Positions 1-64,000 of a stretch of 64,000 nucleotides of DNA are shown in pieces. Under the pieces are notes generated by a model. It was not told where the DNA came from. It did no database searches and worked only from the letters and a program-made list of their open reading frames with translations. The position numbers and the translations under genes are program-made. The stretch is from Mycolicibacterium sarraceniae (lineage in GTDB: Bacteria > Actinomycetota > Actinomycetes > Mycobacteriales > Mycobacteriaceae): the NCBI RefSeq assembly GCF_010731875.1, contig NZ_AP022595.1, forward strand, positions 1,674,001 to 1,738,000, written 5' to 3'. Positions within the stretch are counted from its first letter, which is position 1. Each line of letters begins with the position of its first letter.

Positions 1-1
1 T

Positions 2-733
2 GGGCCGGCCGAGAAACGCTCCTACGGTGGCCATCTCGCCGCACAGGCCATGGCCGCGGCCTGCCACACCGTGGATGCCGAGAAGACGCCGACGAGTCTG
101 CACGTGCAGTTCCTGCGGGGCGGCGATGCGGGCGCGCCGGTGGATTACGCCGTCGAACGCGTCTATGACGGGCGCACTGCGGCGTCGCGACGGGTGCTGG
201 CTCGCCAGGAGGGCAGGCTACTGACTACCGCGACGATCGCGTTCTCGGCCGCCGCCGACGGACCCGAACACGCCGTACAGGCCACGGCGCCAACCGATCC
301 CGGGCAGCTGCCCGCCACCGGTCCGATCGGGCCGGCCCCCTCGCTGCCGCTCGACGAAATCGACATTCGCTACGAGGATGACCGCAGCACAGGCGAATTC
401 GTCCGCCGATTGTGGTGGCGGGTCACGGCACCGCTGGACGGCCAACCGTGGCTATCGCAGTGTGCGGCGGTCTACATCACCGACATCTACGGTATTGACC
501 CGGTGTTGCAGGTGCACGGCCACACGATGACCGACCGCAGCCATCGCACCGCCACCACCGATTCGTCGATCTGGTTTCACCGGCCGATCCAGGCCACGGC
601 GTGGAATCTGCTGGAGTCGCGCTCGCCGGCTGCCGCCCGCGGCCGCGGGCTGGTCACCCTGAATCTGTACGACGCGCAGCGGGTGCTCACCGCGACGCTG
701 GTTCAGGAGGGTTTGGCGATCCTGCGCACCTGA
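2..733 (+). CDS. Acyl-CoA thioesterase II (TesB-like), 5' end cut by window edge
   Basis: This should hydrolyse acyl-CoA to free fatty acid and CoA in the cytoplasm. The reading frame is open from base 2 and begins with RSYGGHLAAQAM, the conserved N-terminal element of TesB double-hotdog thioesterases, so the start codon lies before the window. The C-terminal hotdog is visible, with HGHTMTDRSHR, SSIWFHRP and the closing ARGRGLVTLNLYDAQ block that is typical of the family. About 243 residues are present of a usual 280-290. Its last 31 bp overlap the 3' end of the convergent TetR gene. It sits with an acyl-CoA dehydrogenase and a hydratase remnant, which fits fatty acyl-CoA turnover. Confidence 0.88.
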   Translation, partial: GPAEKRSYGGHLAAQAMAAACHTVDAEKTPTSLHVQFLRGGDAGAPVDYAVERVYDGRTAASRRVLARQEGRLLTTATIAFSAAADGPEHAVQATAPTDPGQLPATGPIGPAPSLPLDEIDIRYEDDRSTGEFVRRLWWRVTAPLDGQPWLSQCAAVYITDIYGIDPVLQVHGHTMTDRSHRTATTDSSIWFHRPIQATAWNLLESRSPAAARGRGLVTLNLYDAQRVLTATLVQEGLAILRT

Positions 734-1362
734 GACCTGCGGGCGTGGCGCTCCCGCGCCAACGACCGGGTCTCCTCTGACGGCTGCGCGGCGAGCATCG
801 CGGCGACGGTGTCGACGAGGTGGCTGGTGAACAACCGGTCGTCGGCGTGCGGCGCGGTGGTCGCCCGGCGGCCCAACTCGACTGCGGCGTAGACCAGCGC
901 CCCCAACCGCGGGTGCAGGGTGGCGGCCACGGGATCGAACATCGGCTCGAGCAATCGGCGCCAGCGCCGCAGGCTGGCCGAGTGGCCGGTGAAATCGAAG
1001 GTGGGCACCGGCCGGTTCAGGAGATCGGCGTGGATGCGGAGAAAAGCCGGGCCGCCGTCAGTGTCGGCGAGCTTGGTGGCCAGCGGTGTCACCAGCGCCG
1101 AGGCCATCGAGCGGATCGACGGCGCCGCCGCGCCTTCGATCGCGTCCAGCAGCGCGTCGCGGCGGGCGTCGACCATCGGCAGATGCTTATCGGCGATCGC
1201 GGCCAGCACCCCGGCACGGTCGGTGAAGTGATATTGCACCGCCATCACATTGCGGGCTCCGGCCTCGCGGGCGATCTCCCGCAGGCTCACCGCGTCGACT
1301 CCTCGTTCAGCGAATAACCGTTCGGCGGTGGCTACCAGGTTGGCCGAGGTGCCAGCTGCCAT
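703..1362 (-). CDS. TetR-family transcriptional regulator
   Basis: A 219-residue regulator with the TetR helix-turn-helix at about residues 8-52 (ATAERLFAERG, SLREIAREAG, YHFTDRAGVLAAI) and a ligand-binding domain after it. It is the second gene after the acyl-CoA dehydrogenase on the minus strand. The dehydrogenase stop TAA and this ATG share a base (TAATG at 1364-1360), so the two are probably translationally coupled. The likely targets are its own operon and the divergent hydratase/SDR genes, possibly through the palindrome at 2675-2686; that is inference. The ligand is unknown, though an acyl-CoA would fit the context. Confidence 0.85.
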   Translation of the reverse strand: MAAGTSANLVATAERLFAERGVDAVSLREIAREAGARNVMAVQYHFTDRAGVLAAIADKHLPMVDARRDALLDAIEGAAAPSIRSMASALVTPLATKLADTDGGPAFLRIHADLLNRPVPTFDFTGHSASLRRWRRLLEPMFDPVAATLHPRLGALVYAAVELGRRATTAPHADDRLFTSHLVDTVAAMLAAQPSEETRSLARERHARRSQVRRIAKPS

Positions 1363-2657
1363 TAGAGTTCGGCGACCTCGTGCTCGAGGAGTTCGGCCAA
1401 CCGGGCCTGGGCGGCCGCGCGGCGGGTCGGGATGTGCTGGGAGGGAAACAGCGTGTCGACCGGCGCGTACTCCTTGAGCGTGCGACGGGCCACCGTCAGC
1501 TTGTGCACCTCGGTGGGGCCGTCGGCGATGGCCAGCGACTCCGCACCCACCAGCATCTTCACGAACGGCATCTCATCGGAAACCCCCAGTGCGCCATGCA
1601 AATGCATGGCTCGCTGCACCACATCGTGCAGGATCTGCGGCATGGCCACCTTGACGGCGGCGATATCGCGGCGCACCTGCTGGTAGTCGTGGTACTTGTC
1701 GATCTTCCACGCGGTGCGCAACACCAGCAGCCGGAACTGCTCGATCTGGATCCAGCTGTCGGCGATCTTTTCCTGAGTCATCTGATAGTTGCCCAGCGGG
1801 CCTTGCCGGGTCTGGCGCGATACCGCCCGCTCGCACATCATGTCGAAAGCCTTGCGGGCTAACGCAATCGTGCGCATCGCGTGGTGCACGCGACCGCCGC
1901 CGAGCCGGGTCTGCGCGATCGCGAACGCCTGCCCCTCCCCGCCGAGCACATGATCGGCCGGCACCCGGACGTCGTTGTAACGGATGTAGCCGTGTCCGGC
2001 CCGATCTTCGGCTTCGCCGCCGACGCCGACGTTGCGGATGATCTCGATACCCGGCGTTTCGGCCGGCACGATGAACAGCGACATCTTCTGGTGCGCGCGG
2101 GCTTCCGGGTTCGTCACCACCATCACGATGAAGAACGAGGCGTTACGCGCGTTGGAGGAAAACCACTTCTCGCCGTTGATCACCCACTCGTCGCCGTCGC
2201 GTTCGGCATGGGTGGTGAACAGGCCGGGATCGGAACCGCCGTGCGGCTCGGTCATCGAATAACACGACGAGATCTCACCGTCGAGCAGCGGCTGGAGGTA
2301 GCGCTCCTTCTGCTCCTCGGTGCCGAACATGGCGAGGATTTCGGCATTGCCGGAATCTGGCGCCTGGGATCCGAAAACCGAAGGCGCCCAACGAGAACGA
2401 CCGACGATCTCGTTCAGCAGCGCCAACTTGACCTGGCCGTAGCCCTGCCCGCCCAACTCCGGGCCGAGGTGCGCGGCCCACAGCCCCTGATCGCGGACCT
2501 GCTGTTGCAGCGGGCGCAGTACCCGCAGCACCTCGGGGTTGGTCTTCTCGTAGGGGTCCAGCGGCGCGAAGTCCAGCGGCTCGAGTTGTTCACGCATGAA
2601 CTCCTCGACCCAGTCGAGTTTCTCCTGATATTCCGGGTCGGTCTCAAAGTCCCACAT
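1362..2657 (-). CDS. Acyl-CoA dehydrogenase (ACAD10/11-like FadE)
   Basis: An FAD-dependent flavoprotein of 431 residues predicted to make the first alpha,beta-dehydrogenation of an acyl-CoA. The middle domain has MTEPHGGSDP followed by the WVINGEKWFSSNA motif. The C-terminal helical domain has RLGGGRVHHAMR, MHLHGALGVSDEMPF and the adenine-binding ADGPTEVHK segment. Length and motif order match ACAD10/11-type enzymes, which often act on long, branched or 4-hydroxy acyl-CoAs; the substrate cannot be read from sequence. It is the first gene of a minus-strand pair with the TetR gene and is divergent from the broken hydratase. Confidence 0.9.
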   Translation of the reverse strand: MWDFETDPEYQEKLDWVEEFMREQLEPLDFAPLDPYEKTNPEVLRVLRPLQQQVRDQGLWAAHLGPELGGQGYGQVKLALLNEIVGRSRWAPSVFGSQAPDSGNAEILAMFGTEEQKERYLQPLLDGEISSCYSMTEPHGGSDPGLFTTHAERDGDEWVINGEKWFSSNARNASFFIVMVVTNPEARAHQKMSLFIVPAETPGIEIIRNVGVGGEAEDRAGHGYIRYNDVRVPADHVLGGEGQAFAIAQTRLGGGRVHHAMRTIALARKAFDMMCERAVSRQTRQGPLGNYQMTQEKIADSWIQIEQFRLLVLRTAWKIDKYHDYQQVRRDIAAVKVAMPQILHDVVQRAMHLHGALGVSDEMPFVKMLVGAESLAIADGPTEVHKLTVARRTLKEYAPVDTLFPSQHIPTRRAAAQARLAELLEHEVAEL

Positions 2658-2674
2658 GGCGCGATGGTAGCTTC

Positions 2675-2686
2675 ATGCAACTGCAT
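2675..2686. promoter_or_regulatory. Palindrome ATGCA-AC-TGCAT between divergent genes
   Basis: A perfect 5-2-5 inverted repeat lies 18 bp upstream of the acyl-CoA dehydrogenase start and just before the hydratase remnant. The position suits an operator for the nearby TetR regulator, but this is inferred from position and symmetry only. Confidence 0.35.
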
Positions 2687-2701
2687 CAATCAATGAGTGC
2701 G

Positions 2702-3147
2702 ATGCTCTTACCCGTGAGCAACCCCACCACTGTGCGCGTCGACGTCGACTCGTGCGGCGTCGCCCTGATCACTCTGGACGGCCCGGAACGGCTCAACGCG
2801 TTCGGCGGTGAGACCGCCCGTCAGCTCGGCGAGGCGTATCGCCGCTGCGACGCCGACGACGCCGTCCGCGCCGTCGTCGTCACCGGAGCCGGCCGGGCGT
2901 TCTGCGCCGGTGCCGACATGTCTGAGCAGGCCGCGGTGTCGCCGTCAACGCCAACCCTGCCTCGGTCGCCTACAGCAAGCGGCTGTTGTGGAGTGAGACG
3001 GATGCGGACGCGGTGGCGGCGCAGGAGACTACGGTGCACCTGAAACTGATGGGCGGCCCGGACGCAGCGGAGGGGCCGGCCGCATGGCGGGAGAACCGGC
3101 CGCCGGTATGGCGATCGGTCGCCAGCCAGACGGGAGATCCTGCATGA
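2702..3147 (+). pseudogene. Enoyl-CoA hydratase/isomerase with out-of-frame internal deletion
   Basis: The N-terminal part is a clear crotonase: LITLDGPERLNAF followed by VVVTGAGRAFCAGADMS, the CoA-binding and oxyanion-hole region. About base 2925-2945 the homology jumps to the C-terminal end of the same family in another frame (AVNANPASVAYSKRLLW, then WRENRPPVWRSV), ending at a TGA at 3145-3147. Roughly the middle 100 or more residues are missing and the two halves are in different frames, so no functional hydratase can be made. The old stop still overlaps the next ATG as ATGA, showing the original operon with the SDR. Several in-frame starts (2675, 2702, 2714) are possible. Confidence 0.8.
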
Positions 3148-4034
3148 GCAACTCGACCACCGCCGACGTTCTCGACGGCATCGATCTGGCCGGGCGCACC
3201 GTGGTGATCACCGGTGCGTCGACCGGGCTGGGACTGGAGACCGCCCGTGCGCTGCAGTCGGCCGGGGCGACGATCGTCGCTGCGGTGCGCGATGTGGACA
3301 AGACCCGCGCGGCCCTCGACTGCGAGACCGTCGCGCTCGAACTCGGCGACCTACGCTCGGCGCGCGCCGCCGCCGACGCCATCGCCGCGCGCCACCACCG
3401 CATCGACGTCCTCATCAACAACGCCGGGGTGATGGCAACGCCGCTGGGCCGTACCGCACAGGGCTACGAGACGCAGCTCGGCACCAACCACCTCGGCCAC
3501 TTCGCGCTGACCACTGGACTGGCCGAGACCTTCGGGGACGGCACCCGCATCGTCAACCTCAGCAGCCGCGGGCATCAGCTCAGTGGCATCCGCTGGGAGG
3601 ACCCCAATTTCGATGACGAGAGTAGCTACGACAAGTGGCTGGCCTATGGGCAGAGCAAGACCGCCAACGTGTTGTTCACCGTCGAAGCTGAGCGACGCTG
3701 GGGGCCGCGCGGTGTGCACTCGTTCGCCGTGCACCCGGGGGTGGTCTACACCGACCTGGCCCGGCATATGACCCGCGACGACTTCAGTGCGGGTGGCACG
3801 CTGGCCAACCTCGCGGTGACTGACGTCGCGCATGGTGCGGCCACCACGGTGTGGGCCGCCACCAGCCCCGAGCTCGACGGTCTCGGCGGCCGCTATCTGG
3901 AGGACTGCCGCATTGCCGCGCCGTTCGCCGAGGGTGCCGAGGGCGGCTACCAGGCGTGGGCGGTGGACCCGGAACAGGCGGCCCGATTGTGGGAGTGGTC
4001 GCAGCGGCAAGCCGAACTTATTTTGGGTGGCTAA
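3144..4034 (+). CDS. Short-chain dehydrogenase/reductase
   Basis: A 296-residue classical-size SDR. The NAD(P)-binding glycine motif is TGASTGLGLETARAL near residue 25, followed by NNAGVM, the serine of LSSRGHQL and the catalytic YGQSK (YxxxK). It resembles the retinol-dehydrogenase/protochlorophyllide-reductase-like SDRs common in mycobacteria. The ATG at 3144 is preferred over the in-frame upstream ATG at 3084 because it overlaps the TGA of the hydratase remnant (ATGA). The substrate is unknown. Confidence 0.87.
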   Translation: MSNSTTADVLDGIDLAGRTVVITGASTGLGLETARALQSAGATIVAAVRDVDKTRAALDCETVALELGDLRSARAAADAIAARHHRIDVLINNAGVMATPLGRTAQGYETQLGTNHLGHFALTTGLAETFGDGTRIVNLSSRGHQLSGIRWEDPNFDDESSYDKWLAYGQSKTANVLFTVEAERRWGPRGVHSFAVHPGVVYTDLARHMTRDDFSAGGTLANLAVTDVAHGAATTVWAATSPELDGLGGRYLEDCRIAAPFAEGAEGGYQAWAVDPEQAARLWEWSQRQAELILGG

Positions 4035-4040
4035 CCTGCA

Positions 4041-4649
4041 GTGGTGCCCGTCGACGTCCGTCTCGCCCGCAAAAGCGATATCCCCGCGTTGGCGCGGATA
4101 CTGGGACGGGCGTTTCAAGACGACCCGGTGATGGCGTGGGTGCAACCTGATGCCGAGCGTCGCAAGGCGGCGCTGCCGGGCCTGTTCGGTGCCCTGACCC
4201 GGCACCACTTTCTGGCCGGCCGTGGAAGCGAGGTCTCCCTGTCCGACGACGGGGTGGCCGCCGTCGCGCTGTGGGATCCGCCCGGCGGCTGGTTGCAATC
4301 ACCGCGCGAGCAGCTCGCGATGCTGCCGGGTGTGGTGCGGGCATTTCGGGGCCGGCTGGCGGCCGGCCGCGCGCTCACCGATCTGATGAAGGCCCAGCAC
4401 CCCGAAGAACCGCACTGGTACCTGTCGATCATCGGCAGCGACCCGCAAGTGCGAGGCCGGGGCTTCGCCCACGCGCTCATGCAGTCCCGGCTCGATCGGT
4501 GCGACGCCGAATACGCGCCCGCGTACCTGGAGTCCAGCAATCCCGACAACGTGCCGTACTACGAGCGGTTCGGCTTCGAGGTGACCGGGGAGATCGTGCT
4601 GCCCGCGGGCGGGCCGTCGCTGTGGCCTATGTGGCGGGCACCGCGATAG
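4041..4649 (+). CDS. GNAT-family N-acetyltransferase
   Basis: A 202-residue acetyltransferase that should transfer acetyl from acetyl-CoA to an unknown amine. The N-terminus VRLARKSDIPALARILGRAF is a typical GNAT opening. The acetyl-CoA pyrophosphate loop is GSDPQVRGRGFAHALM, near residue 135, and SSNPDNVPYYERFGFEV is the usual motif B end. The start is a GTG at 4041 or 4044, six bases after the SDR stop, so it is probably in the same transcript. It converges on the glgX-like gene. Confidence 0.85.
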   Translation: MVPVDVRLARKSDIPALARILGRAFQDDPVMAWVQPDAERRKAALPGLFGALTRHHFLAGRGSEVSLSDDGVAAVALWDPPGGWLQSPREQLAMLPGVVRAFRGRLAAGRALTDLMKAQHPEEPHWYLSIIGSDPQVRGRGFAHALMQSRLDRCDAEYAPAYLESSNPDNVPYYERFGFEVTGEIVLPAGGPSLWPMWRAPR

Positions 4650-4716
4650 GGCGGGTTCTTTCCTGAACTTTTGCTGGGTGCCCGCAAACAAGGTGCATGG
4701 GGAAGGCGCGGCCGCC

Positions 4717-6849
4717 TCACTCCGACGCGCGCAGCACCAACATCGCACGGGATTCGAGCCGCACTGGCCCGGCCGCCTTCACCACTGCCGCATCGTCGGT
4801 TTCCCCGGGTCCGGTCGCGGTATCGACGACAGGTTGCCAAGCCTGACCAAACTCAGCCGGCGGCAAGGTGAACTCGATGGGCTCGTGGTGGGCGTTGAAG
4901 CACAACACGAATGAGTCGTCGGTGACCCGCTGACCACGCGCGTCCAGATCGGGAATGCCATGGCCGTTGAGGTAGACCGCCACCGACTTGCCGAAGCCGG
5001 AATCCCAATCCTCGTCGTTCATCTCCGACCCATCCGGGCGGAACCAGGAAATATCCGGCAGGCCTTCGCTTCCGCGGTGCCGCACCGGCCGGCCGTTGAA
5101 GTACCGCCGCCGGCGGAACACCGGATGTGCCGCGCGCAAAGCTGACACTGACGCGACGAACTCCAGTAACTCGGAGTCGGCATTCGCCCAGTCGATCCAG
5201 GTGATCTCGTTGTCCTGGCAGTAGCCGTTGTTGTTGCCGCCCTGGGTGCGGCCCAGTTCGTCACCGTGGCAGATCATCGGAACGCCCTGCGACAGAATCG
5301 TGGTGGCAATCAGGTTGCGCTGCTGGCGATCCCGTAGCGCGTTGATCTCGGGGTCGTCGGTGGGCCCCTCGGCGCCGCAGTTCCACGAGCTGTTGTTGCT
5401 CTCCCCGTCGTTGTTGTCCTCGCCGTTGGCTTCGTTGTGTTTCTCGTTGTAGGACACCAGGTCCCGTAACGTGAAGCCGTCGTGCGCGGTGACGAAGTTG
5501 ATCGAGGCGACCGGCCGCCGCGCGGTGTGCTCGTAGAGATCGGGTGAACCGGTCAGCCGATAGGCGAACTCGCCGAGGCTGGCATCCTCCCCGCGCCAGA
5601 AGTCGCGAACGGTGTCGCGAAACTTGCCGTTCCACTCCGTCCATTGCGGCGGGAAGTTGCCGACCTGATAACCGCCCGGGCCGACGTCCCATGGCTCAGC
5701 GATGAGCTTGACCTGGCTAACCGTCGGATCTTGTTGCACCAGTTCGAAAAAGGCGCTCAGCCGGTCGACGTCGTAGAACTCCCGGGCCAGCGTGGCGGCC
5801 AGATCGAACCGGAAGCCATCCACATGCATTTCGAGCACCCAGTACCGCAGCGAATCCATGATCAGTTGTAGCGAATGCGGGTGTCCGACATTGAGGCTGT
5901 TGCCGGTGCCGGTGTAGTCCATGTAGTAGCGCTTGTCGTCATCGACGAGCCGGTAATAGGCGGGGTTGTCGATACCGCGGAATGAGAGCGTCGGCCCCAT
6001 GTGGTTGCCTTCGGCGGTGTGGTTGTAGACGACGTCGAGGATGACCTCGATACCGGCCTCATGCAGCGCCCGCACCATCGCCTTGAACTCCTGCACCTGC
6101 CCACCGGGCGTAGAGCTGGCCGAATACTTGCTGTCGGGGGCGAAGAACCCAATGGTGTTGTAGCCCCAGTAGTTCGACAGGCCCTTGTCGATCAGGGTGG
6201 AGTCGTTGGCGAAGTGATGGACCGGCATCAGCTCGATTGCGGTGGCGCCCAACGATTTCAGGTGCTCGATGATGGCCGGGTGCGCGATGGCTGAGTAGGT
6301 TCCGCGAATGGCGTCCGGAATGTCGGGATGGGTTTCGGTCAAGCCCTTGACGTGTGCCTCGTAGATGACGCTGTCGGCGTATTCACGCTGCGGCGGACGA
6401 TCGACTCCCCAGTCGAAGTACGGGTTGATGACAACGGATTTGGGCATGCTGGCCGCCGAGTCGTCATCGTTGCGGCTGTGCGGTTCGCCGAAGGTGTAGC
6501 CGAACAGCGACTGGTTCCAGTCGAAGTGGCCGTCGATGGCCTTCGCGTACGGGTCCAGCAGCAGCTTGTTCGGATTACAGAGATATCCCTCGGCGGGTTC
6601 GTAGGGCCCGTACACCCGGTACCCGTAGCGCTGTCCGGGCTCGATGCCGGGCAGGTAGCCGTGCCAGACGAAGCCGTCCACCTCCGGCAGCACGATCCGG
6701 GTCTGGGCGCCGTTGTCGTCGAACAGGCAAAGCTCGACCCGTTCAGCCACCTCGGAGAAGACCGCGAAGTTGGTGCCGTAGCCGTCGTAGGTGGCACCCA
6801 GGGGGTAGGCCTTACCCGGCCATACCTCACGTGTGGCGGCGTTGGTCAT
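4717..6849 (-). CDS. glgX: Glycogen debranching enzyme / isoamylase (GlgX/TreX)
   Basis: A 710-residue GH13 enzyme that hydrolyses alpha-1,6 branches in glycogen or maltodextrin. The N-terminal CBM48-type domain begins PGKAYPLGATYDGYGTNFAVF. The (beta/alpha)8 domain has the four GH13 regions in order: VVYNHTAEGN near residue 275, DGFRFDLAATLAR near 345 with the nucleophile Asp, IAEPWDVG near 382 with the acid Glu, and FVTAHDGFTL near 452 with the stabilising Asp. The chosen ATG at 6849 follows a Shine-Dalgarno-like run; an in-frame ATG at 6888 would add 13 unlikely residues. No treY or treZ is adjacent, so a role in glycogen breakdown rather than a dedicated trehalose operon is likely. Confidence 0.93.
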   Translation of the reverse strand: MTNAATREVWPGKAYPLGATYDGYGTNFAVFSEVAERVELCLFDDNGAQTRIVLPEVDGFVWHGYLPGIEPGQRYGYRVYGPYEPAEGYLCNPNKLLLDPYAKAIDGHFDWNQSLFGYTFGEPHSRNDDDSAASMPKSVVINPYFDWGVDRPPQREYADSVIYEAHVKGLTETHPDIPDAIRGTYSAIAHPAIIEHLKSLGATAIELMPVHHFANDSTLIDKGLSNYWGYNTIGFFAPDSKYSASSTPGGQVQEFKAMVRALHEAGIEVILDVVYNHTAEGNHMGPTLSFRGIDNPAYYRLVDDDKRYYMDYTGTGNSLNVGHPHSLQLIMDSLRYWVLEMHVDGFRFDLAATLAREFYDVDRLSAFFELVQQDPTVSQVKLIAEPWDVGPGGYQVGNFPPQWTEWNGKFRDTVRDFWRGEDASLGEFAYRLTGSPDLYEHTARRPVASINFVTAHDGFTLRDLVSYNEKHNEANGEDNNDGESNNSSWNCGAEGPTDDPEINALRDRQQRNLIATTILSQGVPMICHGDELGRTQGGNNNGYCQDNEITWIDWANADSELLEFVASVSALRAAHPVFRRRRYFNGRPVRHRGSEGLPDISWFRPDGSEMNDEDWDSGFGKSVAVYLNGHGIPDLDARGQRVTDDSFVLCFNAHHEPIEFTLPPAEFGQAWQPVVDTATGPGETDDAAVVKAAGPVRLESRAMLVLRASE

Positions 6850-7025
6850 GGAACTCCCGGTGGATCGGCGATGCGGATTGTTCGGCATACCCAGGAACCC
6901 GCCGCGCCAAATCAGGGCGGGGTGGTTTGTGACAGTCGTCGCAGTTCAGGGTCGAGCGGAGTATGGGCAGGTGGTGCTGGTGTCAGGTACTTCTGCTGTC
7001 ACAGAAGGCGAGCCCGCGGGCTAGC

Positions 7026-7739
7026 TCAGGGCCCGGGTGCGTCGACGGCCTCGGCCGTCTCGCCCGGCGCCTCGGGTTGCCAGGCGTCGACACCGATGGC
7101 GATCATCCGCAGCTGTTTGACCGCGGTGCGTTTGATCTCGTCGAGCGCGGCCGAGTCGGGGGCGTCCTCGATGGCTTCGGCGATGATGATCATCGAGTTC
7201 ACGAACAGGCTGGCCAAGATGTTGAGGTCTTCGGTGCTCCAGGTCTTCAGCCCCGGAAAGCGGGCGAGATCAGTGGCCAGCTCCGAGGTGATCAACCGGA
7301 TCTCGGTGCGGATCGCGTACCGCAGCACCGTCACGCCGCTGGAGCGCTCCCGCCCGATGAACCGCCAGTGCTCGCGCTGTTCGGCCACCCCGGCGACCAG
7401 GATCTCCACCGTCGACTCGATCACCCGGTTGGGGTCTATCTTGCCGGCGCGCGCGCTGCGCAGCATCTCCCGCAGTGTGCGGAACGACTCGTCGATGAGG
7501 ACGAGACCCAGGGCCTCCATGGACTCGAAATGCCGGTAGAAGGCCGCGGGCACTATCCCGGCTTCGCGGGTGACTTCCCGCAGGCTCAACCCGCTGAAAC
7601 TGCGCTCGTCGAGCAGCTTGAGGGCGGCGGCGATGATCGCCCGGCGGGTGACCTCTTTGCGCTCCTCGCGCGACGGCGTATCCCGCGAACGGGACCTCCC
7701 TGACCGTTCGCGGCGTGAGCTCGGCGTACGACTGTTCAC
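7026..7739 (-). CDS. FabR/DesT-like TetR repressor of the desaturase system
   Basis: The HTH (LSLREVTREAGIVPAAFYRHF) and the following MEALGLVLIDESFRTLREML closely parallel E. coli FabR and Pseudomonas DesT, which sense acyl-CoA saturation and repress desaturase genes. The family also shares the later blocks matched here by RFIGRERSSG, IRLITSELATDL and the tail KQLRMIAIGVDAW. It is divergent from a reductase-desaturase pair, the same arrangement as desT-desCB. The start is uncertain: GTG 7739 gives 237 residues and overlaps the palindrome at 7734-7749, whereas ATG 7817 would run into the divergent gene. Two small inverted repeats, CTTCTG/CAGAAG and AGCCCGCGGGCT, follow the stop and may terminate it. 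Confidence 0.82.
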   Translation of the reverse strand: MNSRTPSSRRERSGRSRSRDTPSREERKEVTRRAIIAAALKLLDERSFSGLSLREVTREAGIVPAAFYRHFESMEALGLVLIDESFRTLREMLRSARAGKIDPNRVIESTVEILVAGVAEQREHWRFIGRERSSGVTVLRYAIRTEIRLITSELATDLARFPGLKTWSTEDLNILASLFVNSMIIIAEAIEDAPDSAALDEIKRTAVKQLRMIAIGVDAWQPEAPGETAEAVDAPGP

Positions 7740-7749
7740 TGTTGTGAAC
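7734..7749. promoter_or_regulatory. Candidate operator GTTCAC-TGTT-GTGAAC
   Basis: A perfect 6-4-6 inverted repeat at the 5' end of the FabR/DesT-like gene and about 60 bp before the reductase start. It contains the half-site GTGAAC, which as I recall is also found in the DesT operator. A single site here could repress both directions. The assignment rests on symmetry, position and that half-site resemblance. Confidence 0.5.
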
Positions 7750-7809
7750 GCTACCACACTCTGGCCGAATTCCTTGACGACGTGCAGTTTCAACAGCAAC
7801 GGTATACAT

Positions 7810-8856
7810 ATGTTCACTCAAACTTTGACCAAGAAGGTGCTCCGCTCACCGCTGGTCGATCTGCTCACCGGTCCGCACGGCGTCGACCGCTACACGGAAC
7901 TGGTGGACCCGACCTGGACCACCGACGCACGGGCCAAGGTGGTCGATGTGCGCCGGATGACCCCGCGCAGCGTCACCCTGCTTCTCGCCCCGAACGCGGC
8001 CGTGGTCGGCCACCGCGCTGGCCAGCATCTGAACCTCACCGTGGAGATCGACGGCCGCCGCCACACCCGCTGCTATTCACCGGCCAGTGCCGAAGGGGCC
8101 TCGCTCGTCGAGCTGACGATCGGGCGCCACGACGGCGGGGTGGTCTCCAACCACCTGTTCCGCCATGCCCGCGTCGGCATGGTGGTCGGGCTCTCGGAAC
8201 GGGGCGGCGACTTCGTCCTGCCCGACGTGCGGCCCCGGCGCATTCTGTTCATCTCCGGTGGCAGCGGGATCACCCCGCTGATGTCGATGCTGCGCACCCT
8301 GCGTGCCGAGAACTTCGACGGCGAGATCGCCTTCGTCCACTACGCCCGCACCCCAGCCGAAGCGTGCTATCGAGAAGAACTCGCGGCGATGGGAGTCCGG
8401 GTCCTGCACGGCTACACCCGCTCACCCGGCGGCGAACTCACCGGCCGCTTCAGCCCCGAGCACCTGCAGACCGCGATGGTCGACGCCGACGCGGTGTATG
8501 TCTGCGGGCCGCCGGCACTGGTCGAGGCGGTGCGCGAATGCTGCGGAGAAATTTCCTCGGAGAGCTTCGTCCCGCTACCGTTCGTCGTCCCCGATGCCCC
8601 CTCGGGCGGGCGCATCACCTTCCGGGACAGCGCTATCGACGCGACGGACGACGGACGCCCGCTTCTTGACCAAGCCGAGGATGCTGGACTGAACCCCACC
8701 AGCGGATGCCGGATGGGCATCTGCCACACCTGCACCCGCCGCAAACACCGCGGCGCGGTGCGCAACCTGACCACCGGCGCGGTGTCGACCGCCGACGAGG
8801 AGGACGTGCAGATCTGCGTGTCCGTTCCCGTCGGTGACGTCGATATCGCCTTGTAA
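7810..8856 (+). CDS. Ferredoxin-NAD(P)H-type oxidoreductase, electron donor to the desaturase (Rv3230c-like)
   Basis: A 348-residue flavin reductase with a C-terminal 2Fe-2S ferredoxin. The FAD-binding RCYSPAS and the NAD(P)-binding SGGSGITPLMSML are present. The plant-type cluster has Cys300, Cys305, Cys308 and Cys336 (CRMGICHTC and ICVSVPVGDVDIAL). In M. tuberculosis, Rv3230c passes electrons from NADPH to DesA3, and here too the desaturase follows after 30 bp. The start is not certain: ATG 7810 lacks a clear ribosome binding site, and GTG 7834 is an alternative. Confidence 0.9.
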   Translation: MFTQTLTKKVLRSPLVDLLTGPHGVDRYTELVDPTWTTDARAKVVDVRRMTPRSVTLLLAPNAAVVGHRAGQHLNLTVEIDGRRHTRCYSPASAEGASLVELTIGRHDGGVVSNHLFRHARVGMVVGLSERGGDFVLPDVRPRRILFISGGSGITPLMSMLRTLRAENFDGEIAFVHYARTPAEACYREELAAMGVRVLHGYTRSPGGELTGRFSPEHLQTAMVDADAVYVCGPPALVEAVRECCGEISSESFVPLPFVVPDAPSGGRITFRDSAIDATDDGRPLLDQAEDAGLNPTSGCRMGICHTCTRRKHRGAVRNLTTGAVSTADEEDVQICVSVPVGDVDIAL

Positions 8857-8886
8857 ATCGAACACTGCGAATCGAACGGGAAAACC

Positions 8887-9984
8887 ATGACCTCCCAACA
8901 CATCACACTGACACCCGAGCAGGCCGACGCGTTCGGCCGGGAACTCGACGCCATCCGCGACCGAGTGGTCGCCGACCTCGGCCAGACCGATGTCGACTAC
9001 ATCCGCCGCGTCATCAAGGCCCAGCGCGCGATGGAAATCGGCGGCCGCGCCCTGCTGTTCGGCGGCATCTTCCCACCGGCCTGGCTGGCCGGCACCGCGC
9101 TACTCGCGGTCTCAAAGATCCTGGACAACATGGAGATCGGCCACAACGTCATGCACGGTCAGTACGAGTGGACCGGTGACCCGGCGCTGGCCGGCCGCAC
9201 CTTCGAGTGGGACACCGCCTGCCCGGCCGACCAGTGGCGGCACTCGCACAACTTCTCCCACCACACCTTCACCAATATCGTCGGTATGGACCGCGACATC
9301 GGCTACGGCATCCTGCGGATGAGCCCAGATCAGCGCTGGCGGCCCTACTACCTGGGCAACCCGGTGTACGCCTTCTTGCTTATGGTGCTTTTCCAGTACG
9401 GCGTCGCCCTGCACGAGCTGGAGACCGACCGCATCCTGGCCGGCGAGATCTCAATGGCCGACAAGCGTGACGTGGCGCGCGAGATCTGGCGCAAGACCCG
9501 CCGCCAGCTGCTCAAGGACTACGTGGCCTTCCCGCTGCTGGCCGGACCGATGGCCCCGGTTGTCTTCACCGGCAACCTGACGGCCAATCTGATCCGCAAC
9601 GTGTGGTCCTATGCGATCATCTTCTGTGGTCATTTTCCTTACGGCACAAAGGAATTCACCGTCGAAGAGACCCGCAACGAGTCGCGCGGCCAGTGGTGCC
9701 TCCGGCAGATCCTCGGCTCGGCAAACCTGACCGGCGGCAAGCTGTTCCATGTGCTGTCGGGCAACCTGTCTCACCAGATCGAGCACCACCTGTTCCCCGA
9801 CGTGCCCGCCCGCCGCTACGCCGAGATGGGGCCGCACGTTCGCGAGATTTGCGAGCGCTACGGCGTCCCGTACAACGCAGGGCCGCTGCCCAAGCAGTTC
9901 GCCACCGTGGTGCGCAAGATCGTCACGCTGGCCTTGCCGACGCGGCAGCGTCGCGAAGCCGACGAACTGGTCCAGGCCGCCTGA
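8887..9984 (+). CDS. desA3: Stearoyl-CoA 9-desaturase, membrane type (DesA3-like)
   Basis: A 365-residue integral membrane di-iron desaturase that should insert the delta-9 double bond in stearoyl-CoA to make oleoyl-CoA for membrane lipids. The three histidine boxes are intact: HNVMHG at 86-91, HSHNFSHH at 119-126 and HQIEHH at 296-301. Hydrophobic segments lie around residues 55-80 and 150-170 and around 215-240. It is the second gene of the reductase-desaturase operon. Its TGA at 9982-9984 directly abuts the stop of the convergent glycosyltransferase with no spacer. Confidence 0.93.
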   Translation: MTSQHITLTPEQADAFGRELDAIRDRVVADLGQTDVDYIRRVIKAQRAMEIGGRALLFGGIFPPAWLAGTALLAVSKILDNMEIGHNVMHGQYEWTGDPALAGRTFEWDTACPADQWRHSHNFSHHTFTNIVGMDRDIGYGILRMSPDQRWRPYYLGNPVYAFLLMVLFQYGVALHELETDRILAGEISMADKRDVAREIWRKTRRQLLKDYVAFPLLAGPMAPVVFTGNLTANLIRNVWSYAIIFCGHFPYGTKEFTVEETRNESRGQWCLRQILGSANLTGGKLFHVLSGNLSHQIEHHLFPDVPARRYAEMGPHVREICERYGVPYNAGPLPKQFATVVRKIVTLALPTRQRREADELVQAA

Positions 9985-11889
9985 TTACTTCGGCTTGGTC
10001 AGGTCGTAGACATTGGTATCGCCGACCTGGGTGACCGCGAACGTCGTGGTGACCCAGTCGGTGATTCCGCTGTGGTTGCGATTGTCGGGCCACCCGCCGG
10101 GCTTGCCCCGCCAGTCGCGCTGAACCACGTAGTACGTCACCTGGCCGGCGGACACGTCCGCCTTGAACTGGCCAAGGCTCGGCACCGGGTCGGCGCCGGT
10201 GAACCCGCCGATGGCCATAACCGCGGTGCCGGAGGACAATTCGAGATTCGCCGCGGTCGATGAACCGACCGTCGCCGCCGACCACTTCGTCTTGGTGCCA
10301 CGCAACATCGTGTCCAATGCGGCGTTGTCCTCGGGCTGGTTGAAGGCCCGCACAAACGCAGGCTCGGCGCGCGCGGGCCCGACGGTGGGGCCACCACCGC
10401 GATGGGCTGCACCGAGCGTGGCCACCGCATAGGCCGTCGGGCCGGCCAGGACCGCGCTCACCCCGAGTGCGGCGGCAGCCACCGCCACCCGGCGCCGGCG
10501 CGGCGCAGACACCGCGAGTGCGCCGGCGGCGAGCACGGTGCCGATCAGGATGATCCACCGCAGGGCGGGCAACCACCCTTCGTTGCGGCCCAACACCCAC
10601 CAACTCCACACACCCGTCACCCCGACCAGGGCGGTCAGACCGATACGGCCGAATCGGGACTCGCGGCGCACCCACATCTCGTGGGCCCCGATCGCCACCA
10701 CGCCGGCCACCGCCGGTGCCAGCGACAGGCAGTAGTACGGGTGCACCTTGCCCTTCATGAAGCTCAGCACCAGGCCGTCGGCGAGCAGCCATCCGCCGAA
10801 CAACAGAGCACCGGCCCGCACCCGGTCGGTGCGCGGGGCCCGGCCGCGCGATACCAACACGAGAACGAAAGCGAGCAGCGCCGCTGGGACCAGCCAGGCG
10901 ATCTCGAAACCGAACTCGCCGGAGAACAGCCGGCTCAGTCCTTCGTTCTGGTCCATCCCGCCGAAGCCGCCGAGATGACTGAGCTGACTGCCCGCCGAGT
11001 TACCGATCGGATCGCTCGGTCCCATGCTCATGTGATTGCGGCCGGCCACCCGGGTGAAACCGTTGTAGCCCAGCACCAGATCCATGAAGCTGTTGTCGGT
11101 CGAGCCTGCGATGAAGGGCCGCGACGACGCCGGCCACACCACGGTGAGGACCACGAACCAGCCCGCCGACACCAGGAACGCGGCCATCGCGCCGAGCAGG
11201 TGCAGGATCCGCGCCCGCACCGTTGTCGGGGCCGCGATCAGGTAGACCAGCCCGACGGCCGGGACCACCAGGAGCCCTTCGAGCATCTTGGCCAGGAACG
11301 CGAAACCCAGGGCGACACCCGCCCAGGCCAGCCACTTGCCGCTGGCGCGCTCGAGTGCCCGTACCGTGCAGTACGCCGAGGCCATCATCAGCAGCACCAT
11401 CGCGGCGTCGGGGTTGTTGAACCGGAACATCAGCGCGGCCACCGGCGTGAGTGCCAGGGCAGCGCCCGCCAGCAGACCGGCCCGCGGGCCGCAGATGCGG
11501 GCCACCGCGGCGTAGAGCAGGGCAACCGTGGCCACCGCCATCAGCGCCTCGGGGATCAGCATGCTGGCGCTGCTGAAGCCGAACAGCTGACCGGAGAGCC
11601 CCATCACCCATTGCGACACCGGCGGTTTGTCGACGGTGATGAAGTTGGCCGAGTCGAGTGAGCCGAACAGCAGCGCTTCCCAGTTCTTGGAGCCAGCCTG
11701 CGCGGCACCGGCGTAGAACTGGTTTCCCATCCCGTTGACGGTGATGTTCCACAGGTACATGACCGCAGTGCCGACCAGTAGCACCACCAACCCGGCACGC
11801 TCCCATCGTGACGAGCGAGCCGGTGGTGTGGCGACCTCGGCGGAGTCCTGCGGCAGCGAGGCCTGACACGTCGTTGTCACATTCGCCAT
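9985..11889 (-). CDS. Polytopic glycosyltransferase (ArnT/PMT, GT39-like)
   Basis: A 634-residue membrane protein with about a dozen hydrophobic helices. The first periplasmic loop carries ITVDKPPVSQW, the acidic/DKPP element of PMT_2-type glycosyltransferases that use polyprenyl-phosphate sugars. The soluble C-terminal part (IGGFTGADPVPSLGQFKADV, then TYYVVQRDW) matches the extra domain of YkcB-like putative mannosyltransferases. It probably glycosylates a lipid or protein on the outer face; the acceptor is unknown. It lies 50 bp downstream of upp on the same strand and may be cotranscribed, although nothing links it to uracil use. Confidence 0.82.
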   Translation of the reverse strand: MANVTTTCQASLPQDSAEVATPPARSSRWERAGLVVLLVGTAVMYLWNITVNGMGNQFYAGAAQAGSKNWEALLFGSLDSANFITVDKPPVSQWVMGLSGQLFGFSSASMLIPEALMAVATVALLYAAVARICGPRAGLLAGAALALTPVAALMFRFNNPDAAMVLLMMASAYCTVRALERASGKWLAWAGVALGFAFLAKMLEGLLVVPAVGLVYLIAAPTTVRARILHLLGAMAAFLVSAGWFVVLTVVWPASSRPFIAGSTDNSFMDLVLGYNGFTRVAGRNHMSMGPSDPIGNSAGSQLSHLGGFGGMDQNEGLSRLFSGEFGFEIAWLVPAALLAFVLVLVSRGRAPRTDRVRAGALLFGGWLLADGLVLSFMKGKVHPYYCLSLAPAVAGVVAIGAHEMWVRRESRFGRIGLTALVGVTGVWSWWVLGRNEGWLPALRWIILIGTVLAAGALAVSAPRRRRVAVAAAALGVSAVLAGPTAYAVATLGAAHRGGGPTVGPARAEPAFVRAFNQPEDNAALDTMLRGTKTKWSAATVGSSTAANLELSSGTAVMAIGGFTGADPVPSLGQFKADVSAGQVTYYVVQRDWRGKPGGWPDNRNHSGITDWVTTTFAVTQVGDTNVYDLTKPK

Positions 11890-11939
11890 TGACCCATCTC
11901 CGCCTGATCATTGCCTGGGAGAGGGCTGTGGACAATGTT

Positions 11940-12569
11940 TCATTTGGTGCCGAACAGCCGATCCCCGGCATCGCCGAGGCCCGGCACGATGTAGCTCTGC
12001 TCGTCGAGGCCGCGGTCCACCGCCGCGGTGTAGATCGGCACCTCGGGATGGGCGTCGTGCAGTGCGGCGATGCCCTCCGGGCAGGTGAGTAGGCAGACGA
12101 ACTTGATGGACCGGGGCCGGAACTCTTTGAGCCGGTCGACCGCCGCGACGGCTGAGTTGCCGGTGGCCAGCATCGGGTCGACGACCACGACCTGGCGCTC
12201 GTGCAGGTCGCTGGGCATCTTGAAGTAGTACTCAACGGCGACAAGCGTTTTCGGATCCCGGTACAGGCCGATGTGGCCGATGCGTGCGCCCGGGACCACG
12301 GTCAGCATCCCGTCCAGGATGCCGGTTCCGGCCCGCAGGATCGAGACGAACACCAGCTTCTTGCCGTCAATGACGCTGCCGGCGGTGGTTTCCAGCGGGG
12401 TCCGCACCTCGATCTGGTGGGTCGGGGTGTCGCGTAGCACCTCGTAGGCGAGCAGCGTCGAGATCTCGTTGGCCAGGCGCCGAAACGTGTTGGTTGACGT
12501 CTCCTCGCGGCGCATCAGGGTCAGCTTGTGCTGCACCAGCGGGTGATCGATCACATGGATATCGCGCAT
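11940..12569 (-). CDS. upp: Uracil phosphoribosyltransferase
   Basis: Converts uracil and PRPP to UMP. The 209 residues match the usual length and show [12 protein letters not shown], the PRPP loop [16 protein letters not shown] and the C-terminal uracil-binding [16 protein letters not shown]. The ATG overlaps the stop of the DUF1688 gene (ATGA at 12569-12566 region), making it the last gene of urc1-urc4-upp. In the fungal URC pathway the phosphoribosyltransferase (Urc6) supplies the UMP that is then degraded, so here upp may serve catabolism as well as salvage. Confidence 0.95.
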
Positions 12570-13792
12570 CAGAACACCGTGCCATCACTGACGATCGACA
12601 GTGGCGGCAGGCCCCCGCGCAGCTGCTGGGCGAGCGTCCGGCCGGCTGCCCAGGTGCCGCCCTCCAGGATCCGCGCCAGCGGCATCTGCGCGGCGTCCAC
12701 CCCCAATTGTTCGCGGACCAGGGGGGCCAGCTCGTCCAGCAACGTCACCGTCAGTGCTCGCCACTCGACCACCAATTCATCTGGGGCGGTGAAAGTTCGG
12801 GCAGCGCTGCCGGGGTCTCGCAGTCTCAGCACACCGGTGTCGAGCAGCAGGCCGCCGTTGCGGTACTCGGGCAACCCGGTCAGTTCGTCGAGATCGGTCA
12901 CCGTGCGACCGGCCCAGCCGAAAGGCTCCAACAGCGAATAGGTTAACCACTGCGAGAGTTTGTGGAACGGCATCCAACCCGCGGTCAGGCCGGACCCGCG
13001 CAATGCCCTGTGCCGCCAGCAGTCGCCGATCGGCTGGTCACCGATCATGCTGCCGCCCGGCCAGATTGGGGCCAGCGCGCTCAGGATCACGGTGAGGATG
13101 TGGTGTGCCCGGACCTCGTCGCGGCCCGGTATGGGCACCGCGTCCAGTAACCCGGCCGGCCGGCCGTCGGTACCGAAGGTCTCCGGTGCGGCGGATAGCA
13201 CCGTACCCAGCCGGCGCAGGATCGCCACCCGGCCGTCGAGCCCGACCAGCGGGTTGGTGGCGCCGTTCTGGAATGCCGCACTGAGCTTCTCGGTGGTCAG
13301 GGCGGCCAGCCCGGCGGCGTCGGCGCGCAGCGGATCGCCGGGATCTGATGAGAACAAGCCTCCGGTGAACGCATGAAAGCTGGCCACCGCCAAGCCTTCC
13401 GAACGGCTCAGCCGAAGACACGTTCCCGGTTCGAGGTAAGACCAGGATGGGCCGGCGCCGGCGTCGAGCAGCACGCTGATCACAGTGAGATCGACCAGGG
13501 CCCGGGCATCGGCACCGGTGAGGAGACTTTTGCGGTCGACCCCACCGGCCTCGAAATGGCGCCACCGGCTGTGGAACGGGATCTGCAGGTCCGGATAGCT
13601 GTCCCGGGTGACCTCGGCGACCAGCGCCGCAGCGGACGCCAGCGCCTCGGCGTCAACGGTGAACCACGGAGACTCCCCGGCGCGAGCTCGCTCGGTCAAG
13701 AACCGAGCCCGCGCCCGCACGGCGCGCGTGCTGCGCAGTGCCGCGGTGGCGCCCGCCGGGGTGTCGGCGTCGACCTCGATAGCCGAACCCAT
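12569..13792 (-). CDS. URC4-like protein (DUF1688), uracil catabolism
   Basis: A 407-residue protein of the DUF1688 family, recognised by [42 protein letters not shown] and the closing [12 protein letters not shown] block. The fungal member Urc4 is required for uracil catabolism, downstream of ring opening; its exact reaction was not established as far as I know. The ATG at 13792 overlaps the urc1 stop (ATGA) and its own stop overlaps the upp start, so all three are translationally linked. There is no signal peptide or membrane segment, so it is probably cytosolic. Confidence 0.87.
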
Positions 13793-15045
13793 CAGCCCTC
13801 CAGTCCGCGGCCCTTGGCCTTCCTCAGCTCCTCGGCGTCGGGCACCGGGCCGGGCGTGAAGTAGCCGGCCGCCATTTTGGCGTCGATCTCCACCCGCGCA
13901 TCGGCCGGGATCAGCTCGTCGGGGATGTTGACGCGTTCGCTCACCTCGATCCCCGAGCCTACGATCGCGTCGTACTTCATATTGCTCATCGAGACCAGGC
14001 GATGGATCTTGCGAATCCCTAACCAGTGCAGTGCATCCGGCATCAGCTCTTGGAAACGCATGTCCTGGACGCCGGCAACGCATTCGGTGCGGGCGAAATA
14101 CGCCTCGGCGGTGTCGCCACCATCCTGACGCTTGCGGGCGTTGTAGACCAGGAACTTGGTCACCTCGCCCAGCGCGCGGCCCTCCTTGCGGGAGTAAGCC
14201 ACCAGTCCAACCCCGCCCCGTTGCGCACCGAGGATGCATTCCTCGATGGCATGGGTCAGATAGGGCCGGCACGTACAGATATCGGAGCCGAACACATCCG
14301 AGCCGTTGCACTCGTCATGCACCCGGGCGGTCAGTTCCACCGCAGGATCGGTGAGATCGTGTGCGGCGCCGAAGATATAGAGGGTCTGGCCACCGATCGG
14401 CGGAAGGAATACCGCAAGATCCGGGCGGGTGACCAATTCGGGGTACATACCGCCGGTCTCCTCGAACAACACGCGGCGCAAATGAGCCTCGCTGCAGCCG
14501 AACCGTTCTGCGACACCGGGCAGATACCAGACCGGTTCGATCGCGACCTTGGTCACCAGTGCCGCCCCACCGGACAGCAGCACCTGACCGTCGGGAACCA
14601 GCCGGCCCTTGTCGATGGCGTCGGCGACCTCCGGCAGGATCACGTGTGCCTTGGTCACTGCGATCGTCGGGCGGATGTCCTGGCCGTTGGCCAGGTCGGC
14701 GGCGAAGGCGTCAGCCACCATCGCGCCCCACGGGTCCAGGCTGACGATCGCCGTGGGATTGCCCCACTGCGGGTAGGGGCCGATGCTGTCGGTGGGGGAG
14801 GTATTGGTCAGGTCCGCGCGATGGTCGCGGGACAGGGCGCCGGCCGCGACGGCCAGCGCGCGATACACGCTGTAAGAGCCGCTGTGGGTGCCGATGACGT
14901 TACGGTGGCTGCGAGTGCTGGTGGTGCCGATCAGCGGTCCGCGCTCGCCTGCGGTGGCTGCGCCCCAGCTGATCGGCAGGGCGCCTTCGGCGCCGCGGTG
15001 CGATGTCAGCCGGATGTGCCCGGGGCCCTTCGGTGCGGCAGACAT
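13792..15045 (-). CDS. URC1-like GTP cyclohydrolase II homologue, uracil catabolism
   Basis: A 417-residue relative of RibA. The zinc ligands are Cys246, Cys257 and Cys259 (HDECNGSDVFGSDICTC), and YSRKEGRALGEVTKF corresponds to the RibA Y-R-EGRG catalytic loop, with A replacing a Gly. It has a long N-terminal extension (residues 1-200) without a DHBP synthase domain. That architecture and the adjacent DUF1688 and upp genes identify it as Urc1, thought to act on the pyrimidine ring of UMP rather than in riboflavin synthesis. A good ribosome binding site (GAGGAG) precedes ATG 15045. It is the first gene of the operon. Confidence 0.88.
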   Translation of the reverse strand: MSAAPKGPGHIRLTSHRGAEGALPISWGAATAGERGPLIGTTSTRSHRNVIGTHSGSYSVYRALAVAAGALSRDHRADLTNTSPTDSIGPYPQWGNPTAIVSLDPWGAMVADAFAADLANGQDIRPTIAVTKAHVILPEVADAIDKGRLVPDGQVLLSGGAALVTKVAIEPVWYLPGVAERFGCSEAHLRRVLFEETGGMYPELVTRPDLAVFLPPIGGQTLYIFGAAHDLTDPAVELTARVHDECNGSDVFGSDICTCRPYLTHAIEECILGAQRGGVGLVAYSRKEGRALGEVTKFLVYNARKRQDGGDTAEAYFARTECVAGVQDMRFQELMPDALHWLGIRKIHRLVSMSNMKYDAIVGSGIEVSERVNIPDELIPADARVEIDAKMAAGYFTPGPVPDAEELRKAKGRGLEG

Positions 15046-15542
15046 GTTTGCTCCTCTAATCCAGGAGATCCGGCGGTCGGCTGGGTGCCGACCCGCAGGA
15101 AAGGCGCAAGTTTAGTCATATTGCGCGGTGCGTGCCGGGAAGGAATGTAGCCGCGCTAAAGAACCCTGTTGGTAATCCCGTTCGCGACCCTCAGTGGGAG
15201 TCAGGTTTCACTCCGTTATGAAGCCATATCCGATGCGCGCGCCACTCACTGTACAGCGCAAATAAGAGACGGCCCAAAGCAAGCCGGATGTCTCCGCGGT
15301 CAAGAGAAACCCTCGACGTTGCGAAATGAAATGCGCCAGACGAACGATGTTTTCTGTGCTCATCGGCCGGAAAGCGCAGCTGATGGTGGATATCTTCACC
15401 GCGACTCAAGGCTGGCGATAATAGTTGGCTACGACTGTGGTTTTGGTATCGGCGTAGATGTTTCGCTACCGCGTAAACACTCTCGGCAGTCTGGGTGCGA
15501 GCGCCGATCAACGGCCCACGTTCTCTTGCCCGTGTCGAGCGC
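15046..15542. other. Gene-poor stretch of lower GC upstream of the URC operon
   Basis: No convincing gene was found on either strand in about 500 bp. Open frames here show no family motifs. The base composition is visibly more AT-rich than the flanks, with runs such as GAAATGAAATGC and GATAATAGTTGG. The first 150 bp should hold the urc1 promoter and leader. The rest may be old noncoding or acquired DNA. Confidence 0.5.
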
Positions 15543-16183
15543 TCACATCCCGAAGCGGGCGTTCCGTACGGCGTCGACGGCGGCCTGGGGTCCAGATACC
15601 GCCACTTGGGCTGCGGCCTGCCTGCCGAAGAGGTAGAGCAGTAGTTCGCCGGGCGAGCCGTTGAGCTCTGCAACGGGATCGCCTGTTCGGACAGTGATCC
15701 GTTGCTGGGTTCCCCTCCACACGATGTCGAGTCCGACTTCGTCGATCCGACGGCTCAAAAACCGGCTGCCGCGCTGGACGTTTCGCCAGAGGGCATTTTC
15801 CAGCGCGGGCGTCAGATCGTCACGAGGGCCCAGCCTGTTGGCTCGGCGGACGTCCTCATGGTGGACGAAGAACTCGCTGAGGCTCGCGAAGGACCGGACC
15901 CAGGGCACTCGGAAGAACCCCGGGGGGCCGGACTGGAGTCGTGCGACGAGCCAGCTGAATTAGCGGCGTTCGACCATGGCCGTCGTGCGGCGTTCTGCAA
16001 AACGTGCGGGAGGTCCAGGCAGGACGAGACATGGGGCAACGATCGGATCACGCTCGCGGAGCACGAGGTGGGCGTCAGTTTTCGGATTGTCCTTCCCTCG
16101 AGGAGGGGCGAAGCGCCCGTTCCGGATCGCCGCGACGGCGGCAGGTGGTGGGCGTCGAAGGTCTGCGCGGCGTCGTCACTCAA
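15543..16183 (-). pseudogene. TIGR03085/maleylpyruvate isomerase-like (DinB-fold) protein, frameshift plus nonsense
   Basis: The C-terminal half reads as a typical TIGR03085-type protein: SGPPGFFRVPWVRSF, EFFVHHEDVRRAN and PGELLLYLFGRQAAAQV. Upstream the same frame gives HLVLRERDPIVAPCLVLPG but is interrupted by a TAA at 15960-15962. Further upstream the N-terminal element LLEGRTIRKL, equivalent to the family's LCEGWTxRDL, lies in another frame, so about one base has been lost near 16075. Two independent lesions make this a decayed gene. Its probable TTG start overlaps the alcohol dehydrogenase stop, so it was once the last gene of that operon. Confidence 0.75.
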
Positions 16184-17220
16184 GGCTGGACGAGCACCCG
16201 GATTGGGTTGCCTTCGGCATGCTCGAGAATCCGGATCCCGTCCGCGATGTCTTCGAGCGGGATGATCTGACTGATCGAGCGCGACAGATCCAGCCGGCCG
16301 CGGGACACTAGCTGAGCCAGGGTTTCGATATCGGCGTTGTGGTAGCCGAGGTGGCCGAGCACCTGGCGTTGCACCAGATTGAACATCGACGTCGGCCCCA
16401 GGGTCGGTGTCTCGGCGCTCATACCGACCCCGACCAGCCGGCCGCCGATCGTCAGCGAATTCAGGGCCTGCTCGAAGGTGACTTTCAACCCGACCGCATC
16501 GAACGCGACATCCAGGTTCCGCCCGCCGGTTGCTTCAGCCAGCTTGTCGGCGAAATCGGGGTCGCGGGAATCGAATGCGTAATCGGCGCCGAGTTCCCGC
16601 GCGCGCTCGCGCACCGCCGGATTGATATCGACAGCGATCACGGGAACCGCGCCGACGAGGCGGGCCAGCTGCACGATGTGGGTCCCGACGCCGCCGACAC
16701 CCCACACCCCGACCGACTCACCGACGGCCACCTTGCCCGTATGGACCACCGCGCCGAACGGCGTCGATACCGCGTCGGCCAGGATCGCGGCCTGTTCCAG
16801 CGGCACATTGTCGGGCACCCGGGTCAGCCCCGAGGCCTGCGCGACGGTGTATTCGGCCCAGGCACCGTCATAAGCGAAGGCCATCAACTGGATTCGCATG
16901 CAGTTGGCCAGATCACCGCGCCGGCAGTTTGCGCACTTTCCGCACGGCCGCCCGGCCGCAACGACGACACGGTCATCTTCGGACCAGCCGGTGACGCCTG
17001 GGCCGAGCTTGGCGATGGTCCCCGAGGCTTCGTGTCCCTGAGTCACCACCGGGCGCTGTGCCGGAAAGGTGCCGTTGATCAGGCTCAGGTCGGAATGGCA
17101 GATACCGCAGAACGCCACCTGCACCAAGACTTCACCGTCACCCGGCTCGGGGATCGGAATATCCTCCAGTGCAACGGTTTTGGTGTCAGAATAGAAACGT
17201 TCAGCGCGCATCGTGGCCAT
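16180..17220 (-). CDS. Zinc-dependent alcohol dehydrogenase (MDR superfamily)
   Basis: A 346-residue NAD(P)-dependent alcohol dehydrogenase. The catalytic zinc site is CGICHSD with GHEASG, the structural zinc site is CGKCANCRRGDLANC, and the Rossmann motif is GVWGVGGVGTHIVQLA near residue 170. AVDINP gives the acidic residue that favours NAD. The substrate could be a primary or aromatic alcohol; sequence alone does not decide. It starts one base after the stop of the Mop-like mini-gene, so the two are probably cotranscribed. A second in-frame ATG lies at 17211. Confidence 0.9.
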   Translation of the reverse strand: MATMRAERFYSDTKTVALEDIPIPEPGDGEVLVQVAFCGICHSDLSLINGTFPAQRPVVTQGHEASGTIAKLGPGVTGWSEDDRVVVAAGRPCGKCANCRRGDLANCMRIQLMAFAYDGAWAEYTVAQASGLTRVPDNVPLEQAAILADAVSTPFGAVVHTGKVAVGESVGVWGVGGVGTHIVQLARLVGAVPVIAVDINPAVRERARELGADYAFDSRDPDFADKLAEATGGRNLDVAFDAVGLKVTFEQALNSLTIGGRLVGVGMSAETPTLGPTSMFNLVQRQVLGHLGYHNADIETLAQLVSRGRLDLSRSISQIIPLEDIADGIRILEHAEGNPIRVLVQP

Positions 17221-17221
17221 G

Positions 17222-17341
17222 TCACTCGACCCCGATCATCACCTCGGTCGACTTGGCCAACACCGTCGCCGGCTGGCCTTCGGTCAATCCGAGATCCGCG
17301 GTGATGGTGCCCTTGAGCTGATTGCGGGTCGACAAGCGCAT
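17222..17341 (-). CDS. 39-residue Mop-like (TOBE) mini-protein, internally shortened
   Basis: The sequence starts MRLSTRNQLKGTI and ends GQPATVLAKSTEVMIGVE, the two ends of a molybdate-binding Mop/TOBE domain that is normally about 70 residues. The central 30 or so residues are missing but the frame is kept. A GGAGGA ribosome binding site precedes the ATG (17341), so the peptide may still be translated. A half TOBE domain is unlikely to fold or bind molybdate. I regard it as a deletion derivative that still sits at the head of the alcohol dehydrogenase transcript. Confidence 0.65.
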   Translation of the reverse strand: MRLSTRNQLKGTITADLGLTEGQPATVLAKSTEVMIGVE

Positions 17342-17410
17342 GAAATCCTCCGTCGGTTCGATGCCCCCGAGCCTACGTCTCCGCCACGCACCGATGGCTA
17401 GAGTCGAGAG

Positions 17411-17642
17411 ATGTCGCCCAAGATCGCCACCGCCGACACCGTAGATCTGCCTGCGCTGCGCGATTTCGTGCGGCCACGGCACCATATGGTGCTCACCACT
17501 TTCCGCGCCGACGGCGCGCTGCAGAGTTCGCCGGTGACCGGCGGCGTCGACGAGCAGGGTCGGCTGGTGATCGCGAGCTATCCCCGCCGCGCGAAATCGG
17601 TCAGCATCCGTCGCGCCGGGCGGGCCAGCGCCGCGGTGCTGA
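17411..17642 (+). pseudogene. PPOX-class (F420/FMN-dependent) oxidoreductase, 3' truncated
   Basis: The first 77 or so codons match the N-terminus of the mycobacterial pyridoxamine-phosphate-oxidase-like family: LPALRDFVRPRHHMVLTTF, SSPVTGGVDEQGRLVIASY and AKSVSIRRAGRASAAVL. At about 17642 the similarity stops and the frame continues as unrelated sequence that runs into the 3' end of the convergent TetR gene. The family is usually 130-150 residues, so the C-terminal half of the beta barrel is lost. A deletion joining this gene to the TetR locus is the simplest explanation. Confidence 0.7.
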
Positions 17643-17670
17643 CCCGCGCTTCTCACAGTGAAAGCTGGTG

Positions 17671-18288
17671 TCAAATAAGTGTTTTCGGGCCCAGTAGTGC
17701 CAGTGACACGGCTAATGCGGGCTCGATGATGTCGGTGACGGGCCGGCCGTCCTCAACGGTCTGAGCGGTGAGCTCGCGCAAACCGCCGACCAGGATCACC
17801 GCCGCCGCGCGCGAGAGCGGTGCCAGGCCTGCGGAGCGGAAGCCCTCGTTGGTGGTGAGCTCGACGATCATCGTCGCGAGCCGGCCGAAACCCCGGCGCA
17901 GGATGGGCCGGGCGTATTCACCGAGCGCGGGCAGTTCGCGGATCCAGCTGAGCGTGATGGCCGGCCGTTCCTCGATGGTGTGAACGTAGGCGACGACGGC
18001 CTGGCGAACCTGCTCGTACCAGGGCGCCGCCGCGTCGACGGCGTCGCGAATGGTGGCGACGAGCTCGTCGTTATTGGCCGTCAGCAGCTCGGCGAAGCAG
18101 TCTTCCTTGGTGCCGAACTGGCTGTAGAACGTGCGCTTGGAGGTTCGGGCATACCGGACGATGTCGGCGACGGTGGTGTCGCGGTAGCCGCGCTCGTCGA
18201 TCGAGGCTGCGAGTCCGTCGAGCAGTCGCTGCCGGAAGTCGTCGTTGCGCCCGACGGCGGCGGCGTCATCGAGGGCGGTCGTGGTCAT
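17671..18288 (-). CDS. TetR-family regulator, divergent from P450 (Rv0135c-like)
   Basis: A 205-residue regulator with HTH elements DGLAASIDERG, TTVADIVRYARTSKRTFYSQF at about residues 25-65. The start at 18288 (MTTTALDDAAAV) is preferred to the in-frame ATG at 18303. It is divergent from a CYP138-like P450 across 114 bp containing repeated GGTAC half-sites, as Rv0135c and cyp138 are arranged in M. tuberculosis. It probably represses the P450 and itself. Confidence 0.86.
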   Translation of the reverse strand: MTTTALDDAAAVGRNDDFRQRLLDGLAASIDERGYRDTTVADIVRYARTSKRTFYSQFGTKEDCFAELLTANNDELVATIRDAVDAAAPWYEQVRQAVVAYVHTIEERPAITLSWIRELPALGEYARPILRRGFGRLATMIVELTTNEGFRSAGLAPLSRAAAVILVGGLRELTAQTVEDGRPVTDIIEPALAVSLALLGPKTLI

Positions 18289-18327
18289 CGGACTCCCTTC
18301 CACTCGTCGCGCCCCCTTGTCAGGGCC

Positions 18328-18376
18328 GGTACTGACAGGTACCGTACCTCACAATCCCGTGGTACAACGCGGTACC
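18328..18376. promoter_or_regulatory. Cluster of GGTAC half-sites, candidate TetR operators
   Basis: Five GGTAC/GTACC elements are packed in 49 bp between the TetR and P450 starts: 18328-18332, 18338-18342, 18344-18348, 18361-18365 and 18371-18376. The centre is a perfect palindrome AGGTAC-C-GTACCT at 18337-18349. The first two direct copies are 10 bp apart, one helical turn. This looks like a multi-site operator. Confidence 0.55.
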
Positions 18377-18402
18377 GCGCCAGTGTTGGGAGGGCCTCAC
18401 CG

Positions 18403-19779
18403 ATGAGCGAAGCGCCAACTGTCGGAGCCGCCGGGTCGGCGACATTGGGCACAGACCGTCTGGTCTCGACCGAGCCGAAGCTGCCACCTGCCCCGGGCCT
18501 GCCGAGTGGCCTGCTCAAGCTGGCGTTTGTCGCGGCGCGCCGGCCGACAACGGATTGGCTGACCCGGCGCTACGGGCGCTGCTTCACCCTGCGGGTGCCG
18601 GTATTCGGGAACACCGTCGTGGTCTCAGACCCCGCACTGACCAAGCAGATCTTCACCACCAGCCCCGACGTGCTGCACAACATCCAGCCCAACCTGAGCC
18701 GGCTGCTGGGTCCGGGGTCGGTGTTCGCCCTCGACGGCGTGGACCACCGGGTGCGCCGAAAGCTGCTGACGCCGCCGTTTCACGGCAAGAGCATCAAGGC
18801 CTATGAGCAGATCGTGATCGAGGAAACTCTGCGCGAGGTCGAATCATGGCCACAGGGAACTGAATTCGCCACGCTTGAGCCGATGATGCACGTCACGCTC
18901 AATATCATTCTGCGGGCGATTTTCGGCGCCGACGGCTTCGAGCTGGAGCGCCTGCGGGACCTCATCCCGCGCTGGGTCACGCTGGGCTCGCGGCTGGCGG
19001 TGCTGCCTTCGCCCAGCCGCGAATTGCCCTGGACACCTTGGGAAAAGCTCGCGCAATACCGTCGTGAATACGAGAACCTGGTGGACACGTTGGTCAGCCG
19101 GGCCGAACGCGACCCCAATTTCGAGGATCGCACCGACGTGCTCTCGCTGTTCCTGCGCAGCAGCTACGAAGACGGCTCAAAGATGACGCGCGGTGAGATC
19201 GGCGACGAGCTGCTGACGCTGCTGGCCGCCGGCCACGAAACCACCGCCTCCACGCTGGCCTGGGCGTTCGAACGGATCTCGCGGCATCCGGAGGTGCTGC
19301 GCCGGTTGGTCGCCGAGGCTGAAACCGATGACAACAGCTACCGTCAGGCCACCATCTTCGAGGTCCAGCGCAACCGAACGGTGATCGACTTCTCCGGCCG
19401 GCATGTTGCGGTTTCGGCTTACGAACTCGGTGAGTGGACTGTGCCGCAAGGCTATTCTGTGATCGTCAGCCTGAACCAGCTGCACGAGAACCCGGAGATG
19501 TTCTCCGATCCGGACCGGTTCGATCCGCAACGCTTCCTCGACGCCAGGCCCAACACGTTCGCCTGGGTACCGTTCGGCGGCGGAACCCGCCGCTGCATTG
19601 GCGCCGCGTTCGCGAACATGGAGATGGACGTCGTGCTGCGAACGGTGCTGCGTAACTTCACGATTGGGACCACGACAACGCCCGGCGAGAAATGGCATTC
19701 GCGCGGAGTGGCCTACACGCCGAAAAAGGGTGGGCGCGTCGTCGTGTATCGACGAAACGCGCCCACCAACCAGTGCTAG
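18403..19779 (+). CDS. Cytochrome P450 (CYP138/CYP135-like)
   Basis: A 458-residue haem monooxygenase. The I-helix oxygen-binding motif is [10 protein letters not shown], the K-helix ExxR is EVQR, and the haem loop [17 protein letters not shown] carries the cysteine ligand. The line from PFGGG to the C-terminus resembles M. tuberculosis CYP138, which sits in the same TetR/P450/msrA arrangement. The ATG at 18403 gives the expected length. The substrate is unknown; a redox partner is not encoded next to it. Its stop TAG shares a CTAG tetramer with the convergent msrA stop. Confidence 0.92.
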
Positions 19780-20285
19780 ACCTGCGCCCGCTTCGGTAGT
19801 TTCCAGCCCGGCCGCGGGAAGTGGCAGGTGTAACCGTTCGGGTAGTGCACCAGATAATCCTGATGCTCCGGTTCGGCATCCCAGAAATCGCTGGCCGGGG
19901 TCACCTCGGTAACGACCTTGCCCGGCCACAGCCCCGACGCGTCCACGTCGGCGATGGTGTCCAGCGCGACCTGCTTCTGATCCTCGTCGAGGTAGAAGAT
20001 CGCCGACCGGTAACTGGAGCCGACGTCATTGCCCTGCCGGTCCTTGGTGCTCGGATCGTGGATCTGGAAGAAGAACTCCAGCAGCGCGCGGAAGTCGGTC
20101 TGCGCCGGGTCGTACTCGATTTCGATAGCCTCGGCGTGGCCCGGATGGTTGCGGTAGGTCGGGTGGTCGTTCTTGCCGCCCGTGTAACCGACCCGGGTGG
20201 ACACCACGCCGGGCTGCTTGCGGATCAAATCCTGCATGCCCCAGAAGCAGCCGCCGGCCAGGATCGCCCGCTTGGTCTCGCTCAC
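19776..20285 (-). CDS. msrA: Peptide-methionine (S)-S-oxide reductase
   Basis: A 169-residue MsrA that reduces methionine-S-sulfoxide in proteins. The catalytic GCFWG has Cys13, followed by VGYTGG, the substrate-binding [17 protein letters not shown] and SSYRSAIFY. It has a GTG start at 20285 that overlaps the stop of the shortened msrB (GTGA), so the two form one operon. The C-terminal [15 protein letters not shown] holds a likely recycling cysteine. Confidence 0.95.
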
Positions 20286-20530
20286 ACGTCCTCCTTGGAA
20301 GTCTCGAATAAACCCGTGTAGTCGCCGTAGCCCCGCGCCTCGAGATCGTCGAGGTGGATGACGACGTCGACGTAGACACCCGGTTCGTGGTTATCCCAAT
20401 ACTGCCCGGTGAAGGGACGTTCGGTGCCGTTTTCCTGGGTCACCCGGTACTGCTCGGGAGGCAACGCGGACACGGCAGCGGGGTTCGGGTGATGTTCGTG
20501 CGCCATGTCCGTGTCAACCTCAACGGTCAT
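20282..20530 (-). pseudogene. MsrB with in-frame loss of the catalytic core
   Basis: The 82-residue frame starts with the MsrB N-terminal signature [20 protein letters not shown] and continues EPGVYVDVV, then jumps to [18 protein letters not shown], the far C-terminal end of long MsrB proteins. The central 70-80 residues with the zinc cysteines, GTGWPSF and the catalytic RYCxN cysteine are absent. The frame is intact and ends in a GTGA overlap with msrA, so it may still be translated as a leader-like peptide but cannot reduce methionine-R-sulfoxide. Confidence 0.72.
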
Positions 20531-20673
20531 TCAGATAGTTCCCATGTCACAGTTCTGTCAGAACTGCCGCGCACTGCAACCCGCGAGCCTCGGTGTCGCA
20601 ATTGGCGGGCCGGCAACGGGGCCGGGCCTGGCCGGGAAAGTCCGGCGTGATCGGGACGGTTCCCCACATGCTC

Positions 20674-20691
20674 ACTAGAACTTGTTCTAGT
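20674..20691. promoter_or_regulatory. KstR-type operator ACTAGAAC-TT-GTTCTAGT
   Basis: A perfect 18-bp inverted repeat that fits the published KstR consensus TnnAACnnGTTnnA (TAGAACTTGTTCTA at 20676-20689). It ends 8 bp before the GTG of the SnoaL-like gene, so binding would block that promoter. KstR represses cholesterol and sterol catabolic genes in mycobacteria and is relieved by sterol acyl-CoA intermediates. Confidence 0.72.
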
Positions 20692-20699
20692 TTGGTCGG

Positions 20700-21200
20700 G
20701 TGGCGCGATTCTCCCGAGAAGAACTGACCGAAGCATTCGCAATTTTCGAGCAGACGGTCGCCGATGCGGCCCGCACACAGGACTGGGACGCCTGGGTGAG
20801 TCACTACACCCCCGACGTCGACTACATCGAGCACGCGATGGGCACGATGAAGGGCCGCGACGAGGTGCGCGCCTGGATCACCAAGACCATGGGCAGCTTC
20901 CCCGGTAGTCACATGACCGAGTTCCCCTCGCTGTGGTCGGTGTTCGACGAGGACACCGGCCGGGTGATCTGCGAGCTGGACAACCCCATGCGCGACCCCG
21001 GGGACGGCACGATCATCAGCGCCACCAACATCTCGATCGTCACCTACGCCGGTAATGGCCTGTGGTCGCGCCAGGAGGACGTCTACAACCCGCTGCGCTT
21101 CCTGCAAGCCTCGATGCGGTGGTGCAAGAAAGCCGAGAAGATGGGCACCCTCGACGAGGAGGCGGCCGCCTGGATGAAGGCCAATGGAGGGTTCAAGTGA
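20700..21200 (+). CDS. SnoaL/NTF2-fold protein (Rv0138-like)
   Basis: A 166-residue protein with the layout of SnoaL-like polyketide cyclase/NTF2 folds: FEQTVADAARTQDWDAWVSHY, YIEHAMGTMKGRDEVRAWI and a C-terminal strand SRQEDVYNPLRF. It has no signal peptide. The enzymatic role is unknown; such folds bind small hydrophobic ligands. It starts at GTG 20700 directly after the KstR-type box and overlaps the next gene by GTGA, so it should be expressed with the epimerase-like SDR. Confidence 0.8.
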   Translation: MARFSREELTEAFAIFEQTVADAARTQDWDAWVSHYTPDVDYIEHAMGTMKGRDEVRAWITKTMGSFPGSHMTEFPSLWSVFDEDTGRVICELDNPMRDPGDGTIISATNISIVTYAGNGLWSRQEDVYNPLRFLQASMRWCKKAEKMGTLDEEAAAWMKANGGFK

Positions 21201-22216
21201 GCTCACCGAAGCTCGTCATCGGGGCCAACGGCTTCCTCGGCTCGCACGTCACCCGCCAGCTGGTCGCCGACGGGCACCAGGTCCGGGTCATGGTGCGGGC
21301 CAACGCTTCCACCATCTCGATCGACGGTCTCGATGTCCAGCGCTTCGTCGGCGACATCTGGGATAACGCGGTGCTGCGCGAGGCGATGGCCGGGGTCGAC
21401 GACGTCTACTACTGCGTGGTCGACGCCCGCGGCTGGCTCAGCGATCCCGCGCCGCTGTTCCACACCAATGTCGAGGGCACCCGCAATGTCCTCGAGGTGG
21501 CGAAGGATATGAACCTGCACCGCTTCATCTTCACCAGCAGCTACGTCACCGTCGGGCGCCGGCGCGGCAAGACGGCCAGCGAGACCGACATCATCGACCT
21601 ACGCGGCGTGACGCCCTATGTGCGCTCGCGGGTGCAGGCCGAGGAATTGGTGCTGAGCTATGCGCGCGAGCACAATGTGCCCGCGATCGCGATGTGTGTG
21701 TCGACGACGTACGGCAGCGGCGACTGGGGCCGCACCCCGCACGGCGCCATCATTGCCGGGGCCGCATTCGGCAAGCTGCCGTTCGTCATGGGCGGTATCG
21801 CTTTGGAAGCCGTCGGAGTCGACGACGCCGCCCGCGCGATGATCCTGGCCGCCGAGCGGGGTCAGGTCGGTGAGCGTTACCTGATCTCGGAGAAGATGAT
21901 CAGCAACGCCGACGTGGCCAGGATCGCCGCGCTCGAGGCCGGAGTTCCGCCGCCCGCCAAGACGATTCCGTTACCGCTCGCCTACGCGCTGGCCGCGATG
22001 GGCACAGCGAAGGCCCGGCTGCAGAAGACCGACGAGAAGTTATCGCTGGGCTCGCTGCGGCTGATGCGTGCCGAGGGTCCCGTGGACCACAGCAAGGCCG
22101 TTCGCGAACTGGGCTGGCAGCCCCGCCCGGTCGAAGAGTCCGTCCGGGAGGCCGCCCGCTTCTGGGTCGGGCTGCGCGAAGCCAAACGACAGGCGAAGGC
22201 AGCCAAGCCGGACTGA
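21197..22216 (+). CDS. Extended SDR, NAD-dependent epimerase/reductase (Rv0139-like)
   Basis: A 339-residue extended short-chain dehydrogenase. The cofactor motif is GANGFLGSHV near residue 8, SSYVTVG supplies the serine, and the active-site motif reads YVRSR, so the usual YxxxK lysine is an arginine (codon CGG). The C-terminal KAVRELGWQPRPVEESVREA matches flavanone reductase/cinnamoyl-CoA reductase-like SDRs. The GTG start at 21197 overlaps the previous stop. It probably oxidises or reduces a hydroxy-lipid or sterol-like substrate, judged from the KstR-type box upstream; that is inference. Confidence 0.84.
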   Translation: MSSPKLVIGANGFLGSHVTRQLVADGHQVRVMVRANASTISIDGLDVQRFVGDIWDNAVLREAMAGVDDVYYCVVDARGWLSDPAPLFHTNVEGTRNVLEVAKDMNLHRFIFTSSYVTVGRRRGKTASETDIIDLRGVTPYVRSRVQAEELVLSYAREHNVPAIAMCVSTTYGSGDWGRTPHGAIIAGAAFGKLPFVMGGIALEAVGVDDAARAMILAAERGQVGERYLISEKMISNADVARIAALEAGVPPPAKTIPLPLAYALAAMGTAKARLQKTDEKLSLGSLRLMRAEGPVDHSKAVRELGWQPRPVEESVREAARFWVGLREAKRQAKAAKPD

Positions 22217-22305
22217 ACCGGCGCTGAACCTGTGTGGCCGCGATTACGTGTCCCGCGCTGAAGATGATGACGCAGTATCACCGCTACGGGCTCTAGATTC
22301 GTACC

Positions 22306-23676
22306 ATGCCCACGATTAACGGCGTCGTCTCCCACTGGTTCACCGAACTGCCCCACCCTCGCCCCGCCCTGCCCGGTGACCGCGACGCCGATGTCTGCAT
22401 CGTCGGCGCCGGCTACACCGGCTTGTGGACCGCCTACTACCTGAAGCAGGCCGACCCGTCACTGCGAATCACCGTGCTGGAAGCCCGTTTTGCCGGGTTC
22501 GGCGCCTCCGGGCGCAACGGCGGCTGGCTGTCCGGACTGGCGCCCGGTCACCGCGGACTGCTGGCCAAGCAGTACGGTCGCGCCTCCGTGGTGGCCTGGC
22601 AGCAGACCCTCAACGCCGCCGTCGATGAGGTGATCGAGGTGGCGGCCAGGGAGAACATCGACGCCGACATCCTCAAGGGCGGCAACCTTGAAGTGGCCCG
22701 CAACGCGGCTCAGGCCCGCCGGCTGCGCGCCGAGGCTGACGAGGACCGCGAGTGGGGGACGGACGGCATCGAGCTGCTGAGCGCTGCCGAAGCCGCCGCC
22801 CGGGTCCAGGTGGACAGCCTGGTGCTCGGCTCGTTCAACCCGCACTGCGCGCGAATCCAGCCGGCCAAGCTGGCACGCGGTCTGGCCGACGTCGTCCAAC
22901 GCCTCGGCGTGACGATCTACGAGCAGACGCCGGTGGTCGAGATCAGTCCAGGGCGGGCCCAGACCCCGATGGGCGCGGTGCGCGCACCGATCGTGTTGCG
23001 CGCCACCGAAGGGTTCACGCCGCGGATGCGCAGGCTGCGGCGGCGCTGGCTGCCGATGAACAGCGCGATGATCGCCACCGAACCGATCCCGGACGGCACC
23101 TGGGCCCGGATCGGCTGGGAGGGCCGCGAAACCATCGGCGATCTGGCGCACGGGTTCTTCTACGCACAGCGCACCGCCGACAACCGCATCGCGATCGGCG
23201 GCCGAGCCGTGCCCTATCGCTACGGGTCCCGCATCGATCACGACGGCGCCGTCGGCGCGGACACCATCGGCTACCTGACCCGGGTGCTCAACACCGTCCT
23301 GCCGCAGACTCGCGGGGTGCCGATCGCCCACGGTTGGTGCGGCGTGCTGGGCGTGCCCCGCGACTGGTCGGCCGGCGTCAGCCTGGATCCAGCGACCGGG
23401 TTGGGTGAGGCGGGCGGCTACGTTGGGCACGGGGTGACGGCGACCAACCTGGCCGGCCGGACCCTGACCGACCTGGTGCTCAAGCGGTCGACACCATTGA
23501 CCGCGCTGCCCTGGGTCGGCCATCGCTCCCGTGCCTGGGAGCCGGAACCGTTGCGCTGGCTCGGGGTGCGGGGAATGTACACCGCCTACAAGGTGGCCGA
23601 CCGGCACGAGGCGCGCGGGCGATCCACGACATCACCGATCGCCGTTGTCGCCGATGCCATCGCGCGCAGGCCCTAG
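22306..23676 (+). CDS. FAD-dependent amine/amino-acid oxidoreductase (DAO family)
   Basis: A 456-residue protein with the dinucleotide-binding motif VCIVGAGYTGLWTAYYL near residue 30, then ASGRNGGWLSG, typical of PuuB/glycine-oxidase-type D-amino-acid-oxidase-fold enzymes. The C-terminal GYVGHGVTATNLAGRTLTDL closes the FAD site. It probably oxidises a small amine such as a polyamine or N-methyl amino acid; the substrate is not clear. It is 89 bp after the SDR. A palindrome GGCCCTAGGGCC (23669-23680) spans its stop codon. Confidence 0.87.
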   Translation: MPTINGVVSHWFTELPHPRPALPGDRDADVCIVGAGYTGLWTAYYLKQADPSLRITVLEARFAGFGASGRNGGWLSGLAPGHRGLLAKQYGRASVVAWQQTLNAAVDEVIEVAARENIDADILKGGNLEVARNAAQARRLRAEADEDREWGTDGIELLSAAEAAARVQVDSLVLGSFNPHCARIQPAKLARGLADVVQRLGVTIYEQTPVVEISPGRAQTPMGAVRAPIVLRATEGFTPRMRRLRRRWLPMNSAMIATEPIPDGTWARIGWEGRETIGDLAHGFFYAQRTADNRIAIGGRAVPYRYGSRIDHDGAVGADTIGYLTRVLNTVLPQTRGVPIAHGWCGVLGVPRDWSAGVSLDPATGLGEAGGYVGHGVTATNLAGRTLTDLVLKRSTPLTALPWVGHRSRAWEPEPLRWLGVRGMYTAYKVADRHEARGRSTTSPIAVVADAIARRP

Positions 23677-23765
23677 GGCCCGGGAATCATGCAGGCCCGA
23701 AGGCGCGGGAATGATGGGCGCGCGGCGGTGTTGCGTCAACTACGTCTAACTCCAGGAGGACCACG

Positions 23766-24143
23766 ATGAGCACCCGAGAGATCAGGCAGCCCACCGCCGA
23801 GCATCCAATCGCGATCACCCCGACCACCGGCCGGGTCCAGGTCCGGGTCAACGGTGAACTGGTCGCCGACACCCGCGCCGCGCTCGGCCTGGCCGAATCT
23901 ACTTATCCTGTCGTCCAATACATTCCTATCAGTGATGTCGACCCTGCGGTGCTGACCGCTACCGGCACTCAGACGTACTGCCCGTACAAGGGCGACGCGA
24001 GCTATTTCAGCGTCACGGCCGCGGGCACGACCGTCGAGGACGCGATCTGGACCTACAACGAGCCCTATCCCGCGGTTGCCGCGATCGCCGGGCGCGTCGC
24101 GTTCTACCCGGACAAGGCCGACATCAGCATCGACCCGGACTGA
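23766..24143 (+). CDS. DUF427 protein (Rv0140-like)
   Basis: A 125-residue cytosolic protein of the DUF427 family. Typical blocks are TGRVQVRVNGELVADT, TYCPYKGDASYFS and AGRVAFYPDKADISID. It has a strong AGGAGG ribosome binding site before ATG 23766. The molecular function is unknown. It is followed after 2 bp by the HhH glycosylase gene, so the two are likely cotranscribed. Confidence 0.88.
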   Translation: MSTREIRQPTAEHPIAITPTTGRVQVRVNGELVADTRAALGLAESTYPVVQYIPISDVDPAVLTATGTQTYCPYKGDASYFSVTAAGTTVEDAIWTYNEPYPAVAAIAGRVAFYPDKADISIDPD

Positions 24144-24145
24144 CC

Positions 24146-25060
24146 TTGGCCGCTGTCGAGCGCACGCTGGTGTTCCCCGGCCCGGCCAGCCCCGGGCTGA
24201 CGCTCGCGCCGCAACGCCGCGGCCCGGGTGACCCGTGCTACCAGCTCGACGGCGAGCGGGTGATCTGGCGGACCAGCCTGCTGGCCAGCGGTCCGGTCAC
24301 CGCGCGGATCCAGCGCACCGCCCCCGCCACCGTCGGCTGCCAGGCCTGGGGCGAGGGTGCCCACGAGTACCTCGACGCCCTGCCCGCGCTGCTGGGGTGC
24401 GACGACGACGCCAGTGGCTTCCGTCCGCAGCACCCGGTGGTGGCGGCCGCGGCGGCGCGCGTCCCGCATCTGCGGCTCGGCAGGACCGGACGGGTGCTGG
24501 AGGCGTTGATCCCGGCCGTGATCGAGCAGCGGGTACCCGGTGCCGACGCGTTTCGCGCCTGGCGATTGTTGGTCACCAAGTTCGGCACCCCGGCTCCGGG
24601 GCCTGCCCCGGTGCGGATGCGCGTGCCGCCGTCGGCGGAGGTGTGGCGGCGCATCCCCTCGTGGGAGTTCCACCGCGCCAACGTCGACCCCGGCCGCGCC
24701 CGCACTATCGTCGGCTGCGCGCAGCGGGCGGCGACGCTGGAGCGGTTATCGGGGCGTGCCGCAGTCGAGGCCCGCGAAGCTCTCATCACACTCCCCGGTG
24801 TGGGGGTGTGGACGGCGGCCGAGGTCGCCCAGCGTGCCTTCGGTGACGCCGACGCACTCTCGATCGGCGACTATCACATCGCGAAGATGATCGGTTGGAC
24901 ATTGATCGGCCGACCGGTCGACGACGCGGGGATGGTGGAGTTGCTCGAGCCGATGCGCCCGCACCGCTATCGCGTCGTCCGGATGCTTGAGGCCAGCGGC
25001 CTAGCCTACGAACCGCGCCGTGGAGCCCGACTCCCGGTCCAGCAGATCAGCACGTTGTAA
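24146..25060 (+). CDS. HhH-GPD DNA glycosylase, AlkA-like (Rv0142-like)
   Basis: A 304-residue protein whose C-terminal half has the helix-hairpin-helix ITLPGVGVWTAAEVAQRAFGD followed by the conserved aspartate segment ALSIGDYHIAKMIGW, as in 3-methyladenine DNA glycosylase II. The N-terminal part (residues 1-110) resembles the AlkA beta domain in position but is divergent. It should remove alkylated or otherwise damaged bases. The start is TTG 24146, two bases after the DUF427 stop. Confidence 0.8.
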   Translation: MAAVERTLVFPGPASPGLTLAPQRRGPGDPCYQLDGERVIWRTSLLASGPVTARIQRTAPATVGCQAWGEGAHEYLDALPALLGCDDDASGFRPQHPVVAAAAARVPHLRLGRTGRVLEALIPAVIEQRVPGADAFRAWRLLVTKFGTPAPGPAPVRMRVPPSAEVWRRIPSWEFHRANVDPGRARTIVGCAQRAATLERLSGRAAVEAREALITLPGVGVWTAAEVAQRAFGDADALSIGDYHIAKMIGWTLIGRPVDDAGMVELLEPMRPHRYRVVRMLEASGLAYEPRRGARLPVQQISTL

Positions 25061-25156
25061 ACGCCTTGTTGCCGGCTTGTCGGACGCGAAGAGCACGAGA
25101 AATGTGCGGGCGCACGAGGCTTTGCTGAATCGTGTTGAGACAGTGACCAGGGGCCG

Positions 25157-26602
25157 CTACCTGTCCGGGGCGTCATCCTCGGCGGTGGCGATGATTTCCG
25201 GAGCCGGGTTGGCGACTCGTTCGGCGGCCGCGGTCTCACGATTGAGCCGCTGGGCCTGATAAATCGAGACCGGCGTGCCGACGATGATCAGGTATGCGAT
25301 GCCGACGGCGACCATAGCGCCCGGGACCACCGAGAACGATCCGGTCATCTCGGCGACCATGAGCATGACGGCCAGCGGCGCATGAGCGGCGCTGCCGAAG
25401 CACGCCATCATGCCGGCGATCACGAAAACCGCTGGGCCCGCGGGCACTGCGGGCAAACCGGCCAGATCGGCCAGCCGCCACAGCGCCGCGCCGACGAAGG
25501 CGCCGATGACGATGCCGGGCCCGAAAATGCCTCCGGAGCCGCCACTGCCGATGGACAGCGATGTCGCAACGATTTTGGCGATCGGGAGTACCAGCACGAT
25601 CCACAGCGGAATCGACAGCAGCCCTTCCTTGGTCGTCGCAATCTGCACCCAGCCGTACCCGCTGGACAGGATTTGTGGGATCGCGAGAGCAAGCAGGCCG
25701 ACCAGCAAGCCGCCGATCGCGGGCTTGATGATCTTGTTGCCGGGCAGCCGGCCGGTGAGTGCGACGGTGCCGTAGAAGAATCGTGCATAGAGGTATCCCA
25801 TTGCCGCCGAGGCGATTCCGATCACCGCGAACCAGCCAAGCTGCGCGGGATCGAAGACGTAGTCGTGTGCGACGAATCCGAACATCGGCTCGAAACCGAG
25901 AATCGAGCCGTAGATCGCGTAGGCCGTCCCGGAGGTGACGAACCCGGGGATCAGCGCCTTGTAGTCGAAATCCTCGCGGTAGACGATCGAGGCGGCCAGC
26001 ACCGCGCCACCCAGCGGCGCCCCGAAGATCGCGCCGATGCCTGATCCGATACCCAGCGAGACCGCGACGCGGCCGTCGGCGTCGGACAGGTCGAAGACCC
26101 GCGTCAGCAGGGACCCGAATCCTGCCGAGATTTGGGCAGTGGGCCCCTCGCGACCGCCGGAGCCGCCGGAACCGATCGTCAGTGCGCTGGACACCAGTTT
26201 CACCAGAACCGCGCGGACGCGGATCGAGCGGGGGTTGGTGTGGACGGCGTCGATGGCATTGTCAGTGCCGTGGCCCTCGGCTTCGGGCGCCAGTTTGGCC
26301 ACCAGAACGGCCGAGACCAGCGCACCGCCGAACACGATCAGCGGAATGGCCCATGGGCGGACCAATCCCGCCGAACCGGTGCCGCCTCCGTCGGCGTACG
26401 CCTGCGGCGGGTGATAGCCACCGAGGTAGCCGAGCAGGAACTGGCCGGTGTAGTCCAGAGCGAGGTAGAAGATCACGGCACCCAGCCCGGCGGTCACGCC
26501 GATCGCGACCCCGAGAATCAGCCACTTACGAATGTAGGGGGACTGCCGCAGGAATTCGCCCAGCCATCCGCCTGCCCTGCTACCGGTCGGCGCTTGGGCC
26601 AT
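25157..26602 (-). CDS. ClC-family chloride channel/antiporter (Rv0143c-like)
   Basis: A 481-residue polytopic membrane protein. The selectivity motifs are visible: GSGGSGGREGPTAQ with the gating glutamate of GREGP, SGIGAIFGAPLGGAVLA, and the later GSGGSGGIFGPGIVIGA, equivalent to GIFxP. About 11 hydrophobic helices follow an N-terminal cytosolic stretch. There is no C-terminal CBS pair, as in short bacterial ClC proteins. Its role would be chloride or proton/chloride exchange. It converges on the glycosylase gene with a 96-bp gap. Confidence 0.92.
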   Translation of the reverse strand: MAQAPTGSRAGGWLGEFLRQSPYIRKWLILGVAIGVTAGLGAVIFYLALDYTGQFLLGYLGGYHPPQAYADGGGTGSAGLVRPWAIPLIVFGGALVSAVLVAKLAPEAEGHGTDNAIDAVHTNPRSIRVRAVLVKLVSSALTIGSGGSGGREGPTAQISAGFGSLLTRVFDLSDADGRVAVSLGIGSGIGAIFGAPLGGAVLAASIVYREDFDYKALIPGFVTSGTAYAIYGSILGFEPMFGFVAHDYVFDPAQLGWFAVIGIASAAMGYLYARFFYGTVALTGRLPGNKIIKPAIGGLLVGLLALAIPQILSSGYGWVQIATTKEGLLSIPLWIVLVLPIAKIVATSLSIGSGGSGGIFGPGIVIGAFVGAALWRLADLAGLPAVPAGPAVFVIAGMMACFGSAAHAPLAVMLMVAEMTGSFSVVPGAMVAVGIAYLIIVGTPVSIYQAQRLNRETAAAERVANPAPEIIATAEDDAPDR

Positions 26603-26629
26603 AGGCGAAGGCTAGCAGCGCGGGGCAGC

Positions 26630-26887
26630 TCAGGCGTCGAGGTCTTGCCGGACCAGGTCGGCGATGCTCGCGCACGCGGCCTCGTCCTCGGAGGCGACGG
26701 TGACCTGTGCACCATTGCCGGCGCCCAGGGTCATGATCATCAGAGCCGAACCAGCGTCTACCGGCTCGCCGCCGTCGACCGATAACGTCACCGGGACGCC
26801 CGCGTTGACAACGGCTTCGGCGATGATCGCGGCGGGGCGGGCGTGTAGTCCGATCGCCGAGCCGACGATGACGGTCTTGGTGTGCAT
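26630..26887 (-). CDS. ptsH: HPr phosphocarrier of the PTS
   Basis: An 85-residue HPr. GLHARPAA holds the histidine phosphorylated by enzyme I near residue 15, and GSALMIMTLGAG holds the serine region near residue 46. It relays phosphate from PtsI to the fructose permease encoded just upstream on the same strand, 61 bp away. With fruA and fruK it forms the distal part of the fru operon. Confidence 0.94.
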   Translation of the reverse strand: MHTKTVIVGSAIGLHARPAAIIAEAVVNAGVPVTLSVDGGEPVDAGSALMIMTLGAGNGAQVTVASEDEAACASIADLVRQDLDA

Positions 26888-26948
26888 GAGACTCCCTCTG
26901 TTGGCGCCGAATTCGATGTCATGGAGATGTTTACTCGAACTTCTGCGG

Positions 26949-28964
26949 TCAAACGTTGGAAAGCGCGGGGGTGGTGGCCGAAGAACTGCGGATGAATTGC
27001 TTGGCGCCGAGCACCGCGAATGCGCTGACGACGGCGCCCGCGGCCAGGGCCACCAGGAACCACACCAGGTTGCCGATCGCGAAGAACACGAAGATCCCGC
27101 CGTGCGGCGCCTTGAGTGTGACGTCGAAGGCCATGATCAACGCGCCGGTGAGCGCACCGCCGGCCATCATGGACGGGATCACCCGCAGCGGGTCAGCGGC
27201 CGCGAACGGGATCGCGCCTTCGGAGATGAACGAGGCCCCCAACAGCCATGCGGCCCGGCCATTCTCGCGTTCCGGCTCGCTGAACAGCCCGGGCCGGATC
27301 GTGGTGGCCAGCGCCATGGCCAGCGGAGGCACCATACCGGCGGCCATCACCGCGGCCATGATGCGCAGCGAGGCGGGATCGGCGACATTGAGCCCGGCCG
27401 TGGCGAACGCGTAGGCCGCCTTGTTGACCGGACCGCCGAGGTCGAAGCACATCATCAGGCCCAAGATCACGCCGAGCAGGATCACCGATGCGCCGGTGAG
27501 GCCGTTGAGCCAGTTGGTCAGCCCGGAGGTGATCGCGGCGAGCGGGCGGCCCAGCAGCAGGAACATCAGCAGGCCGACGATCAGCGAGGCGAACAGCGGG
27601 ATGATCACCACCGGCATCAGGCCGCGCAGCCACTGCGGGGTGTTCGCCTTGCTGATCCACAGCGCCGCGAACCCGGCGATCAAACCGCCGACGATACCGC
27701 CGATGAACCCGCCGCCGACGTACACCGCGACCGCGCCCGCGGTGAAACCCGGCGCGATACCCGGCCGGTCGGCGATGGCGAACGAGATATAGCCGGCCAG
27801 CGCCGGAACCAGGAAGCTGAATGCCAGCCCGCCGAGGGTGAACAACACCGCGCCGAGGTATTGGGTGAAGCCACCGCTGGGCAGGTTGGTCAGCGAGTTG
27901 GTGGTGGCGATCAGATTGCCCAGCGACTTGGTGGCGCCGTCCGGGGTGTTGGCGATGTCGTAGCCGGCGAACAGGAAGCCCAGCGCGATCAGCAGGCCGC
28001 CGGCCGCCACGAACGGAATCATGTAGCTGACACCGGTCAGCAGGATCTGCCGGATCCGGGTGCCCCAGCCGACCCCGCCCGCGGGCGCGCCGGCGTCGGC
28101 CGCAGCCGCAGTGCCCTCCACCCGTGGGGCCTTCGGGTTATCCGATGCCGCAACGGCTTCGGCGATCATAGTGTCTGGCTCGTTGATGGCCCGTTTGACG
28201 CCGGAGGCGATCACTGGCTTGCCCGCGAACCGCTGACGGTCCTTGACCCCGACATCGGTGGCGAAGATGACGGCGTCCGCGCCGCTGATCGTCGCCACAC
28301 TCACCGGTGTGCTGCCCGAGGAACCCTGGGTCTCCACCGTGAGGTTCACCCCGGCCCGCTCGGCGGCCAGCTTCAGTGCGTCGGCGGCCATATAGGTGTG
28401 CGCGATGCCGGTCGGGCACGCCGTGATCGCCACGATTGACTTAGCCTGTGCCGCTATGGGTTTGGTGATGGCGGGGGCAGCGGAGTCTGGCGTTGCGCCA
28501 TTCGGGTTGACCACGCCGTTGACCAGACCCACCACGTCCTTGGCGGAGGCGGCATCCCGTAGCGACTGCACGAAGTCGGGCCGTACCAAGGCGCGCGCGA
28601 GGCTGGACAGCAGCTTCATATGCTGGGCGCCGGCGCCGTCCGGCGCGGCGATCAGGAACACCAGGTCCGCCGGACCGTCGGGCGCGCCGAAGTCGACCTT
28701 CGGTGCCAGCCGGGCGAATCCGATCGACGGGCTGGTGACCGCCGCCGAGCGGCAGTGTGGAATCGCGATACCGCCGGGAAGCCCGGTGGCCGACTGTGCT
28801 TCGCGGGCCATGGCCGCCGCGAGAAGCGCGTCGCCGTCGCTGACCCGTCCGCTGTCGGCGAGTCGGGTGGCGAGCCGGCTGATCACTGACTCCTTGTCCG
28901 ACCCGGCGTCGACGTCGAGCAGCACCAGGTCGGTGCTGATGATGGCGGTGGTGGAGTTCGTCAT
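26949..28964 (-). CDS. fruA: Fructose-specific PTS permease EIIABC
   Basis: A 671-residue fused permease that imports fructose as fructose-1-phosphate. Domain order is EIIA (His70 in GGIAIPH), EIIB (Cys183 in ITACPTGIAHTY) and EIIC (from about residue 310, around ten membrane segments including GGFIGGIVGGLIAGF and CFDLGGPVNKAAY). The ATG at 28964 is chosen because the EIIA domain begins directly after it; the frame remains open upstream inside fruK without family similarity. The gene lies 13 bp after fruK. Confidence 0.95.
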   Translation of the reverse strand: MTNSTTAIISTDLVLLDVDAGSDKESVISRLATRLADSGRVSDGDALLAAAMAREAQSATGLPGGIAIPHCRSAAVTSPSIGFARLAPKVDFGAPDGPADLVFLIAAPDGAGAQHMKLLSSLARALVRPDFVQSLRDAASAKDVVGLVNGVVNPNGATPDSAAPAITKPIAAQAKSIVAITACPTGIAHTYMAADALKLAAERAGVNLTVETQGSSGSTPVSVATISGADAVIFATDVGVKDRQRFAGKPVIASGVKRAINEPDTMIAEAVAASDNPKAPRVEGTAAAADAGAPAGGVGWGTRIRQILLTGVSYMIPFVAAGGLLIALGFLFAGYDIANTPDGATKSLGNLIATTNSLTNLPSGGFTQYLGAVLFTLGGLAFSFLVPALAGYISFAIADRPGIAPGFTAGAVAVYVGGGFIGGIVGGLIAGFAALWISKANTPQWLRGLMPVVIIPLFASLIVGLLMFLLLGRPLAAITSGLTNWLNGLTGASVILLGVILGLMMCFDLGGPVNKAAYAFATAGLNVADPASLRIMAAVMAAGMVPPLAMALATTIRPGLFSEPERENGRAAWLLGASFISEGAIPFAAADPLRVIPSMMAGGALTGALIMAFDVTLKAPHGGIFVFFAIGNLVWFLVALAAGAVVSAFAVLGAKQFIRSSSATTPALSNV

Positions 28965-28977
28965 GGAACGTGCCTTT

Positions 28978-29985
28978 TCAGTCTCGGGCGGGCAGAGCTG
29001 GGTGGGTGTGGGAATCGTCAGTGCAGGGCGATATCGGGGTGACTGCGACATCGTCGAGGTCGATCTCGGCCGGCGACGGGAGCGCCGAACCGGGAAGTGC
29101 CGCAGCAGCACTGCCGTAAGCGACAGCCATCTGCAGCCGTTGAGGCGCCTGCGCGCCACCGACATCGGCGCGAATGTAGCCCGCGAGGGAGGAGTCGCCG
29201 GCGCCGACGGTGCTCCTGGGCTTGATCGGAGGTGGAGTGGCCAGCCAGCTGCCGGTGCCGTTGACCAGTAGCGCGCCGGCCGCGCCGAGGGTGGCCAGCA
29301 CGGTCGAGGCTCCGCGGTCGAGGAGCTGGCGGGCGGCGGCGACGACGGGATCGGGATTACCCTGGGCCAGGGCATCTTCCAGTGTCTGCGCAGCTACCCC
29401 GGCCAGGCTGGCGAGCTCCTCGGAATTCGGCTTGATCAGATCTGGTGCGGCGGTGGCGAAACCGGCGGCCAGCGCCGCCAGCGGGGCGTCGGAAGTGTCG
29501 ACTGCGACTTTGCAGTCATAGGACTGCAATTGGGCCACCACATCGGCGTACCAGCCGTCCGGAACTCCGGGCGGCAGAGAACCCGAGAGCACCACCCAGC
29601 TCGCCCCTGCCGCACGATCGAGGATCGCGTGGGCGAACGCGGTCAGCGCAGTCGCATCAAGCGCCGCGCCAGGCTCATTGATCTTCGTTGTGGTGCCGTC
29701 GGATTCGGTGATCGCGAGGTTCGTACGCACCGCGCCGTCGATGGGTACCAGATAGAACGGCACACCGCAGGACGCCAGCGCCGCCACGATCGGGTCGTGC
29801 CCAGCGGCCGGCAGCACAGCCACAGTGTCCAAGCCGGCCAGCGTCAGTGCACGTGCGACATTGACACCCTTACCGCCCGGTTCGGTCGTCACTGACCGCA
29901 CCCGGTGCACCGCACCGCGTATCAGCTGGCCGGGCAGCGTCACTGTCCGATCGATACTCGGGTTGGGCGTAACAGTGACAATCAT
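28978..29985 (-). CDS. fruK: 1-phosphofructokinase
   Basis: A 335-residue PfkB-family kinase that phosphorylates fructose-1-phosphate to fructose-1,6-bisphosphate. It begins MIVTVTPNPSIDRTV, has GGKGVNVARAL near residue 40 and the C-terminal PfkB signature STVGAGDSSLAGY with the catalytic Asp. ATG 29985 overlaps the stop of the DeoR regulator (ATGA); an alternative GTG lies at 29994. Cytosolic. Confidence 0.94.
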   Translation of the reverse strand: MIVTVTPNPSIDRTVTLPGQLIRGAVHRVRSVTTEPGGKGVNVARALTLAGLDTVAVLPAAGHDPIVAALASCGVPFYLVPIDGAVRTNLAITESDGTTTKINEPGAALDATALTAFAHAILDRAAGASWVVLSGSLPPGVPDGWYADVVAQLQSYDCKVAVDTSDAPLAALAAGFATAAPDLIKPNSEELASLAGVAAQTLEDALAQGNPDPVVAAARQLLDRGASTVLATLGAAGALLVNGTGSWLATPPPIKPRSTVGAGDSSLAGYIRADVGGAQAPQRLQMAVAYGSAAAALPGSALPSPAEIDLDDVAVTPISPCTDDSHTHPALPARD

Positions 29986-30761
29986 GATTCCCACTCTGCC
30001 ACAACGACTTCGATACCCTGAGCGGTCAACTCGGCGCGGTCAGCCGGGTTGATCTCGCGGTCGGTGATCAGGGCGTCGACACTGCCGATCGGGGCGAAGC
30101 TGACGAACTCCTCGCGGCCGATCTTCGACGAGTCGGCCAGTACCACAACGTAGTTGGCGCAGCGGACCATTGTGCGCTTGACGGCGGCTTCGTCGCCATC
30201 GGGGGTCGAGAGCCCGTGGCGTAGGGTGATGCCATTGGTGCCGATGAAGGCGATGTCGACTCGCATCGTGTCGAGTGCAACTAAGACCGACTCGCCGACG
30301 GCGGCCTGGGTCAGCCCGCGCACCCGGCCGCCGAGCAGCTGCAGATTGATGGTCGGCATGGCAGCCAATCGGGCGGCGATCGGCACCGAGTTGGTGACTG
30401 CCACCAGCTCGCGGTCGGCGGGCAGCATGGCCGCGACGCGCGCGGTGGTGGTGCCGGCGTCGAACAGCACCGTGGCACCGGAGAGCGGGAGGAATTCAAC
30501 GGCGGCGCGGGCGATGGCTCCCTTGTGGTCGGCGCGGGTGGTCTCCCGCTCGTCGACGCCGGGCTCGACCACATGCAGTGCGCGCACCGGGACCGCGCCG
30601 CCGTGCACCCGGCGCACCAGCCTGGCCCGGTCAAGCACTGCCAGGTCGCGGCGGACGGTCTCGGTGGTGACGTCATAAGCCAGGGCCAGTTCCGCCACCG
30701 AGGCCCGCCCCTGGGACAGCACTCGAGCGGCGATCGCCTGCTGACGTTCTTCCGGGTACAC
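29982..30761 (-). CDS. DeoR-family regulator of the fructose PTS operon
   Basis: A 259-residue regulator with the DeoR N-terminal winged helix (VAELALAYDVTTETVRRDL, then RVHGGAVPV) and a DeoRC sugar-phosphate sensor with LFDAGTTTARVA and IGTNGI. The likely start is GTG 30761 (YPEERQQAIAARVL). It is the first gene of fruR-fruK-fruA-ptsH and divergent from ptsI. It probably represses both directions and responds to fructose-1-phosphate, as related fructose regulators do; the palindrome at 30829 is the candidate operator. Confidence 0.88.
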   Translation of the reverse strand: MYPEERQQAIAARVLSQGRASVAELALAYDVTTETVRRDLAVLDRARLVRRVHGGAVPVRALHVVEPGVDERETTRADHKGAIARAAVEFLPLSGATVLFDAGTTTARVAAMLPADRELVAVTNSVPIAARLAAMPTINLQLLGGRVRGLTQAAVGESVLVALDTMRVDIAFIGTNGITLRHGLSTPDGDEAAVKRTMVRCANYVVVLADSSKIGREEFVSFAPIGSVDALITDREINPADRAELTAQGIEVVVAEWES

Positions 30762-30828
30762 AATTCTCCGTTTATGTGGGTATGACACCGAATGCAATGT
30801 TGGTATGTGTTGTTTTACCCCTGTTCGT

Positions 30829-30857
30829 GTTGACTTGTCAACGAATCGTTGTAACCT
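30829..30857 (+). promoter_or_regulatory. ptsI promoter with overlapping palindrome; likely leaderless start
   Basis: A TTGACT -35 (30830-30835) and a TAACCT -10 (30852-30857) are separated by 16 bp. Transcription would begin near 30864, at the ATG of ptsI (30865), so the mRNA may be leaderless. The perfect inverted repeat GTTGAC-TT-GTCAAC (30829-30842) covers the -35 box and is a candidate binding site for the DeoR regulator. Confidence 0.6.
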
Positions 30858-30864
30858 AGTTCAC

Positions 30865-32562
30865 ATGCCCGCCTCATCCACACCTACCTCACTCGGTGCC
30901 GGACAGATCCTCGCCGGCGTACCTGTCGTCCCCGGCGTCCGCTACGCACCGGTGGTCCGCCCCGGCCGGCTCCCTGCCATCGACGATCTCGATCCCGGGG
31001 GTGAGCTCGCCGAAGACAAGCGCGATCACGAGGTGGCCAGATTCACCGCGGCGGCGGCCACGGTCGCCGGGCGGCTGCGGGAACGCGCCGCTAGTGCGAC
31101 TGGCGCCGCCTCGGAGGTGTTGGCCGCCACCGCGATGCTCGCGCAGGACCGTGCCTGGCTGGGCGCGGCGGAAAAACGCATCAAGGAAGGCTTCCCGGCA
31201 GTCCGTGCGACCGCTGCTGCGGTGGACCAGTTCGTTGACCTGTTCGCCAAGATGGGCGGGCTGATGGCCGAGCGCGTCACCGATCTGCGCGACATCCGGG
31301 ACCGAGTCGTCGCCGAACTCAGCGGCCTCGCCGAGCCCGGGGTGCCGGTGCCGGACCAGCCCGCCATCCTGTGCGCCGAGGATCTCGCACCCGCTGACAC
31401 CGCCGGGCTGGACCCCACCCTCGTCGTCGGCTTGGCCACCACGCTCGGTGGCCCGACCAGCCACACCGCGATCATCGCCCGCCAGCTGGGCATCCCGTGC
31501 GTCGTCGCGGTCCATGGTCTCGACGAGATCCCGGTCGGCACCGAAGTTTTGATCGACGGAACCCGCGGCACCCTCAGCGTCTCGCCCGACCCGGCCGAGG
31601 CCGCCGCGGCTGTCGACGCCGCCGCGGCCGCCGCCGCGGCGATGGCCGGCTGGACCGGCCCCGGGGCCACCGCCGACGGCCACCCGGTGTCGATCCTGGC
31701 CAATGTCCAGGACGGCTCGGCCGCCCGGTCGGCGCGGGAAACCCCGGCTGAAGGTATCGGGCTGTTCCGCACCGAACTGTGCTTTCTCAACCGCGACACC
31801 GAGCCCACGGTCGAGGAGCAGGCCTCGATCTACGGCGAGGTGCTCGACGCGTTCGCCGGTTGCAAGGTCGTCATCCGCACGCTGGACGCCGGATCCGACA
31901 AGCCGTTGAAGTTCGTCGGGCATCCCGACGAGGCCAACCCCGCACTCGGTGTGCGCGGGATCCGCATCGAGGCTCTTCACCCCGAGGTGCTCGAGCGTCA
32001 GCTCGACGCAATCGCGCTCGCGGCCGAGCGGACCGGCAGCGCGCCGTGGGTGATGGCGCCGATGATCGCCACTCCCGATGAGGCCAAACGGTTCGCCGAC
32101 CGGGCTCGTGAGCGGGGCCTAGTGCCCGGCGTGATGATCGAGGTTCCTGCCGCCGCGTTGCTGGCCGATCACATCCTGGCCCACGTGGAGTTCCTCTCGA
32201 TCGGCACCAACGACCTGGCCCAATACACGATGGCGGCCGACCGGATGTCCGCGGAACTGGCTACCCTCACCGATCCCTGGCAGCCCGGCGTGCTGGCGCT
32301 CGTCGCGCAGACCGCACGCGCCGGCGCCAATCGGGGCAAGCCGGTCGGAGTCTGTGGCGAGGCCGCCGCCGACCCGCTGCTGGCCTGCGTACTGGTCGGG
32401 CTCGGCGTCACCTCGCTGTCCGCGGCGGCGGCCGCCGTGACGGGCGTCGGCGCCAAACTCGCCTCGGTCACCCAGGCGCAATGCCGCGCCGCCGCCGAAG
32501 CGGTGTTGACCACCGCGAGCGCAGCCGAGGCCCGAGCGGCCGCACTCGCAGTCCTGGACTGA
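30865..32562 (+). CDS. ptsI: PTS enzyme I (phosphoenolpyruvate-protein phosphotransferase)
   Basis: A 565-residue enzyme I that takes phosphate from phosphoenolpyruvate and passes it to HPr. The phosphohistidine is His200 in GGPTSHTAIIARQLG. The PEP-binding barrel has GIGLFRTELCFLNR, the signature FLSIGTNDLAQYTMAADR and the catalytic cysteine region GVCGEAAADP. It is the only gene of its transcript before the convergent FUSC gene 5 bp downstream. Confidence 0.95.
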   Translation: MPASSTPTSLGAGQILAGVPVVPGVRYAPVVRPGRLPAIDDLDPGGELAEDKRDHEVARFTAAAATVAGRLRERAASATGAASEVLAATAMLAQDRAWLGAAEKRIKEGFPAVRATAAAVDQFVDLFAKMGGLMAERVTDLRDIRDRVVAELSGLAEPGVPVPDQPAILCAEDLAPADTAGLDPTLVVGLATTLGGPTSHTAIIARQLGIPCVVAVHGLDEIPVGTEVLIDGTRGTLSVSPDPAEAAAAVDAAAAAAAAMAGWTGPGATADGHPVSILANVQDGSAARSARETPAEGIGLFRTELCFLNRDTEPTVEEQASIYGEVLDAFAGCKVVIRTLDAGSDKPLKFVGHPDEANPALGVRGIRIEALHPEVLERQLDAIALAAERTGSAPWVMAPMIATPDEAKRFADRARERGLVPGVMIEVPAAALLADHILAHVEFLSIGTNDLAQYTMAADRMSAELATLTDPWQPGVLALVAQTARAGANRGKPVGVCGEAAADPLLACVLVGLGVTSLSAAAAAVTGVGAKLASVTQAQCRAAAEAVLTTASAAEARAAALAVLD

Positions 32563-32567
32563 CGGAA

Positions 32568-34769
32568 TCAATCGGACTGCGGTCCGGTGATGAACTCCAA
32601 GTCCGAGGTGATCCAGGCGCTCGACGACTTCAACGCCGGCCGGTCCGGCGGGTAGGTGAGCTCCAACTCGCCGAGGTTGGCCGCCGCGGTTACCAACGGC
32701 AGTGCCGCCGACACCGCCAGCTCGTTGTCGCCGGCCTCTGCTCGCAGCGCGGGCACCAGATCATCACTGATGGGGACGGCCAGTCCTGTTCCGCCGATGG
32801 AGCTGTCGAACCGGGCGCAGAGTGCGGTCGCGTGTTCCTCGAGTACGGCCCGCGCCCGCGGGTAGACCCCCAACGGCGGCGGCACGATATCGGCGATCAG
32901 ATCGGCGGCGGCGCGTAGCCGGACCGCGCGGCTGGCTGCGCGCACCACTGGCGCCCGGGAGTCCGTCGGGCCACCGTTTTCCGAAAGATATTGACGCACA
33001 GCGTCATCCAGGGTGCGTGATGCCGTCAACGCGTCGTGACTCAGCGCGTTCACCCGGTTCTCGGCATCTTCGAAAGCGCCGCGGGTAACGCGCAGAATCG
33101 CGACCCGAAGGTAGCGGGAACCCACCTCCCGGGCCGTATCGATCGCTTGCTGCACAGCGGTTTTGGCACCGCGTGGCCAGAGCAGCAGCGAGACCACGAC
33201 ACCCACCGACGCGCCCACGACAACATCCTCGATCCGGATCAGGCCGACGGCCCAACCGCTCGGAACGATCAGGTTGAACACGATCAGCACCATCATCGTG
33301 AACGCCGCCTGGCCGGCGGTGAAGGAACCGATCTCGGGCACATAGGCCGAACCGAATGCGACCAGCGGCAACAGCATCCACATCACGATCGGGTCGGTGC
33401 CAAGCAGTTCGATGATGACCGCACCGATCGCGAAACCGATCACCGTGCCGGTCACGGCCCGCACGACGGTGGTGCCGGTGGTTAGCGCGCTGCTGCGCAA
33501 CACCGATAGCGCGCCCATGACCACCCAGAACCCGTGCTGCACTGGGAAAACGAAGGTGATGAGCACGGCCAGTGCCAGCCCCAGCGCGGTCCGCAGGCTA
33601 TTGCGGGCCGTCACTGAGCGGGTCGCCAGATGTCCGCTGGTGAGCGTGGTGACCGCTTCGGTCTCGGAGTACACCCGCTCGGCGATCCCGGTCTCCGGAA
33701 GTCGCTGCCCGAGCACCCGTGCCCACACCGGACGTGCATCGGCCGCCGCGGCGCTCGTGATCAGGCGGCCGGTGACCCCGACTGCGGCGCCGATGGTGCG
33801 CCGGGTGAGCAGGGTGCGGCCCAGCGCGACGGCGTCGTCGTCATCGGACATGGCGAGGATGTCGACGATGTCCTGGCGGTAGCTGCCGATCGCGATGGTT
33901 CGCGAATCAGCCAGCGCCTTCGCCAGCTGTGCGCGTTCGGCATCCCGGGCACCCCCCTGGGTGATTCGCAGAACTCCGGTGCAATCCCGCAGCACCTGAA
34001 CGGCCGGTGCGCGCATCGGGCCGAGCAGCTCACCGGTGTCGCCGGTGACACGATCGCAGAGCCATTGCAGGTCGTCGACTACGCGGACCAACGCGCGGCT
34101 GCCCGCAGTCAGCGCCACCGGGCGGTACGCGACGCCGAGAAAGTTGGAACGCAAGGCATCCATCGCGGTGTTGACATCGTCGGCCGATGCGGTGCCCTCG
34201 ATCCGGTCGGCCAAGACCGCACAGACCGCTGCGGCGTGCTGGCGCAGTTCGCCGTGGTGGCGTGGGGGGAACAGGAACAGCGCGGCCGGCACGCAGATCA
34301 CCAGGGCGATCAGCCAACCGAACAGCCGCTCCCCGAGCGGGCCCACCGGCGTGCACACCGGAAGTACGAAGGTCAGCAAGGTCGCCCGCTGCCCGGCGGC
34401 GACGATCTCGCTGAGCACGCCGGAAAACACGACCACAACCCCGATGACGAACATCAGCGTGACCGCCAGCCAGGGGATCGGTGCGGCCAGGGTGCCCAGG
34501 CTGATCAGCACCGCGCCGTTGAAACCGAGTCCGCCGTAGGCCAGCGCCCTGGCATTCACGTTGCCGGGGAAGTCCACGACGATCAGCAGCGCGATCGACC
34601 CGAAGATCGTGAACATCGGTGTTTGTGACCCGCCCCCGAGGGCGAAGCTGACCGCTGCCGCGATCGGCACGACGATCGCCGCTCGCAGGGCGCGTCGCGC
34701 GCCGTCGTTCTCGGGGTCACGTGTCCGGACCCGCTCCACCGCCCGCCGCCATAGGGCAGCGGGGCTCAC
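32568..34769 (-). CDS. FUSC-family membrane transporter (aromatic acid exporter-like)
   Basis: A 733-residue protein with two membrane modules: residues about 25-180 (for example VIGVVVVFSGVLSEIVAAG) and about 395-540 (GLALAVLITFVFPVQHGFWVVMG), separated by soluble segments. This duplicated layout matches FUSC/ArAE efflux proteins, related to fusaric acid and p-hydroxybenzoate exporters. The substrate is unknown. Its ATG overlaps the stop of the TetR gene (ATGA at 34769-34766), so it is the second gene of a regulator-exporter operon. Confidence 0.8.
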   Translation of the reverse strand: MSPAALWRRAVERVRTRDPENDGARRALRAAIVVPIAAAVSFALGGGSQTPMFTIFGSIALLIVVDFPGNVNARALAYGGLGFNGAVLISLGTLAAPIPWLAVTLMFVIGVVVVFSGVLSEIVAAGQRATLLTFVLPVCTPVGPLGERLFGWLIALVICVPAALFLFPPRHHGELRQHAAAVCAVLADRIEGTASADDVNTAMDALRSNFLGVAYRPVALTAGSRALVRVVDDLQWLCDRVTGDTGELLGPMRAPAVQVLRDCTGVLRITQGGARDAERAQLAKALADSRTIAIGSYRQDIVDILAMSDDDDAVALGRTLLTRRTIGAAVGVTGRLITSAAAADARPVWARVLGQRLPETGIAERVYSETEAVTTLTSGHLATRSVTARNSLRTALGLALAVLITFVFPVQHGFWVVMGALSVLRSSALTTGTTVVRAVTGTVIGFAIGAVIIELLGTDPIVMWMLLPLVAFGSAYVPEIGSFTAGQAAFTMMVLIVFNLIVPSGWAVGLIRIEDVVVGASVGVVVSLLLWPRGAKTAVQQAIDTAREVGSRYLRVAILRVTRGAFEDAENRVNALSHDALTASRTLDDAVRQYLSENGGPTDSRAPVVRAASRAVRLRAAADLIADIVPPPLGVYPRARAVLEEHATALCARFDSSIGGTGLAVPISDDLVPALRAEAGDNELAVSAALPLVTAAANLGELELTYPPDRPALKSSSAWITSDLEFITGPQSD

Positions 34770-35326
34770 CGGGGCACGCTGGCGAAACTGCCCGCGTCCA
34801 GCGCGTCAAGCATGTAGCGAGCGATCCAGCCGAACGTCCCCGGTTCGCGCGGCAGGGTGGCTTGCTCGTAGCCGATGAAGACATAGACCGCCCAGGAGGC
34901 GTAAACCTCGGCCTGGCGGGTGTCGTCGACGATTTCGATCGCCGAGTCGTAGAGGATCTTGTGGCGCTGCCGGTCCACCTCGGACTGCACGGCCAGCACA
35001 TGGGGGTCGACCGAGCTCCAGGACCGGATGGCAGCCTCAGCCCCGTGCGGCAGGGAAAGCCCGACCTGGATGATCGCCTCGATGCGGCGGCGTGGGTCGG
35101 TCACTTCGCGGATCGCGCCGATCAGCCGGATCGTCCGGTCCTGGACCCAGTACGACACCAGCTCTCGGGTGTAGGTCGGCCAACTGGAGAAATAGTGATA
35201 GAACGACCCGGTCGTCACGCCGAGCCGGTTACACACTTCGGCAAGTTTGAGTCCGCCGTACCCCACATCTGCGAGCACGTCGAGGCCGGTCTCGAAGTAC
35301 GCCTCTCGGCTGGCAACGGTGGCCAT
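34766..35326 (-). CDS. TetR-family regulator of the FUSC exporter
   Basis: A 186-residue regulator. The HTH region is GYGGLKLAEVCNRLGVTTGSFYHYFSSW, at about residues 20-50 (shown by LGVTTGSFYHYF). The start at ATG 35326 (MATVASREAYFETG) removes an unlikely 50-residue arginine-rich extension. It is translationally coupled to the FUSC gene, so control of exporter expression is the natural reading. It is divergent from the aldehyde dehydrogenase pseudogene. Confidence 0.84.
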   Translation of the reverse strand: MATVASREAYFETGLDVLADVGYGGLKLAEVCNRLGVTTGSFYHYFSSWPTYTRELVSYWVQDRTIRLIGAIREVTDPRRRIEAIIQVGLSLPHGAEAAIRSWSSVDPHVLAVQSEVDRQRHKILYDSAIEIVDDTRQAEVYASWAVYVFIGYEQATLPREPGTFGWIARYMLDALDAGSFASVPR

Positions 35327-35474
35327 GACACATGACGATAGTGCGCGCCCCCGGCCAGCCGGTCGTGACGTGCTCGATCGTGACCAACTTTCCCAGGATC
35401 GGCCGCTGCGGCCTGTGCGGCGACCGCAGGCGATGGGGCAAGCTGGACACACGGGATCGATTCGAGGAGTGGGC

Positions 35475-36875
35475 ATGACCGTTCAGATCACCAATGACCA
35501 GGCCACCGATGGTGGTGCAGCCGGGGTGCTGGCCGATGTGCGCCAGGCGTTCAACAGCGGCCGCACCCGCTCCCTGACCTGGCGTTCCGAGCAGCTGCGT
35601 GCCGTGGAGCGGATGTGCGAGGAGCGCGAGCCCGAGATCGCCGAGGCGCTGGCCAAGGATCTGGGTCGGACGTCCTTCGAGGCATGGCTCGGCGATATCG
35701 GGTCGACGGAGGCCGAAGCCGCCTTCGCCCGGAAACACCTGAAGAAATGGGTGAAGCCGCAGCGGTACGGCCTGCCGCTGGCACAACTGCCCGGAAAAGC
35801 GTGGGTGCAGTTCGACCCGCTGGGCGTGATTCTGGTGATCGGGCCGTGGAATTACCCCTTCTAACTGTGCATGGTGCCGGTGGTGGCCGCAATCGCGGCC
35901 GGAAACGGTGTGGTGATCAAGCCGTCGGAGCTGGCGCCGGCCACCTCGGCGCTGATCGCACGGCTGGTTCCGGAGTATCTGGATTCTGAGGTCATCCGGG
36001 TGGTCGAGGGCGGCACCGCGGTGACTCAGGACCTGATGGCGCAGGGGTTCGACCACGCGCTGTTCACCGGCGGTACCGAGATCGGTCGCAAGATCATGGC
36101 TGCCGCCGCGCCGACGTTGACCCCAGTGACGCTGGAACTCGGCGGTAAGAGCCCGGTGGTGGTGCTCGCCGACGCCGACCTGGATGTGGCGGCCCGCCGG
36201 ATCGCCTGGATCAAGATGCTGAACTCGGGTCAGACCTGCATCGCGCCGGACTATGTGCTGGCCGACCGTACGATCGCCGCCGAGCTGACCGACAAGATCG
36301 TGGCGACGATCGCCGCGTTCCGCGCCGAAGAGAAGGATCCGTCACTGCGGATCGTCAACGAGCGGCAATTCGATCGCCTGGTGTCACTCATCAGCGCGAC
36401 CAGCGGCACTGTGGTCACCGGTGGCGGCTCGGATCGCGCGGTGCTGCGGATCGAGCCGACGGTGATCGTCAACCCGGCCGGCGATGACCCGGTGATGTCC
36501 GACGAGATCTTCGGCCCGATCCTGCCGATCATCACGGTGGATTCGCCAGACGCCGCCGTCGCGTTCGTCAACGCCCGGCCCAAGCCGCTGGCGCTGTATG
36601 TCTTCACCGCCTCGCAGCGGGTGGCCCGGGACCTCGTCGACCGGATGCCGTCCGGCGGCGCAGTGGTCAACCACGTCGCGGTGCACTGCCTTGTCCCGCA
36701 ACTTCCCTTCGGCGGTGTTGGGGCCAGCGGCATGGGTGCGTATCACGGCAAGTGGGGCTTCGAAGCGCTCAGCCACCGACGCGCCGTGTTGGCTAAAACG
36801 ACCACATTGGATGTGAAACTCATGTATCCGCCCTACACTGATCGTGCGATCAGGCTCATGCGTCGGGTGATGTAG
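35475..36875 (+). pseudogene. Aldehyde dehydrogenase (Rv0147-like) with one nonsense codon
   Basis: An otherwise complete class 3-like NAD(P)-dependent aldehyde dehydrogenase of about 466 codons. The frame reads to GPWNYPF, then TAA at 35862-35864 where relatives have tyrosine (TAC), and resumes in the same frame with LCMVPVVAAIAAGNG. Downstream parts are intact: VTLELGGKSPV with the general base Glu, NSGQTCIAPDYVL with the catalytic Cys, and EIFGPILPI. Translation could restart at ATG 35871, giving a 334-residue piece without the N-terminal cofactor-domain part. A single-base sequencing error cannot be excluded. Confidence 0.82.
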
Positions 36876-37186
36876 AGCCCCAAAACGCCTCTAGCAAACG
36901 CGCATCCCGCACCCCGAACCTTTTTGACGGGGGTACCTGCGCGCGCGAATGCGCTACTGGCAAATCCTCAGGCGTGATTCGTATTTCCACAACACTTACC
37001 TCGTGGTGACAGTCCGGTGTGCGGGACGAAAACCACAGGTTGCGCCCGGATCGCGAGCCGGAACGCCGTCGCGACAACGGTTTCCGCAGGTAGAGTTGAA
37101 TATGAGTGGAATTCTAATTTATCAGGAACGAGCAAATGTTGTTGACCGGCAAAGTTTTTCTGCCGTAGTTGTGTCACAATTTGACG
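36876..37186. other. Intergenic region upstream of TetR gene, with palindrome
   Basis: About 310 bp with no supported gene and a lower GC content toward the right. A TTGACC (37142-37147) could be a -35 element, but a good -10 at the right distance is lacking. TTGTG-T-CACAA at 37169-37179 is a perfect 5-1-5 inverted repeat ending 8 bp before the TetR start and is a possible autoregulatory site. A 43-codon open frame from ATG 37102 overlaps the TetR gene and shows no features of a real gene. Confidence 0.45.
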
Positions 37187-37819
37187 GTGCCGCATACAGC
37201 GAGTCGGGGCCCTGGTCGCCCCCCAGCAGCTAAGGCCGCGGAAACGCGTGAGCGCATCATGCGCGCCGCCCGTGAGGTGTTCAGCGAATCGGGTTATGAC
37301 GCTGCCACCTTCCAGGCAATCGCCATCCGTGCCGACCTGACTAGACCCGCCATCAATCACTACTTCGCCAGCAAACGGCTGCTGTACCAAGAGGTGGTCG
37401 ATCAGACCAACGCCTGGGTCATCGAGGCCGCTGTCCAGCAGTCGCAGCGTGAGCGGACGCTGGCTGGACGGATCCGCGCCTTCATCGGCGCGGTGGTGCA
37501 GGCCGAGGGTCAGGATCGCTCAGTTGCTGCGTTCATGGTGACGGCCGTACTCGAAGCCGAGCGACATCCGGAGTTGGCCGAGTCCAACCACGATTCGCAG
37601 GAGTTCACCCGCGGATACATCAAGGCTGCCATCCGCGATGCCATCGAGACGGGCGAGGTGCGCTCCGATATCGATATCGAGTCGGCTGCCGAGATGATCA
37701 TCGCCGTGATGTGGGGCCTGGGCTTCTACGCAGGCTTCGTCGGCGACGACAAGCGGCTGGTCGCGATCACCGATCAGTTTCTGGAGCTGCTCAACGGCAA
37801 TGCCTGGCACACCGGTTAG
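37187..37819 (+). CDS. TetR-family regulator (Rv0144-like)
   Basis: A 210-residue regulator with HTH at residues 15-60: RIMRAAREVFSESGYD, FQAIAIRADLTRPAINHYF. The GTG at 37187 starts the typical basic leader VPHTASRGPGRPPAAK. The C-terminal domain is helical (AAEMIIAVMWGLGFYAGF). By position it corresponds to Rv0144, upstream of the methyltransferase genes. The target is unknown. Confidence 0.85.
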   Translation: MPHTASRGPGRPPAAKAAETRERIMRAAREVFSESGYDAATFQAIAIRADLTRPAINHYFASKRLLYQEVVDQTNAWVIEAAVQQSQRERTLAGRIRAFIGAVVQAEGQDRSVAAFMVTAVLEAERHPELAESNHDSQEFTRGYIKAAIRDAIETGEVRSDIDIESAAEMIIAVMWGLGFYAGFVGDDKRLVAITDQFLELLNGNAWHTG

Positions 37820-37886
37820 TGATGCGGTGACATGCGCCACAGGTCGCATAGTCTGGCTAAGTTTCTCCGGTAGCATCGATCCATAA

Positions 37887-38912
<1,026 letters not shown>

Positions 38913-38990
38913 ACCCAACCCGGGTGCCTGCAGCCCCGGCGGCCCACGTATACAGAGAGTTACGTTCCGTCAGTCGGAGAAAGGTTGCTC

Positions 38991-39854
38991 ATGCCCGGAG
39001 TTGTTGATCGAGTCGTCGTCGTCACCGGTGCCGGCGGTGGTCTGGGCCGTGAATACGCCCTTACCCTGGCCCGCGAAGGCGCCAGTGTCGTGGTCAACGA
39101 CCTCGGTGGCGCGCGCGACGGCACCGGCGCCGGTCACAACATGGCCGACCAGGTGGTCCAGGAGATCAAGGACGCCGGCGGCCGCGCCGTCGCCAACTAC
39201 GACTCGGTTGCCGAGCCCGAGGGTGCCGAGAACATCATCAAGACCGCGCTCGACGAGTTCGGCAAGATCGACGGCATTGTCAGCAACGCGGGCATCCTCC
39301 GTGATGGCACCTTCCACAAGATGCCGTTCGAGAACTGGGATTCCGTGCTCAAGGTCCACCTCTACGGCGGCTATAACGTCATCCGCGCCGCCTGGCCGCA
39401 CTTCCGCGAGCAGAGCTACGGCCGCATTGTTGTCGCCACCTCCACCAGCGGCTTGTTCGGCAACTTCGGGCAGGCCAACTACAGCGCCGCCAAGCTCGGT
39501 CTGGTCGGCCTGATCAACTCGCTGGCCCAGGAAGGCGCCAAGTACAACATCAAGGCCAACGCCGTCGCACCGATCGCGGCCACCCGTATGACCGAGGACA
39601 TCCTGCCCAAGGAGGTGCTCGCGAAGCTCACCCCGGAGTACGTCGCGCCGGTGGTCGGCTACTTGTGCACCGAAGAGGTGCCCGATTCGGCCTCGATCTT
39701 CATCGTCGGTGGCGGCAAGGTGCAGCGCGCCGCGCTGTTCCAGAACGAGGGTGTCACCTTCGAGAACGTGCCTACGGTCGACGACATCGCGTCGCAGTGG
39801 TCGCAGATCGATGACCTGTCTGCGGCCGAGCACGCCACCTTCAAGCTCGGCTGA
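38991..39854 (+). CDS. Short-chain dehydrogenase, MFE-2-like (Rv0148-like)
   Basis: A 287-residue SDR with the 3-hydroxyacyl-CoA dehydrogenase layout of multifunctional enzyme type 2. VVVTGAGGGLGREYAL holds the glycine motif, VNDLGGARDG the NAD-selective Asp, VSNAGILRD and TSTSGLFGNFGQANYSAAK (shown by YSAAK) the catalytic Ser-Tyr-Lys. It probably oxidises a 3-hydroxyacyl-CoA. It has a GGAGAAAGG ribosome binding site. Confidence 0.88.
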   Translation: MPGVVDRVVVVTGAGGGLGREYALTLAREGASVVVNDLGGARDGTGAGHNMADQVVQEIKDAGGRAVANYDSVAEPEGAENIIKTALDEFGKIDGIVSNAGILRDGTFHKMPFENWDSVLKVHLYGGYNVIRAAWPHFREQSYGRIVVATSTSGLFGNFGQANYSAAKLGLVGLINSLAQEGAKYNIKANAVAPIAATRMTEDILPKEVLAKLTPEYVAPVVGYLCTEEVPDSASIFIVGGGKVQRAALFQNEGVTFENVPTVDDIASQWSQIDDLSAAEHATFKLG

Positions 39855-39861
39855 TCAGCCA

Positions 39862-39894
39862 GCGGGGGCGCCGCGCGCAGCCCCGCCGCGGCGG
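39862..39894. terminator. GC-rich stem-loop between convergent genes
   Basis: GCGGGGGC and GCCCCGC can pair around GCCGCGCGCA, and a perfect palindrome CCGCCGCGGCGG follows (39883-39894). They lie between the SDR stop and the convergent pntB stop. There is no T-tract, as is common for mycobacterial terminators, so the call is tentative. Confidence 0.4.
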
Positions 39895-39908
39895 TTCACC
39901 GCACGGTC

Positions 39909-41333
39909 TTATAGCGCGGCGTTGATGTCGTCGACCCTGTCGCGCGCATCCCCGAACAGCATCTGGGTGTTCTCGCGGAAGAACAGCGGATTCTGCACGC
40001 CGGCGTAACCGGAGGCCATGGACCGTTTGAACACGATGACGTGCTCGGCATTCCAGACCGTCAGCACCGGCATGCCAGCGATCGGGCTGTTCGGATCTTC
40101 CGAAGCCGCCGGGTTCACCGTGTCGTTGGCACCGATCACCAAAACCACCGAGGTGCTCTCGAAATCGTCGTTGACCTCGTCCATTTCGAGCACGATGTCG
40201 TAAGGCACCTTGGCCTCTGCCAGCAGCACGTTCATATGTCCGGGCAGACGGCCTGCTACGGGGTGGATACCGAATCGGACAGTGACACCACGCTCGCGCA
40301 GTTTGCGGGTCAGTTCGGCAACGCCGTACTGGGCCTGGGCCACCGCCATCCCGTAGCCGGGGGTGATCACCACCGAACTGGCCGACGACAAGAGTTCGGC
40401 GGCTCCCTCCGCGGTGATCTCGCGGTGTTCGCCGTAATCCACATCGGACCCTGCTGCTGAGCTTTCTATGCCGAAGCCTCCAGCGATGACCGAGATGAAC
40501 GAGCGGTTCATGGCTTTGCACATGATGTAGGAGAGGTAGGCGCCGGAAGATCCGACCAGGGCGCCGGTGACGATCAACAGATCGTTGGACAGCAGGAAGC
40601 CCGAAGCTGCTGCAGCCCAACCGGAATAGCTGTTGAGCATCGACACCACGACGGGCATGTCGCCACCGCCGATCGAGGCGACCAGGTGCCAGCCCAGCAG
40701 CAGCGCCAACACCGTGACGGCGATGAGCAGCCACAGCTGGGGTTCGATGACGAACCAGACGGTGAGCGCAATGAACAACACCAGGGTGCCGACATTGAGA
40801 AAGTTCTTGCCGGGCAACATCAGTGGGGAGGATGTGATACGCGCCGACAGTTTCAGGTTGGCGACGATCGATCCGGTGAAGGTGACGGCGCCGATGAATA
40901 CGCCGATGAACACCTCGGCAGAGTGGATACCGAGCATGCCCTGGCTATCGAGCAGTGCGGCTTCACTGCCCGCGAGGTGGTGTTCGACATGCAGGTAGCC
41001 GTTCCAGCCGACCAGGACCGCGGCCAGGCCGACGAAACTGTGCAGCAGTGCGATCAGCTCCGGCATACCGGTCATTTCGACCACCCGGGCACGCCACAAT
41101 CCAATGGCGGCGCCGATGGCCATAGCGCCGACGAGCAGGCCCAGCCCCAGCGGTTCGATCTGGCGGGCCAGCGCCAGCGCGATGGTGGCGACCAAGGCTA
41201 CGGCCATGCCGGCGATACCGAATGTGTTTCCGGCTCTGGATGTTTCGTGCTTCGACAATCCCGCCAGGGCGAGAATGAATAGTAGGGCAGCGATGACGTA
41301 GGCCGCGGTTGCGGCTGTCTCCAGTGTGAACAT
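39909..41333 (-). CDS. pntB: NAD(P) transhydrogenase subunit beta
   Basis: A 474-residue membrane subunit of proton-translocating transhydrogenase, which reduces NADP with NADH using the proton gradient. Residues 1-280 hold around nine hydrophobic helices; the C-terminal domain III has [15 protein letters not shown], the [20 protein letters not shown] block and [14 protein letters not shown] for NADP binding. It is separated from pntA by 5 bp and follows it in the operon. Confidence 0.95.
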
Positions 41334-41338
41334 TGTTG

Positions 41339-42871
41339 TTAGCTCCTCGAGAACATCGCGAGCATGCGACGCGTCACCGCGAAGCCACCGAAGATGTTGA
41401 TACTGGCAAGCAGGATGGCGACAGCGGCCAATGCCGTGACGATGACGTCACCGTGACCGATCTGCAGCAGCGCGCCGACGACGATGATGCCGGAGATCGC
41501 GTTGGTCACCGACATCAGCGGCGTGTGCAGGGCGTGGTGCACATGGCCGATCACGTAGTAACCGATGACGATTGCGAGCGCGAACACCGTCAGGTGCACC
41601 TGCAGCGCTGCCGGGGACAACGCGATGAGCAGGAACAGCACCGCGGCAGCACCGAACGTGATGCCGAGCCGGCGGCCCATCGTCATCGGTTCTTTGACGT
41701 GCTGCACCGCGGGCGCGGCGGCCGCCGAGGCCGCAGGTGCCGCCGAGACCTGTACCGGTGGAGGCGGCCACGTCGTCTCGCCGTCGCGCACGACGGTCAC
41801 CGACCGTTGCACCACATCGTCGAAATCCAACGTCAGCACACCGTCTTTGGCTGGTGTGAGCAGTGTGAGCAGGTTGACCAGGTTGGTGCCGTAGAGCTGC
41901 GAGGCTTGGGTGGGCAGCCGGCCGGCCAGGTCGGTGTAGCCGATGATGGTGACGCCGTTGTCGGTCAAGACCGCCTGGTCTTTGACGGTGCCCTCGACGT
42001 TGCCGCCGTTGGCTGCGGCCATATCGACGATGACGCTGCCCGATTTCATCGAAGCGACCATGTCGGCGGTGATGATGCGCGGTGCGGGACGGCCGGGAAT
42101 CAGTGCCGTCGTGACGATGATGTCGACATCCTCGGACTGCTCGGCGTATAGCTGCGCCTCGCGGGCCTTGTAATCGTCACCCATCTCTTTGGCGTACCCG
42201 GTGGCCGATACCTCGGCTTCCGGCGACTCGATCGAAAGATACTCACCACCAAGGGATTTGACCTGATCGGCTACCTCGGGGCGTGGGTCGGTCGCACGCA
42301 CGATGGCGCCGAGGCTGCCGGCGGCGCCGATTGCTGCCAGACCCGCCACGCCGGCGCCGACCACCAACACCTTGGCCGGAGGAACCTTGCCCGCGGCGGT
42401 GACCTGTCCGGTGAAGAAGCGCCCGAACGCGTGCGCGGCCTCGATGACTGCGCGGTAGCCGGCGATATTGGCCATTGAGGACAGCACGTCCAGGGACTGG
42501 GCCCGCGAGATCCGTGGCACGGCGTCCATCGCCAGCACCGTGATCGGCCGGGTGGACAGCTCCTCGACGAGTTCGGGTTTCAGCGCGGGGGAGATCAGGC
42601 TGATCAGTGTCGCGCCGTCGCGCAGTGCTGCGATTTCGCTGCTGGTCGGCGCGTTGACCTTGAGGACGATGTCGGCGGCCAGCGTCTCGGTCGTCGACCC
42701 GATACCGGCACCGGCCTCGACGAATGCCTCATCGGAGAAGCTCGCCGCAACTCCAGCGCCGGATTCGACGAGCACGTCATAGCCGAGTTTGATGAGCTGC
42801 CCGACGGTCTGTGGTGTGGCGGCGACACGAGTCTCCCCCGGGAGAGACTCGCGTGGAATCCCGATGAGCAT
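41339..42871 (-). CDS. pntA: NAD(P) transhydrogenase subunit alpha, fused form
   Basis: A 510-residue alpha subunit that combines the NAD-binding domain I (starts [37 protein letters not shown] near residue 175) with the four-helix membrane domain II (from about residue 415: [15 protein letters not shown] to the end). As I recall, M. tuberculosis splits this into PntAa and PntAb; here it is one E. coli-like chain. ATG 42871 is preferred to the in-frame start at 43039, since homology begins there. Confidence 0.94.
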
Positions 42872-43086
42872 CGATGCGATCCGATCTGGTTGGTCCTGCC
42901 GAGGCCGGGTGGAAGATGCAAGTGTATGGAATGCCAGCATCCACCTGCGTTCCCCACCCGAGCGCGGTTGGCGGTGGCCTGAGATCCCGAGTCCGGACTG
43001 CGCGAGGCCAGACGCCACCTTCCCGCGAATTGACCGCACGCCGCGATCAGCGACGCTCCACCGCGGCGTGGGTGGCCGGTGTGGCG

Positions 43087-43881
43087 CTAACCCCGTAGCT
43101 CGGTGCGAGTCCGCGCGATGTCCTCGTCGGTCACCTCGCAGGCCCGCAAGAAGCCCTTCAGATCGCCGTAGTTCTCGTCGATCGTGCGCCGGGCCGTCGC
43201 CAGATACGACTCGCGAACACCCAGCACGCCGTTGGTCAGACGGGCCTGGGCGAAGGTGAGGATCTCCGGTGTCTCACCGGCACGCTCGACCACCGATTCC
43301 ATGATGCGCTCCCGCAGCGAGTCGACAGCGTCGTTGCTGCGCAGAAAGTCGGTCAGGATGGCGTCGCGTGACACTCCGATCGCCTCCAGCACCACGCCTA
43401 CCGTGAACCCGGTGCGATCCTTGCCCGCGAAGCAGTGCGCGATCACCGGGCGACCCGCGCCCAGCAGTGAAAACACTTGACGCACAGCGCGTTGTGCACC
43501 ACCGAGGGTCGGGAACTTCTGATACTCCTCGGTCATGAACCGCACCGCCGAGGCTTCGACGTCTTCGTCGGGAACCGGGTCGGACATCATCTTCTGCCAG
43601 CTGGTCTCGTGCGGCGCCTCGGCAGTGGTGTTCGACAGATCCGGGAACGGCAGCAGATGGATCGCAACGCCGTCCGGGACGGCACCTGCACCGCGACGTT
43701 CCACTTCCTGCGGCGAACGCAGGTCGGCGACATCGGTTATCCCGAGTCCGACGAAGACTTCGCGACCGTCGTCGTCGAGCCGGCTGAGCTCACTGGACCG
43801 GAAGAACCGGCCGGGCCGCAGCCCGGCTGTGGCGGCGATATCGCGAAAGTTCCAAGCGCCCGAAAGCTGGGTGTGATTCAC
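43087..43881 (-). CDS. ptbB: Tyrosine/dual-specificity phosphatase PtbB-like (Rv0153c)
   Basis: A 264-residue phosphatase with the P-loop [10 protein letters not shown] and nucleophile Cys150. The N-terminus [12 protein letters not shown] and [10 protein letters not shown] are typical of PtpB-type triple-specificity enzymes, which act on phosphotyrosine and phosphoinositides and in pathogens are secreted. There is no signal peptide. The GTG start at 43881 overlaps the fadE2 stop (GTGA), so it is cotranscribed with the acyl-CoA dehydrogenase. Confidence 0.92.
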
Positions 43882-45107
43882 GCTCCGGTCACCGCCGCCG
43901 CGAATGCGCTTTTGTCGCGGCCGAGTTCGGCGCGGGCAGTGGCACGAATGTGGACCTCGTCGGGTCCGTCGAAGATACGCATCGCGCGTTGCCAGCCATA
44001 CATGCGCGCCAGCACGGTGTCGTCGCTGACGCCGGCGGCACCGTGCACCTGGATGGCGCGGTCGATCACATTGCAGGACATTTGCGGGGCAACGGTTTTG
44101 ATCTGTGCAACCAGGTCGCGGGCTTCCTTGTTGCCTAACTGATCGATGGTCCACGCAGCCTTCTCGCACAACAACCGCGCTTGATCGATCTCGTTGCGGG
44201 ACAGGGCGATTGCGTTTTGCACCATGCCCTGCTCGGCCAGTGGCTTACCAAATGCGATCCTGGTCTGCACGCGGTCGACCATCAGTGCCAGCGCCCGCTC
44301 GGCCACGCCGATCGCGCGCATACAGTGATGGATCCGGCCCGGCCCCAGGCGGGCCTGGGCGATGGCGAAGCCCATGCCCTCCTCGGCCAGCAGGTTCGAC
44401 GCGGGCACCCGGACGTTGTCGTAGATGATCTCGGCGTGGCCGTGCTGGTCCTGCCAGCCGAACACCGATGTGGAGCGCTTGATGTTGACCCCGGGAGTGT
44501 CGGTGGGCACCAGGATCATCGACTGCTGCTGATGGGACGCGGCGCCGGGATTGGTGCGGCCCATGACAATCAGGATCTTGCAGCGCGGATCGTTGGCGCC
44601 CGAGGTCCACCACTTGTGACCATTGATGATGTAGTCGTCGCCATCGCGCACGATCGCGGTCTGGATGTTACGCGCGTCGCTGGAGGCCACCGCGGGCTCG
44701 GTCATCGAGAAGGCGCTGCGGATTTCGCCGGCGAGCAGCGGCTCGAGCCACTGCTTGCGCTGCTCCTCAGTGGCGAACAGGTGCAGGGTCTCCATGTTGC
44801 CGGTGTCTGGTGCCGCGCAGTTGATGGCTTCAGGCGCGATCTCGGTGCTCCACCCCGTCAGCTCGGCCAGCGACGCGTACTCGAGATTGGTCAGCCCCGA
44901 CTCCGACGGCAGGAACAGGTTCCACAGCCCCTGGCCGCGGGCCAGCTTCTTCAGCTCTTCGACCACCGGCGGGACGGTGAAGTCGTTCGGTCCGGCGGCG
45001 GCCCGGTGCTCGTCGTACGACTTCTCGGCAGGGAAGACGTGCTCGACCATGAACTCGGTGAGGCGTTTGTGGTAATCAGCACCCTTGGCAGTCATGGCGA
45101 AGTCCAT
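43878..45107 (-). CDS. fadE2: Acyl-CoA dehydrogenase FadE2-like (Rv0154c)
   Basis: A 409-residue acyl-CoA dehydrogenase. Motifs are SAFSMTEPAVASSDARNIQT, YIINGHKWWTSGA, the interdomain RLGPGRIHHCMRAIG and IQVHGAAGVSDDTVLA, then FDGPDEVHI at the C-terminal FAD site. The chosen ATG is 45107; one in-frame start lies 18 bp upstream. It leads the fadE2-ptbB pair, an order also found in M. tuberculosis. The substrate chain length is unknown. Confidence 0.92.
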   Translation of the reverse strand: MDFAMTAKGADYHKRLTEFMVEHVFPAEKSYDEHRAAAGPNDFTVPPVVEELKKLARGQGLWNLFLPSESGLTNLEYASLAELTGWSTEIAPEAINCAAPDTGNMETLHLFATEEQRKQWLEPLLAGEIRSAFSMTEPAVASSDARNIQTAIVRDGDDYIINGHKWWTSGANDPRCKILIVMGRTNPGAASHQQQSMILVPTDTPGVNIKRSTSVFGWQDQHGHAEIIYDNVRVPASNLLAEEGMGFAIAQARLGPGRIHHCMRAIGVAERALALMVDRVQTRIAFGKPLAEQGMVQNAIALSRNEIDQARLLCEKAAWTIDQLGNKEARDLVAQIKTVAPQMSCNVIDRAIQVHGAAGVSDDTVLARMYGWQRAMRIFDGPDEVHIRATARAELGRDKSAFAAAVTGA

Positions 45108-45140
45108 GCCGCCACGATATGACACCCGTTAACTCCACGA

Positions 45141-45175
45141 CGAGGCCCTCCCGTATGACCATAGGGAGGGCCTCG
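45141..45175 (-). terminator. Strong hairpin, likely terminator of the small secreted-peptide gene
   Basis: CGAGGCCCTCCC (45141-45152) and GGGAGGGCCTCG (45164-45175) form a perfect 12-bp stem, extended inside by TATG/CATA with one bulged G. It lies 95 bp past the stop of the 58-residue peptide gene and just before fadE2 on the minus strand. A T-tract is missing. Confidence 0.7.
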
Positions 45176-45269
45176 CAGGCATGTGGAGAGAGGTTATCGA
45201 TCAATAGACCTCCGAACTCCCGCGAGAGCGGGCGACGGTTTGGTGGGTTGCGGGCCGCAATCCTCAGAT

Positions 45270-45446
45270 CTAGAGGGCGATCGAAATCCGCTCGGCGGAT
45301 GCGGGGGCATCCGGTGCCGCCATGCTCAGGCCCATGGTGTCGGCCGCCGCGGGGGTGGCGACGACCAGAGTGCCGGCCAGCACGCCCACCGCGAGGGTGG
45401 GTCCCGCCAGAGCGGTGGTCAAGCGGCGAGTGAATGTGCGGTCCAT
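45270..45446 (-). CDS. Small secreted peptide, 58-residue precursor
   Basis: A short gene with a strong AAGGAG ribosome binding site 7 bp before ATG 45446. The precursor has a basic start (MDRTFTRRL), a hydrophobic core (PTLAVGVLAGTLVVA) and a signal peptidase site TPAAA-D near residue 35, leaving a mature peptide of about 23 residues without cysteine. A strong hairpin follows 95 bp downstream. I do not recognise a family. It is divergent from the response regulator gene across 148 bp. It could be a true exported micropeptide or the remains of a longer secreted protein. Confidence 0.6.
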   Translation of the reverse strand: MDRTFTRRLTTALAGPTLAVGVLAGTLVVATPAAADTMGLSMAAPDAPASAERISIAL

Positions 45447-45594
45447 GTCTGTCTCCTTGCTCTGGGGCCGGTGACTTTCGGCCATGCAATGACTATTGCC
45501 CGCATGGGATGCCATGTCTGTCCGCTGATGAGACGTGAGTAGGGATGAAGTCTTTGTCCCCCGATCGGTGGACACGATATGGAAAGCTGCTGGT

Positions 45595-46233
45595 ATGACC
45601 GGAAAAGTGCGCGTCGTCGTCGGCGATGACCACCCGCTGTTCCGCGACGGTCTGGTTCGGGCGCTGAGCGGCAGCGGCGAGATAGCGGTCGTCGCCGAAG
45701 CCGAGGACGGTACGTCGGCACTGGCCGCGATCAAGGAGCACAGCCCCGACGTCGCGCTTCTCGACTACCGGATGCCCGGAATGGACGGCGCCGAAGTGGC
45801 CGCCGCGGTCAAGCGCGACGAACTGCCGACCCGGGTGCTGTTGGTGTCGGCTCACGACGACGCCGCAATCGTCTATCACGCGCTCCAGCAAGGGGCCGCG
45901 GGCTATCTGCCCAAAGACTCCACCCGATCAGAGATCGTCAACGCGGTCCTGGATTGCGCCAAGGGCCGCGACATTCTCGCGCCCCGGCTGGCGTCGGGGC
46001 TGGCCGTCGAGATCCGGCGCCGAGCCGAGCCTGCCGGGCCGTCGCTGAGCACGCGGGAGCGCGAGGTGCTCAACATGATCGCCGGGGGACGCAGCATCCC
46101 GGCGATCGCCGAGGCGTTGTTCCTGGCGCCGTCGACCGTCAAGACCCACGTGCAGCGGCTCTACGAGAAGCTCGGGGTGGGTGATCGGGCCGCCGCGGTG
46201 GCCGAGGCTATGCGGCGGGGCCTGCTTGAGTAA
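45595..46233 (+). CDS. NarL/FixJ-type response regulator
   Basis: A 212-residue response regulator. The receiver domain has the acidic pair DDHPLF at 11-12 and the phosphoacceptor Asp57 in LLDYRMPGMDG, with the conserved Lys in GYLPKDS. The C-terminal LuxR HTH reads LSTREREVLNMIAGG, then LAPSTVKTHVQRLYEKLGV. The kinase gene follows with an 8-bp overlap. Expected partner: the adjacent sensor kinase. Confidence 0.93.
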   Translation: MTGKVRVVVGDDHPLFRDGLVRALSGSGEIAVVAEAEDGTSALAAIKEHSPDVALLDYRMPGMDGAEVAAAVKRDELPTRVLLVSAHDDAAIVYHALQQGAAGYLPKDSTRSEIVNAVLDCAKGRDILAPRLASGLAVEIRRRAEPAGPSLSTREREVLNMIAGGRSIPAIAEALFLAPSTVKTHVQRLYEKLGVGDRAAAVAEAMRRGLLE

Positions 46234-47437
46234 CCTCCCGGCCCCGCTGGCCCGCGCGGCCGATCACCTCGGCACCGAGCCGGTACGGGTCGCGGCCGTC
46301 CTGCGGCTACCACTGATCGTCTTGATCGCGTTGCTGGTGTGGATCGAAGGCGTCGACCACTGGCTGCCGATGGTCTATTGGACGGTGCTGATCGTCTACA
46401 CCGCCACCGCCGCGATCTGGCTGGCTGTGGTGCTGCGCAGCCCGCTGCAGTGGTGGTTCGGCTGGGCCTCAACGGCTATCGACGTGGTGGCGGTGCTGGC
46501 GATGTGCGTCGCCTCCGGGGGCGCGACGAGCTGGCTGTTGCCGATCTTCTTCCTGATCCCTATCACGGTGTCGTTCCTGGACCGACCCGAGATCACCGCC
46601 CTGATCGGTGCCAGCACCACCATCGGATACCTGGGGGCGTGGATCGTCTATTCCAAGCGTGACGACACGATGGGCATGCCCAATATCGTCTACGTCCAGG
46701 TCGGCTGCCTGGCGTGGCTGGCCCTGGCCACCACCGCGCTGTGCCTGGTGCTGGCGCGGCGCCGGGCCCGGGTGCGTTCGCTGCTCGAGGTGCGGCGCCG
46801 GCTGGTCTCGGAGTCGATGCTGGCCGACGAACGCAATAACCGGCAGCTGTCCGAACAACTGCACGACGGGCCGTTGCAGAACCTGCTGGCCGCCCGGCTG
46901 GATCTGGAGGATCTGCACGAATCGCCGTCCGAGGAGGGTTTCGAGCGGGTCGACGCGGCGTTGCATGATGCCATCAACCAGCTTCGCAGCGCGGTCTCCA
47001 CGCTCCATCCGCAGGTGCTGGCCCAGGTGGGCCTGGGCGCGGCGCTGCGCGAGGTGGTCGGCCAGTACGAGCGGCGCTGGGGCGTCCCCATCGACTGCGA
47101 GGTCGAGGAGGTTGGTAAACCGCCGTCGCAAGCCCTGCTCTACCGGGCCGCACGCGAGCTACTTGCCAACGCGCACAAACACTCTCGTGCAACTCGGCTG
47201 CGTGTCGAGCTCGATTCGGCGCCCGGCTCGCTGGTGCTGAGGGTGGTGGACAACGGTGTCGGCTTCGACCCGGGAGTACTGAATGACAAAGTGGCCCAGG
47301 GGCATATCGGGCTGTCGTCGTTGCTGGTCGGCGTCGAGGCCATGGGCGGTTCAGTCGACTTGTCGGACACTCCTGGCGGGGGCACCACCGCCGTCGTGAC
47401 GGTACCCGACGGCGAGCTTCCCACCGAGCGTGACTGA
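46226..47437 (+). CDS. NarL-type sensor histidine kinase
   Basis: A 403-residue kinase. Residues about 25-170 hold six hydrophobic stretches (for example LRLPLIVLIALLVWIEG and VVAVLAMCVASGGATSWLL) as the membrane sensor. The HisKA_3 box is EQLHDGPLQNLL with phospho-His near residue 213; the ATPase domain shows ELLANAHKHS, VVDNGVGFDPG and GHIGLSSLLVGVEAMGG. The likely start is TTG 46226, overlapping the regulator's last codons. The signal sensed is not evident; there is no extracellular PAS or Cache domain. Confidence 0.87.
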   Translation: MSNLPAPLARAADHLGTEPVRVAAVLRLPLIVLIALLVWIEGVDHWLPMVYWTVLIVYTATAAIWLAVVLRSPLQWWFGWASTAIDVVAVLAMCVASGGATSWLLPIFFLIPITVSFLDRPEITALIGASTTIGYLGAWIVYSKRDDTMGMPNIVYVQVGCLAWLALATTALCLVLARRRARVRSLLEVRRRLVSESMLADERNNRQLSEQLHDGPLQNLLAARLDLEDLHESPSEEGFERVDAALHDAINQLRSAVSTLHPQVLAQVGLGAALREVVGQYERRWGVPIDCEVEEVGKPPSQALLYRAARELLANAHKHSRATRLRVELDSAPGSLVLRVVDNGVGFDPGVLNDKVAQGHIGLSSLLVGVEAMGGSVDLSDTPGGGTTAVVTVPDGELPTERD

Positions 47438-47544
47438 CCAATCCGCAGTCCGTCCCGGATGGACGCCGGCGCTCTGAGCCGAACGGTCTCCAGCGCCGCG
47501 CGCCGCTTGAGTGAGCTTGCCGCGCGGTGCGGCTCGCCGGGGTC

Positions 47545-47563
47545 GCGGGCGAGCATCGCCCGC
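47545..47563. terminator. Perfect 8-bp hairpin between convergent genes
   Basis: GCGGGCGA-GCA-TCGCCCGC forms an uninterrupted stem with a three-base loop, 108 bp after the kinase stop and 33 bp past the stop of the convergent microprotein gene. It could terminate transcription from both sides. No T-tract. Confidence 0.45.
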
Positions 47564-47595
47564 AGGCCGGCCGGCAAAGGTTGTGTCAGGCCGAT

Positions 47596-47706
47596 TTAGA
47601 CCGGCGGGTAAGCGGATGGTGGGTAGACCCCACGCAGCGCCCATGGGAGCCAGCTGAAGAAGTACTCGACCTCATCGCTCGCGTCGTAATCCGGATTCGG
47701 ATCCAT
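47596..47706 (-). CDS. 36-residue conserved microprotein (Rv0157A-like)
   Basis: A minus-strand frame that begins MDPNPDYDASDEVEYFFSW and ends GVYPPSAYPPV. A GGGAGG ribosome binding site lies 7 bp before ATG 47706. The acidic start, the aromatic centre (YFFSWLPW) and the proline-tyrosine tail look designed rather than random. M. tuberculosis annotates a similarly placed mini-gene, Rv0157A, next to the same TetR gene, which supports it being real; I cannot compare sequences here. The function is unknown. The aromatic patch could touch a membrane. Confidence 0.65.
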   Translation of the reverse strand: MDPNPDYDASDEVEYFFSWLPWALRGVYPPSAYPPV

Positions 47707-47783
47707 CCGCCACACCTCCCAGAGCCACCGCAACTTTCGCCGAGTCTAGTCCGCGGGTCGCTCGCGCGACACCGGTCATTAAA

Positions 47784-47802
47784 CTATCCAACTAGTTGAT
47801 AG
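47784..47802. promoter_or_regulatory. Candidate TetR operator centred on CAACTAGTTG
   Basis: The perfect palindrome CAACTAGTTG (47789-47798) is flanked by CTAT and ATAG with one extra C on the left. It sits 59 bp upstream of the TetR gene and 78 bp upstream of the divergent microprotein gene, so it could control both. It also has an AACnnGTT core like KstR sites but misses the outer consensus by one base. Confidence 0.5.
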
Positions 47803-47860
47803 GCAGCGCGCCGGCTTGGTCGGACGCGAGCGAGCCCGCAAGAGAACAAGCGAGGTCATC

Positions 47861-48517
47861 ATGGCATCCGAGAACGGGATGTCCCGGCGCGAAGAGCTGC
47901 TGGCGGTCGCCACCAAGCTCTTCGCCGCGCGCGGCTACCACGGCACCAGGATGGATGACGTCGCCGATATCGTCGGCCTGAACAAGGCCACGGTCTACCA
48001 CTACTACGCCAGCAAGTCGCTGATCCTGTTCGACATCTACCGCCGCGCCGCCGACAACACCCTCGAGGCCGTTCACGACGATCCGTCCTGGACCGCGCGC
48101 GAGGCGCTCTACCAGTACACCGTGAAGCTGCTGACGAATATCGCCGATAACCCCGAGGGTGCGGCGGTGTATTTCCAGGAGGCGCCCTACATTACCGAGT
48201 GGTTCACCGCGGAGCAGGTCGTCGAGGTCCGGGAAAAGGAAACCCAGGTCTACGAGCACGTGCACGGCCTGATCGGCCGGGGTATCGCCAGCGGAGAGTT
48301 CTTCGACTGCGACACCCACGTGGTGGCGCTGGGTTACATCGGGATGACGCTGGGCGCCTACCGCTGGCTGCGTCCCGACGGCCGGCGCACCGCCAAGGAG
48401 ATTGCCGCCGAGTTCAGCACCGCGTTGTTGCGGGGCCTGATCCGCGAGGAGAAGCTGAGGGTGGAGTCCCCGCTGGGCCCCGGGGCCAGCGTCACGAAAG
48501 CCGACGCGGCGCCCTGA
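47861..48517 (+). CDS. TetR-family regulator (Rv0158-like)
   Basis: A 218-residue regulator. HTH: ATKLFAARGYHGTRMDDVAD, then GLNKATVYHYYASKSLIL, at about residues 16-57. The C-terminal domain resembles that of fatty-acid-responsive TetR proteins (KstR2/FadR-like length, EGAAVYFQEAPYITEWF), but this is only a general likeness. ATG 47861 is preferred to an in-frame ATG 45 bp upstream. It is followed by the TB18.5-like gene after 14 bp. Confidence 0.85.
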   Translation: MASENGMSRREELLAVATKLFAARGYHGTRMDDVADIVGLNKATVYHYYASKSLILFDIYRRAADNTLEAVHDDPSWTAREALYQYTVKLLTNIADNPEGAAVYFQEAPYITEWFTAEQVVEVREKETQVYEHVHGLIGRGIASGEFFDCDTHVVALGYIGMTLGAYRWLRPDGRRTAKEIAAEFSTALLRGLIREEKLRVESPLGPGASVTKADAAP

Positions 48518-48531
48518 AATAGACTCGCCGG

Positions 48532-48972
48532 ATGCCGCTCGTCAGTAAGACCGTTGAGGTCAACGCCGATGCCGATTCGATCCTGCGCATCGTCGCCGAC
48601 TTCGAGAAGTATCCGGAATGGAACGACGAGGCCAAGGCCGTCTACGTGCTGGCCCGCTATGACGACGGCCGGCCCAGCCAGCTGCGCCTCGACATGGAGA
48701 TCCAGGGCCAGTCGGGCACGTTCATCCAGGCTGTCTATTACCCCGGCGAAGGCCAGATCCAGACGGTGCTGCAGCAGGGCGAGGTGTTCACCAAACAGGA
48801 TCAGCTGTTCTCAGTGGTCGCGATGGGGCCCTCGAGCCTGCTGACGGTGGACCTCGAGGTCGAGGTGTCCCTGCCGGTGCCGGACATGATGGTCAAGAAA
48901 CTGATCAACGATGTGCTCGAGCATCTGGCCACTAATCTCAAGACGCGCGCCGAGCAGCTGTCGGGAATCTAG
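48532..48972 (+). CDS. TB18.5-like SRPBCC/polyketide-cyclase-fold protein (Rv0164)
   Basis: A 146-residue helix-grip (START/SRPBCC) protein: it begins VSKTVEVNADADSILRIVAD with FEKYPEWND, the hallmark of the cyclase/dehydrase-like family, and ends in the long C-terminal helix LINDVLEHLATNLKTRAEQL that closes the hydrophobic pocket. It probably binds a lipid or other hydrophobic ligand. The ligand is unknown. Its TAG stop shares a CTAG with the stop of convergent mce1R. Confidence 0.87.
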   Translation: MPLVSKTVEVNADADSILRIVADFEKYPEWNDEAKAVYVLARYDDGRPSQLRLDMEIQGQSGTFIQAVYYPGEGQIQTVLQQGEVFTKQDQLFSVVAMGPSSLLTVDLEVEVSLPVPDMMVKKLINDVLEHLATNLKTRAEQLSGI

Positions 48973-49664
48973 CGGCGCCACATCCCATTGCGTTCCAGCT
49001 GCTCCAGCAGCCGGTCCACACCGTCGCTGAACTCAGCGCCGGACAGTGCGACGAGCGTGTTGACGTCGCGGCGGCGCAGCGCGGCGATCAGCTGGCGGTG
49101 AGTCTCGACCGCGGACTCGCCCCACGACGCGTCGGTGAGGTAGATCTGTGGCGGCATGTAGCGTGCCGCGTGCAGTAGGAACCAGGCCAGCTTCATCCGG
49201 CCGGCCCCCCGGTTGAGCAACCGGTGGAAGGCGAATTCGGCGGCGCCGACGGTCGCGGGATCACCGTCGATCACCGACGCGGCCAGCCTCTCGTTGGCCT
49301 CGTCGAGCTCGTCGATCTGTTCGTCGGTCAGGCGCTGGGCCGCACTGGTCACCAACTCCTTGGCGATGGTGGCCTGCAGCCAGTAAATGTCGGCGACGTC
49401 CTGGCGGCTCAGCGGCTGCACCACGTAGCCGCGCCGCGGCTCCAGGGCCACCATGCCTTCGCCCCGCAGGGTCAGCAGCGCTTCCCGTACCGGGGTGATG
49501 CTGACGCCGAGCCGGGCGGCCGTCTCGTCGAGCCGGATGAACGTCCCGGGCCGCAGCGTGCCGGTCATGATTGCTTCCCGCAGGTGCGCGGCGACCTCGT
49601 CCGACAGTTGTGAGCGACGGCGTCCCCGACGGTTGTCACGCCGTGCGGAAGCCGGTGCGTTCAC
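48969..49664 (-). CDS. mce1R: Mce1R, GntR/FadR-family repressor of mce1
   Basis: A 231-residue FadR-type GntR regulator. The winged helix reads QLSDEVAAHLREAIMTGTL, RLDETAARLGVSITPVREAL, and the wing GYVVQPLS. The FCD ligand domain follows with the metal-type histidines of FHRLLN and ETHRQLI. GTG 49664 has a GGAGG four bases upstream. In M. tuberculosis Mce1R represses the mce1 operon, including fadD5. It is divergent from fadD5 here across 146 bp with symmetrical elements. Confidence 0.93.
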   Translation of the reverse strand: MNAPASARRDNRRGRRRSQLSDEVAAHLREAIMTGTLRPGTFIRLDETAARLGVSITPVREALLTLRGEGMVALEPRRGYVVQPLSRQDVADIYWLQATIAKELVTSAAQRLTDEQIDELDEANERLAASVIDGDPATVGAAEFAFHRLLNRGAGRMKLAWFLLHAARYMPPQIYLTDASWGESAVETHRQLIAALRRRDVNTLVALSGAEFSDGVDRLLEQLERNGMWRR

Positions 49665-49716
49665 GTGACCTCCGAGGACTTGTGTGGTGAGCAGCAACGC
49701 AATAATGTGACCCAAG

Positions 49717-49755
49717 CAACACCGGATTTGATCAAATATAACGATTCCGGTGTTG
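49717..49755. promoter_or_regulatory. Inverted repeats in the mce1R-fadD5 intergenic region
   Basis: CAACACCGGA (49717-49726) and TCCGGTGTTG (49746-49755) are perfect 10-bp arms around 19 bp. Directly inside the left arm is a second perfect palindrome TTTGATCAAA (49727-49736). They lie between the two divergent starts, the expected place for Mce1R control of both genes. Confidence 0.6.
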
Positions 49756-49810
49756 TCCAGTATCGGCTTCACGCAACCTTCACGCCAGACGGACCACCAA
49801 AAGAGGGCTT

Positions 49811-51436
49811 GTGACCAGGCAGCTGACCGTGACCACTGACCAGCCGTATCGCGCACGCCGCCAGAATTGGACGAACCAGCTGGCGCGCCACGCACTGATG
49901 CAACCGGACGCGACCGCGCTGCGGTATCTGGGCCACACCACCACCTGGGCCGAGTTCGACCGCCGGGTCACCGCACTCGCGAACGCCTTGAGCCGTCGCG
50001 GCGTGCGGTTCGGCGACCGGGTGATGATCCTGATGCTCAACCGCCCCGAGTTCATCGAGGCCACGCTGGCCGCTAACCAGCTCGGTGCGATCGCGGTCCC
50101 GGTCAACTTCCGGCTGACCCCACCGGAGCTCGCGTTCCTGGTGCAGGACTGCGAGGCCGCGGTGGTGGTGACCGAAACCGTGCTCGCTGACGTCGCCAAG
50201 GCCGTCCGCGACCTCGCGCCCGCGCTGAGCGATGTGATCGTCGCCGGCGGCGCCAGCGAGGAGGGCGTGCTGGGCTACGAAGACCTCATCGTCGAAGACG
50301 GCGATGAGCACGAACCCGTGGACATCCCGGGCGACAACCCGGCCCTGATCATGTACACCTCGGGCACCACCGGACGGCCCAAGGGCGCGGTGCTGACCCA
50401 CACGAACCTGGCGGGCCAGGCGATGACCGGGATGTACACCACCAGCCCCGACATCAATAACGACGTCGGATTCATCGGGGTCCCGCTGTTCCACATCGCC
50501 GGTATCGGCAACACCCTCGGTGGTCTCATCCTGGGCGTCCCGACCGTTATCCACCCGCTCGGCGGATTCGACCCCGGCCAACTGCTCGACGTTCTGGAAG
50601 CCGAACGGGTCACCGGCATCTTCCTGGTTCCGGCGCAGTGGCAGGCAGTCTGCGCCGCGCAGCAGGCCAAGCCGCGCGACATCCGGCTGAGATCGCTGTC
50701 CTGGGGCGCCGCCCCGGCGTCGGACACCCTGCTGCGCGAGATCTCGGAGACCTTCCCCGAGAGCAAGATCCTGGCCGCGTTCGGTCAGACCGAGATGTCG
50801 CCGGTGACCTGCATGCTGCTCGGTGATGACGCGATCCGGAAACGCGGATCGGTCGGCAAGGTCATTCCGACCGTCGCCGCCCGCGTTGTCGACGAGAACA
50901 TGAACGACGTCCCGGTCGGTGAGGTCGGCGAAATCGTCTACCGCGCACCGACTCTCATGGCCGGCTATTGGAACAACCCGGAGGCAACCGCCGATGCGTT
51001 CGCCGGTGGTTGGTTCCACTCAGGCGATCTGGTCAAGATGGACTCCGACGGCTATGTCTGGGTGGTCGACCGGAAGAAGGACATGATCATCTCCGGCGGT
51101 GAGAACATTTACTGCGCCGAGGTGGAGAACGTGCTGGCCGCCCATCCCGCCATCGTCGAGGTGGCGGTTATCGGACGCGCACACCCTAAGTGGGGCGAGG
51201 TTCCGGTAGCCGTGGCCGCTATCTCCAGCAGCGAACTCCGGCTGGCCGAACTCGACGAATTCCTCACCGAGCGACTGGCCCGTTACAAGCATCCCAAGGG
51301 TCTCGAAATCGTCGATGCCTTACCCCGCAACCCCGCTGGCAAAGTGTTGAAGACCGAACTGCGGATTCGCTTCAGCGCCAGTGCCGAAACGGATCATGCC
51401 GACGAAAATGCTTCGGATGCAGCCGATCCCGACTAG
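49811..51436 (+). CDS. fadD5: Fatty acyl-CoA ligase FadD5
   Basis: A 541-residue ANL-superfamily acyl-CoA synthetase that activates fatty acids with ATP and CoA. The P-loop is MYTSGTTGRPKGAVLTH near residue 182; A5-type AFGQTEMSP, YRAPTLMAGYWNNPEAT, the hinge VDRKKDMIISGGENIY and the catalytic lysine region NPAGKVLKTELR are all present. It is the first gene of the mce1 locus and probably recycles or activates fatty acids carried by the Mce1 transporter. The GTG start at 49811 follows AGAGGG. Confidence 0.94.
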   Translation: MTRQLTVTTDQPYRARRQNWTNQLARHALMQPDATALRYLGHTTTWAEFDRRVTALANALSRRGVRFGDRVMILMLNRPEFIEATLAANQLGAIAVPVNFRLTPPELAFLVQDCEAAVVVTETVLADVAKAVRDLAPALSDVIVAGGASEEGVLGYEDLIVEDGDEHEPVDIPGDNPALIMYTSGTTGRPKGAVLTHTNLAGQAMTGMYTTSPDINNDVGFIGVPLFHIAGIGNTLGGLILGVPTVIHPLGGFDPGQLLDVLEAERVTGIFLVPAQWQAVCAAQQAKPRDIRLRSLSWGAAPASDTLLREISETFPESKILAAFGQTEMSPVTCMLLGDDAIRKRGSVGKVIPTVAARVVDENMNDVPVGEVGEIVYRAPTLMAGYWNNPEATADAFAGGWFHSGDLVKMDSDGYVWVVDRKKDMIISGGENIYCAEVENVLAAHPAIVEVAVIGRAHPKWGEVPVAVAAISSSELRLAELDEFLTERLARYKHPKGLEIVDALPRNPAGKVLKTELRIRFSASAETDHADENASDAADPD

Positions 51437-51666
51437 CGAACCAACTACTTACGCGCACGACAAATTGCGCTCGATGACGAGGGAGGGTCAATAGTGCAAA
51501 TGCGGTGCACACGCCCTCGGCGATCGGGTACATTCCTGTGGTCCTCCTTACTACTCGTTGGTAGGGAGACGACACTCACTCACTGCGGGTCGGGGCAAGG
51601 AGGGTACGTGCACGACGGACTGCCGTTGCGCCACGACCGACGTGGTTCCGTCATCTGGGTGTCCCT

Positions 51667-52467
51667 GTGACGGCAACGACCGCCGGTGTTGGCGGCTACC
51701 TCCAGGACAAAACGCGTCCGGCGCTCACCGCCATCGGCGGCTTCTTCCGCATGTGCGTGCTCACCGCGAAGGCCACGACGAAGTGGCCGTTCGAGTGGCG
51801 AGAGTTCATCCTCCAAGGCTGGTTTCAGTTTCGGGTGACGTTCCTGCCGACCATTGCGGTCGCGGTCCCCAACACAATCCTGATCATCTTCACCATCAAT
51901 ATCCTGCTGGTTGAGTTCGGCGCGGCTGACGTATCCGGTGCCGGCGCGGCGCTGGCCGCAGTGACTCAGCTCGGTCCGATCGTGACCGTGCTGGTGGTCG
52001 CAGGCGCTGGGTCGACGGCCATCTGTGCCGACCTCGGCGCGCGCACGATTCGCGAAGAGATCGACGCCCTCGAGGTCCTCGGCATCGATCCCATCCACCG
52101 CCTAGTCCTGCCCCGGGTGGTCGCCTCGACGTTCGTGGCCGTGCTGCTCAACGGCGCCGTCATCGCCGTCGGCCTCGTCGGTGGCTTCATCTTCGGCGTA
52201 TACATGCAGAACATCTCCGCCGGCGCCTACGTCTCCACCTTGACGCTGATCACCGGCCTGCCCGAGGTCATCATCTCGATCGTCAAGGCGCTCACCTTCG
52301 GGCTGATCGCCGGTCTGGTCGGGTGCTACCGCGGTCTGACGGTGTCGGGCGGTTCCAAGGGCCTCGGCACCGCAGTGAACGAAACGCTCGTCCTTTCCGT
52401 GGTCGCATTGTTCGCCGTAAACGTCGTTCTGACGACCATCGGCGTCCGGTTCGGAACGGGGCACTGA
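51667..52467 (+). CDS. yrbE1A: Mce1 permease YrbE1A (MlaE family)
   Basis: A 266-residue inner-membrane permease of the Mce lipid importer. It has the MlaE layout with five or six hydrophobic helices and the conserved cytoplasmic coupling segment REEIDALEVLGIDPIHRLVLPR near residue 127 (seen as EEIDALEVLGID). It should pair with YrbE1B and an MceG-type ATPase encoded elsewhere. The start is GTG 51667. The 230 bp between fadD5 and this gene hold no clear gene and may contain an internal promoter. Confidence 0.94.
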   Translation: MTATTAGVGGYLQDKTRPALTAIGGFFRMCVLTAKATTKWPFEWREFILQGWFQFRVTFLPTIAVAVPNTILIIFTINILLVEFGAADVSGAGAALAAVTQLGPIVTVLVVAGAGSTAICADLGARTIREEIDALEVLGIDPIHRLVLPRVVASTFVAVLLNGAVIAVGLVGGFIFGVYMQNISAGAYVSTLTLITGLPEVIISIVKALTFGLIAGLVGCYRGLTVSGGSKGLGTAVNETLVLSVVALFAVNVVLTTIGVRFGTGH

Positions 52468-52469
52468 TT

Positions 52470-53339
52470 ATGAGTACCGCGACAGTCCTGCGCAGCCGCT
52501 ACCCGCGGGCGTATTCGAGGGCGAGCAAGTGGGCGGCCTCGCCGGGCCGCTTCATCGACCGGGTCGGTGACGTGGCGTGGTTCACCGTCACTGCCGTCGG
52601 CCAGATCCCGCATGCCCTGCGCTACTACCGCCGTGCGTTGCTGCGGTTGATCGCCGAGATCGGCATGGGCACCGGGGCGATGGCCGTTATCGGTGGCACC
52701 ATCGCCATCGTCGGCTTCGTGACCTTGTCGGGTGGTTCGCTGATCGCGATCCAGGGTTACGCCTCGCTGGGCAATATCGGCGTCGAGGCCTTCACCGGAT
52801 TCGTTGCGGCCCTGGTGAACGTCCGCGTCGTCGCACCCCTGGTCTCCGGACATGCCCTTGCCGCGACCGTGGGCGCGGGAGCAACCGCCGAACTGGGCGC
52901 CATGCGGATCAGTGAGGAGATCGACGCGCTTGAGGTGATGGGCATCAAGTCCATCAGCTACCTGGTGTCGACCCGCATCCTGGCCGGCATGGTCGTGATC
53001 ATTCCGCTGTACGCGATGGCGCTGTTGCTGTCATTCCTGGCCGCTCAGCTCACCACGACCGTGCTGTACGGCCAGTCGACGGGCACCTACGACCACTACT
53101 TCCGCACGTTCCTGCGGCCCGACGACGTGTTCTGGTCCTTCGTCGTCGCCATCATCATCGCCATGTTCGTGATGATCAACCACTGCTACTTCGGCTACAA
53201 CGCCAGCGGCGGTCCGGTCGGCGTGGGCGAGGCGGTCGGGATCTCCATGCGTGCTTCGCTGGTCGCCGTCGCGACCGTTGTTCTGTTGGCCTCGTTGGCG
53301 CTGTACGGCACCGACCCTAACTTCAACCTCACGGTGTAG
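52470..53339 (+). CDS. yrbE1B: Mce1 permease YrbE1B (MlaE family)
   Basis: A 289-residue second permease subunit. It has the same MlaE fold with the EEIDALEVMGIKSISYLVSTR coupling helix (centre EALEVMGIK-like segment near residue 150) and hydrophobic helices such as MVVIIPLYAMALLLSFLAA. An N-terminal basic extension precedes the first interfacial helix. ATG 52470 lies 2 bp after the yrbE1A stop; mce1A starts 4 bp after this gene. Confidence 0.93.
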   Translation: MSTATVLRSRYPRAYSRASKWAASPGRFIDRVGDVAWFTVTAVGQIPHALRYYRRALLRLIAEIGMGTGAMAVIGGTIAIVGFVTLSGGSLIAIQGYASLGNIGVEAFTGFVAALVNVRVVAPLVSGHALAATVGAGATAELGAMRISEEIDALEVMGIKSISYLVSTRILAGMVVIIPLYAMALLLSFLAAQLTTTVLYGQSTGTYDHYFRTFLRPDDVFWSFVVAIIIAMFVMINHCYFGYNASGGPVGVGEAVGISMRASLVAVATVVLLASLALYGTDPNFNLTV

Positions 53340-53343
53340 CCGC

Positions 53344-54555
53344 ATGCCCCAGCCGTTGAACGCTTCCCGGCGCCCGCCACTGAAGTTGGCGGGCGTGATC
53401 TTCCTCGTACTCGCCATCGTGTTGGTGACGTTGGTGTACCTGCAGTTCCGCGGTGACCTCACGCCGAAGACAACGCTCACCATGGTTTCCGATCGCGCCG
53501 GCCTGGTCATGGACCCGGGCTCGAAGGTCACCTACAACGGGGTCGAGATCGGTCGCGTCAGCAAGGTGGCCGCGGTGGATCGCGGCGGCAAGTCGGTCGC
53601 CGAACTCACCCTTCAGGTCGCCCCGCGCTACATCGCGCTGATCCCGGCCAATGTCGACGCTCAGATCAAGGCCAGCACGGTCTTCGGCAATAAGTACGTG
53701 TCCTTCACCAGCCCGAAGGACCCGACCACACAACGCATCTCGAGTGCGGACGTCATCGACGTTTCGCACGTCACGACGGAGTTCAACACGTTGTTCGAGA
53801 CGTTGACCTCGATCTCGGAGAAGGTCGATCCGGTCAAGCTGAACCTGACGCTGTCCGCGGCGGCCGAGGCGCTCGGCGGGCTGGGTGCCAAGTTCGGGCA
53901 GTCCCTCGTCAACGGCAATGCCGTCCTCGATGACATCAACCCGCAGCTGCCCCAGATCCGCACCAACATTCAGCAGCTGTCCAAACTGGCCGATGTCTAC
54001 ACCAAGGCCAGCCCGGACCTGTGGGACTTCCTCGATCACGCCGTCACCACCGCCCGCACGCTCAATGCGCAGCAGAAGGATCTCGACGCTGCGCTGTTGG
54101 CCTCGACCGGATTCGGCAACACCGGCGCCGATATCTTCGAACGCGGCGGCCCCTACTTCGTGCGCGGCCAAGCCGACCTGATCCCCACCGCCAAACTGCT
54201 CGACACCTACAGCCCGCAGCTGTACTGCCAGATCAAGGGCGAGGCGGAGGCGTTGCATCCGGCGCTGGATGCCTTTGGCGGCAACGGGTATTCGCTCGAC
54301 ACCATGATCGAACTAGTAGGCGCCCCTAACCCGTACGTCTACCCCGACAACCTGCCCAGGGTCAACGGCCGCGGCGGCCCCGGCGGTGCTCCCGGCTGCT
54401 GGCAGAAGATTGACCGCAACTTCTGGCCCGCGCCGCATCTGGTGGTCGATGACGGTGCATCCCTGGCCCCGTACAACCACTTCGAACTCGGCCAACCGAT
54501 CCTCACCGAATACGTGTGGGGACGCCAAGTCGGGGAGAACACGATCAACCCATGA
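53344..54555 (+). CDS. mce1A: Mce1A substrate-binding MCE protein
   Basis: A 403-residue protein with one N-terminal membrane anchor (LAGVIFLVLAIVLVTLVYL), the MCE/MlaD domain at about 40-120 (DRAGLVMDPGSKVTYNGVEIG) and a long helical region thought to form part of the lipid tunnel. It is shorter at the C-terminus than M. tuberculosis Mce1A, about 454 residues as I recall. Its TGA overlaps the ATG of mce1B (ATGA). Confidence 0.94.
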   Translation: MPQPLNASRRPPLKLAGVIFLVLAIVLVTLVYLQFRGDLTPKTTLTMVSDRAGLVMDPGSKVTYNGVEIGRVSKVAAVDRGGKSVAELTLQVAPRYIALIPANVDAQIKASTVFGNKYVSFTSPKDPTTQRISSADVIDVSHVTTEFNTLFETLTSISEKVDPVKLNLTLSAAAEALGGLGAKFGQSLVNGNAVLDDINPQLPQIRTNIQQLSKLADVYTKASPDLWDFLDHAVTTARTLNAQQKDLDAALLASTGFGNTGADIFERGGPYFVRGQADLIPTAKLLDTYSPQLYCQIKGEAEALHPALDAFGGNGYSLDTMIELVGAPNPYVYPDNLPRVNGRGGPGGAPGCWQKIDRNFWPAPHLVVDDGASLAPYNHFELGQPILTEYVWGRQVGENTINP

Positions 54556-55592
54556 AAATCACCGGCACAGCAATCAAACTCGGGGCATTCTCACTGGTGC
54601 TCCTGCTCTTCACGGCGATCATCATCATCGTGTTCGGGCAGTTCCGATTCGACCGAACGACCGCGTATACCGCCGAATTCAGCAATGCCAGTGGTTTGCG
54701 TGATGGCCAGTTCGTCCGTGCTGGTGGTGTCGAGGTAGGCAAGGTGTCCGACATCAAGCTCGTCGGCAACGGCGATCGTGTTCAGGTCACGCTCAACGTC
54801 GATCGCACCCTGCCCCTCTACCAGTCGACGACGGCTCAGATCCGATACCAGGACCTGATCGGCAACCGCTATGTCAACCTCGACCGCGGCACCGGCGAAG
54901 GCGCGGACCGGATTCTGCCTGGAGGCGGCTTCATTCCGATGTCGCGCACTCAGCCCGCGCTGGATCTCGACGCGCTCATCGGTGGCTTCAAGCCGCTGTT
55001 CAAATCGTTGGACCCGCAGAAGGTCAACACCATCGCCTCGTCGCTCATCACCGTTTTCCAGGGGCAAGGCGGCACTATCAACGACATTCTGGATCAGACG
55101 GCTCAGCTGACGTCCGCGCTGGCCGACCGGGATCAGGCCATCGGCGAGGTGATCACGAACCTGAACACCGTGCTGGACACCACCGTCAAGCATGAGAAGG
55201 ACTTCGACCAGACGGTCAACAACTTCGAGATTCTCATCACCGGGTTGAAGAATCGCGCCGACCCGCTGGCCTCTGCCGCTGCCAGTATCAGCAGTGCCGC
55301 GGGCACTTTGAGCGATCTGCTGGCCGATAACCGCCCGCAGCTCAAGGACACACTGGCCAAGGTCGAAACCATCCAGCTGCCGCTGGCCGACGGTCAGGAC
55401 CGCCTCGACGATCTGCTGACCAAGATGCCGGTGGCCGTGAAGATGATCGGTCGCGCCGGTGGTATCTACGGCGACTTCTTCAACTTCTACCTCTGCGACA
55501 TCAACCTGAAGCTCAACGGCCTGCAGCCCGGTGGCCCGGTCCGCACCGTGAAGATCACTCAGCAGCCCACGGGTAGGTGCACGCCGCAATGA
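54552..55592 (+). CDS. mce1B: Mce1B MCE protein
   Basis: A 346-residue MCE protein: N-terminal anchor (LGAFSLVLLLFTAIIIIVF), MCE domain NASGLRDGQFVRAGGVEVGKV, then helices ending in two cysteines near the C-terminus (YLCDINLKL and RCTPQ). It begins at ATG 54552 within the mce1A stop and its own stop overlaps the mce1C start, so stoichiometric expression is likely. Confidence 0.94.
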   Translation: MKITGTAIKLGAFSLVLLLFTAIIIIVFGQFRFDRTTAYTAEFSNASGLRDGQFVRAGGVEVGKVSDIKLVGNGDRVQVTLNVDRTLPLYQSTTAQIRYQDLIGNRYVNLDRGTGEGADRILPGGGFIPMSRTQPALDLDALIGGFKPLFKSLDPQKVNTIASSLITVFQGQGGTINDILDQTAQLTSALADRDQAIGEVITNLNTVLDTTVKHEKDFDQTVNNFEILITGLKNRADPLASAAASISSAAGTLSDLLADNRPQLKDTLAKVETIQLPLADGQDRLDDLLTKMPVAVKMIGRAGGIYGDFFNFYLCDINLKLNGLQPGGPVRTVKITQQPTGRCTPQ

Positions 55593-57142
55593 GGACGCTA
55601 GAGACGCCTAACCGGATCAAGAACGGCCTGGCCGGCATCGTCATCATCGTGCTGGTCGTCACTGTGGGGCAGAGCTTTTCGGGTATCCCGCAGCTGTTCG
55701 CCCAGCCGACGTACTACGGCCAGTTCACCGACAGCGCGGGCCTGAATGCCGGCGACAAAGTGCGCATCGCCGGCATGGATGTCGGCGAAGTGAAGTCGCT
55801 GAAGATCGACGGCGATCACGTCTTGATCGGATTTAACTTGGGCCCCAGGCAGATTGGCACCGAGAGCCGGGTGTCCATCCGCACCGAGACGATCTTGGGC
55901 AAGCGGGTGCTCGAAATCGAGCCGCGGGGCAGCAAGCTGCTCCAGGCGAGATCGGTCCTGCCGGTGGGCCAGACCACCACGCCCTACCAGATCTACGACG
56001 CCGTCTTCGACGTGACGAAGGCCGCGGCGGGCTGGGACATCGACAGCGTCAAGCAGTCGCTGAACGTGTTGTCGGAGACCATTGATCAGACCTATCCGCA
56101 CCTGAGTGCGGCACTGGACGGGGTGGCCCGGTTCTCCGACACCATCGGTAAGCGTGACGAGCAGTTCAAGCAACTGCTGGCCAATGCGAACCAAGTCGCT
56201 GCCGTGCTGGGCAACCGCAGTGAGCAGATCAATCGGCTTGCCGTCAACGCCCAAACGCTGCTGGCCGCCGTCAACGAGCGTCGTTCCGAGATCGACTATC
56301 TGCTGGCCAACGTTTCCGCGCTCTCCGAGCAGTTCACCGGATTCATCAACGACAATCCGAACCTGAATCATGTTCTGGAGCAGCTGAAGACGATCAGCGA
56401 TGTGCTGGTGAAGCACAAGACGGACCTGTCCGATGTGCTGATCACCGCCTCGAAATTCATGGGCGCACTGGCCGAGGCCATCGGCTCGGGCCCGTACTTC
56501 AAGGTGCTGGTGGTCAACCTGGTGCCTTACCAGATCCTGCAGCCGTGGGTGGACGCCGCATTCAAGAAGCGCGGTATCGACCCCGAACAGTTCTGGCGCA
56601 GCGCGGGTCTGCCGGCGTTCAAGTTCCCCGATCCCAACGGGCAGCGCCAGCCGAACGGCGCCCCGCCGCCGGCCCCGCTCCCGCTTGAGGGCACACCGGA
56701 CCATCCGGGACCCGCAGTGGGCCCGGGCTCGCCATGCTCGTACACCCCAGCCGCGGACGGTATTCCGACGCCGGGTAACCCGTTGCCGTGTGCCACGCTG
56801 ACCGACGGTCCGTTCGGCCCAGCGCCGGGTGGCTACCCGCCGCCGGACGTGCCGATTTCGGCGTACAACCCCGCCGCCGTCGGCGGCCCGGGTGTCCCGA
56901 GTGCGGCCTTCCCCGGCGAGCTTTCACCGAATGTGCAAGGTGTGCCTGCGCCGCCGCTGGCACCCGGTCCGCCGGGAGCCCGTACCGTCCCGGTCGCACC
57001 CACGCCGGGACCGGCCACCGATATCCCCGGCTACGCCCCACCGCCGAACGCGCTCATCGGACCGATCCCGCCGCCGGGACCGGGCCCGCAGGTCCCGCCG
57101 GTCGGTAACCTGGCACCCGTCGATCAGGGAGGGGGAGCGTAA
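55589..57142 (+). CDS. mce1C: Mce1C MCE protein with proline-rich tail
   Basis: A 517-residue MCE protein. The anchor is GIVIIVLVVTVGQSFSGI, the MCE domain starts at DSAGLNAGDKVRIAGMDVGEV, and a helical segment follows to about residue 360. The last 150 residues are a Pro/Gly/Ala-rich tail (for example APPPAPLPLEG, PAPPLAPGPPG), probably extended in the cell envelope. ATG 55589 overlaps the mce1B stop. Confidence 0.94.
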   Translation: MRTLETPNRIKNGLAGIVIIVLVVTVGQSFSGIPQLFAQPTYYGQFTDSAGLNAGDKVRIAGMDVGEVKSLKIDGDHVLIGFNLGPRQIGTESRVSIRTETILGKRVLEIEPRGSKLLQARSVLPVGQTTTPYQIYDAVFDVTKAAAGWDIDSVKQSLNVLSETIDQTYPHLSAALDGVARFSDTIGKRDEQFKQLLANANQVAAVLGNRSEQINRLAVNAQTLLAAVNERRSEIDYLLANVSALSEQFTGFINDNPNLNHVLEQLKTISDVLVKHKTDLSDVLITASKFMGALAEAIGSGPYFKVLVVNLVPYQILQPWVDAAFKKRGIDPEQFWRSAGLPAFKFPDPNGQRQPNGAPPPAPLPLEGTPDHPGPAVGPGSPCSYTPAADGIPTPGNPLPCATLTDGPFGPAPGGYPPPDVPISAYNPAAVGGPGVPSAAFPGELSPNVQGVPAPPLAPGPPGARTVPVAPTPGPATDIPGYAPPPNALIGPIPPPGPGPQVPPVGNLAPVDQGGGA

Positions 57143-57145
57143 GCG

Positions 57146-58750
57146 ATGTCGACAGTCTTCAGTGTCCGTAACCTGGGCCTGCCCAAGATGTCTCGGGCGT
57201 CCGTCATCATCGGCACCCTCGTGGTGATCGTCGCGGTGTTCGCCGCATTCGGCGGTTACTACCTGTACAAGAAGCTGACCACCAACACCGTGGTGGCGTA
57301 TTTCCCCGAAGCGCTGGCGCTGTATCCCGGTGACCGGGTCCAAATCATGGGCGTGCAGGTCGGCAAGATCGAGAGCATCGAGCCGGCCGGCGACAAAATG
57401 AAGGTCACCTTCAATTATCAGAACCGGTACAAGGTTCCGGCGAATGCCACCGCCACGATCCTCAACCCCAGCCTGGTCGCCTCCCGGGTGATCCAGCTCG
57501 CACCGCCCTACAGCGGCGGTCCGGTGATGGAGAACAACGCCGTCATCCCGATCGATCGCACCCAGGTGCCGGTGGAATGGGATGACCTGCGCAACCAGAT
57601 CTCCGATATCGTCACCAAACTCGGCCCGACGCCCGATCAGCCCAAGGGCCCGTTCGGTGACGTCCTGGAGTCGTTCGCCAACGGACTCGAGGGCAAGGGC
57701 GAACAGATCAACACCACCTTCAAGGCGCTATCCAATGCGGTGACCGCGCTGAACGAAGGCCGCGGCGACTTCTTCGGCGTGCTCAAGAGCCTGGCCCTGT
57801 TCGTCAACGCCTTGCACAAGAGCGATCAGCAGCTGGTGTCGCTGAACAACAACCTCGCCACCTTCACCAACTCGTTCTCCAACTCCGATCAGGAAGTGGC
57901 CAAGGCGGTCAAGGACATTGACACGCTGTTGACCACGGCGCGCAAGTTCGTCAACGACAACGGTTCGGTGCTGAGCAAGGACATCAACAACCTGTCCGAC
58001 GTCACCACCCAGGTCTTGCAGCCGGAATCGCGCGACGGCCTGGAGACGGTGTTGCACGTCTACCCCAACCTGGCCGCCAACCTGCAGAACATCTATCACC
58101 CGACACACGGTGCGCTGGTGGCGATTCCGACGATCGCCAGCTTCGCCAACCCGCTGCAGTTCATCTGTAGCGCGATCCAGTCCGGCAGCCGGTTGGGCTA
58201 CCAGGACTCGGCGGAGATGTGCGCGGAGTACCTCGCGCCGATCATGGACGCGATCAAGTTCAACTTCCCGCCGTTCGGCGTCAACCAGTTCTCGACGGCT
58301 GAGACGCTGCCGAAGTACATCGCCTACTCCGAGCCGCGGCTGCAGCCACCCCCGGGCTACAAGGACACGACGGTGCCCGGTATCTGGTCGCGGGACACGT
58401 TGTTCTCGCACGGCAATCACGAGCAGGGCTGGATCGTGGCACCGGGCATGCAGGGTGTGGACGTGCAGGCGTTCACCGCCAACATGCTCACCCCGGATTC
58501 GCTCGCCGCGTTGATGGGCGGACCGGACCCGGTCGACTATCCGCCGGGTGGCCCGCGCGGTGGCGCACCGTCGAACTCCTATGACCAGAACAACCCGTTG
58601 CCGCCGCCGTGGTACCCGGGTGCGATCCCGCCGCCACCGCCTGGGCCGAACGTGATCCCCGGACCGTTGCCGGTCTCGCAGCAGATCAACGGTGGTGCTC
58701 CGGCGCCCGCCGGTCCGGCATTGCCGGCTGAAGCGGGAGGCGGTCAGTGA
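57146..58750 (+). CDS. mce1D: Mce1D MCE protein
   Basis: A 534-residue MCE protein with anchor ASVIIGTLVVIVAVFAAFGG, MCE domain (LYPGDRVQIMGVQVGKIESI) at about 50-125 and a central coiled helical part. The final 70 residues are proline-rich (PLPPPWYPGAIPPPPPG). It starts 3 bp after mce1C and ends in a GTGA overlap with mce1E. Confidence 0.94.
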   Translation: MSTVFSVRNLGLPKMSRASVIIGTLVVIVAVFAAFGGYYLYKKLTTNTVVAYFPEALALYPGDRVQIMGVQVGKIESIEPAGDKMKVTFNYQNRYKVPANATATILNPSLVASRVIQLAPPYSGGPVMENNAVIPIDRTQVPVEWDDLRNQISDIVTKLGPTPDQPKGPFGDVLESFANGLEGKGEQINTTFKALSNAVTALNEGRGDFFGVLKSLALFVNALHKSDQQLVSLNNNLATFTNSFSNSDQEVAKAVKDIDTLLTTARKFVNDNGSVLSKDINNLSDVTTQVLQPESRDGLETVLHVYPNLAANLQNIYHPTHGALVAIPTIASFANPLQFICSAIQSGSRLGYQDSAEMCAEYLAPIMDAIKFNFPPFGVNQFSTAETLPKYIAYSEPRLQPPPGYKDTTVPGIWSRDTLFSHGNHEQGWIVAPGMQGVDVQAFTANMLTPDSLAALMGGPDPVDYPPGGPRGGAPSNSYDQNNPLPPPWYPGAIPPPPPGPNVIPGPLPVSQQINGGAPAPAGPALPAEAGGGQ

Positions 58751-59904
58751 GTGCCATCGTGACCACCACCCGCCGATACGGCTGGCGTGGGTTCGTCCTG
58801 CTGATGACGGCGCTGGTGCTGACGTCCTGCGGCTGGCGCGGTATCGCGAACGTGCCGATGCCGGGCGGTCCTGGTAGCGGCAGGGACAAGATGACGATCT
58901 ACGTCCAGATGCCGGACACGTTGGCGCTCAATGTCAACAGTCGGGTTCGGGTTGCTGACGTGTTCGTGGGCTCGGTGCGTGCCATCGAGCTCAAGAACTG
59001 GATCCCGACCCTCACGCTCGATCTGGAACCCGGAATCAAGCTGCCCGCCAACGCCATTGCGCGGATCGGACAGACCAGCCTCCTGGGAACCCAGCACGTC
59101 GAGCTCAATCCGCCGCCGAATCCGTCGTCCGAGCCGTTGCGCAACGGCGCGACGATCCCGCTGAAGAACTCCCAGTCGTTCCCGACGACTGAACGCACCT
59201 TGGCGAGTATCGCCACCGTGCTGCGCGGCGGCGGCATCCCGAACCTGGAGATCATCCAGACCGAGGTCTCCAACATTCTCGACGGCAACGCCGGGCAAAT
59301 CCGCGACTTCCTGGGAAAGCTGAACACGTTTACCGATCAACTCAACCAGCAGCGTGACGACCTGACCCGGGCGATCGACAAGACCAACGAACTGGTGTCT
59401 ATCGTGGCTGCGCGTAACGCGACTCTGGACCGCGTGCTGACCGAATTCCCGCCGCTGATCAAGTATTTCGCGGATGCCAGGGACCGGTTCACCGGTGCGG
59501 TCGAGGCACTCGGCCGGTTCAGCGCGATCACCGATCAGACGTTGTCGCAGTCGCGTGCTGATTTCGACACCAACCTGGCGCTGTTGCAGCGCCCGCTCAA
59601 GCAGCTCGGTCGGGCCGCACCGTATCTGATCGACTCGCTGAAGCTTGTCATCACGGCGCCGTACCCGATCGACAACATCCCGAAGGTCATTCGTGGCGAC
59701 TACATCAACACCTCAGCCACCTTCGACCTGACGCTGAGCTCGATCGATAACGCGTTCCTCACCGGAACCGGAGTCTCGGGAATGCTGCGCGCCCTCGAGC
59801 AGGCATGGGGCCGTGATCCGCAGACGATGATTCCGGACGTCCGGTTCACGCCCCACCCGAACATGACCGACGGTGGCGGACCGTTTGTCGAGCGCGGCGA
59901 GTAG
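58747..59904 (+). CDS. mce1E: Mce1E lipoprotein (LprK)
   Basis: A 385-residue MCE lipoprotein. The signal peptide ends in the lipobox LTSC with Cys28 as the acylated residue, so it would be tethered to the outer side of the membrane rather than by a helix. The MCE domain includes NVNSRVRVADVFVGSVRAIEL. Start GTG 58747 overlaps the mce1D stop. It is the single lipoprotein of the six Mce proteins, as is usual. Confidence 0.94.
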   Translation: MSAIVTTTRRYGWRGFVLLMTALVLTSCGWRGIANVPMPGGPGSGRDKMTIYVQMPDTLALNVNSRVRVADVFVGSVRAIELKNWIPTLTLDLEPGIKLPANAIARIGQTSLLGTQHVELNPPPNPSSEPLRNGATIPLKNSQSFPTTERTLASIATVLRGGGIPNLEIIQTEVSNILDGNAGQIRDFLGKLNTFTDQLNQQRDDLTRAIDKTNELVSIVAARNATLDRVLTEFPPLIKYFADARDRFTGAVEALGRFSAITDQTLSQSRADFDTNLALLQRPLKQLGRAAPYLIDSLKLVITAPYPIDNIPKVIRGDYINTSATFDLTLSSIDNAFLTGTGVSGMLRALEQAWGRDPQTMIPDVRFTPHPNMTDGGGPFVERGE

Positions 59905-59918
59905 GGGGTGACGGATAG

Positions 59919-61484
59919 ATGTTGACGACATTCATCAAGAGGCAGCTGGTCGTGTTCGGCGTGCTGACCGTGATCGCCCTGCTGGTGCTGGGGTGGTACT
60001 TCCTGCGCCTGCCCACGCTCGCCGGTATCGGGCAGTACGAGCTGAAAGCGGACCTGCCGTCCTCGGGTGGCCTGTATGCGACGGCCAATGTCACCTACCG
60101 GGGCATCACGATCGGCAAGGTCACCGAGGTGGAACCGACCGAGACCGGTGTCCGGGCGACCATGAGCATCAGCGACAAGTACAAGATCCCGCTGGATTCC
60201 TCCGCCAATGTGCACTCCGTGTCCGCGGTCGGTGAGCAGTACCTCGACCTGGTGTCCGACGGCAATCCCGGTCAGTACTTCGCGTCCGGCCAGACGATCA
60301 CGAAGTCGACGGTGCCGGAGGAGATCGGCCCTGCCCTGGATGCGGCCAACAAGGGCCTCGCCGCCCTGCCTGCCGACAAGATTCCGGTGCTGCTGAACGA
60401 AACCGCCCGAGCGGTAGGCGGTTTGGGCCCGTCACTGCAACGGCTGGTCGACGGCACGCAGGCTCTGGTGACCGATTTCAAGACGAATATCCAGGACGTC
60501 AATGACATCATCCAGAATTCGCCGGCCGTCATCGACAGCCAGATCGACTCGTCGAGCGCGATCCAGCAGTGGTCGGCGAACTTGAACACGATCGCCTCGC
60601 AGACCGCCGCGCAGGATCAGGCGCTGCGCGATGGACTGCGTCAGGCCGCGCCGACCGCCGACGCCGTCAATGCCGTCTTCAGCGATGTGCGCGAGGCATT
60701 GCCGCAGACGCTGGCCAATCTCGAGATCGTGCTGGACATGCTCAAGCGCTACAACAAGGGCGTCGAGCAGTCGCTGGTGCTGTTGCCACAGGGCGCGTCG
60801 GTGGCCCAGTCCGTGTCGTCGATATACCCGGGTAAGGCGGCGCTGGACTTCGGGTTGACCATCAACCAGCCGCCGCCGTGCCTGACCGGCTTCCTGCCGG
60901 CCAGCCAATGGAGGGCGCCGGCCGATACCAGCCCCAAGCCGGTGGAGAGCGGGCTGTACTGCAAGATCCCCAAGGACACCCCCGCCAACGTCGTTCGTGG
61001 CGCTCGTAACTTCCCGTGCGCCGATGTGCCGGGTAAGCGGGCAGCGACGCCGATGGAGTGCCGCAGCAACGAGCCGTACACGCCGCTGGGCAACAATCCG
61101 TGGATCGGCGATCCCAACCAGGTGCTCAACTGCCCGGCGCCGGGCGCTCGATGTGACCAGCCAGTGAACCCCGGTACCGTGATACCGGCACCGTCGATTA
61201 ACAACGGGATGAACCCGTTGCCGGCAGATCTGCTGCCGGGTCCCACCCCGCCGATCAGCGACGGACCCAGTCCGTCCGGGACCGGCACCGTGCAGTGCAA
61301 CGGTCAGCAACCGAACCCCTGCACGTACACTCCGGCCGCCGGTAGTGCGCCACCAGGTAATACGGCCGTCTACAGCCCGCAGAGCGGGGAGCTGGTTGGC
61401 CCTGACGGTGTGAAATACAGCGTCAGCAACTCGAGCAATACAGGAGATAACGGATGGAAGGAGATGCTGGCTCCGGCCGGCTGA
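59919..61484 (+). CDS. mce1F: Mce1F MCE protein
   Basis: A 521-residue MCE protein. It has anchor VVFGVLTVIALLVLGWYFL, MCE domain GLYATANVTYRGITIGKVTEV, a helical middle and a long loop-rich C-terminus with cysteines (TGFLPASQW, NCPAPGARCDQP) and a Pro/Gly tail. Its last 31 bp overlap mam1A in another frame. It completes the hexameric MCE set. Confidence 0.94.
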   Translation: MLTTFIKRQLVVFGVLTVIALLVLGWYFLRLPTLAGIGQYELKADLPSSGGLYATANVTYRGITIGKVTEVEPTETGVRATMSISDKYKIPLDSSANVHSVSAVGEQYLDLVSDGNPGQYFASGQTITKSTVPEEIGPALDAANKGLAALPADKIPVLLNETARAVGGLGPSLQRLVDGTQALVTDFKTNIQDVNDIIQNSPAVIDSQIDSSSAIQQWSANLNTIASQTAAQDQALRDGLRQAAPTADAVNAVFSDVREALPQTLANLEIVLDMLKRYNKGVEQSLVLLPQGASVAQSVSSIYPGKAALDFGLTINQPPPCLTGFLPASQWRAPADTSPKPVESGLYCKIPKDTPANVVRGARNFPCADVPGKRAATPMECRSNEPYTPLGNNPWIGDPNQVLNCPAPGARCDQPVNPGTVIPAPSINNGMNPLPADLLPGPTPPISDGPSPSGTGTVQCNGQQPNPCTYTPAAGSAPPGNTAVYSPQSGELVGPDGVKYSVSNSSNTGDNGWKEMLAPAG

Positions 61485-62089
61485 CCCCCACCCCCGCCAC
61501 TGATGACGCCGAACCCAGTGCGGCGCAGGAGTCGGTGAATCTGGACCCGGGCGACAAGAACGAAGCAGCCAACGGTGAACGGCCGCGCGGGTCGCGGCTC
61601 ACTGGTCGCCGGGTAGCGGCTGTCTGCTGCGCGCTGGTGATCGCCAGCCTGCTGATCGCCACCGGCGGATTCTTCGCGCTGCGTGCACACCAGAAGAGCG
61701 TTGCGGCGGCCAAAGCCGAGACGGTCGCGCTGGCGGCTGCCAAGGACTGCGTCACCGCCACTCAGGCACCCGACGCTGCGGCGATGGCGGCCAGTCAGCA
61801 GAAGATCATCGAATGCGCGACCGGTGACTTCGGCGCCCAGGCCACCCTCTACAGCGGCCTGCTGGTGGACGCCTATCAGGCCGCCAAGGTTCAGGTCCAG
61901 GTCTCCAATATGCGGGCGGCCGTGGAACGGCACAACGATGACGGCTCCCTGGACGTGCTGGTGGCCGTGCGAGTGAAGGTGTCCAACTCCCAGGCTCAGG
62001 ACCAGGAGCAGGGCTACCGTCTGCGGGTCCGGATGGCCCCCGAGGGAGGCACGTACAAGATCGCCAAACTCGACCAGGTGAGTAAGTGA
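61454..62089 (+). CDS. mam1A: Mce-associated membrane protein Mam1A (Rv0175)
   Basis: A 211-residue protein with a low-complexity acidic cytosolic start, one membrane helix near residue 55 (AAVCCALVIASLLIATGGFFAL) shown by ALVIASLLIATGG, and an extracytoplasmic SnoaL-like domain ending TYKIAKLDQVSK. Mam proteins are thought to stabilise Mce complexes. ATG 61454 has AGGAG upstream inside mce1F, and its stop overlaps the mam1B start. Confidence 0.9.
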   Translation: MEGDAGSGRLTPTPATDDAEPSAAQESVNLDPGDKNEAANGERPRGSRLTGRRVAAVCCALVIASLLIATGGFFALRAHQKSVAAAKAETVALAAAKDCVTATQAPDAAAMAASQQKIIECATGDFGAQATLYSGLLVDAYQAAKVQVQVSNMRAAVERHNDDGSLDVLVAVRVKVSNSQAQDQEQGYRLRVRMAPEGGTYKIAKLDQVSK

Positions 62090-63084
62090 CGGTGACGGTC
62101 CCCGAAGCGGACGCCGTCGACGTCGAGGCGGACGCCACTGAGGTCACCGACCGGGCGGCCTTCCTCACGCTGGCGAGCTGGCCGGCGCGCGCCGGCGCCT
62201 ATGCGGTCGACGTGTTCTTCCCCGCTGGTGTGGTGATCACCTGTCTGCTGGTCGCGCAGTCGGCTTCGATATCGGGCCGCGGCTGGCTGCAGTGGACGGC
62301 GATCGCCATAGCCGCGGCGGTATTCCTGGCCCTGGCACTGAACCGGCTATTGCTCCCATCGCTCACCGGGTGGACGCTGGGCCGGTCACTGGTCGGTATC
62401 GCCGTCGTCCGACGCGATAAAGCGCCAATTGATCCGTGGCGCCTGCTTATTCGCGATCTGGCACATCTACTCGATACCGCCGCGTTGTTCGTCGGCTGGC
62501 TGTGGCCGTTGTGGGACTCACGCAACCGGACCTTCGCCGACCTGATCACCCGCACCGAGGTGCACCGCGAAGAGGGTGAGCCGCCCGATCGGCGGCGGCA
62601 GGCAGGTGCGGTGCTGGTGGCTCTCGCGGTGCTCGCTGGCACGGCCACCGCGCTCGGTTACCTCTCGGTGTATCGGCCCGCACTCACCGTCGAACAGACC
62701 CGAGAGCATCTTGCGGTCGAAGGCCCCAGGATCGTTCAACAGATGCTGAGCTACAACGTCGCCACGATCGATGCGGATTTCGAGCGGGCCCGGGGCCTGG
62801 TCACCGATAGCTATCGGCAACAGCTTGTGGCACAGCAGGATTCGGTGCGCAAAGCCGGACCGGTCGACAACGACTATTGGGTCACCAACAGTGCCGTACT
62901 AACCAACACCCGCGATCGCGCGGAGATGCTGCTGCTCATGCAGGGCCAGCGCGGTGAGCCGCCCAAGCAGCGGCTGATCACGGCCACCGTGCAGGTGAGC
63001 TTGGAGCGGTCCGCGAGCGGTCAGTGGCAGGTGTCAAACTTGTCGGTGCTGGCGAAGCCGAACCCGGCGGGAGAGCCGAAGTGA
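62086..63084 (+). CDS. mam1B: Mce-associated membrane protein Mam1B with RDD domain (Rv0176)
   Basis: A 332-residue protein. The N-terminal 180 residues are an RDD-type membrane domain (ARAGAYAVDVFFPAG with the Arg-Asp pair, then LTGWTLGRSLVGIAVVRRD and FADLITRTEV). After another hydrophobic helix (AVLVALAVLAGTATALGYL) comes a Mam-type extracytoplasmic domain. Start GTG 62086 overlaps the mam1A stop; its stop overlaps mam1C. Confidence 0.9.
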   Translation: MTVTVPEADAVDVEADATEVTDRAAFLTLASWPARAGAYAVDVFFPAGVVITCLLVAQSASISGRGWLQWTAIAIAAAVFLALALNRLLLPSLTGWTLGRSLVGIAVVRRDKAPIDPWRLLIRDLAHLLDTAALFVGWLWPLWDSRNRTFADLITRTEVHREEGEPPDRRRQAGAVLVALAVLAGTATALGYLSVYRPALTVEQTREHLAVEGPRIVQQMLSYNVATIDADFERARGLVTDSYRQQLVAQQDSVRKAGPVDNDYWVTNSAVLTNTRDRAEMLLLMQGQRGEPPKQRLITATVQVSLERSASGQWQVSNLSVLAKPNPAGEPK

Positions 63085-63638
63085 GCCCGCGTCGCAAGGT
63101 CGAGGCCGACAGCGTGGAGCTGTTCCGGCTGCCTGACCGGCAACCGCGCCGGTGGGTCTTGCCTTTGGTGGCCACGCTGGCGGCGGTGGCGATCATCGCC
63201 GCGCTCACTGTCAGCACGCTGCTACTGGTGAAACGAGAAACCCAGCGGCAGGACGCGATTCGAGAGGTGGCGGTGCTGAGCTTCGTGCGCGGCTTCGTCA
63301 CCCAGTACACGTCGATCGACCCGTTCCACGCCAATGACTATGCCGATAAGGTGCTGTCGCAGGGCACCGGGCAATTCGCCAAGCTCTATCAGGACAAGAT
63401 GAACGAGGTCGTCATCCAGGTGGCTCGGGCCGAGCCGACGGCGGGCACCGTGCAGGCGTTGGGTATCGAGCGCTGGAACCGCGACGGCAGTGCGGACGTG
63501 GCGGTGGTCGCCACGACCAAGACCAAGATGCCCGACGGCAAGACCATCGAAAGCGGGAGTCGCTGGATGGTCACCGCGACCCAAGAAGGAGGTGCAGGAG
63601 GGCCGTGGAAGATCAGCAACCTACTGCAGGTGATCTAG
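63081..63638 (+). CDS. mam1C: Mce-associated membrane protein Mam1C (Rv0177)
   Basis: A 185-residue single-pass protein: a short basic cytosolic start, a membrane helix near residue 35 (PLVATLAAVAIIAALTVSTLL, seen as AAVAIIAALTVST) and an external alpha+beta domain (FVRGFVTQYTSIDPFHAN, ending WKISNLLQVI). GTG 63081 overlaps the mam1B stop. The last 34 bp overlap the mam1D start. Confidence 0.9.
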   Translation: MSPRRKVEADSVELFRLPDRQPRRWVLPLVATLAAVAIIAALTVSTLLLVKRETQRQDAIREVAVLSFVRGFVTQYTSIDPFHANDYADKVLSQGTGQFAKLYQDKMNEVVIQVARAEPTAGTVQALGIERWNRDGSADVAVVATTKTKMPDGKTIESGSRWMVTATQEGGAGGPWKISNLLQVI

Positions 63639-64000
63639 CCGACGCGGCACCGCCGGCGCGAAAGCGGTTGCGCCTCAACAAGACAACGGTGGCGGCTGGC
63701 GTGTCCGCGATCCTGTTCGTGGCCGCGGGCGGTTTCGCCAGCGCGACTGTGCAGCCGTATCTGATGGACCGGGCGGCCGTCGACACCAAGCTCACTATCG
63801 CCCGCACCGCGGCCGAGGCGATCACCACGCTGTGGACCTACACCCCCGACGATATGGACAAGCTGCCGGACCGGTCGGCGAGGTATCTGTCCGGCGACTT
63901 CCAGGACGAGTACCGCAAGTACGTCGACGCCATCGTGCCGACCAACAAACAGGCCAAGGTGACCAACAGCACCGAGGTGGTCGGCGCCGCAGTCGAATCG
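63605..64000 (+). CDS. mam1D: Mce-associated membrane protein Mam1D (Rv0178), cut by window edge
   Basis: 132 codons are visible from GTG 63605. The protein begins VEDQQPTAGDLADAAPP, has a membrane helix near residue 37 (VAAGVSAILFVAAGGFASA) and continues into an extracytoplasmic domain (LWTYTPDDMDKLPDRSARYL). It has the same architecture as the other Mam proteins. The reading frame is open to the end of the window. Confidence 0.88.
   Translation, partial: MEDQQPTAGDLADAAPPARKRLRLNKTTVAAGVSAILFVAAGGFASATVQPYLMDRAAVDTKLTIARTAAEAITTLWTYTPDDMDKLPDRSARYLSGDFQDEYRKYVDAIVPTNKQAKVTNSTEVVGAAVES

Follow-up and report, generated by a model that had tools for sequence, protein, structure and literature searches.

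Four routes of pyrimidine degradation have been named, and URC is one of them (PMC7530994 among the sources, in the parts that are accessible). Bacterial URC genes are already known, as the accessible part of PMC3869809 indicates, and the NCBI protein name for the DUF1688 protein is URC4/urg3 family; the locus described here is therefore a further case of a known type. The closest described systems are URC1/URC4/URC6 of Lachancea kluyveri and the urg genes of Schizosaccharomyces pombe. Counterparts of Urc1, Urc4 and uracil phosphoribosyltransferase (UPRT) are likewise found together in the window, the 64,000-nucleotide stretch of the Mycolicibacterium sarraceniae chromosome that was analysed. 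The predicted outcome, uracil to urea and a C3 product, is the same as in L. kluyveri. The window differs in that its genes form a compact three-gene bacterial operon with no linked urea amidolyase or zinc-cluster regulator, and its last step would likely be carried out by urease. We consider it probable that this is a chromosomal URC operon for the use of uracil as a nitrogen source, by a five-step route to ammonia.

Organization and distribution of the operon

The minus-strand block 11940-15045 consists of three intact genes, transcribed in the order urc1, urc4 (DUF1688), upp. The features are as follows.

13792..15045, minus strand: urc1 (urcA), 417 aa; GTP-cyclohydrolase-II-like protein that carries a GTP_CH_N domain and is predicted to be a UTP cyclohydrolase; PF12471 and PF00925; matches PDB 7EJ3/7EEV
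12569..13792, minus strand: urc4, 407 aa; DUF1688 protein of the URC4/urg3 family, predicted to be a urea-releasing nucleotide N-glycosidase of the Qng1 type; PF07958; fold predicted, reaction putative
11940..12569, minus strand: upp paralogue, URC-linked, uracil phosphoribosyltransferase; 209 aa; PF14681; TIGR01091
13792..13792, minus strand: one-base overlap of urc1 stop and urc4 start, TGATG, read from the sequence
12569..12569, minus strand: one-base overlap of urc4 stop and upp start, TGATG, read from the sequence
15051..15057, minus strand: AGAGGAG, ribosome-binding-site-like, before urc1; an AGGAG-like block is conserved in 20 aligned upstream regions
15109..15114, minus strand: TAAACT, -10-like hexamer, candidate promoter element; falls in the upstream block that is best conserved among those 20 regions

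The sequence-only reading had described two ATGA overlaps. This was incorrect: CTGATG was read at both junctions, urc1/urc4 and urc4/upp. The alignment of the 20 upstream regions, the window's own included, showed a conserved TAnnCT-like block upstream of urc1, and the TAAACT hexamer may represent a promoter element.

PF07958 (DUF1688) was present in 72 of 198 genomes of the genus and PF12471 (the GTP_CH_N domain of Urc1) in the same 72; in genome G028 urc4 was broken across two contigs. At the level of the phylum, DUF1688 was detected in 6/396 genomes: three belong to the genus, the window's own among them, one more to the same family and two to a different family. A scan of named contigs matched at least 596 stretches, with 569 confirmed relatives among the matches listed. 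All of the best 80 of these 569 carried urc1-urc4-upp in the same order and on the same strand. Their hosts were Mycobacterium/Mycolicibacterium, Rhodococcus, Gordonia, Aldersonia, Antrihabitans and Burkholderiales (Variovorax and Polaromonas among them). At locus L049 the end of the contig cuts urc1. Among plasmid records, urc4 was found in 13 of 72,556; the triplet was seen in the three annotated urc4 plasmids inspected and, from a reading of open reading frames, in a fourth, unannotated one. None of 40 viral pattern matches was confirmed. With 72 of 198 genus genomes carrying it, the URC operon is not confined to this strain.

Each of the three genes was compared with its counterpart at each of seven other loci, and dN (0.02-0.28) was lower than dS (0.39-1.22) in every comparison. 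By these substitution rates, the coding status of urc1, urc4 and upp is secure. Because dN is below dS for all genes, and the triplet is present at all 80 of the nearest loci kept, the triplet is no chance arrangement.

Neighbouring genes were surveyed at 40 of the nearest 80 loci, where 106 of 154 candidate ORFs were scanned; these had been picked by length, and some are spurious. Across these 106 neighbour ORFs no family reached more than three occurrences (25 of 65 families listed), and no pyrimidine gene recurred, a point against the URC reading. On the same strand in the window, a YkcB-like mannosyltransferase (PMT_2 and YkcB_C; 9985-11889) lies about 50 bases downstream of upp and a Zn-dependent alcohol dehydrogenase (16180-17220) lies upstream of the operon. 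A dehydrogenase with the same domains is also found upstream in L045, and the enzyme in the window could act on the C3 product. Membership of either gene in the operon is unsupported, as no neighbour family recurs across the loci that were sampled. In Cupriavidus metallidurans CH34 (L133, 11078-13107) the genes after the operon encode a TetR protein most similar to RutR (193 bits, under the cut-off of 368) and a cytosine deaminase (822 bits), which suggests a regulator resembling the one that controls the Rut pathway. On an Azospirillum plasmid, genes for a BMP-type ABC transporter and a cytosine deaminase (805 bits) come after the operon.

Other features were observed in the window. Part of an mce operon lies at 53251-61484 (plus strand), with MlaD in all three proteins scanned and Mce4_CUP1 in two. 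A protein resembling PTS enzyme I, in which three PEP-utilising-enzyme domains were recognised, is encoded at 30805-32562 (plus strand), and a single chain with alanine dehydrogenase/transhydrogenase domains and a C-terminal 4TM region at 41339-43039 (minus strand).

Urc1 and the probable substrate of ring opening

Urc1 matched PF12471 (264.8 bits) and PF00925 (56.1 bits), and none of the urc1-urc4-upp proteins matched the DHBP-synthase domain in Pfam (all Pfam domain matches were taken at E<=0.001). In the alignment with E. coli GTP cyclohydrolase II (GCH II; 2bz0), C246, C257 and C259 of Urc1 fall on C54, C65 and C67, and Y301 and R330 on Y105 and R128. The three E. coli cysteines are zinc ligands, and Y105 and R128 are counted among the catalytic residues. 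The initial description of a RibA-like enzyme with three zinc cysteines and no DHBP synthase domain was therefore borne out. Compared with RibA/RibBA GTP cyclohydrolase II, Urc1 shares the catalytic zinc domain and the Tyr and Arg positions, but an N-terminal GTP_CH_N domain replaces DHBP synthase, the scores lie well under the RibA model cut-offs, and the gene is linked to upp and urc4.

The best structural matches of Urc1 were PDB 7EJ3 and 7EEV (777 bits over 415 residues, end-to-end), which we take to be the published UrcA structures. Their chains match a Rhodococcus wratislaviensis protein (locus L072) at all but 2 of 409 positions, and Urc1 of the window shares 341 of 409 residues (83%) with that protein. 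Urc1 resembles UrcA in the end-to-end alignment and in the zinc ligands, the two being compared here by sequence alone. The literature, in its accessible part, names UrcA, a characterised relative of Urc1, as UTP cyclohydrolase. For this reason UTP is the likelier ring-opening substrate of Urc1, rather than UMP.

An alternative is that the operon handles GTP or is related to riboflavin, with Urc1 as a second GTP cyclohydrolase II. The PDB entries 7EEV and 7EJ3 and the NCBIfam model PRK07198 (787 bits on Urc1) all use the name GTP cyclohydrolase II, and the zinc and catalytic residues are retained. Against this, Urc1 scored 47.1 bits with the RibA model TIGR00505, far under its cut-off of 205.85, and a separate GCH II domain (250.8 bits) is encoded elsewhere in the same genome; on these two grounds a riboflavin role of Urc1 was rejected. 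Linkage of urc1 to upp and urc4 in 72/72 URC genomes of the genus and at the best 80 loci, together with the literature naming of UrcA as a UTP enzyme, also argues against GTP as the substrate. We regard this alternative as highly improbable and favour the assignment of Urc1 as a UTP cyclohydrolase.

The URC-linked upp and urease

The linked Upp matched PF14681 (256.8 bits) and TIGR01091 (267.8 bits, over the cut-off), and the second protein matched PF07958 (465.3 bits), in agreement with the first identification of a DUF1688 protein and a uracil phosphoribosyltransferase. A second UPRT, 43% identical, is encoded in the genome at G000:C1:434225-434839 (TIGR01091, 247.6 bits). It adjoins a gene with four phosphoglucomutase/phosphomannomutase domains, presumably the same arrangement as pmmB Rv3308 / upp Rv3309c in M. 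tuberculosis. Since this second upp sits beside the phosphomannomutase-family gene, the URC-linked copy is a paralogue in its own right and no re-used M. tuberculosis-type upp, and its loss need not affect salvage.

UPRTs were found in 198/198 genomes of the genus. The 72 top-scoring ones (at least 234.6 bits) came from exactly the 72 URC genomes, the next among the matches listed scoring 225.6 bits. In all 72 the URC-type upp shared a contig with urc4, the two start positions lying no more than 1273 bases from each other.

Uracil salvage alone could be considered, in which upp recovers UMP and its neighbours modulate this without degrading the ring; upp by itself is a salvage enzyme in most organisms. 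The presence of a separate upp of the other type in this genome, and the absence of any URC-type upp without urc1 and urc4 among the 198 genus genomes, leave very little probability for such a role. The pathway reading, in which upp would feed a degradative route, is preferred. In this respect the earlier proposal that upp feeds UMP into ring opening holds in part: the link to the pathway is supported, and the molecule that is opened is more likely UTP.

A urease alpha match is present in the genome (G000:C1:3834138-3834509, E 2.8e-51). No Xan_ur_permease was found there, which counts against the URC reading. Strong urease matches occurred in 72/72 URC-positive and 68/126 URC-negative genomes of the genus (Fisher p 7e-15); 161 genomes had any match, 21 of them at E 5.7e-5 or weaker being scored as absent, and by the tool's own cut-off 152/198 would pass. 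The control gene narI was negatively associated with URC (22/72 versus 89/126, p 6e-8, one weak match dropped), which probably marks a lineage split within the genus. Because lineage alone can give p-values of this kind, the urease association is given no weight here.

Urc4 and the proposed route

In the proposed route the operon's UPRT would couple uracil with PRPP to give UMP, and housekeeping kinases would convert UMP to UTP. Urc1/UrcA would then open the ring hydrolytically in two steps, taking off the C3 unit and leaving ribosylurea phosphate. Urc4 would cut the ribose-urea N-glycosidic bond to yield urea and ribose phosphate, with E309 in place of Qng1 D231, together with K278. In the last step, urease encoded elsewhere in the genome would release ammonia from urea. 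The analysis itself established which genes are present and in what order, their co-occurrence, their homology, the predicted fold and the correspondence of active sites. The activity of UrcA and the action of URC4 on ribosylurea to give urea in yeast come from the literature, and each reaction in M. sarraceniae is inferred. The URC reading itself, which the sequence-only reading had put forward as counterparts of Urc1, Urc4 and Urc6 opening the ring for nitrogen, has homology, co-occurrence and gene order in its favour.

Urc4 is proposed for the conversion of ribosylurea phosphate to urea because this step calls for a nucleotide N-glycosidase of the Qng1 type. A sequence search of the PDB with Urc4 gave no match, and the DUF1688 profile found no relative there, only two chance matches (E 1.4 and 1.5); the link to Qng1 is therefore visible only by profile-profile and fold comparison. 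The AF2 model of Urc4 had a pLDDT of 95.4. Urc4 matched Qng1 by VIA and Foldseek, hhalign aligned it to Q_salvage, and in the predicted model its fold is that of Qng1 across the whole chain. Relative to Qng1 (DUF2419/Q_salvage, PF10343), the queuosine-5'-phosphate nucleosidase, Urc4 is some 60-90 residues longer than the solved chains, with 16-23% identity. It differs in having Glu at the catalytic Asp position, in scoring under the Pfam gathering cut-off (11.7 bits, E 0.19; cut-off 25 bits) and in its uracil-operon setting. At E<=1, PF10343 had no match for 83 of 115 DUF1688 members. Both branches coexist in the Euzebya-type actinobacterial genome G451 (loci L128 and L136), where DUF1688 occurs alongside a true Q_salvage protein.

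Two Qng1 variants, D231N (queuosine-5'-monophosphate bound) and K199C, are named in titles of PDB entries. D231 and K199 were placed at D205 and K173 of the L134 protein, on the assumption that chain indices and residue numbers differ by 3. In 4/4 hhalign settings D231 paired with E309 of Urc4 and K199 with K278. Three of the four settings also aligned D298 and W302, active-site residues of Qng1 according to the accessible part of PMC11592518. In these, W302 fell on W381 all three times, and D298 on E377 twice and on A373 once. Among the 115 DUF1688 members, position 309 was Glu in 115, 278 Lys in 114, 381 Trp in 115 and 377 Glu in 103. This pairing and conservation suggest that the active-site layout of Qng1 is largely kept in Urc4, with a conserved Asp-to-Glu change, and that E309 and K278 may be catalytic.

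The chemistry of Urc4 may differ from that of Qng1, since the catalytic Asp is Glu and the PF10343 score is under the cut-off. These points, and the fact that a shared fold is no proof of function, leave some room for a correct URC pathway in which the target of Urc4 is a different bond or nucleotide, such as an earlier ureido intermediate, or Urc4 serves as a binding protein. We think this unlikely, given the strong conservation of E309, K278 and W381 and the degradation of ribosylurea to urea by URC4 of L. kluyveri, as stated in the accessible part of PMC7530994. A Qng1-like N-glycosidase releasing urea is our preferred assignment. The primary substrate of Qng1 is a monophosphate (PMC11592518, accessible part) and that of UrcA is UTP; the route as drawn may therefore lack a step that removes phosphate.

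We lean towards a reading in which the Qng1-type nucleotide nucleosidases, with their HhH DNA-glycosylase-like fold, have a second branch in DUF1688/Urc4, whose target would have shifted from a queuine base to a bare urea group along with a conserved Asp-to-Glu change. Urc4 would then be the missing urea-releasing enzyme of URC in bacteria and fungi. A printed account of the Urc4-Qng1 link may exist; none was found in a literature search that fell short of most subscription papers. In the Pfam copy used here, the urea-releasing protein of URC is still a domain of unknown function. A uracil operon that includes a upp of its own is present in many mycobacteria (72 of the 198 genomes sampled); in the genome studied, this upp lies apart from the other one. 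Through its tie to Qng1, the DUF1688 family would gain a fold, a hypothesis of catalysis and specific residues to examine, making its function directly testable.
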